The position numbers and the translations under genes are program-made. Shown piece by piece: positions 1 through 39,247 of a stretch of 39,247 nt of DNA. The DNA comes from Clostridia bacterium (GTDB lineage Bacteria > Bacillota > Clostridia > Oscillospirales > CAG-272), in assembly GCA_017411805.1 (NCBI GenBank), contig JAFQPI010000069.1, forward strand, positions 1 through 39,247, in the 5' to 3' direction. Each line of letters opens with the position of its first letter. Position 1 is the stretch's first letter. The notes under the pieces are model-generated. The model was not told where the DNA came from. It worked only from the letters and a program-made list of their open reading frames with translations, and searched no databases.

Positions 1-375
1 ATGTGCATTTGGGCGTGCTTTACAGCTTTTTATAGAAACGGCGACATTAAGGTTTCTGCACTTTCCGCAATACTGATGAGCGCATTTTTCGTTCTGTTCG
101 GTGTAACTGTTGGCATATACGTTGCATCATTTACGCTGAATAAGAAACCGCTTCTGTCCGTGTGGTTGCCGAGTATATCTGCAACTATTGTTACTCTGGT
201 TATGTACATTGGCGAAATGATTTTACTTAGCGGACATCTTTATCGCTTTGGCGATGGGTTCTTTTTCGCAGGAATACCCGGGATTGTACTTGCGCCGGTA
301 GATATTGTTGTCATCATTGCTTCGGGTGTTGTTGCGGCAATCATCGCAAATGCAGTCCGCAACAAAAATACATAG
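1..375 (+). CDS. Small integral membrane protein, possibly 5'-truncated
   Basis: The reading frame begins at the first base of the window with an ATG and ends at a TAG, giving 124 residues. The true start may lie upstream, outside the window. The protein is mostly hydrophobic, with about three or four likely membrane spans (around residues 20-45, 55-77 and 88-117) separated by short polar loops, and ends in a polar tail. No catalytic or binding motif is recognisable and I cannot assign a family. A strong hairpin terminator follows at 451-479. It is called as a gene because of its sustained hydrophobic pattern and because no better frame overlaps it; function is unknown. Confidence 0.6.
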   Translation: MCIWACFTAFYRNGDIKVSALSAILMSAFFVLFGVTVGIYVASFTLNKKPLLSVWLPSISATIVTLVMYIGEMILLSGHLYRFGDGFFFAGIPGIVLAPVDIVVIIASGVVAAIIANAVRNKNT

Positions 376-450
376 GTCTCGTTTGCAAGTATGGCGTTGA
401 ACCCCGGAAGACAGCGGTCAAGTGCAACTCCCATCATCGCCAAGGGGTAG

Positions 451-479
451 AAAAAAGCACGCGCAAGCGTGCTTTTTTC
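451..479 (+). terminator. Rho-independent terminator
   Basis: A run of six A precedes a GC-rich stem (GCACGC / GCGTGC) closed by a short loop and followed by six T. The symmetrical A and T tracts would allow it to work in both directions. It ends the small membrane protein gene upstream. Confidence 0.8.
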
Positions 480-483
480 AACT

Positions 484-641
484 AAATCCGCCGATGGCGG
501 AATAAATCCACCTTCGGTGGATGAAATCGCTTCGCGATGAAATCTGCCTTACGGCAGGTGATGGAGGCGGATTTAATTTCATCTGAAGCTGTAGGCTAAA
601 GATTTCATCCGAACGGAGTGAAGATTTCATCGCGAAGCGAT
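484..641. repeat. Array of short hairpins with AAATC-like linkers
   Basis: This gene-free stretch holds a row of small perfect hairpins: TCCGCC/GGCGGA at 487-501, TCCACC/GGTGGA at 507-521, a TCGCTTCGCGA palindrome at 527-537, CTGCC/GGCAG at 544-557 and ATCGC/GCGAT at 629-641. An outer inverted repeat (AAATCCGCC at 484-492 with its complement at 566-574) encloses the first four. Linkers between stems are variants of GAAATC. No coding potential is seen. The layout resembles modular intergenic hairpin repeats of gut Clostridia; this comparison is from memory. Confidence 0.75.
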
Positions 642-669
642 TTCATTAGCGTCTTGTTCTCCCAACCAC

Positions 670-698
670 TTGAAATATCCACTGATTTGTGGTATAAT
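670..698 (+). promoter_or_regulatory. Sigma-A promoter of the GH43 gene
   Basis: TTGAAA (670-675) and a perfect TATAAT (693-698) are separated by 17 bases, 39 bases before the GH43 start codon. A GAGG ribosome site follows just before the ATG at 737. Confidence 0.75.
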
Positions 699-736
699 GA
701 TTTTACAAGTCAATCTTTTCATAAAGAGGTTCAAGC

Positions 737-1708
737 ATGAAGACGTTCAAAAATCCCGTTTCTCCATTTGACGCGCCCGATCCTTTTATGACCTTTGATC
801 CCGTCACGGGATATTACTACGCCCTTTTCACCCGCGGCTCAAAGCTCGAGCTCTTCCGAAGCCGCCACGCGGGCTCGATCGTCACGGACGGCGATTCGCG
901 CATCATTTATCTCCCTAACGGCGAGCGCGACGGCATCTGGGGCGACATCTGGGCTCCCGAAATGCATCGCGCGCCGGACGGCAAATGGTATATCTACACC
1001 AGCGGCCGAATCAAACCCGAGCCTAGCCAAAAACGGATCTTCGTTATGGAAGGACCCGCCGACGATCCCTTCGTGGGCGAATGGATCTTCCGCGGCAAGC
1101 CTTTTCCCGATATCTTCTCGATCGACCCCACCGTTTATACCGCCCCGGACGGCATTCAATACCTCTGCTCCTCGCGCGTTGACCCCGTTTACGGTCAGGT
1201 CCTCGACATCTGCGACCTCGATAATCCCTACACCTGCGGCAAAAATCACGCAACCATCGCACGCGCCGAGCTCGATTGGGAGCTTGTCGCTCCCTACGTT
1301 GGAAGAAGCGCCATCGTTGAGGGAGCTTTCTTCCTCGAGCGCGAAGGCCGCCTCTTCATAATTTATTCCGCGAACGGCTGTTGGTCGGACGACTACTGCC
1401 TCGGCGTGCTTGAGCACACGGGCGGCTCGCTTTGCGATGCATCGAACTGGAAAAAGCACCCCTCTCCCCTCTTCGTCCAAGGAAACGAGCTCTACGGTCC
1501 GGGTCACGCCTCATTCTTCACCTCGCCCGACAGCACCGAGGTCTGGTGCGCTTACCACGGAATGAAGCAGCACAACGCGACCTGCACGGGCGCGCCCCGC
1601 TTCTTCAATATCCAGCGAGTTGATTTTGATGATACGGGCTACCCCGTCATGGGTCTGCCGACGGGCTACGAGATCGACCTCACTCCTCCCTCCGGAGAGA
1701 AGGAATAA
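737..1708 (+). CDS. Glycoside hydrolase family 43 protein (arabinosidase/xylosidase type), cytoplasmic
   Basis: The 323-residue protein has the five-bladed beta-propeller pattern of GH43, enzymes that release arabinose or xylose from plant polysaccharides or oligosaccharides. The three catalytic carboxylates can be placed by motif: Asp15 in DAPDPF (general base), Asp130 in SIDPTVY (pKa modulator) and Glu195 in IVEGAF (general acid). The blade motif WAPEMHRAPDGKWYIYTSG near residues 72-90 is also typical. There is no signal peptide, dockerin or binding module, so it probably acts inside the cell on imported oligosaccharides. It stands alone between its own promoter and a hairpin terminator. 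Exact substrate cannot be read from the sequence. GC-rich codon use differs from the AT-rich flanks. Confidence 0.85.
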   Translation: MKTFKNPVSPFDAPDPFMTFDPVTGYYYALFTRGSKLELFRSRHAGSIVTDGDSRIIYLPNGERDGIWGDIWAPEMHRAPDGKWYIYTSGRIKPEPSQKRIFVMEGPADDPFVGEWIFRGKPFPDIFSIDPTVYTAPDGIQYLCSSRVDPVYGQVLDICDLDNPYTCGKNHATIARAELDWELVAPYVGRSAIVEGAFFLEREGRLFIIYSANGCWSDDYCLGVLEHTGGSLCDASNWKKHPSPLFVQGNELYGPGHASFFTSPDSTEVWCAYHGMKQHNATCTGAPRFFNIQRVDFDDTGYPVMGLPTGYEIDLTPPSGEKE

Positions 1709-1731
1709 ATTCAGAATTAATCTTATATCGC

Positions 1732-1780
1732 AAAAATGCTGAGACAATATTTCCTCAAGAAATATTGTCTCAGCATTTTT
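1732..1780. terminator. Long perfect hairpin terminator after the GH43 gene
   Basis: A stem of about 20 base pairs (AAAAATGCTGAGACAATATT paired with its complement) with a short loop ends in a T run. It can terminate in either direction and separates the GH43 gene from the cohesin gene pair. Confidence 0.85.
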
Positions 1781-1821
1781 ATGATATATGTCATAATTGT
1801 TAAGAGAAAACCAAAAAAGCA

Positions 1822-1850
1822 TTGACAATCACGCCATATTGTTGTATAAT
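1822..1850 (+). promoter_or_regulatory. Consensus sigma-A promoter of the cohesin/dockerin gene pair
   Basis: TTGACA (1822-1827), a 17-base spacer and TATAAT (1845-1850) match the consensus at all twelve positions. Transcription should start near 1857, giving a leader of about 50 bases before the ATG at 1907. Confidence 0.85.
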
Positions 1851-1869
1851 TAATTATCAATAAAATATA

Positions 1870-1890
1870 CAACAAAAGGAAATTTTGTTG
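1870..1890 (+). promoter_or_regulatory. 5' UTR hairpin in the cohesin mRNA leader
   Basis: CAACAAAA (1870-1877) and TTTTGTTG (1883-1890) form an eight-pair stem with a five-base loop, lying in the leader between the promoter and the AGAGG ribosome site. It may protect the mRNA 5' end; that role is inferred only from position. Confidence 0.45.
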
Positions 1891-1906
1891 TGGAAAAGAG
1901 GTAAAA

Positions 1907-3847
1907 ATGGCAAAATTCATGAGAAAACCGATAGCTTTTCTGCTTTTGGCAGTAATGCTCATGCAGATGCTTCCCGTGATTGCGTTTGCAACCGGAAGCG
2001 AAATGAAGCTGACGGTGTCGTCTGCAACCGGATATACGGGAGAGACCGTCGAGATCACCGTTGCGATCTCGAACAACCCCGGAATCTCATCCCTCATGTT
2101 CGATATTGAGTATGACAGCGTACTGACGCTTACCAACGTAACCTTCAGCGAGGCATTCGGATCGCTGGTTACAACGCCCGAGCCTTATACGAATCCTCAG
2201 ACGATCACTCTTATCAGCCCTTATGAGGACGTTACCGCAAACGGAGTGCTGGCAACCCTGACGTTTGAGGTATCCAAAGAGGCTACTCATGACTACGTTG
2301 CCGACGTAGAGATCACTTTTGACGAAAACAATATTTTCAATGCATCGAGCGAGCTTGTTGAAACGAGCGCCGTAAACGGTGCGGTGACCGTGTTTCGCGG
2401 CATCCCCGGAGACATCAATTCAGACAGAGTCGTCGACACAAAAGACGCCGTTTTATTGTTTCGTTACGTCGCCGGTTGGGACGTTACTGTTGATTCTCGT
2501 GCTCTTGATTGCAACGGTGACGGTATTGTTAATACTCATGACCCGATCGCGCTCTTCCGCTTCGTCGCGGGATGGCCGAACATAAATCTGTACTACGGTG
2601 TTAATTACGACTACTACAGCCGAGGATTGAAATATTCGATCAATAGCGACGGTAGATCTTATTCGGTAGCAATGGGAGATTGCACCGATACCGACGTTGT
2701 TATTCCGCTGACTTATAACGGTCTGCCGGTTACGGGGATATCTAATCGTGGTTTTGTTGAATGTTCTGAATTAAAAAGTATATCTATACCTAATACTGTA
2801 ACAAGTATTGGAGAATTTGCATTTAATGAATGTTCAAGCTTGACAAGTATTACTATTCCATATGGTGTTACCCAAATCTCCGAAAGAACGTTTTGGAATT
2901 GTACGAGTCTTAAAAGAGTAAATATTCCGGACAGTGTAACAATTATTGAATCTTACGCATTTTGGAAGTGCGGACAACTTACAGGTGTAACGATTCCTGA
3001 GAATGTAACAGTTCTTGGTACTGCAGCTTTTGCTGATTGTTCAAGTATTACAAGTATAATTATTCCAAATAGCGTAATTAGTATGGGTTCTAGTACACGC
3101 GGTGGCAGTGTATTTTCGGGTTGTACTAATTTAAGAAGTATAACTATTCCCGATAGCGTAACGGAATTTGGGCCAGCAAACTTCTCGGACTGCACTTCGC
3201 TTACAAGCGCAAAAATTGGTTCTGGTGTCACCGAATTGGGAAATCGTACATTCTTCCGTTGTTCATCGCTTAAAAATGTATCTATGGGTAGCAGTGTAAC
3301 ACATATTGGTGAAGATGCTTTTTATGAATGCGAAGCACTTGAAAGTATAGTGATCTCAAACAGCGTTGAAACTATTGACAAAAATGTATTTACGGGATGT
3401 AGTTCATTGAAAAGTGTGACTATACCTGCGAGTGTATCAAAAATTGATAGCGGCGCTTTTTCTGAAGTTCCTGCGCTTTGTGAAGTACATATAAGTGATC
3501 TTGCTGCATGGTGTAGTATTGATTTTTATAATACAACTTCGAATCCGTTGAGTACTGCCGGCAATTTGTATCTCAATGATGAATTGTTAACTCATATAAG
3601 TATTCCTGAAGGAGTTACCACTATAAATGGAAGTGTTTTTGCAGGTTGCACTTCAATTACCAGTGTAATAATTCCCAAGAGCGTAACAACTATACAGGGA
3701 GTGGCATTTTACCGTTGTACAAGTTTGACAGATGTTTTCTATGAGGGTACCATGTCCGAGTGGTGGAACGGTGTTACGGTAGTAGGAGAGGGCACTAACG
3801 CTCCCCTACTCAACGCCACCATTCATTTCGAATACAAAGCAAACTAA
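1907..3847 (+). CDS. Secreted cohesin-dockerin protein with BspA-type leucine-rich repeats
   Basis: This 646-residue protein starts with a signal peptide (residues 1-28). Residues about 33-162 form a cohesin-like beta domain closely similar to the four in the next gene. Residues about 165-223 form a dockerin with two calcium-loop repeats (GDINSDRVVDTKDAVLLF and DCNGDGIVNTHDPIALF). From about 240 to the end are BspA-type (LRR_5) leucine-rich repeats with the SLxSIxIPxSVTxIG pattern. BspA repeats often bind host or microbial surfaces. No membrane or sortase anchor is seen, so retention would depend on cohesin-dockerin contacts. The start is chosen for its AGAGG site five bases upstream. The leucine-rich part is clearly richer in A+T than the first 2.7 kb. 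It probably forms an operon with the four-cohesin gene 66 bases downstream. Confidence 0.85.
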   Translation: MAKFMRKPIAFLLLAVMLMQMLPVIAFATGSEMKLTVSSATGYTGETVEITVAISNNPGISSLMFDIEYDSVLTLTNVTFSEAFGSLVTTPEPYTNPQTITLISPYEDVTANGVLATLTFEVSKEATHDYVADVEITFDENNIFNASSELVETSAVNGAVTVFRGIPGDINSDRVVDTKDAVLLFRYVAGWDVTVDSRALDCNGDGIVNTHDPIALFRFVAGWPNINLYYGVNYDYYSRGLKYSINSDGRSYSVAMGDCTDTDVVIPLTYNGLPVTGISNRGFVECSELKSISIPNTVTSIGEFAFNECSSLTSITIPYGVTQISERTFWNCTSLKRVNIPDSVTIIESYAFWKCGQLTGVTIPENVTVLGTAAFADCSSITSIIIPNSVISMGSSTRGGSVFSGCTNLRSITIPDSVTEFGPANFSDCTSLTSAKIGSGVTELGNRTFFRCSSLKNVSMGSSVTHIGEDAFYECEALESIVISNSVETIDKNVFTGCSSLKSVTIPASVSKIDSGAFSEVPALCEVHISDLAAWCSIDFYNTTSNPLSTAGNLYLNDELLTHISIPEGVTTINGSVFAGCTSITSVIIPKSVTTIQGVAFYRCTSLTDVFYEGTMSEWWNGVTVVGEGTNAPLLNATIHFEYKAN

Positions 3848-3913
3848 CCCTAACGCAACTGATTTCAGATTTACGCATTTTCAGATTGCAAAATCTCCGG
3901 GAAAGGATCTAAT

Positions 3914-6109
3914 ATGAAAAATCACATTAAATCCACAACGGCAATCATTCTTGTCCTGATAATGCTTGTTAATATTTTTCCGATAAGCGCTTATTCTTCG
4001 GGAAGCGATGCTATGTCTCTGACAGCTTCGTCTGTCAGCGGCAAACCGGGGGATACCGTGACGCTTGATATTACCGTCGCGGATAACCCCGGGCTTTCAT
4101 CGCTGAAATTCAACGTTGCGTATGCCGATGAGCTTATTCTTCAAGACGTCGAGCTCGGCAGCGGATTCGGACCGTATCTGACCGTTCCGCCCAATTACGG
4201 CAATCCCCTTATCGTAACATTGATCAGTCCATATGAGGATTGTTCCGCCGAGGGCGTTATCGCCAAGCTCACCTTCTTGATTGCGGATACTGCCGCGGCA
4301 GGAGAGTACGACGTTGACATAACATATATTCAAAAGGAAACCTATAACAGCAATTTCGAGGACGTTGCCGTGAGTGTTACTAACGGAAGCGTTACAGTTG
4401 AAAAAGAACCCCTGCCCGACGGCATGTCTCTGACGGCAGAATCCGTGATTGCATCACGCGGCGAAACCGTTGACGTGGATATTACGATCGCGGGCAATTC
4501 GGGTCTTTCATCGCTCAAATTCGATATTGAGTATGATTCAGACCTCACTCTTACAGACGTTAAGCTGAATAATGCGTTCGGTCCTTACGTGACCTGCCCG
4601 CCCGCATCGGACATGATAACGCTTATCAGCCCTTATAATGAGTGCACCGTAAACGGTGTTATCGCAACGCTTACCTTCTCGGTCGCGGAAGACGCCGATG
4701 CAGGTAAGCACGAAATAAAAATCAATTTATATCCGAATGAAACTTATGACGATAATTTTGAAACCGTTGACTTGAACGTCGTAAACGGAAGCATAATTAT
4801 CGATGGTCCCGAAATCGAAAAAGAAGTTCTGCTTCTCGAGGCATCCTCTGTTGTCGGCAAGCCCGGCGATACAGTAAAAATAGACGTCTCGATCTCCGAT
4901 AATCCCGGTCTTGCTTCGCTTCAATTCGATATATCGCACGCCTCAGAGCTTCGCCTTATCGGCGTTGAGCTCAGCGAAGAATTCGGTTCCTACGTGACCG
5001 CGCCGCCCTTCCGCGGATTGGTTACGCTTCTAAGTCCGTTCGACGATTGCACAACGGAAGGAGTTATAGCTACTTATACCTTCAAGATAGCGGATGATGC
5101 CGCTGAGGGTGAGTATACGGTTTATATCGTGCCTTCTCAGAGCGAGACTTATAACTCAAATTTCGAGGACGTTGAAGTTAGCGTCACGGACGGATGCGTT
5201 ACCGTCGAGAATGAGCCCGTTTCAAAGTCCGATATGACCATCACGGTTGAAAACGCAGAGGGAGCTCCGGGCGAGACTATTAAAGTTGACGTCATCGTTG
5301 CAAACAACCCCGGCATCTCTTCTCTGAAATTCGACGTGTCGTACAGCGAATACCTGACTCTTACAGACGTTGACCTCAGCAACGCGTTTGGTCCCTACCT
5401 TACAACTCCGTCCGTCTTAAGCAATCCTCAGAAGATCACGTTTATCAGCCCTTATGCCGATCGGGATACAAACGGATCGTTGGCTACCCTTACCTTCAAA
5501 ATCTCCGATGACGCTCCCGAGGGCAATCATGATATCAGAATAACGTATTATCAAAACGAAACTTACAACGCAAGCTTTGAGGACGTTATCGTCACCGCAA
5601 TAAACGGTTCGGTCAACGTAAAAGAGCCTGAATTGATCTGCGGCGGTAATCATGTTTACACCGACGGAAAATGTATCTGCGGCGCTATCGAGCCTGTTAA
5701 CGTAATCGGTTCAGAGAATTTCGAATGTGAAATAGACGGCTCGCAGGTTACGGTAACAAGCGATGCTGTTTGCAAGTTGGGTTACGTCAGCAACGGTTCT
5801 TACGTTGAAATAGAGGCTACTGTCAACAGCGACGGAAGCTATAGCTTCACGGCTCCCGAGGGAGTAGAAGAATTGCTGCTGGTTACCAAGGGAGACCTTG
5901 ACATGGACGGATCTATGGATTCGGAAGATTCCGACCTTCTTGCAAAATACCTGCTTCCCGAGAATTCGGAATTGCACGTTGAGCTGAGCTTGGAACAGCA
6001 ATTTGCTGCCGATATAAACGGAAACGGAAAATTGAATTCCGCTGACAAGATATTGATCGCTCGCAGCAAGCTTTCGGAAGATCACCCCTTATACAAACCA
6101 TTGGATTAA
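3914..6109 (+). CDS. Secreted scaffoldin-like protein: four cohesin domains plus a dockerin
   Basis: The 731-residue protein has a signal peptide (about 1-28) and four tandem cohesin-like domains at about 34-163, 170-297, 304-432 and 440-570. Each carries the repeating features GxPGDTVxxD, NPGxSSLKFD, AFGPYxT and a TLISPY-type segment. A short cysteine motif (CGGN...GKCICG, 576-589) leads to a small beta domain (about 595-655), then a dockerin (about 658-722; GDLDMDGSMDSEDSDLL and ADINGNGKLNSADKILI). Cohesins bind dockerins, so this protein could carry up to four dockerin proteins and itself dock onto another cohesin. There is no sorting signal. It follows the LRR/cohesin gene after 66 bases without a clear terminator, with a GAAAGG ribosome site. 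Whether the cohesins bind enzymes or adhesins is not known. Confidence 0.85.
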   Translation: MKNHIKSTTAIILVLIMLVNIFPISAYSSGSDAMSLTASSVSGKPGDTVTLDITVADNPGLSSLKFNVAYADELILQDVELGSGFGPYLTVPPNYGNPLIVTLISPYEDCSAEGVIAKLTFLIADTAAAGEYDVDITYIQKETYNSNFEDVAVSVTNGSVTVEKEPLPDGMSLTAESVIASRGETVDVDITIAGNSGLSSLKFDIEYDSDLTLTDVKLNNAFGPYVTCPPASDMITLISPYNECTVNGVIATLTFSVAEDADAGKHEIKINLYPNETYDDNFETVDLNVVNGSIIIDGPEIEKEVLLLEASSVVGKPGDTVKIDVSISDNPGLASLQFDISHASELRLIGVELSEEFGSYVTAPPFRGLVTLLSPFDDCTTEGVIATYTFKIADDAAEGEYTVYIVPSQSETYNSNFEDVEVSVTDGCVTVENEPVSKSDMTITVENAEGAPGETIKVDVIVANNPGISSLKFDVSYSEYLTLTDVDLSNAFGPYLTTPSVLSNPQKITFISPYADRDTNGSLATLTFKISDDAPEGNHDIRITYYQNETYNASFEDVIVTAINGSVNVKEPELICGGNHVYTDGKCICGAIEPVNVIGSENFECEIDGSQVTVTSDAVCKLGYVSNGSYVEIEATVNSDGSYSFTAPEGVEELLLVTKGDLDMDGSMDSEDSDLLAKYLLPENSELHVELSLEQQFAADINGNGKLNSADKILIARSKLSEDHPLYKPLD

Positions 6110-6119
6110 CAAAAATTCA

Positions 6120-6149
6120 CCCGCCTCCTTTCGATAGGAGGCGGGTTTC
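6120..6149. terminator. Convergent terminator between the scaffoldin gene and the fliB remnant
   Basis: CCCGCCTCCT at 6120-6129 pairs with AGGAGGCGGG at 6136-6145, followed by T-rich sequence on the plus strand and preceded by an A-rich stretch that becomes a T tract on the minus strand. It lies between genes facing each other and probably serves both. Confidence 0.85.
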
Positions 6150-6152
6150 ATT

Positions 6153-6638
6153 TTAAAACAAAAACTCACTCATAATTGCTTCGGTATTGTCCTCGGAGTA
6201 TTCGATCTCCTCGGAGACGATACGCGCGGCGAAACAGATATCTCCGCATTTTGCGGTGCAGGAGGCGAGCAATCTTTCGCAAAAAAGCGAAAAACCGAGG
6301 GCGGCGCGGATCTCGTATTCGTCCGCCGCCACGGAAAGATGCCTGTAAACAAAATACGCCAAAGCACGCAGGAGCGGCTTTTCATGCTCGGCGGCGGGTA
6401 GCCGTACGGGAGTCGAACATAATTGCCTCACGGCGATTACTTTTCGCGTCTTTCGGCGTGCTTTTACTCGCAAGGTTAATTATGTTCGACTCCCGTACGG
6501 CTACCCATCCTTCAGCAACGAGTACTTTTTCATTGTTTCACCGTCGACATCTATCTCCCATCCGGCGCAACAGCTGTGTCGGCAGGCATCGGCTATACAT
6601 TTGAACTGAAGGTAATATCTCGGTGCATATAGCTTCAT
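6153..6638 (-). pseudogene. Broken fliB-like gene (flagellin lysine N-methylase family), centre deleted
   Basis: Two fragments of one family lie in order on the minus strand. The 5' piece (6638 to 6501) has a GGAG ribosome site and encodes 45 residues with the FliB start pattern: a YYLQFKCIADACRHSCCAGW segment (the CxxxxCxxxCC cluster), then DVDGETMKKY and a stop. The 3' piece (about 6395 to 6153) encodes LLRALAYFVYRHL...EEIEYSEDNTEAIM, the usual FliB C-terminus, and ends in TAA. FliB proteins are usually near 370-400 residues, so about 250 central residues are missing. At the junction sits a 111-base segment made of two perfect 29-base inverted repeats around a 53-base spacer. The gene begins 18 bases after the histidine phosphatase stop, suggesting a former operon. 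No flagellar gene is present here. Family assignment rests on remembered motifs. Confidence 0.75.
6396..6506. repeat. Perfect 29-bp inverted repeat with 53-bp spacer inside the fliB remnant
   Basis: Bases 6396-6424 and 6478-6506 are exact reverse complements. The arm contains TTCGACTCCCGTACGGCTAC, which looks like the T-loop and 3' end of a tRNA, but no cloverleaf can be folded around it. It sits exactly where the middle of fliB is missing. It could be a mobile-element scar, a pair of recombination sites around an invertible spacer, or a chimeric assembly join. Confidence 0.85.
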
Positions 6639-6656
6639 TTCGGCTCCGTGATTTTC

Positions 6657-7373
6657 TTATTCTTTTTCTACGTAAAATTCTTTGGCGAGCCCTTTGAGCG
6701 AAATCGGCTCGTCGTTTGCGTAAAGATGCGAGGTATCGCCCATCTGCATGCATTTGAAGAAGACCTCGCCCTTGACCCTCTCCTCGGTGACCATTGTCGT
6801 TACCGACGAAGCAGGCATGAAAAAGCTCTGCCAGAGCATGGGAAGCGCAACTCCCGAAAGATGCGAAACCAGAGCCATTCCGAGTCCAAAATGGCAGAAG
6901 ATTGCTATCGTCGTATCGGGGCTCTGCTCCGTGCGGTAGAAGAATCCGTCCTTTTTATAGCCGTAGCCTTCAAGGAGCGCATCAAACTCATTGATCGTAT
7001 TCTGCCATACTTCCTCGACCGTGCCCGCGCTTATAAGCTCGTTTTCAAGCCACTTTTCCTTATCGAACATCTCGGGATGCTCATTCCAGAATCGCGGCTT
7101 CATATTCCAGGCGCAGCGGTACTTTTCCTTCTCCGGGTCCCAAATGCGCCCGCGGAATTCATGCAACCAATCAAGAGTCTGCGCGCTTTTGCCCGTCAGC
7201 TCGAGATACGGCTGCGCCGTATGCTGTGCGCGACCCATCGGAGATACGAAAACGTCGCTTATCGGAAGCTTTTGAAGTCTTTCGGCAAGCATGCGTGCCT
7301 CTCTCCAGCCCTTTTCTGTGATGGTATTGTTCTCGTAATCGGGCTCTGCGTGTCTTATGATCAGTATTTTCAT
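6657..7373 (-). CDS. Histidine phosphatase family protein (phosphoglycerate mutase-like)
   Basis: This 238-residue protein opens with the family signature: IIRHAEP (Arg7, His8, the phosphohistidine residue), then TEKGWREARMLAERL and VSPMGRAQHTAQPY, which supplies the second phosphate-binding arginine. A later histidine in IFCHFGLGMALVSHL is the likely second active-site histidine. The family covers phosphatases for sugars, nucleotides and small metabolites as well as mutases; the substrate cannot be told from sequence. No signal peptide, so cytoplasmic. It lies 17 bases after the metallo-beta-lactamase lipoprotein gene and 18 bases before the fliB remnant, and is probably cotranscribed with both. 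Confidence 0.85.
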   Translation of the reverse strand: MKILIIRHAEPDYENNTITEKGWREARMLAERLQKLPISDVFVSPMGRAQHTAQPYLELTGKSAQTLDWLHEFRGRIWDPEKEKYRCAWNMKPRFWNEHPEMFDKEKWLENELISAGTVEEVWQNTINEFDALLEGYGYKKDGFFYRTEQSPDTTIAIFCHFGLGMALVSHLSGVALPMLWQSFFMPASSVTTMVTEERVKGEVFFKCMQMGDTSHLYANDEPISLKGLAKEFYVEKE

Positions 7374-7390
7374 TGTTTTACTCCGTACGA

Positions 7391-9058
7391 TTAATTCAAC
7401 TCAATGCTATACGTACCGTTGAAGGAATAGATAACAGTTGCCGTTGAATCGCTTTCTATATACTTATTCGGCGTATGCTTGTTATAAAACTCGGTATTCG
7501 CGCACCAAAGATAGACCGCGGGATCGACAGCCTTATAAAATTCAGTAAATGCGCTGTTGTTCGATCCATGAGACATTGCCTGACAGATATCGCTTTTGAG
7601 TGTCTGGGCTGAATAACGCTTCATTATATACTGTCCGATAACGACGGGTCCGGCATCACCCGTGAAGATCATTTTCTTTCCTCCGACCTTTGCGGTGAAG
7701 ACAAGGCTCGTCTCGTCAAGATCGTTGAAATCGGTAAGGAACATATCGTCAACAGAGCCGAGGATCTGAACCTCAACGTCGGCAAAATAATAGGTCTGTC
7801 CCGTGCGGGCGATTACGTAATCCGCGCCAAGTGCCCCTGCCGCCTTTTCAAGCTTTGAGACGCGGTTTGCATATGTGCTCTTATCGTATGCGGTCTGATA
7901 CGATTCATATGGAATATTCAGATAGACCGCGTCGCATTCTATACGCGACGCATATTTGCTTGACGCGATATCTGCAAAGCCGCTCATATGGTCTCCGTGC
8001 AGGTGAGTTATAAACCACGCGCGGATATGCGGCTTTTGTCCCTCGGGAGTGAGGGAAGTCATAACCGAATACAGGCGGTCAAGGAATTTCGGATCGCTGT
8101 CTCCGCCATCCACAAGAATAAAGCTTCCGTCGGACGCACGGATCACGTAGCACATTCCCTTGAGCGCGCCCTCATATTCAAGACCCGGCTCGGTTATGCT
8201 CGGAGTCGTGACGGTGGTGATGCTCTCCGCCACAAGGGGAGCTTCATAGCTCGGCTTATCGATCATTACGGCAAGCTCGTTGGTTTCATACCAATAATCA
8301 ACCGTGATCTCAACGCCCTCCTTTTTCAGAACGGCAAATTTTGCCTGTACGCTCTCGCATCTCTGAATTAAAGAAAAACCGTTTTCTGTCAAAAGCTCCG
8401 TGTACCCCTTCCAATCTGATTCGGTACTGTTCTTAAAGCAGAGCTCGTACGCGCCGCGCGCGCCGCTGATATGGTAAATACGAGGCATTCTCGTCAGCGA
8501 AAAATGCGGTACTTCAAAATCGAGCATAGACGTATCTATGCCGCTCACGAAAACTTCCTCACCAAGCTTACCGGCCTTATCCCCCGCATCGAACGCACTC
8601 TTCAGCTTCAAAAAGAACTTCGAGCAGCAGTTGCCTATCGAATCAATACTCCACGCAGCAATAATGACGTTTCCGTCATCCGCAAGCTTGACAGCGTACT
8701 CACGGTAAGAAACGTCTTGATAATATGACGAATAGGTCTCATCATTCTGTGCGCCAACCATGATAAGCTTCTTTCCCTCGGCAAGATTCTTGTTTTTCTT
8801 GACCTCGAACTTGACCCCGTAGAGTTCCGAAAGCTTATTTGCGAAGGAATTGACGGCATCGCGCATATCGCCGTTGCTGTCCTCGGGAAGTATCAAAGCG
8901 TATTGAGCCGCTCCGCCGGAAACAAGAGTAGGGGCGGATTCGACAACGGGAGCCTCGGTGATCTCATTTCCCTGCGTCGTTTCCGCACTTTCGCCTTCGC
9001 AAGCCGAAAGCAAGAATATCAGACATAGAAGGATGATGGGTATAAGTCTTTTTTTCAA
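7391..9058 (-). CDS. Metallo-beta-lactamase-fold lipoprotein with a carbohydrate-enzyme-like N-terminal domain
   Basis: The 555-residue product starts with a lipoprotein signal peptide ending in LLSAC (lipid-modified Cys20), so it is anchored outside the membrane. Residues about 50-175 resemble the alpha/beta domain found before catalytic domains of some glycosidases (VGAQNDETY, a GNVIIAAWS core strand). Residues about 295-555 are a metallo-beta-lactamase fold with THLHGDHMSG (metal motif HLHGDH at 352-357), a FTGDAG metal-bridging segment and MSHGSNNS, most like the ComEC/Rec2-type hydrolase group. The substrate is unknown. The start is a TTG with a GAGG site seven bases upstream; no closer ATG fits the signal peptide. 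The gene is the first of a tight operon with the histidine phosphatase. Confidence 0.8.
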   Translation of the reverse strand: MKKRLIPIILLCLIFLLSACEGESAETTQGNEITEAPVVESAPTLVSGGAAQYALILPEDSNGDMRDAVNSFANKLSELYGVKFEVKKNKNLAEGKKLIMVGAQNDETYSSYYQDVSYREYAVKLADDGNVIIAAWSIDSIGNCCSKFFLKLKSAFDAGDKAGKLGEEVFVSGIDTSMLDFEVPHFSLTRMPRIYHISGARGAYELCFKNSTESDWKGYTELLTENGFSLIQRCESVQAKFAVLKKEGVEITVDYWYETNELAVMIDKPSYEAPLVAESITTVTTPSITEPGLEYEGALKGMCYVIRASDGSFILVDGGDSDPKFLDRLYSVMTSLTPEGQKPHIRAWFITHLHGDHMSGFADIASSKYASRIECDAVYLNIPYESYQTAYDKSTYANRVSKLEKAAGALGADYVIARTGQTYYFADVEVQILGSVDDMFLTDFNDLDETSLVFTAKVGGKKMIFTGDAGPVVIGQYIMKRYSAQTLKSDICQAMSHGSNNSAFTEFYKAVDPAVYLWCANTEFYNKHTPNKYIESDSTATVIYSFNGTYSIELN

Positions 9059-9154
9059 GGCGGTACCTCACTATTCTCAAATTAAGAGATCGCCGAGACA
9101 AATAATTGCCTCGACTATCTCAAAATAACTATTTTACATATCATATTACCTAAA

Positions 9155-9174
9155 ATTATTCCTTACGGAATAAT
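9155..9174 (-). terminator. Probable weak terminator after the TEPEV surface protein gene
   Basis: ATTATTCC and GGAATAAT form an eight-pair stem with a four-base loop, followed on the minus strand by TTTTA. It lies 22 bases past the stop codon of the surface protein gene. The stem is AT-rich, so termination may be partial. Confidence 0.5.
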
Positions 9175-9196
9175 GATCGGCAAGAATTCCGGATAA

Positions 9197-10441
9197 TCAG
9201 TTTACGCTTTTCTTCTTACCGATAATTACTACTGCGCCCAAAGCTGTCAAAGCAACTGCGCAAACAATAATTACGTTTACTGCGTTATCGCCGGTTCCGG
9301 GGTTGGGCTTGGTAACTTCGGGCTCTGTTTCTGCAGGCTCGGTTACCTCGGGTTCGGTTACCTCGGGCTCGGTTACTTCGGGTTCGGTTACTTCGGGCTC
9401 GGTTACCTCGGGTTCGGTTACCTCGGGCTCGGTTACCTCGGGTTCGGTTACCTCGGGCTCGGTTACCTCGGGCTCGGTTACCTCGGGCTCGGTTGCCTTA
9501 ACGGTACCGTAAACCTCAAAGGAAGAAATATCGATATAAGCCTTTTCTGCGTTATAATAAGCAACGTAGCGGTATGTTGCGTCGGATGTCGAAGAAAGGG
9601 TATAAACGGTATTGTTTCCGCCCTTTTCGGTCGAGAATCCCGATGCTACAGCGGCAACCGTATCCCACTCTGCAATATCGGTGGCGTCGATCTTGCCGTC
9701 TGCATTTACGTCACCGACTGCCGATGCCTTGAATACGTGATTTTCATATCTGTTGTTTGCAACATCCTTATCTGTTCTCGCAGAGAAGGTAATATCGGTA
9801 ATAACAGCTTCCTCGGAAAGAACACAACCGACAAACTGCGCCTTTGCGTTCTTAGAAACGAAGATGCCGCCCGTGGGATCGGTATTGTACGCAGATCCGA
9901 CGGTGAAATTAAATACCGAAGCGGGATTATAGGTCTTTCCGCTGCTATTTGCATAGACGTCGGAATAGAATACGTTTGCGTCATCCGCGCCGAGATCGAA
10001 TTCAACGATGCGGCTTCCTGCCTTTACAGCGGGAACATAGCCGGTCAGCTCTGCGCTGAGCATCAGAGATGCGTCGCTTACGATTCTGAGTGCGGATACC
10101 GCATATGTAGAACGTGTGTCGTATACCGTTCCGTCTCCAACGGGAGCCTCAACGAGAGCGGCTTCGTTCGCGCTCTGAGTATAGAGGTTCATCGCCTTCC
10201 AGCTTTTGCCGTCGGCGCTGTATTCAACCTTGTAGCTGAATTCGGAAATGCCCGAAACCTTGATCACGGTTACGATGGTGGGTACGTCGAAGGTGTAGGT
10301 CACACAATCGGCTGATACTTCACCCGTTGCGCCAAGAAGCGCGGGCTCTGCGGAAGCTTCCGCCGCAAACGCTGTCATAGACATTGATAGTGCGGCAATG
10401 AGCATCGAAACGATCAAAAAAACTGATGTGATTTTTTTCAT
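9197..10441 (-). CDS. Cell-surface protein with TEPEV repeats, a dockerin-like motif and an NPGTG sorting tail
   Basis: The 414-residue protein has a signal peptide (about 1-27), a beta-rich region at about 30-140 that resembles a discoidin-type binding domain ([17 protein letters not shown]-like pattern), a second beta region, and one calcium-loop motif at 243-257 ([14 protein letters not shown]) of dockerin type. Only one of the two usual loops is clear. Ten exact TEPEV units follow (317-366), then one variant and one more unit. The end has NPGTGDN (380-386), a hydrophobic span and a KKK tail, the layout of a sortase substrate with a non-LPXTG motif. The repeats would act as a wall-spanning stalk. 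The AAGGAG ribosome site supports the start. The ligand is unknown. Confidence 0.8.
9344..9493 (-). repeat. Ten tandem 15-bp units coding TEPEV
   Basis: Ten 15-base units encode identical pentapeptides. Neighbouring units often alternate between two synonymous forms (gggctcggtta and gggttcggtta), suggesting growth by duplication of 30-base pairs of units. Copy number is likely to vary between strains through slippage. Confidence 0.9.
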
Positions 10442-10555
10442 GGTAAATTCTCCTTTTGATTTTGGGATTTTTCATCCTTTATTATAATTATGTATCATTT
10501 TTGATTTTAACACAATGGTCAATCATGCCGAAATTCATACCAAAAATGCCGAAAA

Positions 10556-11464
10556 TCAGATTTTTTGCAGCGATACGTTCCTGTATTCGGTCGGTGTAAT
10601 GCCGTATCTTTCCTTGAAGATGCGAACGAAATTGCGGTACTCACCAAAGCCCGAAAGATTCGCCACCTCTCCGATATTGTATTTTGAATTCGAAAGAAGC
10701 GTCTTTGCGGCGGAAAGGCGCAGGTCTGTCAGATATCTCTGAACGGATTTTCCCGTCTCCTTCTTTATGAGCTCACGAAGGTACTTTTCCGATATGTGTG
10801 CCGCCGCGGCAACCTCGCTGACACCTATCTGTGCGCGGTAATTCTTGCTCATGTAAAGAACGGCGCGGCTGACGTGCTCACTCATTCCCGCAGAAGGAGT
10901 CGTTTGGACATCGCTGTCACAGATGAGTCTTTTATTGAGCGACATCAGATCAAGCAGTACCGAAAGCAATTTCATCTCGATCATTCTGTCAGGGCAGAGC
11001 TCATATACCATCTTGCGGCACTCGGATTCCACGTATCCGATATCGGCAATATCGAATATCGTATCCTCGCGTGTAAATCCCGAGTCCATAATAAGCTGCT
11101 CAGCAAAACTGCCGGAAAAGGAAATATAGATAAATTTCCACGGCGACTTGATATCAGCGGACATGCTGTTTACATGATTCTGCCACATAAGAAATCCTTG
11201 CCCGCTTTTGACCGGCAAACCGTTGAACCAACCGCAGCCCTCAAGAACGTACACAAGCTTATACCTCTTTGTGACGTGATTGAAATATCTGTCGTCTGCG
11301 CTGTTTCGGCAAAAGCCTATATGATAAACAGCAAGGGCGGGATGCTCTTCAAAATTCTTTATTATATCAGAATAATATTCCTCTCCTCGGTTAAACAAGG
11401 CGGGATCTGTATACGATATCCATTTTCCGCCCGGGAAGCGTTGCCTGTATTTTATATTGCTCAT
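10556..11464 (-). CDS. AraC family transcriptional regulator
   Basis: The 302-residue protein has an N-terminal cupin-like effector domain (about 40-125, with RYKLVYVLEGCGWF) and a C-terminal double helix-turn-helix DNA-binding domain (about 196-297). The second recognition helix region shows the AraC signature GFGEYRNFVRIFKERYGITP followed by EYR. Such regulators usually sense sugars and control nearby transport or hydrolysis genes. It is transcribed away from the solute-binding lipoprotein gene, 190 bases apart, which makes that gene the most likely target. The ATG has an AGGGGG ribosome site. The TEPEV surface gene lies 114 bases downstream on the same strand, behind an AT-rich gap that may hold its own promoter. 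Confidence 0.9.
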   Translation of the reverse strand: MSNIKYRQRFPGGKWISYTDPALFNRGEEYYSDIIKNFEEHPALAVYHIGFCRNSADDRYFNHVTKRYKLVYVLEGCGWFNGLPVKSGQGFLMWQNHVNSMSADIKSPWKFIYISFSGSFAEQLIMDSGFTREDTIFDIADIGYVESECRKMVYELCPDRMIEMKLLSVLLDLMSLNKRLICDSDVQTTPSAGMSEHVSRAVLYMSKNYRAQIGVSEVAAAAHISEKYLRELIKKETGKSVQRYLTDLRLSAAKTLLSNSKYNIGEVANLSGFGEYRNFVRIFKERYGITPTEYRNVSLQKI

Positions 11465-11585
11465 GCAGTTTCCCCCTATTATTCATGTATAAATTATATA
11501 ATATATTACATATTTTTTCAAGTATATTATATGATAATCTTTTGATTTTCGGCGTTTTTGGCATAATGTTCGGTCGATATTACCA

Positions 11586-11614
11586 TTTACGATAAGGACA
11601 AAATGTGGTATATT
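11586..11614 (+). promoter_or_regulatory. Possible promoter of the solute-binding protein gene
   Basis: TTTACG (11586-11591) and TATATT (11609-11614) are 17 bases apart, 41 bases before the start codon. The match is imperfect, which would fit a promoter needing the divergent AraC activator. Confidence 0.35.
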
Positions 11615-11654
11615 TATGATGTATTATCGCGCATGAAAAATATGGAGGTAAATT

Positions 11655-13154
11655 ATGAAAAACTATCTTATAAAAACACTTGCGCTAATTCTCTCTTTGA
11701 TACTCGTTTTGCCCGCCGCAGTATCATGTGCAAAAACCGGCGGAGATGAAGCGGGTACCACAGCAGCGGGAAATCAATCCGCAGCCGCTACAACGTCTCC
11801 GATTCCCGAAACCGAGAATCCCTACGATGAGAACGGCTATCTCAAGGATAAGATCCCCGAGCTCAACTACGGCGGCGAAACCGTTGATATCCTCTACTGG
11901 AACAACGCAAAGAACGTAGAGTATACCGCCGAGGATGACGGCGACAGCGTAAATGCCTCGATCTATTACAGAAACCTTAAGGTTGAGGACCGCCTTGAAA
12001 TCACCTTCAACTGGATCGGTGAAAAGGGCGACTACGGACAGCGCGCGGATTTCAATAATATCATAGCCGCAGACCTTTCCGGCGACTGCATATACGACAT
12101 CGTTTCCGCATACAGTACCACCATAGCAATGGCGGCTACATACGGCTACGCGCTCGATCTTATGGATTATTCCGATAAGCTCGCGCTTGATATGCCCTGG
12201 TGGGGTGCTGACCTTACCGATATGGCAACGATCAACGGCAAGCTCTTCTTTGCAACAGGTGATATTTCCACCAACTATCTTCTCAGAATGTACGGTACAT
12301 TCTTCAACAAAGAGATGATATCGAACAATAATCTCGCAAATCCCTACGATCTTGTTGACAGCGGCGATTGGACCATAGATAAATTCCTTGAGATCGCAGC
12401 GTCGATGAAGGGCAGCTCAACAACCGGCGGCGACGTTATTTACGGCCTCGTTCATGACGCCATCACTCTCGAGGCTCTCTTCTACGGCTCGAATCTCAGC
12501 TTTGTAGACAAGGACAGCAACGATATGCCCAAGCTCTCCGATACCTGGAAGGGCGACATCGCACAAACTCTTGTTGAAAAGGTCTCCGATTACTGCAAGA
12601 CCGATTCGGTTCTCAACGATTCAAAGAGCGACGAAAAGACCTTCACCGAAGGCTCCGCTCTCTTCATTATCTACGCTCTTGACTTCGCAATGAATCATCT
12701 CCCCGGAAGCGGAATCGACTTCGGTATCGTACCGATCCCCAAGTACAACAAGGATCAGCAGACCTACTCCACAACCCTCAACTATAAATACTCCCTCTAC
12801 ATGATCTCCAAGGGCACCGACATTCCCGAGATCGCGGCGTACACCCTTGAGGCTCTGGCATCCGAGAGCTACCGCTCTGTAACTCCCAATCTCTATGAGG
12901 TTGCAATGAAGATCCGCTATACCACGGACTCTACTTCTCAGAGAATGATCGACCATATCCGTGACGGCGTTTCCTTCGAGGTTGGACGTACCTTCACTCA
13001 TATCTTCGATTACGAGACCTACCGCGCTATCAGAAAGGCTCTCGCGGGAACTGCTGCCGAGGGTTGGAGCTCCACCGCCTCCTCTCTTGAGACCGTATTC
13101 AACAAGCAGCTCGAATCTCTGATCCAATCAGAAGCTTTCTCCTCTGCAAATTAA
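11655..13154 (+). CDS. Extracellular solute-binding lipoprotein of an ABC transporter (sugar type)
   Basis: The 499-residue protein has a lipoprotein signal peptide ending in AVSC (Cys25), followed by a flexible Gly/Ala/Thr-rich linker and a two-lobed binding-protein fold: an early lobe with VDILYWNNAKN, a DLTDMATINGKLFFATGDIS segment common in this group, and a late GIDFGIVPIPKYNKDQQTY segment. Such proteins (family 1 binding proteins) capture oligosaccharides for import. No permease or ATPase gene is nearby, so it either works with a transporter coded elsewhere or acts as an orphan receptor. GGAGG precedes the ATG. The divergent AraC gene probably regulates it. A strong terminator follows. 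Confidence 0.85.
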   Translation: MKNYLIKTLALILSLILVLPAAVSCAKTGGDEAGTTAAGNQSAAATTSPIPETENPYDENGYLKDKIPELNYGGETVDILYWNNAKNVEYTAEDDGDSVNASIYYRNLKVEDRLEITFNWIGEKGDYGQRADFNNIIAADLSGDCIYDIVSAYSTTIAMAATYGYALDLMDYSDKLALDMPWWGADLTDMATINGKLFFATGDISTNYLLRMYGTFFNKEMISNNNLANPYDLVDSGDWTIDKFLEIAASMKGSSTTGGDVIYGLVHDAITLEALFYGSNLSFVDKDSNDMPKLSDTWKGDIAQTLVEKVSDYCKTDSVLNDSKSDEKTFTEGSALFIIYALDFAMNHLPGSGIDFGIVPIPKYNKDQQTYSTTLNYKYSLYMISKGTDIPEIAAYTLEALASESYRSVTPNLYEVAMKIRYTTDSTSQRMIDHIRDGVSFEVGRTFTHIFDYETYRAIRKALAGTAAEGWSSTASSLETVFNKQLESLIQSEAFSSAN

Positions 13155-13170
13155 TTTTCTAAATACAAAA

Positions 13171-13197
13171 AGGGACTGAGCGATCAGTCCCTTTTTT
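13171..13197. terminator. Terminator between the solute-binding gene and pyrB
   Basis: AGGGACTGA at 13171-13179 pairs with TCAGTCCCT at 13184-13192 and is followed by seven T in all; an A-rich run on the other side allows bidirectional use. It lies between convergent genes. Confidence 0.85.
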
Positions 13198-13214
13198 TAA
13201 TGTTTTCTTACATA

Positions 13215-14282
13215 TCAATCTCTGTGTTCGCAGTAGAGGCAACGGTATTTTCCGTCAGAACCCTTGCGGAAAAGGTGGGGGAGCTCCTGCTCGGTCGTTA
13301 CGATGCAACCGGGGTTGTCGCAGGTGAGATCTTCGCGGTATTCGGCGTCTGTCTCGGGAATCTCCGTATCCTTCTCGGCAAGAAGCTTAAGGATCAGAGC
13401 CATTCTCATATACTTTGCGTTAAGTACCTGCTCGAAATAGCACGCGCGGGGATCTTTATCGACTGCCGTCGAGATCTCGTTAACACGGGGCAGCGGATGG
13501 AGAACGATAAGGTCGCTTCTCGCGCCTTCCATCTTTGCGGTGTCGAGGACGTAGCTATCCTTGAGTCGGAGATATTCTTCCTCGCTCGCGAAACGCTCAT
13601 GCTGGATTCTCGTCATATAAAGCACGTCGAGATCGCCGATGACCTCGGTCATAGACTCGGTCTCGTAATACTCCATACCGTTCGCCTTGATGGTCTCGTA
13701 CTTGACGTACTCGGGAAGCTTCAATTCCTTCGGGGAGATGAGCACGATCTTGATGTCCGTGTAACGAGAAAGTGCTTGGATCAGCGAATGGACGGTTCTG
13801 CCGTACTTGAGGTCGCCGCAGAAGCCGACGGTGAGTCCGTCGAACTTGCCCTTGTGACGGCGGATGGTGCAGAGGTCGGCGAGGGTCTGCGTCGGATGGC
13901 TATGCGAGCCGTCGCCCGCGTTGATAACGGGAATCGAAGCGTTCTTCGACGCAACGTACGCACTTCCCGCAAGGGGATGTCGCATTGCGATAATGTCGGC
14001 ATAGCAGGAAACGACGCGCGCGGTGTCGGCTACGCTTTCGCCCTTCGACGAGGACGAGTTTCCGCCAGCCTCAAAACCGAGGACGCTTCCGCCGAGCTCG
14101 AGCATAGCCGCCTCGAAGGAGAGTCGGGTTCTGGTCGAGGGCTCGAAGAAAAGAGTCGCGATCTTCTTGCCATGGCATTTGGTCGAATACTTTTCGGGAT
14201 TTGCGATAATATCGTCGGCGGTGTCAAGAAGTGCGCCGACTTCCTCAACACTGAGGTCAAAAATATCGATCAGACTTCTCAT
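13215..14282 (-). CDS. pyrB: Aspartate carbamoyltransferase catalytic chain with a PyrI-like zinc tail
   Basis: This enzyme joins carbamoyl phosphate and aspartate to carbamoyl aspartate, the second step of UMP synthesis. Visible motifs are STRTR (49-53) for carbamoyl phosphate, SHSHPTQTLADL, a CGDLKYGRTVHSL segment, and VLHPLPRVNE near the end of the catalytic domain. PyrB chains are normally about 300-310 residues; this one has 355. The last 35 contain four cysteines (C321, C326, C348, C351; spacing x4, x21, x2) closely matching the zinc knuckle of the PyrI regulatory chain (x4, x23, x2). The nucleotide-binding half of PyrI is absent. The start overlaps the pyrE stop as ATGA, so the two are translationally coupled. 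It is the last gene of the pyr cluster. Confidence 0.95.
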   Translation of the reverse strand: MRSLIDIFDLSVEEVGALLDTADDIIANPEKYSTKCHGKKIATLFFEPSTRTRLSFEAAMLELGGSVLGFEAGGNSSSSKGESVADTARVVSCYADIIAMRHPLAGSAYVASKNASIPVINAGDGSHSHPTQTLADLCTIRRHKGKFDGLTVGFCGDLKYGRTVHSLIQALSRYTDIKIVLISPKELKLPEYVKYETIKANGMEYYETESMTEVIGDLDVLYMTRIQHERFASEEEYLRLKDSYVLDTAKMEGARSDLIVLHPLPRVNEISTAVDKDPRACYFEQVLNAKYMRMALILKLLAEKDTEIPETDAEYREDLTCDNPGCIVTTEQELPHLFRKGSDGKYRCLYCEHRD

Positions 14283-14932
14283 TTTGCACCGTTTACCTTA
14301 AGATAATTCTTAATTCTCTCTACGTTTTCGCGGTTTGCCTCGTCAGCCTCAAGGTACTCGATGATGTCGTAAACGTCGACGATCGAGTATACGGGGAATC
14401 CGAACTGCTCCTCGATCTCCTGCATTGCGCCCTTCTCGCCCTGACCCTTTTCCTTGCGGTCAACCATGATGAAGGTTGCGGCAACCTTGGTGCCCTCGAG
14501 GTGGGAAAGGATCTCCATAGACTCGCGGATCGCGGTGCCCGCGGTGATAACGTCCTCGATGATGACGATCTCCTCGCCGGGTCCCGGTACGTAACCTACG
14601 AAAACGCCGCCCTCGCCGTGGTCCTTGACTTCCTTACGGTTGAAGAAGAAGGGGACGTTGAGTCCGTTCTTCGACAGCGCAACCGCTGCGGAGACCGAAA
14701 GGGAGATGCCCTTGTAAGCGGGACCGTAGAGAACCGCTTTTTTTGCGCCGAGCTTTTCAAAATAAGCCTTTGCGTAGAACTCGCCGAGACGCGCGATGTC
14801 GTCGCCGGTCTTGATCATACCCGCGTTGATGAAATAGGGGATCTTGCGTCCGCTCTTCGCGGTGAAATCGCCGAACTTAAGAACGCCGGCGGACTCGAGG
14901 AATTTGATGAATTCTATCTTGTAAGCTTCCAT
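14279..14932 (-). CDS. pyrE: Orotate phosphoribosyltransferase
   Basis: PyrE transfers ribose phosphate from PRPP to orotate, giving OMP, the fifth step of UMP synthesis. The PRPP-binding motif IIEDVITAGTA is at residues 124-134, and FFFNRKEVKDHGEGG carries the mobile catalytic loop (RKEVKDHG). The frame is open for another 33 codons upstream, but those read through the repeat region; the start at 14932 (MEAYKIEFI) has an AAGGAG site upstream and gives 217 residues, a normal length. Its stop overlaps the pyrB start by four bases. The 193-base gap to pyrF is filled by a heptad-bounded repeat. Confidence 0.95.
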   Translation of the reverse strand: MEAYKIEFIKFLESAGVLKFGDFTAKSGRKIPYFINAGMIKTGDDIARLGEFYAKAYFEKLGAKKAVLYGPAYKGISLSVSAAVALSKNGLNVPFFFNRKEVKDHGEGGVFVGYVPGPGEEIVIIEDVITAGTAIRESMEILSHLEGTKVAATFIMVDRKEKGQGEKGAMQEIEEQFGFPVYSIVDVYDIIEYLEADEANRENVERIKNYLKVNGAK

Positions 14933-14966
14933 GTTGATTTTGTTTCTCCTTCTGAATTTTGTTTGC

Positions 14967-15119
14967 CGCAAATGCAAAATGCTAAATGCAAAATGCAAAA
15001 TACGGTAGCTTTTCGACAAGTCGAAAAGCATTTTTATTAATTATATCAAATATGCAAATTTCCGAACGCAGAGAGGAAATTATCCTTCATTTTGCATTTT
15101 GCATTTTGAATTTTGAATT
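14967..15119. repeat. Heptad-bounded intergenic repeat between pyrF and pyrE
   Basis: Tandem 7-base units (AATGCAA / TGCAAAA type, about 14970-14999) face inverted copies (CATTTTG type, about 15088-15119). Between them lie a perfect hairpin GCTTTTCGACaaGTCGAAAAGC (near 15008-15029) and a second hairpin with AAATTTCC/GGAAATT arms (near 15056-15081). The layout recurs before purC, purM, purN and purD. Confidence 0.85.
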
Positions 15120-15125
15120 TATGAT

Positions 15126-15830
15126 TCAGTCACAAAACTCCGCAACGCATCTGCGATATGCCGCAACGGGATCCTCTGCCGCGGTGATGGGACGTCCGAC
15201 AACGATGTAGTCGGAGCCGATCTCACGCGCTGCCGCGGGGGTCATAACTCTCTTCTGGTCTCCGATATCGCCGTCAGCGAAGCGAACGCCGGGAGTTACG
15301 GTGACGAAATCACGGCCGCAGGTGTCGTGTACCTTTCCCGCCTCGAGGGGAGAGCAAACGACGCCGTCAAGTCCCGATCTCTTTGCGACCGATGCGTAGT
15401 GCATAACTACCTTATCGATCGGCTCGTTAATAAGGAGGTCGGATCTCATAGTCTCCTCGTCGGTGGAGGTGAGCTGTGTTACCGCGATGAGCATCGGACG
15501 TGTGCCGTCCTCACGGGTCAGACCCTCGATTGCGGCTTCCATCATTCTGCCCGTACCTGCCGCGTGGAGGTTGGTCATGTCAACGTCGAGGCGCGAGAGG
15601 ACTGCCATAGACTTCTTTACGGTATTGGGGATGTCGTGGAGCTTGAGGTCAAGGAAGATCTTGTGGCCGCGGCGCTTGATCTCGCGGACGATCTCGGGGC
15701 CCTCGGCATAGTAAAGCTCCATACCGATCTTCACGAAGGGCTTGCGCTCCTCGCCCTCGAACTTCCGGAGGAAGGAAAATACCTTCTCCTTCGAGTCAAA
15801 ATCACATGCAATAATTACGTCTTTTCCCAT
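15126..15830 (-). CDS. pyrF: Orotidine 5'-phosphate decarboxylase
   Basis: PyrF converts OMP to UMP, the last step of the pathway. The catalytic Asp-Lys-Asp array is in [13 protein letters not shown] (Asp61, Lys63, Asp66). The phosphate-binding end [20 protein letters not shown] is near the C-terminus, and [18 protein letters not shown] is the usual loop. The length of 234 residues is typical of the short bacterial form. An AAGGAG ribosome site eight bases before the ATG fixes the start. The gene lies 723 bases from pyrD, a gap made of repeats, so it may have a separate transcript; I could not identify a convincing promoter. Confidence 0.95.
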
Positions 15831-15912
15831 TTTATATCTCCTTAAAATTTAATTACTCATATAATTTATAATCTTTTTTGCGCTTTGTCTATTATACAGT
15901 ACAGACTCGGAT

Positions 15913-16221
15913 CTCCTCATTCACCGCTCCCCGCGGTCCCCTTTCCCCGCTGGGGAACGCTGGGAGATTGTGCTTTAATTCAATTTGTACAACGAACATC
16001 GCTCACTGCTATAATTTGGTTTAGGCAGATTGGAAGATTTTTATTGAAATAATTTAGTGCAAACTCCATCGAGAGTACGTAATTATTTTAATAAAAATAT
16101 TCCGATCTGCTTTGAAACGATTAAGCTTAACAGTGTTCGCTGAATATCGAAGAGGTCTGCGACCAACCCCTTAGCGTTCCCCAGCGGGGAAAGGGGACCG
16201 CGAGGAGCGGTGAATGAGGAG
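15913..16221. repeat. MITE-like element with 49-bp terminal inverted repeats
   Basis: Bases 15913-15961 and 16173-16221 are inverted copies differing at one position. The arms begin CTCCTCATTCACCGCTCC and contain a CCCCGCTGGGG palindrome. Much of the interior is also inverted (for instance GGCAGATTGGAAGATTTTTA against its diverged complement), so the whole 309-base element could fold as one long hairpin. It has no coding capacity. Related copies lie at 18271-18526, 28856-29183 and 39165 to the window end. Confidence 0.85.
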
Positions 16222-16316
16222 AGCACCGTCTTCACTGCATAAACGACAAGCGCGTAATTTTTGATAAAACTTCCGCTTCTTTGCTTTATTGATATAATAC
16301 CATTGAGGAAAGGGGT

Positions 16317-16553
16317 GACAGAGCGCAATACTTCCCTACACTCGGGAAGTATTGACTCTGTCCAAAAATCCGAAGCGGAGCTTCGTATTTTTGAAGCATG
16401 GAGGCAAAAGCTGAAGCTTTTGCATTGAAATGAGGCTCTGCCTCATACTCCGCGAACTTTTGAAAAAGTTCGATCAAAACTTTCCGCTGTTGTTGAAACG
16501 ATGTTTCGCGGTCGCATCTTTCTGTCCACTAACCACTGACCACTGTCCACTAA
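16317..16553. repeat. Large hairpin and degenerate hairpin modules downstream of pyrD
   Basis: GACAGAG...AATACTTCCC pairs with GGGAAGTATT...CTCTGTC across 16317-16362. The sequence after it holds small stems (for example AAAGCTGAAGCTTTTGC, GAACTTTTGAAAAAGTTC) that also occur in the composite repeats near 30,800, 34,600 and 38,600. A tandem array of 7-base CCACTGA/CCACTAA-like units (about 16525-16553) abuts the pyrD stop codon. No gene is seen. Confidence 0.7.
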
Positions 16554-17465
16554 TTACTCCGTCGCGCCGATGATATCGGAAAGGTTCTCGATGCCGTACT
16601 TTTCCATTACGCGGGGGAGGTCGTTGATTATGTCACGGCAGGCGTAGGGGTTGACGAGGTTAGCCGCGCCGACCTCGACTGCGGTTGCGCCCGCGAGCAT
16701 CATCTCGATGACGTCCTCGGCAGTCGAAACGCCGCCCATGCCGACAATGGGGATATTGACCGCGTGCGCCACCTGATAAACCATTCTGACCGCTACGGGG
16801 AAGATCGCGGGACCCGAGAAGCCGCCCATCTTGTTTGCGATGACGGGTCTCTTGGTGCGAAGGTCGATTCTCATTCCGAGAAGGGTGTTGATCAGGCTGA
16901 TGCCGTCCGCACCCGCCTCCTCGCAAGCCTTTGCGATCGCGACGATATCGGTCACGTTGGGCGAGAGCTTGATGATGATCGGCTTTTTGGTCACTTTTCT
17001 TACCGCGCGGGTGACCTCTGCCGCCGCTTCGGGGTTCGTTCCGAAGGACATTCCGCCGCCGTGGACGTTCGGACAGCTTACGTTTACCTCGAACCAGCCG
17101 ATCTGATCGACCGAATCGAGCTTTTCTACGGTGTAGGCGTAGTCCTCGACCGAAAAGCCCGAGATGTTTGCCATAACCTTTTTATTGAACACCTTATAGA
17201 GCTTCGGAAGCTCCTCGGAGATGACCTTATCGACACCGGGATTCTGAAGTCCGACGGCGTTGATCATACCCTGCGTGCACTCCGCGATTCTCGGAGTGGG
17301 GTTGCCGAAGCGGCTGTCCTTTGTCGTTCCCTTGAAAGAGAAGGTACCGAGGCAGTTGATGTCGTAAAGCTCGGCGAACTCATATCCGAAGCCGAAAGTT
17401 CCGCTTGCGGGGATTATCGGGTTGTCGAGCTTGATTCCGCAAAGATTCACGTTCATTTTTCCCAC
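16554..17465 (-). CDS. pyrD: Dihydroorotate dehydrogenase B, catalytic subunit
   Basis: This FMN enzyme oxidises dihydroorotate to orotate. In class 1B it works with PyrK and passes electrons to NAD. NVSCPNVHGGG (Cys131 as likely catalytic base) and the FMN phosphate site IPIVGMGGVSTAEDVIEMM near the C-terminus are clear; NAVGLQNPG lies near residue 70. At 303 residues the size is normal. The start is a GTG overlapping the last 13 bases of pyrK; it is preferred over the in-frame ATG three codons later because an AGGAGG site, inside the end of pyrK, sits seven bases before the GTG. The two subunits are therefore translationally coupled. Confidence 0.95.
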   Translation of the reverse strand: MGKMNVNLCGIKLDNPIIPASGTFGFGYEFAELYDINCLGTFSFKGTTKDSRFGNPTPRIAECTQGMINAVGLQNPGVDKVISEELPKLYKVFNKKVMANISGFSVEDYAYTVEKLDSVDQIGWFEVNVSCPNVHGGGMSFGTNPEAAAEVTRAVRKVTKKPIIIKLSPNVTDIVAIAKACEEAGADGISLINTLLGMRIDLRTKRPVIANKMGGFSGPAIFPVAVRMVYQVAHAVNIPIVGMGGVSTAEDVIEMMLAGATAVEVGAANLVNPYACRDIINDLPRVMEKYGIENLSDIIGATE

Positions 17466-18190
17466 AGTATTTCCTCCTTCTCAAGGATCGGGCCGTCCTT
17501 GCAGATCCTCTTGTAGCCCGTGACCGTCTTGCATGAGCATCCCATGCACGCGCCGAAGCCGCATCCCATGCGCTCCTCAAAGCTGTACTGACCTTTTGCC
17601 TCGGTTGCTCTGTAGAGAGCCTTAAGCATAGGCTCGGGTCCGCAGGTGCATACGTAATCGTAATCGATCGCATCGAGCGCGTTGGTTACAAATCCCTTGA
17701 CGCCTCGGCTTCCGTCAACAGTCGTGACGGTGACCTTGCAGCCAATCTCCTCGAAGAACTCGACGCCGAAGATCTCCTGCGCGGTATTGAAGCCGACGAC
17801 GATCTCAGGTCTCTTGCCGCAAGCAATCAGCTTCTTTGCGAGGTAGTAAAGAGGGGGAACGCCGACGCCTCCGCCGACGAGAAGGGGTTTTTTGCCGACC
17901 TTTTCAAGATTATAGCCGTTGCCGAGACCCGTGAGCACGTCGAGAGGGGTGCCGACGGGGAGGGTGGTCATCTGCTCGGTGCCCTTGCCGACGACCTTAT
18001 ATATAATGGAAAGGATTCCGTCCTCGCAGTCGAATACCGAGATCGGACGGCGCAGATAGAGACCGTCAAGCTGAATGTTGACGAACTGACCCGCCGCGGT
18101 GATATCCGAGGTGTCGCCCGACATTCTCATCAGCCATACGCAATCGGTCAGCGGACGGTTTTCGATGATAGTGAAGATTGATTGTTTCAT
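17453..18190 (-). CDS. pyrK: Dihydroorotate dehydrogenase B, electron-transfer subunit
   Basis: PyrK binds FAD and a [2Fe-2S] cluster and links PyrD to NAD. The FAD motif LRRPISVFD is at about 46-54, the NAD-binding segment LLVGGGVGVPPLYYLAKKL at about 103-121, and the cluster cysteines are C210, C215, C218 and C230 in GCGFGACMGCSC...RIC. The length of 245 residues is typical. It is transcribed just before pyrD with a 13-base overlap. An AAGGG site precedes the ATG. The 441-base gap upstream, toward carB, is occupied by a repeat element and a hairpin terminator. Confidence 0.95.
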   Translation of the reverse strand: MKQSIFTIIENRPLTDCVWLMRMSGDTSDITAAGQFVNIQLDGLYLRRPISVFDCEDGILSIIYKVVGKGTEQMTTLPVGTPLDVLTGLGNGYNLEKVGKKPLLVGGGVGVPPLYYLAKKLIACGKRPEIVVGFNTAQEIFGVEFFEEIGCKVTVTTVDGSRGVKGFVTNALDAIDYDYVCTCGPEPMLKALYRATEAKGQYSFEERMGCGFGACMGCSCKTVTGYKRICKDGPILEKEEILWEK

Positions 18191-18270
18191 AATTTTTCCC
18201 TTGTCGTTTATTCTTGATAAATGTAAATAACCCGTCAGATGTGCACATTAATCATGTACAGTACAGACTA

Positions 18271-18526
18271 TGTCCTCCTCATCCACCGGCGTTCGCCGGT
18301 CCCCCTTCCCCGCTGGGGAAGGCATATTAATAGTCGCGTTTTTACTTTCTAAATATCGTTTAATGCAAATAATATTATGAGGTTTGGATTTTTTAAAACT
18401 TTATCTCTATAATCAATGCTCGCAGTCGCCACGGCGGATCGTAAGATCCGGCTGTTCGCCGTAGGCGAACTATGCCTTCCCCAGCGGGGAAGGGGGACCG
18501 GTGAACGCCGGTGGATGAGGAGGACA
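18271..18526. repeat. MITE-like element with 55-bp terminal inverted repeats between carB and pyrK
   Basis: Bases 18271-18325 and 18472-18526 are inverted copies with one mismatch. The arms start TGTCCTCCTCATCCACCGG and contain the CCCCGCTGGGG palindrome shared with the element at 15913, but a GGCGTTCGCC hairpin replaces the corresponding stem there. The interior (about 145 bases) is AT-rich, differs from the other copies and has no ORF. A TGTACAGTACAGACT flank precedes it; GTACAGACT also precedes two other copies. Confidence 0.85.
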
Positions 18527-18593
18527 TTGGGGATAGCTATGTAAGCAATTGCTTCATTAGGGAAGCAAGACTCGTTTTATCTTTTTGACATTC

Positions 18594-18618
18594 GGGGCGG
18601 ACATATTCTATCCGCCCC
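18594..18618 (-). terminator. Possible terminator after carB
   Basis: GGGGCGGA and TCCGCCCC form an eight-pair GC stem with a nine-base loop, 14 bases past the carB stop codon. On the minus strand only a poor T tract follows, so it may pause or stop transcription partially before pyrK. Confidence 0.5.
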
Positions 18619-18631
18619 TTGGCTGTTTATT

Positions 18632-21600
18632 TTACGAATCGATAGTCGAGATAGTCAGAGTGGTCTCCTCGAGGACGTCGAGAAGCACCCGTACGGTATC
18701 GAGCGAAGTCATGATGGTGACGTTATTCTCTGTCGCGTAGCGGCGGATAAGCGCACCGTCGCTTGCAGAGCCGACCGAGTCGATATCGCGGGTGTTGATT
18801 ACGTACGCGATGTGACCCTGTGCGAGTGCTCTTGCGATCTCGTCGCCGTCCTCCTCAAGCTTCTTCATAACGTGGGTGCGGATGCCGTTTTCCTTGAGGA
18901 ATTTTGCGGTTCCCGAGGTAGCCTCTATATTGAAGCCGAGGTTGTAGAAGCGGCGGATGAGGGGAAGAGCCTCTTCCTTATCCTTGTCCGCGATGGTCGC
19001 GAATACGGTACCGTAATTCTGAAGCTTCATGCCCGAAGCCTGAAGTGCCTTATAGAGTGCGCGGTAGAACTTGTCGTCATATCCGATAGCCTCGCCCGTC
19101 GACTTCATCTCGGGGGAGAGATATGCATCGAGTCCGCGGAGCTTGTTGAAGGAGAATACGGGTACCTTGACGTACCAACGCTTCTTCTCCTCGGGGTAGA
19201 TATCAAAGATTCCCTGCTCCTTGAGTGACTTGCCGAGGATTACCTCGGTTGCAATGTCCGCAAGGCTGTAGCCTGTCGCCTTCGAGAGGAAGGGTACGGT
19301 ACGCGAGGAACGGGGATTGACCTCGATGATATATACGTCGTCGTGCTCGTCAACGATGAACTGAATGTTGTAAAGACCAACGATTCCGATGCCGAGACCG
19401 AGCTTCTTTGCATACTGAAGGATGATGCCCTTGACCTTATCCGAGATCGAGAAGGGGGGATATACGCTGATCGAGTCGCCGCTGTGGACGCCTGTACGCT
19501 CAACGAGCTCCATAATGCCGGGTACGAATACGTTTCTGCCGTCGCAGATGGCGTCGACCTCGACCTCCTTGCCGCTGATGTACTTGTCAACGAGAACGGG
19601 CTTGTCCTCGTCGATCTCAACCGCGGTCTTGAGGTAGGTGCGGAGCTGTTCCTCGTTACCTACGATCTGCATGGCTCTGCCGCCGAGAACGAAGGAGGGA
19701 CGAACAAGTACGGGATATCCGATCTCTGCCGCAGCCGCAAGACCGTCCTCTATCTTAGTAACTGCCTTACCCTTTGCGCGGGGGATATTCAGCTCGTTAA
19801 GAAGATTTTCGAAAGCGTTTCTGTCCTCTGCGCGGTCGATAGCGGCGCAATCGGTGCCGATGATCTTGACGCCGAGATCGTCGAGCGGCTGTGCGAGGTT
19901 GATCGCGGTCTGTCCGCCGAGGGATGCGATAACGCCCTCGGGCTTCTCAAACTCGATGATGTTCATAACGTCCTCGGGAGTGAGGGGCTCGAAATAGAGC
20001 TTGTCCGCGGTGGTATAGTCGGTCGAAACCGTCTCGGGGTTGTTGTTGATGATGATAGCCTCGTAGCCCGCCTTCTTGATGGTCATTACGGCGTGAACGG
20101 TCGAGTAGTCGAACTCAACGCCCTGACCGATTCTGATCGGACCCGCGCCGAGAACGACGATCTTCTTCTTATCGGTGAGGATCGAGGCATTCTCTCCCGT
20201 GTAGGAGGAGTAAAAATAGGGGATATACGCGCCTGTGTGGCAGGTATCAACCATTCTGAATACGGGGAAAAGGTTATGCTCCTTGCGGAAGTTGAATACG
20301 TCAATTTCCGTGCACTTCCACATTCTTGCAACGTACTTATCCGAGAAGCCCATCTTCTTTGCTGCTCTGAGTGTCTCAAGCTCGAATGCGTGAGCCTTGA
20401 GGGTCTCCTCCATATCGACGATGTTCTTGATCGCCTCGAGGAAGAAGGGAGTGATCTGAGTAATTTCGTGTACCTTTTCAACCGTGATGCCGCGTGCGAG
20501 AAGCTCTGCGATAGCAAAGATGTTGTCGTCGCGGAAGGTGGAGATATATTCGAGAATCTCATCGTTCGACATATTATCGAACTTGGGATGATATACGTGG
20601 TGTACGCCGACCTCAAGCGAGCGCATGCCCTTAAGGAGACATTCCTCAAGATTCGATCCGATGCCCATGACCTCGCCCGTTGCCTTCATCTGAGTTCCGA
20701 GCTGATTCGATGCCGTTGTGAACTTATCGAAGGGGAAGCGGGGGAGCTTTGCGATGACGTAATCGAGCTCGGGCTCGAATGCGGCGTTGGTATTTGCGAT
20801 CTTGATCTCCTCGAGCGACATACCGACCGCGATCTTTGCGGTAACTCTTGCAATGGGGTAACCCGAAGCCTTGGATGCGAGTGCCGAAGAACGGGAAACT
20901 CTGGGGTTGACCTCGATGAGGTAGTATTCGCTTGAATGTGGGTTGAGCGCGAACTGTACGTTACAGCCGCCCTCGATCTTGAGCTCCTTGATCAGCTTGA
21001 TAGCCGAATCGTTGAGCATCTTCTTATCGTGATCCGAGAGGGTCATAATGGGAGCGACAACGAGAGAGTCGCCGGTATGAACGCCGACGGGGTCGATGTT
21101 CTCCATGCCGCAGATGGTGATGGCGTGGTCGTTCGAGTCACGCATAACCTCAAACTCGATCTCCTTATATCCCTTGACGCTCTTCTCGATGAGAACCTGA
21201 TGTACGGGAGAAAGACGGAAGGCATTTGTGCCGATCTCGATAAGCTCCGCCTCATTGTAAGCAAATCCGCCGCCCGTGCCGCCGAGGGTGAACGCGGGAC
21301 GGAGTACTACGGGATAACCGATGCGCTTCGCCGCTGCCTTTGCCTCTTCAAGATCGTAGGTGATCTCGGAGGGGATTACGGGCTCGCCGATCGACTGGCA
21401 AAGCTCCTTGAAGAGCTCGCGGTCCTCGGCGCGTTCGATAGATTCGCTCGAGGTTCCGAGAAGCTCGACTCGGCACTCCTTGAGAACGCCCTTCTTTTCA
21501 AGCTGCATTGCGAGGTTGAGACCCGTCTGTCCGCCGATTCCGGGAAGGATCGCGTCGGGACGCTCATAGCGGAGGATCTTTGCGATATATTCAAGTGTAA

Positions 21601-21805
21601 GCGGCTCCATGTAGACCTTGTCCGCGATGGTGGTGTCGGTCATGATGGTTGCGGGGTTGGAGTTTACGAGAACTACCTCGTAGCCCTCTTCCTTGAGCGC
21701 GAGACACGCCTGCGTGCCCGCATAGTCAAACTCCGCCGCCTGACCGATTACGATGGGTCCCGAGCCGATGATGAGAATCTTCTTCAGATCTGTTCTTTTT
21801 GCCAT
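18632..21805 (-). CDS. carB: Carbamoyl phosphate synthase large subunit
   Basis: CarB makes carbamoyl phosphate from bicarbonate, ammonia and two ATP, the first step of pyrimidine synthesis. The 1057-residue protein begins MAKRTDLKKILIIGSGPIVI and shows the duplicated carboxyphosphate and carbamate halves (GSGPIVIGQAAEFDYAG at the start and GAGPIRIGQGVEFDYS mid-protein), each with ATP-grasp signatures (VEVNPRVSRSSALASKA and IEVNPRSSRTVPFLSKA), and a C-terminal MGS-like allosteric domain (NLGFNIEATSGTAKFLKENG). The frame is open 41 codons further upstream, through a repeat, but the start at 21805 has an AGAGG site and matches the family. The usual partner carA, the glutaminase subunit, is not in the window. 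Confidence 0.95.
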   Translation of the reverse strand: MAKRTDLKKILIIGSGPIVIGQAAEFDYAGTQACLALKEEGYEVVLVNSNPATIMTDTTIADKVYMEPLTLEYIAKILRYERPDAILPGIGGQTGLNLAMQLEKKGVLKECRVELLGTSSESIERAEDRELFKELCQSIGEPVIPSEITYDLEEAKAAAKRIGYPVVLRPAFTLGGTGGGFAYNEAELIEIGTNAFRLSPVHQVLIEKSVKGYKEIEFEVMRDSNDHAITICGMENIDPVGVHTGDSLVVAPIMTLSDHDKKMLNDSAIKLIKELKIEGGCNVQFALNPHSSEYYLIEVNPRVSRSSALASKASGYPIARVTAKIAVGMSLEEIKIANTNAAFEPELDYVIAKLPRFPFDKFTTASNQLGTQMKATGEVMGIGSNLEECLLKGMRSLEVGVHHVYHPKFDNMSNDEILEYISTFRDDNIFAIAELLARGITVEKVHEITQITPFFLEAIKNIVDMEETLKAHAFELETLRAAKKMGFSDKYVARMWKCTEIDVFNFRKEHNLFPVFRMVDTCHTGAYIPYFYSSYTGENASILTDKKKIVVLGAGPIRIGQGVEFDYSTVHAVMTIKKAGYEAIIINNNPETVSTDYTTADKLYFEPLTPEDVMNIIEFEKPEGVIASLGGQTAINLAQPLDDLGVKIIGTDCAAIDRAEDRNAFENLLNELNIPRAKGKAVTKIEDGLAAAAEIGYPVLVRPSFVLGGRAMQIVGNEEQLRTYLKTAVEIDEDKPVLVDKYISGKEVEVDAICDGRNVFVPGIMELVERTGVHSGDSISVYPPFSISDKVKGIILQYAKKLGLGIGIVGLYNIQFIVDEHDDVYIIEVNPRSSRTVPFLSKATGYSLADIATEVILGKSLKEQGIFDIYPEEKKRWYVKVPVFSFNKLRGLDAYLSPEMKSTGEAIGYDDKFYRALYKALQASGMKLQNYGTVFATIADKDKEEALPLIRRFYNLGFNIEATSGTAKFLKENGIRTHVMKKLEEDGDEIARALAQGHIAYVINTRDIDSVGSASDGALIRRYATENNVTIMTSLDTVRVLLDVLEETTLTISTIDS

Positions 21806-21856
21806 GTTTCTACCTCTTTCTATTTTCAGTTCATTGTATTTCATTACGGTTAGCAT

Positions 21857-22046
21857 CTCTCCCTCCACCGTGGGCAAGCCACGGTCCCCCTCCCTCCTCA
21901 GAGGGAGGCAAGAAGTTTGTGCGAACATACCGCACAGAGGTATTAATATAGTAACTATATAAAAATTAGAAACGCTATGTTAGCACTCTCAACCTTGGCT
22001 CCCTCTGAGGAGGGAGCTGTCACGCTTATGCGTGACTGAGGGAGAG
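21857..22046. repeat. Hairpin element with CTCTCCCTC ends between pyrC and carB
   Basis: The ends CTCTCCCTC (21857-) and GAGGGAGAG (-22046) are inverted, and each arm closes with a CTCCTCAGAGGGAG palindrome. The arms differ in the middle: one holds ACCGTGG/CCACGGT, the other GTCACGC/GCGTGAC. A short AT-rich interior of about 85 bases has no gene. The GTCACGC form is common in gut Clostridia as I remember it. Confidence 0.8.
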
Positions 22047-22055
22047 ATAATAAAA

Positions 22056-22118
22056 TCGGAAAATTTTCGCCTTAGCGAAAATTCACCTTAACTCTGCACT
22101 CTGCACTCTGCACTTTCC
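22056..22118. repeat. Hairpin plus CTCTGCA heptads running into the end of pyrC
   Basis: A GAAAATTTTCGCC/GGCGAAAATTC-type hairpin (about 22058-22084) is followed by tandem 7-base units CTCTGCA from about 22091 to 22113. The units include the pyrC stop codon and code its last residues. Confidence 0.8.
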
Positions 22119-23305
22119 CAAACAACTCTGCCTCCGCAAACCGTCAAGAGATTCTTGCCGATCAGCTTTTCGCCCAAAATCGGCGTTGCTTTACCCTGCG
22201 ACTGAATGAAGTCCTCGTCAACCGTGATCTCCGCGTCGAGATCCCAGATCGAGAAAGACTTACCGAGGGGGAGACCGAATCTCTTTCTCGGATTGGTGGA
22301 AAGACAATCTATAAGCTTTTCGAGCGGGATGATTCCCGTCTTGACGAGCTTTGTGTACATCCATGGGAACGCGAAGTCGAGTCCGACGATACCGAAGGGG
22401 CTGCCCTCGAGTCCGCGGCTCTTCTCTTCCGCCGAGTGGGGCGCGTGGTCGGTTGCTATCATCTCGAGAGTTCCGTCGAGGATTCCCTCCAAGAGAGCCT
22501 CACGGTCGGAAGCCGCGCGGAGCGGCGGATTCATCTTGAATCTTCCTTCCTCGCGAAGGTCGGAGTCATCCATTATAAGATAATGCGGTCCCGTCTCGCC
22601 CGAAACGTCAAGTCCGCTCTTTTTTGCCTGACGGAGGAGCTCAACGCTCTCCTTTGCCGAAATATGGCAGACGTGATAAGCACATCCGGTCTTGGCAACC
22701 AGCTCAAGATCGCGCGCGATCTGCGCATACTCGCTCTCGGAGCAGATTCCGCGGTGACCGTGTGCACGCGCGTACTCGCCGTCGTGGATATAACCGCCTC
22801 GCAGAAGCGAATTTACCTCGCAATGAGCAACGATCAGCTTGCCGAGCGACTTTGCCGTCCTCATCGCGTCTTCCATCATCGCGTTGCTCTGAACTCCGCG
22901 TCCGTCGTCCGAAAAGGCAACGACGTCGGGTGCCATTCCCGCAAGATCGGCAAGCTCCTCGCCCTTTTCGCCAACTGTGATCGCACCGTAGGGAATGACC
23001 TCGACCGATGCGTCGCGCTTGATTATATCGAGCTGGAGTGCGAGATTTTCAACACTGTCGGGCACGGGATTCAGATTCGGCATCGTGCAAACGGTAGTGT
23101 AACCGCCGTGCGCCGCCGCGAGCGAACCGCTCTTTACCGTCTCTTTATATGAAAAACCCGGCTCACGGAAATGCACATGCACGTCACAAAAGCCGGGAAA
23201 AACAGCGATATTATCCTTATCGGAAAAATCGGAAACAGCAACACCACCGTCGATCAGAGAAGGATCAACGGGACCCATGAATTTTACCTTGCCGAAACAC
23301 TTCAT
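22088..23305 (-). CDS. pyrC: Dihydroorotase (class I)
   Basis: Dihydroorotase closes carbamoyl aspartate to dihydroorotate, the third step. The metal motif DVHVHFREPG (His43, His45) and ATDHAPH (Asp286, His287, His290) mark a class I enzyme, and VAHCE and YHVCHIS carry further metal histidines. The length of 405 residues is slightly under the usual 420-430. The last eight residues (SAECRVQS) are coded by the CTCTGCA heptad repeat, so the natural end has been replaced or extended by repeat sequence. A GGAGG site eight bases before the ATG and a consensus promoter 34 bases upstream make it the first gene of the pyrimidine cluster, divergent from purE. Confidence 0.95.
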   Translation of the reverse strand: MKCFGKVKFMGPVDPSLIDGGVAVSDFSDKDNIAVFPGFCDVHVHFREPGFSYKETVKSGSLAAAHGGYTTVCTMPNLNPVPDSVENLALQLDIIKRDASVEVIPYGAITVGEKGEELADLAGMAPDVVAFSDDGRGVQSNAMMEDAMRTAKSLGKLIVAHCEVNSLLRGGYIHDGEYARAHGHRGICSESEYAQIARDLELVAKTGCAYHVCHISAKESVELLRQAKKSGLDVSGETGPHYLIMDDSDLREEGRFKMNPPLRAASDREALLEGILDGTLEMIATDHAPHSAEEKSRGLEGSPFGIVGLDFAFPWMYTKLVKTGIIPLEKLIDCLSTNPRKRFGLPLGKSFSIWDLDAEITVDEDFIQSQGKATPILGEKLIGKNLLTVCGGRVVWESAECRVQS

Positions 23306-23339
23306 CAGTCTGCCTCCAAAACATATTTACTATCATAAT

Positions 23340-23368
23340 ATTATATCTTATTTTTTACTTTTAGTCAA
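23340..23368 (-). promoter_or_regulatory. Sigma-A promoter of pyrC and the pyrimidine cluster
   Basis: On the minus strand TTGACT (23368-23363), a 17-base spacer and a perfect TATAAT (23345-23340) lie upstream of pyrC. The expected leader is under 30 bases, too short for a PyrR-type attenuator, so control would have to act at the promoter or elsewhere. Confidence 0.8.
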
Positions 23369-23395
23369 GAGGAAAATCAAAGATTTTTGCCTCTT
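23367..23395. promoter_or_regulatory. Palindrome overlapping the pyrC -35 box (possible operator)
   Basis: AAGAGG (23367-23372) and CCTCTT (23390-23395) bracket AAAATC and GATTTT inner arms with one extra base pair of asymmetry. It touches the pyrC -35 hexamer and lies about 88 bases upstream of the purE -35, a fitting place for a repressor of one or both operons. No known operator consensus is recognised. Confidence 0.35.
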
Positions 23396-23482
23396 TTGCC
23401 GAATTGGCACTTTTACCATAGAAGATTAGAAAACAGGCTTAAAATTTGTCGCGCGGCAGCAGTCATTTGTATATTTTTTCGC

Positions 23483-23511
23483 TTGACTTTGGAGCTTTTA
23501 TGTAGTATAAT
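23483..23511 (+). promoter_or_regulatory. Sigma-A promoter of purE and the purine cluster
   Basis: TTGACT (23483-23488), 17 bases, and TATAAT (23506-23511) precede purE; the leader is about 30 bases with a GTGAGGT ribosome site. No room exists for a riboswitch in the leader. Confidence 0.85.
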
Positions 23512-23547
23512 TAAATATATATTTTTTATTTTTTAGTGAGGTAAAAA

Positions 23548-24042
23548 ATGAAGTACAAAGTCGGTATCGTTATGGGAAGCGACAGCGATCTTCCCGTTAT
23601 CGAAAAAGCAACGAATACCCTCAGTGCGCTCGGCATCGGATTCGAAGTGCACGTGTATTCTGCGCACCGCACCCCCGTCGAGGCGGCAGAGTATGCCCAG
23701 ACTGCCGAGGAGCGCGGAATAGGTGTCATCATCGCGGCTGCGGGAATGGCTGCGCACCTTGCGGGAGCCCTGGCGGCACGCACTACCCTGCCCGTTATCG
23801 GAATCCCCTGTAAATCTACAAATTTAGGCGGCATTGAAGCCCTTCTGTCCACAGTACAGATGCCCGGAGGTATCCCTGTAGCTACTGTTGCGATCGACGG
23901 AGGCGTCAATGCCGCTTTGCTTGCCGCAGAGATCCTCGCACTCTCCGACCCCGAGCTCGCAGAAAAGCTCAAGGCGCACAGACAGGCGCAGTACGAAGGA
24001 GTTATTGCTAAAGATAAAGCGATAGCAGAGAGATTCAATTGA
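23548..24042 (+). CDS. purE: N5-carboxyaminoimidazole ribonucleotide mutase
   Basis: PurE forms CAIR, the carboxylated intermediate of step six of IMP synthesis. The substrate-binding motifs GSDSDLPV (residues 10-17) and YSAHRTP (37-43) and the later [17 protein letters not shown] segment match class I PurE, which uses the product of PurK. No purK is in the window, so that gene is either elsewhere or dispensable at high CO2. The 164-residue length is normal. It is the first gene of the purine cluster, read from a consensus promoter. A 300-base repeat-filled gap separates it from purC. Confidence 0.95.
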
Positions 24043-24057
24043 GCGGAAAATTGAATG

Positions 24058-24252
24058 AAAAATGCAAAATGCAAAATGCAGAATGCAGAATGCAGAATGC
24101 AAAATAAAGGAAGATTTCCGCCGCCGTTGGCACGGAAATCACTTAAATAAATTAATTTTGCTCTGACACTCCACAGCTTTGCATTTAACTCCGTTTTTAA
24201 TTAAAATGCTTTTCGCATAGCGAAAAGCTACCGAATTTTGCATTTTGCATGC
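24058..24252. repeat. Heptad-bounded repeat between purE and purC
   Basis: Tandem TGCAAAA/TGCAGAA units run from about 24058 to 24107, followed by a GATTTCCG/CGGAAATC hairpin (24113-24140), a spacer, a GCTTTTCGcatagCGAAAAGC hairpin (24209-24229) and inverted TTTTGCA units (about 24236-24252). A GCTCCGCttGCGGAGC palindrome follows. The rest of the gap to purC holds only its GGGAGA ribosome site. Confidence 0.85.
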
Positions 24253-24341
24253 TCCGCTTGCGGAGCAGTGAATTCTTGCATTTGCACCGCAAAGCTTCAC
24301 CAAGAAAACAAAATTTCATCTAAATAAAGGGAGAACAAAAA

Positions 24342-25028
24342 ATGGCAAACAATCTCGTTTACACAGGAAAAACCAAGGACGTATTCGCGCTTGAGAACGG
24401 CAACTACCTTCTCAAGTTCAAGGACGACTGCACCGGCAAGGACGGCGTTTTCGATCCCGGAGAAAACTCGGTAGGTCTCACCATTGAGGGCGTCGGCGAC
24501 GTCAACCTCCGTATGTCCATCTACTACTTCGAAAAGATCAACGCCGCAGGCATCAAGACCCACTATATCTCCGCAGATCTCGCTAACACCACTATGGAAG
24601 TCGTTCCCGTCAAGCCATTCGGCAAGGGACTTGAGGTCATCTGCCGCAACAAGGCTGTCGGCTCCTTCCTCCGCCGCTACTCCGACTACATCGAAGAGGG
24701 CGCAGACCTTCCCTCCTACGTTGAAATGACTTTTAAGAACGACGCTAAAGGCGATCCTCTTGTAACAAAAGAGGGACTTGTTGTTCTCGGCGTTATGACC
24801 GACGAGCAGTACGACGCTATGGCTGATATGACCCGCAAGATCACGAAGATCATCTCCGACGATCTCGCTGAGCGCGGACTTGTTCTCTACGACATCAAGT
24901 TTGAGTACGGCTACAATGCAGACGGCGAAGTCATCCTCATCGACGAGATCGCATCGGGTAATATGCGCGTTTACAAGGACGGCGAATATATCGATCCCAT
25001 GACCCTCTCGAAGCTCTTCTTCGCATAA
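24342..25028 (+). CDS. purC: Phosphoribosylaminoimidazole-succinocarboxamide synthase
   Basis: PurC (SAICAR synthetase) joins aspartate to CAIR using ATP, step seven of IMP synthesis. The N-terminal [20 protein letters not shown] strand pair, [16 protein letters not shown] near residues 105-120, and the signature [22 protein letters not shown] are typical. At 228 residues it is a standard short bacterial form. A GGGAGA site precedes the ATG. The stop codon lies nine bases before the purF start, so the two are read together and probably translationally linked. Confidence 0.95.
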
Positions 25029-25037
25029 GAGATATAG

Positions 25038-26459
25038 ATGGGCGGATTTTTCGGGTGTGCAAAGCGCTCGGAGGCTATCTCAGACGTATTCTTCGGCACC
25101 GATTACCATTCACATCTCGGTACTCGGTGCGGAGGAATCGCCTCTTACAACCCCGAGATCGGTCTGCAAAGACAGATCCACAGCATTGCAAACTCACCCT
25201 TCAGAACCAAATTTGAAAATATCTTTGAGGAGATAGCGGGAAATTCCGCGATCGGCTGTATCAGCGACTCGGACCCCCAGCCCCTTCTCATTCGCTCGAA
25301 TCTCGGCACTTACGCGATCTGCACGGTCGCAATGATCAACAACTCGGATGAGCTTCTCGCAGAGGTAATGTCGAATTCGGGCCACATAAACGCTATGACG
25401 GGCGGTGCGGTCAACTCAACGGAGCTTATCGCCGCCATCATCAACACCAAGCCATCGTTTACCGAGGGAATCAAGTACGCACAGAGCCGCATTGACGGCT
25501 CTGCGACGATCCTCATTCTCACCGACGAGGGCAAGATAATCGCCGCGCGCGACCGCGTCGGCAGGCTTCCCGTCGAGCTCGGCGTCTGCGAGGACGGATA
25601 CTGCGTCGCCTTCGAGGATTTTGCTTACAAGAAGCTCGGCTACTCCGATCTTCGCGAGCTCGGACCCGGCGAGATCGTCGAGATCACCGCGGACGGCGTG
25701 ACCGTTCTTGCAGAGCCCGGCCGTGAGATGAAGATCTGCGCCTTTCTCTGGTCATATTACGGATATCCGACCTCGGATTACGAGAACGTCAACGTCGAAT
25801 GTATGCGCTGCCGCAACGGCTCGATAATGGCAAAGCGCGAGGTCGCCGAGGGCAAGACAGAGGGCATCGACTACGTATGCGGAGTTCCCGATTCGGGCAC
25901 GCCGCACGCTATCGGCTACGCAAATCAGAGCCACATCCCCTTTGCGCGCCCCTTCATTAAATATACTCCCACCTGGCCGAGATCCTTCACCACTCCCTCG
26001 CAGGTCAACCGTGCGAAGGTGGCAAAGATGAAGCTCATTCCCGTAAGCGAGCTGATCCACGGCAAGAATCTTCTCTTCGTTGACGACTCGATCGTTCGCG
26101 GCACACAGCTCCGCGAGACGGTTGAATTCCTCTACGATAACGGCGCGGCTTCGGTCCATATGCGAAGCGCGTGTCCGCCGATCATGTACGGCTGCAAATA
26201 TCTCCATTTCTCTCCCTCGACGAGCGACAACGACCTGATTGCGCGAAAGATCATCCTTGAGCTTGAGGGCGAGGAAGGCTTTGAACACATCGAAGAATAC
26301 TCGGACGGCTCGACCGAACGCGGTAAATCTTTCAGAAAAGCTCTTTGCGATAAGCTCAACTTCGCCTCCCTCGATTTCCAGACACTCGACGGCATCATCG
26401 AGTCAATCGGCATCGACCGCGATAAGCTCTGTACCTATTGCTGGAACGGGAAGAGTTAA
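25038..26459 (+). CDS. purF: Amidophosphoribosyltransferase-like protein lacking the N-terminal catalytic cysteine
   Basis: PurF normally uses glutamine to aminate PRPP, the first step of purine synthesis. The PRPP motif LLFVDDSIVRGTQ (345-357) is intact, and cysteines C234, C386, C465 and C468 fall where the Bacillus enzyme has its four Fe-S ligands (the last pair in LCTYC at the C-terminus). The glutaminase half is unusual. Family members begin CGVFG after processing, with Cys as nucleophile; here the start is MGGFFGC, with Gly in place of Cys. The LQHRGQ and NG motifs of the glutamine site read HLGTRC and INN. The protein is full length (473 residues). It may use free ammonia, or an amidotransferase partner, or have a different role; it is the only purF candidate here. 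It starts nine bases after purC with a weak AAGAGA site. Confidence 0.85.
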   Translation: MGGFFGCAKRSEAISDVFFGTDYHSHLGTRCGGIASYNPEIGLQRQIHSIANSPFRTKFENIFEEIAGNSAIGCISDSDPQPLLIRSNLGTYAICTVAMINNSDELLAEVMSNSGHINAMTGGAVNSTELIAAIINTKPSFTEGIKYAQSRIDGSATILILTDEGKIIAARDRVGRLPVELGVCEDGYCVAFEDFAYKKLGYSDLRELGPGEIVEITADGVTVLAEPGREMKICAFLWSYYGYPTSDYENVNVECMRCRNGSIMAKREVAEGKTEGIDYVCGVPDSGTPHAIGYANQSHIPFARPFIKYTPTWPRSFTTPSQVNRAKVAKMKLIPVSELIHGKNLLFVDDSIVRGTQLRETVEFLYDNGAASVHMRSACPPIMYGCKYLHFSPSTSDNDLIARKIILELEGEEGFEHIEEYSDGSTERGKSFRKALCDKLNFASLDFQTLDGIIESIGIDRDKLCTYCWNGKS

Positions 26460-26626
26460 ATGCAAAATGCAGAATGCAAAATGCAAAATGAGGCATATAA
26501 TTTTGCTTTGCATTTCTGAATTTTGTCTTACTTTTTTACTTATCTATTGCAAAACACTGATTTGCAAATCACCAAATTAACTTTCAAATTCATTTTGCAT
26601 TTTGCATTTTGAATTTTGCATTAGAA
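26457..26626. repeat. Heptad-bounded repeat between purF and purM
   Basis: TGCAAAA/TGCAGAA units start inside the purF stop codon (about 26457-26490), and inverted TTTTGCA units occupy about 26589-26626, just before the purM ribosome site. The interior is AT-rich with a TTTTGC-rich stretch and no gene. Confidence 0.8.
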
Positions 26627-26642
26627 AGGAAACTTTATTATT

Positions 26643-27707
26643 ATGCTTCATTCTAATTCTAAATCCGACAGCTACGCAGCGGCGGGCGTTGATATCACAG
26701 CCGGCTACCGCGCTGTCGAGCTTATGAAAAAACATATCGCACGCACCAAAAACGAGGGTTGCCTCGACGACGTCGGCGGCTTCGGCGGCTGCTTCGGTCT
26801 CCCCATCGCAGGTATGGAAGAGCCCGTGCTCGTTTCGGGCACCGACGGCTGCGGTACCAAGGTCAAGCTCGCGATCCTTATGGACAAGCATGATACCATC
26901 GGAATCGATGCCGTTGCTATGTGCGTAAACGACATCATCTGCTGCGGCGCGCGCCCCCTCTTCTTCCTTGATTACATCGCTTGCGGCAAGAATATCCCCG
27001 AAAAGATCGCAGAGATCGTCGGCGGCGTTGCCGAGGGTTGCGTTCAGTCGGGCGCGGCTCTTATCGGCGGTGAGACCGCAGAGCATCCCGGTATGATGCC
27101 CGTGGAGGACTATGACCTCGCAGGCTTCGCTGTCGGTATCGTTGACAAAAAGAAGATCCTCGACAACACCCGTATGAAGGCGGGCGACGTCGTTATCGCT
27201 CTCCCCTCCACGGGTATCCACTCGAACGGTTTTTCGCTCTGCCGTAAGGTCTTCGACATAGACAACAATAACCCCGAGCTCTACGTCCCCCGCGAGGAGC
27301 TTGGCGGCAAGAGTATCGCGGAAGCTCTGATCGTTCCCACCCGCATCTACGTAAAGTCGATCCTCGCACTTCTCGAGAAGGTTGACGTCAAGGGCATCTC
27401 CCACATCACGGGCGGCGGCTTCTACGAGAATATCCCGAGATCGATCCCCGCGGGACTCGGCGCAAAGATCGAAAAATCCGCAATCAAGGTCCTTCCCATC
27501 TTCGATATGATCGCAAAATGGGGCAATATCCCGGAGAGAGATATGTTCAACACCTACAATATGGGCGTCGGCATGAGCGTAGTCGTCCCCGCAGATGAGG
27601 TCGAGACCGCTCTCGAGATCCTCCGGTCGGGCGGCGAAGAGGCTTACGTCATCGGTGAGATCGTTTCCGCTGAAAGTCTTGGCGGAGAGCAGATAGAAAT
27701 TATTTAA
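26643..27707 (+). CDS. purM: Phosphoribosylformylglycinamidine cyclo-ligase (AIR synthase)
   Basis: PurM closes the imidazole ring, making AIR from FGAM with ATP, step five. The start [20 protein letters not shown], the glycine-rich ATP region [46 protein letters not shown] and [13 protein letters not shown] are all family motifs. The 354-residue size is normal. An AAAGGA site precedes the ATG by about 12 bases. Its stop codon is directly followed by heptad repeats. Confidence 0.95.
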
Positions 27708-27898
27708 ATGCTAAATGCAAAATGCAAAATTTTCATTAATAGGTAAATTTCCTCACGCTGTTCGGAAATTACAGCAAGTATAATTTGTCCTTGATAAACC
27801 TTCATTTTGCATTTAGCCGCATTTAATCATCCAAAATGCTTTTCGACTTGTCGAAAAGCTACCTCCATTTTGCATTTTGCATTCTGCATTCTGCATTT
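27706..27898. repeat. Heptad-bounded repeat between purM and purN
   Basis: Heptads of TGCAAAA type start inside the purM stop codon (about 27706-27730). An AAATTTCC/GGAAATT hairpin (27753-27771) and a perfect GCTTTTCGACttGTCGAAAAGC hairpin (27838-27859) follow, then inverted TTTTGCA/TTCTGCA units (27868-27898). This copy has the same module order as the one before purC. Confidence 0.85.
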
Positions 27899-27938
27899 TA
27901 CAAAGTAACAACCACAAAACAAAATTGGAGTACAAACT

Positions 27939-28571
27939 ATGAGCAGAACCACCAAAATCGCCGTCCTCGTCTCGGGCGGCGGAACGAATCTTCAGGCTCT
28001 GATCGACGCCGAGAAGCGTGGCGAGCTTGGAGCAGGCAAGATCAGCCTCGTTCTCGCATCGAAACCCGGAGTTTACGCGCTTGAGCGTGCCGCGCAGAAC
28101 GGCATCGACTCCGTCGTTCTTCCCCGAAAGGATTACGCCGACATCGCCGCATATTCGAAGGCTCTTGCCGAAACGCTGACTGAGGCGGGCATCGACCTCG
28201 TCGTGCTTGCGGGCTTCCTCACCATCTTTGACGAGCAGGTCTACGCGGCTTTCCCGAATAAGATCCTCAATGTTCACCCCGCGCTGATCCCCTCCTTCTG
28301 CGGAAAGGGATTTTACGGTCTCCACGTTCACGAAGCCGCGCTCGAAAAGGGCGTCAAGGTTTCGGGCGCAACGGTTCATATCGTCATTCCCGAATGCGAC
28401 GCGGGACCCATCGTGCTCCAAAAAGCAGTCGAGGTCAAGCAAGATGACACCCCCGAGACCCTCCAGCGCCGCATTATGGAGGAAGCCGAATGGAAGATCC
28501 TCCCCGAAGCCGTCCGCCTTTTCTGCGACGGTAAGATCGAGGTCGAGGATAATAAGGTATACATAAAATGA
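27939..28571 (+). CDS. purN: Phosphoribosylglycinamide formyltransferase (folate-dependent)
   Basis: PurN transfers a formyl group from formyl-tetrahydrofolate to GAR, step three. The substrate loop VLVSGGGTNLQALIDA (9-24), the catalytic ILNVHPALIPSFCGKGFYG segment (Asn111, His113) and HIVIPECDAGPIVLQ with the catalytic Asp are clear. At 210 residues it has normal length. A TTGGAG site precedes the start. Its stop overlaps the start of the DUF3795 gene as ATGA, so that small gene is coupled to it. Confidence 0.95.
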   Translation: MSRTTKIAVLVSGGGTNLQALIDAEKRGELGAGKISLVLASKPGVYALERAAQNGIDSVVLPRKDYADIAAYSKALAETLTEAGIDLVVLAGFLTIFDEQVYAAFPNKILNVHPALIPSFCGKGFYGLHVHEAALEKGVKVSGATVHIVIPECDAGPIVLQKAVEVKQDDTPETLQRRIMEEAEWKILPEAVRLFCDGKIEVEDNKVYIK

Positions 28572-28831
28572 AAAACCTGTCCGTCTGCGGAATCGACTGC
28601 AATGCTTGCAAGTTCTTCCTTGATAAAGCCTGCGTCGGCTGCCGAAAGGTCGCTCCCGAGGGTAAAACCGTTTGGAACGGCAGATGCGACCTTTACGATT
28701 GCGCGGTAAATGAAAACCTTGACCACTGCGGTCAATGCAAAAAATTCCCTTGTGCCACCCTCAAAGAATGGGCATCAAACGAAAACACCGAGCGTATTCA
28801 GAATTTGATTGATTTGAATAATCGCACATAG
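28568..28831 (+). CDS. DUF3795-type cysteine-rich small protein
   Basis: This 87-residue protein has nine cysteines in pairs typical of DUF3795: CGIDCNACKFF, CVGCRK, CDLYDCA and CGQCKKFPC. The spacing suggests metal or Fe-S binding; no function is established for the family as far as I know. There is no signal peptide. It overlaps the purN stop by four bases (ATGA), so its translation depends on purN and its amount should track purine synthesis. A repeat element follows. It may be a chance passenger, but such an overlap usually means shared expression. Confidence 0.8.
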   Translation: MKNLSVCGIDCNACKFFLDKACVGCRKVAPEGKTVWNGRCDLYDCAVNENLDHCGQCKKFPCATLKEWASNENTERIQNLIDLNNRT

Positions 28832-28855
28832 TTTTTATACTGTACAGACTCCGAT

Positions 28856-29183
28856 CTCCTCATCCACCGCGCCAAGCGCGGTCCCCACATTTGCTTGCAA
28901 ATACGCCCGCATGGGGAAGGCTTGAGGGTTTCTGCAGACTTTTTTGATATTCAGCGAACATCGGATATTGCTATAATTTTGTTTAGGCAGATTGGAATAT
29001 TTTTATCAAATTATTTCGCACTCGTAATGGAGTTTTCAGCAAACTTTTTCAATATAATATTCCTCTTTGCTATGCAAAATTATATATCTGAATCATATTC
29101 GCTGAACAATTAGCGGTTATCGCTAAAACCTTAAACCTTCCCCAGCGGGGAAGGGGGACCGCCGTAGGGCGGTGGATGAGGAG
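28856..29183. repeat. MITE-like element between the DUF3795 gene and purO
   Basis: Ends beginning CTCCTCATCCACCGC (28856) and closing in the inverse (29183) match the element at 15913. The right arm is the standard form with CCCCAGCGGGG; the left arm carries an extra hairpin (ATTTGCttGCAAAT). The interior shares GGCAGATTGGAATATTTTTA and TATTCAGCGAACAT with the 15913 copy. No gene is seen. The next 170 bases hold a CTTTTCGCCGCGGCGAAAAG hairpin (29244-29263) and the purO ribosome site. Confidence 0.85.
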
Positions 29184-29353
29184 AAGAGACGGACACATTA
29201 TGTTCGCACCTGACACAACAACGAGCATATTCCAACAAAGATCCTTTTCGCCGCGGCGAAAAGTTACCCTAAACTTCGCCTTTGGCAAACATTAACTCGG
29301 CGAAGCCGACAGTACAATTATACCCCTATATATTAAATTATAAGGAGATAAAA

Positions 29354-30070
29354 ATGAAGATCTCATCTATCGCAGAAGAACTGAATTCCCTTGCCTACCA
29401 CGGCAGAGGCATCATCATCGGCAAGTCTGCCGACGGCAAAAAGGCTGTAACTGCTTACTTCATCATGGGTCGCAGCGTCAACAGCCGCAACCGCGTCTTC
29501 GTCACAGAAGGTGACGCTATGCGCACCAAGGCTTTTGACGAATCGAAGATGGTTGACCCGCATCTCATCATCTATTATCCCGTCCGCGTGCTCGGCAACA
29601 AGACCATCGTCACCAACGGTGACCAGACCGACACGATCTACAACCTTATGGACCGTCAGATGACCTTTGAGCAGGCTCTTCGCACTCGTGAATTCGAGGA
29701 TGACAAGCCAAATTTCACGCCCCGAATTTCGGGAATCATACACACCGAGGGCGGCGCGATGAACTACGCGATGTCCATCCTCAAGAGCGCAGAGGGCGAC
29801 GACTCCTCCTGCGAGAGATTTACTTACGCATACTCGAACCCGATCGCAGGTCGCGCAAAGTTCATCCACACCTATGGCGGCGACGGCGATCCCCTTCCCT
29901 CTTTTGAAGGCGAGCCAAAGACCCTCTCTCTCCCCGACTGCCCGATCGACGAGCTGACTGATCTGATCTGGACAAACCTCAACGAGGATAACAAGGTTTC
30001 CCTCTTCGTCCGCTATATCGACATCGAAAGCGGCGCGACCGAGACCAGGATCGTTAATAAAAACGCGTAA
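29354..30070 (+). CDS. purO: IMP cyclohydrolase of the PurO type
   Basis: The 238-residue protein resembles PurO, the IMP cyclohydrolase first known from archaea, unrelated to the cyclohydrolase half of PurH. It begins with RGIIIGKSADGKKAVTAYFI and FIMGRSVNSRNRVF and includes PRISGIIHTEGGAMNYAMS. The role would be ring closure of FAICAR to IMP, the last step. This fits the neighbouring gene, which codes only the AICAR transformylase half of PurH. The frame runs 24 codons further upstream, but the start at 29354 follows a TAAGGAG site and matches the family start. Identification is by remembered similarity and context. Confidence 0.8.
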   Translation: MKISSIAEELNSLAYHGRGIIIGKSADGKKAVTAYFIMGRSVNSRNRVFVTEGDAMRTKAFDESKMVDPHLIIYYPVRVLGNKTIVTNGDQTDTIYNLMDRQMTFEQALRTREFEDDKPNFTPRISGIIHTEGGAMNYAMSILKSAEGDDSSCERFTYAYSNPIAGRAKFIHTYGGDGDPLPSFEGEPKTLSLPDCPIDELTDLIWTNLNEDNKVSLFVRYIDIESGATETRIVNKNA

Positions 30071-30082
30071 TAAGGTAAACAC

Positions 30083-30440
30083 GATATATTCGCTTCGCGA
30101 ATGCGATATATAAATACGATATATAAATACGATATGTTCGCCAAAGGCGAACGTGAATTAGATCGGTGAATTTCCGCCGTGCGGAAATTTTCCTTAAAGT
30201 TCCGCTTTGCGGGTGCGGCTCTGGCGGTTTTCCCAAGGAAAACGGCGGTGTTCAGCCGCCGAGACAGAGTTGCGGCTTGCCGTAGGCAAGCGTCATATCG
30301 TATCCGCAGGATATATCGTGTGAAACATATCGTATCGCCGAAGGCGATATATCACGCGACCTCCGCAGAGGTTGCAACACCATTAAAACGATATTCAGAA
30401 AGCTTAATAAAAAACTCGCGCACAAAACTAACTTACTGTA
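30083..30440. repeat. Composite hairpin repeat, CGATATAT-rich, inverted copy at 38,936-39,100
   Basis: Several hairpins are joined by CGATATAT-like linkers: ATTCGCttcGCGAAT, GTTCGCcaaaGGCGAAC, GCTTGCCgtaGGCAAGC, TATCGCCgaaGGCGATA. Bases 30237-30300 reappear inverted at 39003-39066 with 63 of 64 matches. With the adjoining segment (30443-30902) this forms one arm of an inverted pair around purV-purD-purL. There is no gene. Confidence 0.85.
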
Positions 30441-30442
30441 TT

Positions 30443-30902
30443 CAGAACGCTGAATAAAAGGTTCGCACTCTCTGACTTCCCCCTCCCGGTTTACGGCGAG
30501 GGGGAGCGAGGGGGTGGGTCCCGATTTGCAGATATAAAATTATACGGATATCGGCAAAATCTCTATGTGGGCGCGAAATTACCTGTATGTACCCGCAGGA
30601 GGACGAAAACTCTATAGCTATTTCGCGCGCAAAGCGCGGGGGTGAAGGAGCGAAAATCTCCCCCGAAGGGAAGATTTTACTCCTTCCAAACAGCCTGCGG
30701 GACGCAGTCTGTTTGAAGCACAAGAGAGAATTCCGCACTCTGCGGAGTGCGGCAAGGGCTTTGCCCTTGACCCACAAGCTTTTGAAAAAGCTTGACCAAA
30801 ACTTTCCCGCTGTTTTACTTTTAATAAAAATCGAAAATTTCCGAGCCTCGGCGAGGAAATTATCCACAACTCTGCACTCTGCATTCTGCATTCTGCACTC
30901 AA
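30443..30902. repeat. Composite repeat, copy 1 (upstream of purV)
   Basis: About 460 bases of stem-loop modules: a CCCTC/GAGGG-rich stem, GCGCGCaaaGCGCG, CTCCCCCGaaGGGAAGA, a CAGCCTGCgggaCGCAG stem, CCGCACTctgcggAGTGCGG, AAGGGCtttGCCCTT and AAGCTTTTgAAAAAGCTT, ending with a GAAATTTCC hairpin and CTCTGCA/TTCTGCA heptads before the purV ribosome site. Bases 30642-30721 are identical to 34447-34526. Apparent ORFs here are repeat artefacts. Confidence 0.9.
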
Positions 30903-30918
30903 AAAGAGGTATATTATA

Positions 30919-32103
30919 ATGAAGACTTTCGAACTCAAATACGGCTGTAACCCCAACCAGAAGCCCGCTTCCATCTATATGCACGATGGCTCCGATCTCC
31001 CCATCGAGATCCTCTGCGGCCGTCCCGGCTACATCAATTTTCTTGATGCCTTCAACTCCTGGCAGCTCGTCAAGGAGCTTAAGGAAGCCCTCGGTCTCCC
31101 CGCAGTAACCTCCTTCAAGCACGTTTCTCCCACCTCCGCCGCTGTCGGTACTCCCCTTTCCGATAAGCTCAAGAAGGCTTGCTTCGTTGACGATATCGAG
31201 GGTCTCGACGATTCCCCCCTCGCTTGCGCTTACGCAAGAGCGCGCGGCGCGGACAGACTTTGCTCCTTCGGCGACTGGGTCGCTCTCTCCGATGTCTGCG
31301 ACGTTACGACAGCAAAGATGATCGCGCGCGAGGTCTCGGACGGCATCATCGCTCCCGGCTACGACCCCGAAGCTCTTGAAATTCTCAAGGGCAAGCGCGG
31401 CGGCAACTACAACATCGTCAAGATTGATCCCAATTTTGTCCCCGATCCTCAGGAAAAGAAGCAGGTCTTCGGCATCACCTTCGAGCAGGGACGTAACAAT
31501 TTCAAGATCGACCGCGAGCTTCTTTCCAACATCGTAACCGAGAACAAGGCTCTCTCGGACGAAGCCGCACGCGACCTCATCATCTCGCTCATCACACTCA
31601 AATATACACAGTCAAACTCTGTCTGCTATGCGGTTGACGGTCAGGCTATCGGCGTTGGCGCGGGTCAGCAGTCTCGAATCCACTGCACAAGACTCGCAGG
31701 CACCAAGGCTGACACCTGGTTCCTCCGCCAGCACGACAAGGTCCTCGGCCTTCCCTTCCGCGCAGACCTCAAGCGCGCGGACCGCGACAACGTCATCGAC
31801 GGCTATATCAACAAGAACGAGGAAGACGTTTGCGCAGACGGCATCTGGCAGAAGTACTTCACCGAGCAGCCCGCTCCCCTCACCGCTGAGGAGATCCGCG
31901 CTTATCTCGACACGATCACGGGCGTAGCACTCGGCTCCGACGCGTTCTTCCCCTTCTCGGACAGCATCGAGCGCGCGAAGAAGAGCGGCGTTTCCTACGT
32001 TGCCGAGCCCGGCGGATCTATCCGCGACGACGCCGTTATCGAAGCCTGCGACAAGTACGGCATGATCATGGCGTTCACCGGAATGAGACTCTTCCATCAT
32101 TAA
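30919..32103 (+). CDS. purV: Stand-alone AICAR formyltransferase (C-terminal half of PurH)
   Basis: This 394-residue protein matches only the AICAR transformylase half of bifunctional PurH. It starts LKYGCNPNQKPASIY, a motif that in PurH lies about 200 residues in, carries the catalytic Lys-His pair in TSFKHVSPTSAAVG (Lys67, His68), and ends with GSIRDDAVIEACDKYGM...FTGMRLFHH, like PurH. The IMP cyclohydrolase domain is missing; the purO gene 848 bases upstream supplies it. The reaction puts a formyl group on AICAR (step nine). The AGAGG site upstream supports the start. Between purO and this gene lie only repeats. The name purV follows usage for stand-alone forms. Confidence 0.92.
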   Translation: MKTFELKYGCNPNQKPASIYMHDGSDLPIEILCGRPGYINFLDAFNSWQLVKELKEALGLPAVTSFKHVSPTSAAVGTPLSDKLKKACFVDDIEGLDDSPLACAYARARGADRLCSFGDWVALSDVCDVTTAKMIAREVSDGIIAPGYDPEALEILKGKRGGNYNIVKIDPNFVPDPQEKKQVFGITFEQGRNNFKIDRELLSNIVTENKALSDEAARDLIISLITLKYTQSNSVCYAVDGQAIGVGAGQQSRIHCTRLAGTKADTWFLRQHDKVLGLPFRADLKRADRDNVIDGYINKNEEDVCADGIWQKYFTEQPAPLTAEEIRAYLDTITGVALGSDAFFPFSDSIERAKKSGVSYVAEPGGSIRDDAVIEACDKYGMIMAFTGMRLFHH

Positions 32104-32111
32104 TGATGGAA

Positions 32112-32262
32112 AAATGCAAAATGCAAAATGATAAATGCAAAATGAAGGATAATTTCCTTCGCTTTGCTCGGAAATTTTCAATTATATAAAAATGCTTTTT
32201 GAGCGTAAGCGAAAAAAGTTTCCTCAATTTTGCATTTTGCATTCTGCATTTTGCATTCAAAA
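32112..32262. repeat. Heptad-bounded repeat between purV and purD
   Basis: TGCAAAA units begin about nine bases after the purV stop (32112-32145). They are followed by an AATTTCC/GGAAATT hairpin (32151-32176), a degenerate GCTTTTTGAGCG/AGCGAAAAAAG stem and inverted TTTTGCA/TTCTGCA units (32226-32262) just before the purD leader. Confidence 0.85.
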
Positions 32263-32298
32263 CCTCCCCAACAAAATACAGAAAAAGGAACTAAACCA

Positions 32299-33570
32299 AT
32301 GAACGTTCTCGTCATCGGCAGCGGCGGCCGTGAACACGCCGTTATAAAGTCGATCAAGAAAAATCCCGCCGTCGAGACTATCTGGTGTCTGCCCGGAAAC
32401 GGAGGCATCGCATCCGACGCCGTCTGCGTTGATATCGGCGCGAAGGATATTGACGGCATCGTGAAATTTGCGTCCGAAAATCCCGTCGATTACGCCATCG
32501 TCACCCCCGACGATCCGCTCGTCCTCGGTTGCGTTGACGCGCTTTCCGCCATCGGAATCCCCTGCTTCGGCCCCGACAAAAAGGCGGCGATCATTGAAGG
32601 AAGCAAGGCGTTCTCGAAGAATCTTATGAAAAAATACTCGATCCCGACCGCCGCATACGAGATCTTTTACGATATGGATAAGGCAATTTCTTATCTTCAG
32701 GACAAGGAAATGCCCATCGTCATCAAAGCGGACGGACTCGCGCTCGGCAAGGGCGTTATCATTGCCGAAACTCTCGCCAAGGCAGAGGACGCGGTTCGCT
32801 CGATGATGGCGGACAAGGTCTTCGGCGCTTCGGGCGACCACGTCGTTATCGAGGAATTTCTCACGGGACCCGAGGTCTCGGTGCTCGCCTTCACCGACGG
32901 CAAAACCGTTATTCCGATGGTCTCCTCTATGGACCACAAGCGCGCGCACGACAACGATGAAGGTCTGAACACCGGCGGAATGGGCACCGTTGCGCCCAAC
33001 CCCTACTACACCGACGCGATCGCCGACGAATGCATGAAGACGATCTTCACCCCGACTATTAACGCGATGAACGCCGAGGGACGCACCTTCAAGGGTTGTC
33101 TCTACTTCGGACTGATGCTGACACCGAAGGGACCCAAGGTCATCGAGTACAACTGCCGTTTCGGCGACCCCGAAACGCAGGTCGTCCTTCCTCTTCTCGA
33201 AAGTGATTTACTCACCGTTATGCAGGCGGTCACCGAGGAAAGACTTTCCGAGGTCGATGTAAAATTTGCAACAGGCAAATCGGCTTGCTGTGTAATTATG
33301 GCATCTGCGGGCTATCCGCAGAGCTATGAAAAGGGATACGAGATCACCATCCCCGCCGAGCTTTCCGACAGCGTTTACGTTGCGGGCGCGGCACTAAAGG
33401 ACGGCAAGCTCCTAAACAGCGGCGGACGCGTCCTCGGAGTCACGTCGGTTGCCGATACTCTTGAGGGTGCCATCGCCGCTTCCTACGAAAAGGTATCGCA
33501 GATCCACTTTGATAACGCCTACTGCCGCAAGGACATCGGTCAGAGAGCACTGAAGGCGCTTAAAAAGTGA
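32299..33570 (+). CDS. purD: Phosphoribosylamine-glycine ligase (GAR synthetase)
   Basis: PurD joins glycine to phosphoribosylamine with ATP, step two. The 423-residue protein begins MNVLVIGSGGREHAVIKSI and has the ATP-grasp core: IVIKADGLALGKGVIIAET, VVIEEFLTGPEVSVLAFTDG, DHKRAHDNDEGLNTGGMG and YNCRFGDPETQVVLPLL. The frame extends 23 codons upstream through the heptad repeat, but the AAAGGA site and family alignment fix the start at 32299. Its product is unstable phosphoribosylamine's first stable derivative, so activity must match the neighbouring PurF-like protein. It ends in TGA within a TGATCAGTGGTCA palindromic stretch. Confidence 0.95.
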   Translation: MNVLVIGSGGREHAVIKSIKKNPAVETIWCLPGNGGIASDAVCVDIGAKDIDGIVKFASENPVDYAIVTPDDPLVLGCVDALSAIGIPCFGPDKKAAIIEGSKAFSKNLMKKYSIPTAAYEIFYDMDKAISYLQDKEMPIVIKADGLALGKGVIIAETLAKAEDAVRSMMADKVFGASGDHVVIEEFLTGPEVSVLAFTDGKTVIPMVSSMDHKRAHDNDEGLNTGGMGTVAPNPYYTDAIADECMKTIFTPTINAMNAEGRTFKGCLYFGLMLTPKGPKVIEYNCRFGDPETQVVLPLLESDLLTVMQAVTEERLSEVDVKFATGKSACCVIMASAGYPQSYEKGYEITIPAELSDSVYVAGAALKDGKLLNSGGRVLGVTSVADTLEGAIAASYEKVSQIHFDNAYCRKDIGQRALKALKK

Positions 33571-33604
33571 TCAGTGGTCAAAACACGCGGTTAGGAGGTA
33601 AACA

Positions 33605-34015
33605 ATGAATTCTTTCAAAACAGTAACGTCACCGAAGAATAATATCATTACGTTTTCAGTCACGTGTGCAATTATGTTTGCTCTTGCTTTTTTGGCGCTA
33701 TCAATCACTGTTGCATTTTGGCTATTCTTAGAAATAGTAATTGCAGCAATTTTCACAATTCTCTTTTTCAGAGTTAAAAGAGCTTATTGGATCATTGAGT
33801 TTCAAGACAAATTACTGATATTGAATGACAACGGCAACGGTAAAACCTATCAGGTTGATCAGCTAACGGTTGCGGATTTTGAATTCAAGCAAACCGAAAA
33901 ACAAAAAGCCTTGAACTCCGGCGATGTCAGAATGGTAAATTATCCGCTATTTATGATGTACGACGTTCAAAATTACAGCGAATTTGAAGCATACGTCCGC
34001 AGAAATTTCAAATAA
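33605..34015 (+). CDS. Small membrane protein of unknown function between purD and purL
   Basis: The 136-residue protein has two hydrophobic spans (about residues 18-38 and 40-58) near its N-terminus, then a soluble basic domain of about 75 residues beginning RAYWIIEFQDKLLILND. The layout (two spans plus a small beta-rich domain) recalls short PH-like membrane proteins, but I cannot assign it firmly. A perfect AGGAGGT ribosome site lies before the ATG. The gene is clearly richer in A+T than purD and purL. It sits between purD and a MITE-like element, and does not look like a purine enzyme. Confidence 0.7.
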   Translation: MNSFKTVTSPKNNIITFSVTCAIMFALAFLALSITVAFWLFLEIVIAAIFTILFFRVKRAYWIIEFQDKLLILNDNGNGKTYQVDQLTVADFEFKQTEKQKALNSGDVRMVNYPLFMMYDVQNYSEFEAYVRRNFK

Positions 34016-34052
34016 TTTTTCAACAGAAAAGCGTACATATTTATTTATCATT

Positions 34053-34192
34053 GTAGGGACCGACGTCCTCGGCGGTCCGAACCCAATTAAATTATTGCTG
34101 CGCATTAAGCCAAGAAAATATAATTATAGGTTCTGAATTATACCAAATATATAATTCAATGCCCACGGACCGCCGAGGACGTCGGTCCCTAC
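34053..34192. repeat. 140-bp MITE-like element with perfect 27-bp inverted ends
   Basis: Bases 34053-34079 and 34166-34192 are exact reverse complements, starting GTAGGGACCGACGTCCTCGG. The interior of 86 bases is AT-rich and has no ORF. The GTAGGG...CCCTAC ends resemble widely scattered miniature elements in Clostridia, as far as I remember. Confidence 0.9.
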
Positions 34193-34245
34193 GGAGCAAA
34201 TTTTTATTATTGCACATTGATATTATTTAACATTTATTTTTGTTA

Positions 34246-34702
34246 TTCAGAACGCTTAACAAAAGGTTCGCGCTCTCTGACTTCCCCCGCCCCGTTCAGG
34301 GGAGGGGGAGCGAGGGGGTGGGTCCCTATTTGAAATATGCAAAATTATAGGATATCGTCCTCGGGTATATGTCGGCGCGAAATTACCTGTATGCACCCGC
34401 AGAAAAACGAAAACTCTATAGCTATTCCGCGCGCAAAGCGCGCGGGGTGAAGGAGCGAAAATCTCCCCCGAAGGGAAGATTTTACTCCTTCCAAACAGCC
34501 TGCGGGACGCAGTCTGTTTGAAGCACGGAGAGTATTCCGCACTCTGCGGAGTGCGGCAAGGGCTTTGCCCTTGACCCACAAGCTTTTGAAAAAGCTTGAT
34601 CAAAACTTTCCCGCTATTATCTTTTAATAAAATCGAAAATTTCCGAGCAACGCGAGGAAATTCTCCACAACTTTACACTTTCCACTTTCCACTTTACACT
34701 CT
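34246..34702. repeat. Composite repeat, copy 2 (upstream of purL)
   Basis: It follows the module order of the copy at 30443-30902, in the same orientation, with an identical core of 80 bases (34447-34526). It ends with a GAAATTTCC hairpin and heptads of a different type (ACTTTCC/ACTTTAC units, about 34671-34702) before the purL ribosome site. The CGATATAT-rich part is absent. Confidence 0.9.
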
Positions 34703-34741
34703 TCTCTCTCCATCACTATTAACTAACGAAAGGTTAATCTC

Positions 34742-37700
34742 ATGGTTTACAGAATCTACGTTGAAAAAAAGCCCGGTTTTGACAACGAGGCGCGAGCGCT
34801 CGCAGGAGAGCTTCGCGAACTCCTCGGTATCTCGGGTGTAAGATCCGTCCGTCAGATCAATCGCTACGACTGCGAAGGCATCTCGAAGGAACTCTTCGAC
34901 TACTGCGTCCGCACCGTTTTCTCCGAGCCCCAGATGGACAACGCCACCGCTGACGTCGATCTTTCGGGCGCGCGCGTGCTCGCATCCGAATTCTTGCCCG
35001 GTCAGTTCGACCAGAGAGCAGACTCGGCGGCGCAGTGCATCCAGCTGATCTCCCGCGGCGACCGTCCCACAGTCCGTTCGGCTAAGATCTACGCGATCTA
35101 CGGCGAAATTTCCGACGCGGAATTTGCCGAGATCACAAAATTCCTCATCAACCCCGTTGAATCGCGCGAAGCAAGCCTCGAGACCTTCGAGACCCTCCGG
35201 GCGGAATATCCCGTCCCCGCTGACGTCAAGATCCTCGATGGCTTTACCGCCCTCGACCGCGCGGGACTCGAGGCGTTCGTCTCCGACTACGCCCTCGCAA
35301 TGGACATTGACGACATCACCTTCTGTCAGAAATACTTCAAGACCGAGGGCCGCGATCCATCCATCACCGAGATCCGTATGATCGACACCTACTGGTCCGA
35401 CCATTGCCGTCACACCACCTTCCTCACCGAGATCGATTCGGTCACATTTGAGGACGAGCTTTTGCAGAAGGCTTACGATAATTACATTGGAATCCGTAAG
35501 GAGCTCGGAAGAACCAAGCCCGTGTCGCTGATGGACATCGGCACTCTTGCCGCAAAGTACCTCAAATCCACGGGTCAGCTCCGTAACCTCGACGAGAGTG
35601 AGGAGATCAACGCCTGCACCGTCAAGATCAAGGTAAACGTTGACGGCGAGGATCAGGATTGGCTTCTCCTCTTCAAGAACGAGACCCACAACCACCCGAC
35701 CGAGATCGAGCCCTTCGGCGGTGCGGCGACCTGCATCGGCGGCGCGATCCGCGACCCGCTTTCGGGCAGAAGCTACGTTTACGCCGCAATGCGCGTGACG
35801 GGTGCGGCTGACCCCACAAAGCCCATTTCCGAGACCATCAAGGGCAAGCTCCCTCAGCGTCAGATCGTAACCGGCGCGGCTGCGGGCTACTCCTCCTACG
35901 GTAACCAGATCGGTCTCGCAACAGGTCTTGTAAACGAAATTTATCACCCCGGCTACGCCGCAAAGCGTATGGAGATCGGTGCCGTTATCGCCGCCGCTCC
36001 CGCTGATTGCGTACGACGCGAGTGTCCGCTTCCCGGCGACTATGTCATCCTTCTCGGCGGCAGAACGGGACGCGACGGCTGCGGCGGTGCTACCGGTTCA
36101 TCAAAATCCCACACAGCAACCTCCCTTGCCGACTGCGGCGCCGAGGTTCAGAAGGGTAACGCTCCCGAGGAGCGCAAGCTTCAGCGTCTTTTCCGCAACG
36201 CCGAGGCTTCCCGCCTTATCAAGCGTTGTAACGATTTTGGCGCGGGCGGTGTTTCTGTTGCTATAGGTGAATTGGCGGATGGCTTGACCATCAACCTCGA
36301 CCGCGTTCCCAAGAAGTACGAGGGTCTTGACGGCACAGAGCTTGCTATCTCCGAGTCTCAGGAGAGAATGGCTGTCGTTGTTGCCGCCTCCGATGCCGCA
36401 CGCTTTATCGAGATCGCGACCGCGGAAAACCTCGAGGCTACCCACGTTGCAACCGTGACCGAAGAGCCGAGACTCACTATGTTCTGGCGCGGCAAGCAGA
36501 TCGTTGACCTTTCCCGCGAGTTCCTGAACTCCAACGGCGCGGAAAAGCACATCGACATCAAGGTTCCCGCTATTGATAAGGAAGCCCTTTCCAAGGTTTC
36601 TATCTTCGACTCTTACCTTTCCTTCACCGATAATTACCTCGCGCTCGCGGGCAATCTCAACTGCTGTTCGGGCAGAGGTCTTTCCGAGCGTTTTGACTCC
36701 ACCATCGGCGCGGGCACGGTCATGATGCCGTGGGGCGGCAAGAATCAGCTCTCGCCGATCCAGACGATGGTACATAAGATCTCCGTCGAAAAGGGTCACA
36801 CCGACGACGTTTCCCTTATGAGCTGGGGCTACAACCCCTTCCTCTCCGAAGCTTCGCCCTACCACGGCGCGTATATGGCGGTCGTTGAGTCGATCTGCCG
36901 TCTCGTTGCTTCGGGTGCAAAATACGAGGACGTTTACCTCACCTTCCAGGAATATTTCAAGAAGCCCGGACGCGACGGCGAGCGTTGGGGTCAGCCTATG
37001 GCTGCTCTCCTCGGCGCATTTGCCGCACAGACCGCGCTCGGCAGCGCCGCTATCGGCGGTAAGGACTCGATGAGCGGCTCGGCGCAGGATCTTGACGTTC
37101 CTCCCACCCTCGTTTCCTTCGCCGTAACGACCGACAAGGTGGAAAATATGATCTCCTCCGAGTTCAAGACGGCGGGCAACAAGGTGCTTCTCCTCAAGCC
37201 GAAGTACGACGAAAACGGTCTCCCCGTGACTGAATCGCTCTTCTCGATCTTCTCCGCAGTAACCGCAGCTCAGCGCGCGGGTGATTGCGTAACCGCATTT
37301 ACTCCCGGCATCGGCGGCGTAGCCGAGGCTCTTATGAAGATGGGATTCGGTAACAACATCGGTGTTGATCTGAACGAAAACGTATCGGTTTCCGATATCT
37401 TCAACCTTGCGGGCGGCTCGTTCATACTTGAAGTAAAACCCGAGACAAACGTCTCTGTGGAAAACTTCGAACTCGTCGAGCTCGGTACGCTCAACGCAGA
37501 GGGCGTTATCACTCTCGGCGGCGAGAGTGTTTCGCTTGCCGATCTCCTCAAGATCTCCGAGGACAAGCTTGAGTCTGTTTACGCTTGCAATATAACTCCC
37601 CCCGAGCGCAAGATCGAGACCGTAAGCTGTGCTCCCAAGGCATATCCCGCACACGCTCCCATCGCCGTAGCAAGACCCAAGGTCCTCATCCCCGTATTCC

Positions 37701-38470
37701 CCGGCACGAACTGCGAATTTGACACCGCAAAGGCGTTTGCGGATGCGGGCGCGGATCCCGAGATCTTCGTTATCGCAAACCTCAGCGCAGAGACCGTCGC
37801 GCGTTCTGTTGAAGAATTCGCAAAGAAGGCGCGCGAGAGCCAGATCATCTTCATCCCCGGCGGCTTTTCGGGCGGCGACGAGCCCGACGGATCGGGTAAG
37901 TTCATCACCGCATTCTTCCGCAACGGCGAGGTCAAGGACGCAGTCACCGACCTTCTTGACAACCGCGCGGGACTTATGGGCGGTATCTGCAACGGCTTCC
38001 AGGCACTCATCAAGCTCGGACTCGTTCCCTACGGCAGGATCATCGACACCGACGAGAACTGCCCGACGCTCACATACAACGACATCTCGCGCCATCAGTC
38101 GAAGATCGTTCGCGTAAGAGTTGCTTCGAACTCTTCTCCCTGGCTTTCGGCTTGCAACGTCGGCGAAGTCTACAGCGTTCCGATCTCGCACGGCGAGGGT
38201 CGCTTCGTAGCCTCCGACGAGCTTCTTGCTTCTCTTGCGGCTAACTCCCAGATCATGACTCAGTACGTTGACGCTTGCGGAAACGCGACGGGCGACATCC
38301 GCTTCAACCCCAACGGAAGCGCGAACGCTGTCGAGGGCATCCTTTCTCCCGACGGCAGAGTCTTCGGTAAGATGGGACACTCGGAGCGTAAGGGCAACGG
38401 ACTCTATCTCAACGTGCCCGGTGAGTATGATATGAAGCTGTTTGAGTCGGCAGTTAAATATTTTAAGTGA
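34742..38470 (+). CDS. purL: Phosphoribosylformylglycinamidine synthase, single-chain form
   Basis: PurL converts FGAR to FGAM with glutamine and ATP, step four. The 1242-residue chain contains a PurS-like N-terminus (about 1-80, MVYRIYVEKKPGF), the duplicated ATP-binding core (LLFKNETHNHPTEIEPFGGA; GGRTGRDGCGGATGSSKSHT; a second half from about 640) and a C-terminal class I glutaminase (about 975-1242). The glutaminase triad is complete: Cys1083 in GGICNGFQAL and His1150/Glu1152 in HGEGRF. Many Bacillota use three separate proteins (PurL, PurQ, PurS) instead; this is the fused clade. The ATG follows an AAAGG site. It is the last gene of the purine block and is followed directly by a hairpin terminator. 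Confidence 0.95.
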   Translation: MVYRIYVEKKPGFDNEARALAGELRELLGISGVRSVRQINRYDCEGISKELFDYCVRTVFSEPQMDNATADVDLSGARVLASEFLPGQFDQRADSAAQCIQLISRGDRPTVRSAKIYAIYGEISDAEFAEITKFLINPVESREASLETFETLRAEYPVPADVKILDGFTALDRAGLEAFVSDYALAMDIDDITFCQKYFKTEGRDPSITEIRMIDTYWSDHCRHTTFLTEIDSVTFEDELLQKAYDNYIGIRKELGRTKPVSLMDIGTLAAKYLKSTGQLRNLDESEEINACTVKIKVNVDGEDQDWLLLFKNETHNHPTEIEPFGGAATCIGGAIRDPLSGRSYVYAAMRVTGAADPTKPISETIKGKLPQRQIVTGAAAGYSSYGNQIGLATGLVNEIYHPGYAAKRMEIGAVIAAAPADCVRRECPLPGDYVILLGGRTGRDGCGGATGSSKSHTATSLADCGAEVQKGNAPEERKLQRLFRNAEASRLIKRCNDFGAGGVSVAIGELADGLTINLDRVPKKYEGLDGTELAISESQERMAVVVAASDAARFIEIATAENLEATHVATVTEEPRLTMFWRGKQIVDLSREFLNSNGAEKHIDIKVPAIDKEALSKVSIFDSYLSFTDNYLALAGNLNCCSGRGLSERFDSTIGAGTVMMPWGGKNQLSPIQTMVHKISVEKGHTDDVSLMSWGYNPFLSEASPYHGAYMAVVESICRLVASGAKYEDVYLTFQEYFKKPGRDGERWGQPMAALLGAFAAQTALGSAAIGGKDSMSGSAQDLDVPPTLVSFAVTTDKVENMISSEFKTAGNKVLLLKPKYDENGLPVTESLFSIFSAVTAAQRAGDCVTAFTPGIGGVAEALMKMGFGNNIGVDLNENVSVSDIFNLAGGSFILEVKPETNVSVENFELVELGTLNAEGVITLGGESVSLADLLKISEDKLESVYACNITPPERKIETVSCAPKAYPAHAPIAVARPKVLIPVFPGTNCEFDTAKAFADAGADPEIFVIANLSAETVARSVEEFAKKARESQIIFIPGGFSGGDEPDGSGKFITAFFRNGEVKDAVTDLLDNRAGLMGGICNGFQALIKLGLVPYGRIIDTDENCPTLTYNDISRHQSKIVRVRVASNSSPWLSACNVGEVYSVPISHGEGRFVASDELLASLAANSQIMTQYVDACGNATGDIRFNPNGSANAVEGILSPDGRVFGKMGHSERKGNGLYLNVPGEYDMKLFESAVKYFK

Positions 38471-38497
38471 CTAGTGGCTAGTGACTAGTGAAATGAG

Positions 38498-38526
38498 AAT
38501 TTCCGAGCCTTTTGGGCTCGGAAATT
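38498..38526 (+). terminator. Terminator of the purine cluster
   Basis: AATTTCCGAGCC and GGCTCGGAAATT form a perfect 12-pair stem with a five-base loop, followed by T-rich sequence, 27 bases after the purL stop. The stem sequence is also the GAAATTTCC module seen in the repeat elements. A heptad array (CTAGTGA units) lies between it and the stop codon. Confidence 0.75.
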
Positions 38527-38534
38527 TTCGATTT

Positions 38535-38935
38535 AATTTAAAACGAAAACAGCGGGAAAGTTTTCGTCCACCTTTTTCAAAAGGTGGCGCAGTCAAGGGC
38601 GCGTAGCCCTTGCCGCACTCCGCAGAGTGCGGAATACTCTCTTGCGCTTCAAACAGACTGCGTCCCGCAGGCTGTTTGGAAGGAGTAAAATCTTCCCTTC
38701 GGGGGAGATTTTCGCTCCTTCCCCCTGCGCCTTCGGCGCGGAATGGCTATAGAGATTTTGTGCTTTCTGCGGGTGCATACAGGTAATTTCGCGCCTACAT
38801 AGAGATTTTGCCGATATCCTATAATTTTGCATATTTCAAATATGGACCCACCCCCTCGCTCCCCCTCGCCGTAAACCGGGAGGGGGAAGTTTGAGAGTAC
38901 GAACTTCTTCGTTCAGCTTTCTGAATATCGTTATA
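38535..38935. repeat. Composite repeat, copy 3, inverted
   Basis: This is the reverse complement of the copies at 30443 and 34246. The shared core (GAAGGAGCG...AGTCTGTTTGAAGC) is exact over more than 70 bases. Together with 38936-39100 it mirrors 30083-30902 across the purV-purD-purL segment. There is no gene. Confidence 0.9.
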
Positions 38936-39100
38936 GGTGCCTAGGGCACGAGATATATCGCCTTCGTCGATACGATATGTTTCACCCGATATACCTACGG
39001 TACGATATGACGCTTGCCTTCGGCAAGCCGCAACTCTGTCTCGGCGGCTGAACACCGCCGTTTTCCTTTGGAAAACCGACAGAACCGCACGGAACCCACC
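38936..39100. repeat. CGATATAT-rich hairpin repeat, inverted partner of 30,083-30,440
   Basis: It contains GATATATCGCCttcGTCGATA, GCTTGCCttcGGCAAGC and CGGCGGCTGaaCACCGCCG-like stems. Bases 39003-39066 match 30237-30300 inverted at 63 of 64 positions. The following 65 bases have no recognised gene. Confidence 0.85.
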
Positions 39101-39164
39101 CCTTACGGGGATGGCTCATTAAGACATAATTTACCATTCTTAGTGAGAATAGTGCAATAATCTT

Positions 39165-39247
39165 CTCCTCATCCACCGCCCTACGGCGGTCCCCCTTCTC
39201 CGCTGGAGAAGGCTAAAGAATTCGTGCTTAAATTTAATTTGTACAGC
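39165..39247. repeat. MITE-like element, left arm, cut by the window end
   Basis: The arm starts CTCCTCATCCACCGCC and includes GCCctacGGC and TTCTCCGCTGGAGAA stems, as in the elements at 15913, 18271 and 28856. AATTTGTACA near the end also occurs inside the 15913 copy. The other arm lies beyond the window. Confidence 0.75.

Follow-up and report, generated by a model that had tools for sequence, protein, structure and literature searches.

A PurF homologue without its catalytic cysteine in a Clostridia bacterium: a probable ammonia-dependent phosphoribosylamine synthase

We found that a Clostridia bacterium from the gut carries, among its purine genes, a PurF-like protein in which the catalytic N-terminal cysteine and the glutamine-binding residues are gone, and that this protein is probably the organism's phosphoribosylamine (PRA) synthase, working with free ammonia and not with glutamine. 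Textbooks have glutamine supply the nitrogen for the opening step of purine synthesis. The protein is encoded on the plus strand of the window (the whole stretch of 39,247 nucleotides that was analysed, contig JAFQPI010000069.1 of assembly GCA_017411805.1), and it belongs to a family of glutaminase-less PurF proteins, called NC-PurF here as distinct from standard-type, or canonical, PurF. The source genome of the window, G000, is 84.7% complete.

Results

The open reading frame at 25038..26459 (+) encodes 473 residues with the N-terminus MGGFFGC, and in the alignments its MGGFFG segment (25038..25055, +) places Gly2 where mature PurF has the catalytic Cys1. This is how the earlier note had described the protein, and the reading frame bears it out: an in-frame TAG stands immediately 5' of the ATG, so that a longer form, or an alternative start codon supplying a Cys, is ruled out. 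Its similarity to PurF runs across both domains and includes the VDDSIVRGT motif, placing the protein in the PurF superfamily, and the closest solved proteins by sequence are the PurF structures 1ao0 and 1gph (residues 3-415, E 6e-43). It lies outside the NCBIfam PurF model TIGR01134, scoring 157.6 bits, far below the curated cut-off of 350, with no N-terminal Cys nucleophile and with changed glutamine-site residues. The Pfam model GATase_7 passes narrowly (26.7 vs 25 bits), and Pribosyltran stays below its cut-off. The window protein is 27-32% identical to 15 canonical sequences from its own bacterial family.

Two alignments were used. The first has 81 rows, the window protein and the best 80 of at least 584 relatives from a scan of genome contigs; the second compares 48 NC-PurFs with 35 canonical proteins taken from 41 PurF matches over the cut-off. 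In the second, the Cys1 position is Gly in 43 and Ser in 5 of the NC-PurFs, whereas it is Cys in 32 and Met in 3 of the canonical rows. The Arg loop of the glutamine site is absent from all 48 NC-PurFs, the window protein included, the oxyanion Asn (of AHNGN) is Val, Ile or Thr in 48/48, and the glutamine-site Asp is replaced in 47/48, by Ser in the window protein; we take this Arg, Asn and Asp to be the glutamine-site residues of PurF. In the first alignment, with its best 80 of at least 584 relatives, residues 2-3 are GG in 80/81 rows (one gap), and DYHSHLGT and PFRT are invariant in 81/81. The former, D22-Y-H-S-H-L-G-T29 (25101..25124, +), replaces canonical LQHRGQ and is also invariant in 48/48 of the second set; the latter is part of P54-F-R-T-K-F59 (25197..25214, +). 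The glutamine-binding loop (canonical GHVRYGT) is deleted just upstream of GCISD (25254..25268, +), the Cys74 of which is not strictly conserved. N102 and N126 are invariant, and D77 nearly so. HLGTRC and INN had been noted earlier as altered glutamine-site motifs; HLGT and INN stand where they were placed, but the Cys of HLGTRC proved to be a local variant, position 31 being Arg in 65 of the 81 rows (window protein and best 80 of at least 584), with SHLGTRRGG as the usual motif.

Two cysteines of the N-domain were considered as substitute nucleophiles and ruled out: the Cys7 position is variable in the 81 rows (most often Ala, in 33 rows, then Ile in 15, Val in 12 and Ser in 10), and at Cys74 other residues stand in several members as well as in Bacteroidota and a phage-like copy. 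The ratio of mean pairwise identity in the N-domain to that in the C-domain is 0.869 for NC-PurF versus 0.867 for canonical PurF, which rules out a decaying relic. Thus the earlier suggestion that the glutaminase is dead or changed holds as far as the nucleophile and the glutamine-binding residues are concerned and needs refining for the rest, which has invariant motifs of its own and is not decaying. As judged from these replacements, the N-domain should not release ammonia from glutamine. Because its identity ratio matches that of canonical PurF, the N-domain has given up one function but retains, or has acquired, another, and conservation as strong as this could reflect a chemical job of its own.

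The PRPP half is retained. The PRPP-binding motif VDDSIVRGT (26079..26105, +) is kept in all 48 NC-PurFs, or in 47/48 at one motif position. The putative Fe-S ligands Cys234 (25737..25739, +; also Cys in 35/35 canonical proteins), Cys386 (26193..26195, +) and Cys465-T-Y-Cys468 (26430..26441, +) are conserved in 48/48 NC-PurFs and in 81/81 rows of the alignment of the window protein with its best 80 of at least 584 relatives. These positions agree with the earlier report of an intact motif and cysteine set, and with four putative cluster cysteines NC-PurF would count as PurF of the Fe-S (Bacillus) type. One stretch of this half has changed: canonical NKYIGRTF, which presumably forms a flexible loop covering the PRPP site, has become KYTPTWPRSF in the window protein (Y309-TPTWPRSF317, 25962..25988, +), and other NC-PurFs have nearly the same sequence.

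The alignments indicate that the MGGFFG N-terminus is a family trait and not a sequencing or assembly slip, because GG, DYHSHLGT and the four cysteines are kept across the 81 rows. In a tree of 13 NC-PurFs, 35 canonical PurFs and E. coli PurF, the NC-PurFs are split from all others with full support (midpoint root, for drawing only). MGGFFG-type homologues, which the earlier note had placed in other anaerobes, were found widely there, and among the holders with species names are Bacteroides finegoldii, Parabacteroides distasonis, Phocaeicola massiliensis and Peptoclostridium acidaminophilum (records filed as plasmids). In three Bacteroidota and Peptoclostridium, pepT follows the NC-PurF gene (L252, L253, L254, L256), and in the Bacteroidota gcvT comes after pepT. 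An NC-PurF gene (49% identical), possibly a phage-borne copy, lies at 5001-6374 of an 83-kb viral contig from IMG/VR (L226), close to a gene for an RNA ligase. No description of the family was found in the searched PMC literature, where subscription journals are largely absent, and this is no proof of novelty.

In the window, the gene lies among those for the rest of the pathway, all on the plus strand: purE (23548..24042) and purC (24342..25028; best family match, below the curated cut-off) before it, and purM (26643..27707), purN (27939..28571), a PurO-type IMP cyclohydrolase (29354..30070; PF07826), AICAR formyltransferase (purH, formyl half only; 30919..32103), purD (32299..33570), which uses phosphoribosylamine, and purL (34742..38470) after it, identified by family matches unless otherwise indicated. 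A small Cys-rich DUF3795 protein (28568-28831, +) overlaps the end of purN. PurL has the glutaminase motifs GICNGFQ and SHGEG, and the GlmS-like protein of G000 keeps its Cys, so general glutaminase loss in the organism is ruled out; because PurL keeps these motifs, the purine pathway probably continues to draw on glutamine at a later step. No Rfam element was found at the gathering threshold in the window or in seven nitrogen-cluster loci. Further upstream, at 1907-6109 (+), the window encodes two cohesin/dockerin proteins that recall cellulosome-like systems, and one of the two has leucine-rich repeats of the BspA type.

A second, canonical purF, for which the earlier note had proposed a search, did not turn up in G000 (84.7% complete): the PurF model, applied at E up to 1, detected the NC-PurF, the GlmS-like protein and one weak match (15.5 bits). 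Co-occurrence was examined in 80 genomes of the source organism's bacterial family, G000 included. NC-PurF alone is present in 29 (27 with purD), Cys1 PurF alone in 17 (15 with purD), both in 17 (17 with purD), NC-PurF with a contig-edge canonical fragment in 2 (2 with purD) and Met1 PurF alone in 3 (3 with purD), while 12 have no PurF of any kind, nor any purD (0/12) or purM (0/12). All 64 purD-positive genomes thus carry some PurF, and in 27 of the 29 NC-only genomes purD is accompanied by NC-PurF as the only PurF-like protein. The two exceptions, G002 and G070, lack purD, and G002 (98% complete) also lacks purM. In a wider draw of 249 genomes, 14 besides G000 carry NC-PurF at E up to 1e-100. 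Since all 14 also have canonical PurF, the NC-only condition is, within the sample examined, a feature of the source organism's family. One control, Bacteroides ihuae, has no PurF over the cut-off (13 of the 14 controls are over it, and B. ihuae is the one control absent at E 1e-36), yet carries purD; Bacteroides probably relies on NC-PurF too, which was seen in other Bacteroidaceae and not in B. ihuae itself.

The gene order around NC-PurF differs from that around canonical PurF. NC-PurF occupies purF's slot, beside purE/purC and purM, in 28 of 47 loci as well as in the window, and lies outside the pur operon in 19 (10 of them with short flanks only). Of the 38 canonical loci, 17 have PurF among pur genes, 19 have it next to nitrogen genes and 2 have it in other surroundings. 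Adjacency to nitrogen genes is therefore 19/38 for canonical PurF versus 0/47 for NC-PurF (Fisher p = 1.0e-6, a value that overstates independence, as the genomes are related and the gene list, GS-III, Amt, asnB, guaA, pyrG and carAB, was chosen after the clusters had been seen). An effect of the distance limit is ruled out by identical counts at 4.5, 2 and 1 kb. Seventeen genomes carry both types. In 12 of these the Cys1 PurF has nitrogen genes next to it, in G043 and G057 it stands among pur genes, and in G036 and G060 it is in neither setting; in the remaining one, G033, it adjoins carA by coordinates, outside the loci read. G005, G007 and G066 each have two canonical PurFs, one with pur genes and one in a nitrogen cluster, and a fourth such genome (G051) has one in a nitrogen cluster and the other outside the loci read. 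In the midpoint-rooted tree, 14 of the 16 nitrogen-cluster PurFs included share one branch. Locus L188 reads GS-III, Amt-PII, asnB, purC, guaA, pyrG, purF, carA, carB, dapF, dapL, and L189 reads purB, guaA, glmS, pyrG, purF, carA, carB, dapF, dapL, nadE. Clusters of this type (L186-L189, L193, L196, L197) bring together many glutamine amidotransferase genes, in differing selections of asnB, guaA, glmS, pyrG, purF and carA, and frequently include GS-III, Amt-PII, dapF and dapL as well. The split is not absolute, because NC-PurF and Cys1 purF genes stand in tandem within one pur operon in eight loci (L028, L049, L063, L068, L071, L073, L077, L214). On the simplest reading, the glutamine PurF would serve under ammonia-poor and the ammonia PurF under ammonia-rich conditions.

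A second nitrogen enzyme encoded in the window also lacks its glutaminase. CarB without CarA may be able to use ammonia, and a full-length carB (18632..21928, -) without carA is grouped here with pyrC (22088..23305, -) and pyrK-, pyrD-, pyrF- and pyrE-like genes; carA was searched for in G000 (84.7% complete) and not found. Genomes G015 and G027 have a carB 88% identical to that of the window, and no carA was found in them. In 10 other CarA-less genomes, out of 12 whose flanks were read, no carB was seen within those flanks. Among purD-positive genomes, 16 of the 30 with only a glutaminase-less PurF have no CarA, versus 3 of 34 with Cys1 PurF or a fragment (p = 1.2e-4); it is also missing in 13 of the 27 purD-positive NC-only genomes (p = 9e-4), the other 14 having CarA; the relatedness of the genomes means that both p-values overstate independence. 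In a distant family, 5/5 NC-PurF genes, from four genomes, directly adjoin carB, and each genome's single carA adjoins another carB. These carA-less carB neighbours are found at L206-L209 and L179, one of the four genomes having two such pairs. More carB than carA is also common in genomes without NC-PurF (at least 30 genome rows), so orphan CarB is ruled out as an NC-specific marker and direct adjacency alone is telling.

The three canonical-type PurFs with Met for Cys1 (L147 in G078, L148 in G025, L149 in G074), all in a pur operon, form one clade inside canonical PurF, and the oxyanion Asn is also changed in two of them. No NC-PurF and no CarA were found in these three genomes, and purD is present. 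In G025 and G078 a stop codon immediately precedes the start codon; in G074, where an in-frame extension lies upstream of the Met, the start is less certain. Going by these sequences, Met1 PurF is a second, independent loss of the glutaminase, within canonical PurF.

Discussion

Ammonia is plentiful in the gut and rumen. In the mechanism that we propose, ammonia would enter the transferase site of NC-PurF and attack PRPP to give PRA, which PurD would then use, and selection would still act on the remodelled N-domain, probably because it serves assembly, ammonia entry or regulation. In relatives keeping both enzymes, the gene order suggests that the Cys1 PurF is probably the one for times of scarce ammonia, since its usual neighbours are genes for glutamine synthetase, for ammonium transport and for other glutamine amidotransferases. 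No new chemistry would be needed, because E. coli PurF in which Ala or Ser replaces Cys1 no longer uses glutamine but is still able to use ammonia, according to the passage of PMC3261824 that cites Mei and Zalkin 1989. Those mutants share with NC-PurF the lack of Cys1, but they were made in the laboratory, whereas NC-PurF is a natural lineage with a rebuilt N-domain. The same paper, where it deals with Methanocorpusculum, describes a PurF relative, Mlab_0150, with Ser in place of Cys1, which its authors suspect not to be a GPATase. It resembles NC-PurF in the Cys1 replacement and differs in being a fairly recent duplicate of Mlab_0202, the PurF retained in the same genome. Compared with Bacillus-type Fe-S PurF (1ao0, 1gph), NC-PurF shares the PRPP motif, the four cluster cysteines, the place in the operon and similarity over residues 3-415, and differs in the missing Cys1 and glutamine-binding residues, the other N-domain motifs, the KYTPTWPRSF loop and a C-terminal insert of about 28 residues.

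Several other explanations have to be weighed. A canonical purF might lie in the unassembled 15% of G000, leaving NC-PurF as an accessory isozyme, and the 84.7% completeness of G000 and the 17 of 80 genomes with both types, including G055 of the same genus, are in keeping with this. However, NC-PurF stands alone in 29 of the 80 genomes, 26 of which have a listed completeness of at least 90%, and chance loss of a canonical gene in all of these is implausible; we therefore regard a hidden purF as unlikely. We consider it quite unlikely that a separate glutaminase docks onto NC-PurF and feeds it ammonia, as HisH does for HisF and CarA for CarB. The remodelled yet strongly conserved N-domain would suit such docking, as would the tandem NC-PurF and Cys1 PurF genes of some operons. 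Nevertheless, the contexts of NC-PurF vary (pur operon, carB, pepT/gcvT, alone, phage-like contig), and 27 purD-positive genomes have NC-PurF with no Cys1 PurF found. The earlier note had left the choice between ammonia and a partner amidotransferase; free ammonia is favoured, because no constant partner gene or partner glutaminase was seen in the flanks read. An N-domain rebuilt for another nitrogen donor or another nucleophile seems very unlikely: the invariant D22-T29 and P54-T57 motifs with N102, N126 and the nearly invariant D77, under a relative constraint equal to that in canonical PurF, would fit this idea, but the N-terminal residue is Gly (43/48) or Ser (5/48) and not a conserved nucleophile, and Cys74 is replaced as described above. 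That NC-PurF is a PRPP-binding regulator or other phosphoribosyltransferase, as the purD-less G002 and G070 and the low TIGR01134 score might suggest, is hardly credible, since the other 27 NC-only genomes have purD, NC-PurF often stands in purF's operon slot, and these pathways would have no PurF found without it.

A more elaborate form of ammonia-dependent PRA synthesis can be offered tentatively. A gut-anaerobe lineage may have an ammonia-specific PurF whose former glutaminase domain, with DYHSHLGT, PFRT, N102 and N126, captures ammonium or gates its entry, with a carA-less CarB alongside, and with a Cys1 PurF in a nitrogen-limitation cluster completing a two-isozyme nitrogen switch; this is possible but doubtful as a whole. 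The gene-order split between the two isozymes makes such a switch directly testable.

If NC-PurF does work with ammonia, many gut and rumen bacteria would commit purine nitrogen straight from ambient ammonium, which would save the ATP of glutamine synthesis and tie purine synthesis to ammonium supply. Annotating NC-PurF proteins as 'amidophosphoribosyltransferase' would then point to the wrong substrate, and PurF inhibitors that are glutamine analogues should leave these proteins unaffected. NC-PurF would also stand in purine synthesis as a natural equivalent of ammonia-type carbamoyl-phosphate synthase (vertebrate CPS I, or CarB lacking CarA), in which the glutaminase part is inactive or absent and free ammonia is used. 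Both insert nitrogen, but in different enzymes and pathways, and the role proposed for NC-PurF is read from genomes only.

A gene for a formate/nitrite-type transporter is found in the pur operon at L009 (4081-4695) and in 17 other loci, mostly between purM and purN, and this transporter may supply formate to the purine pathway.
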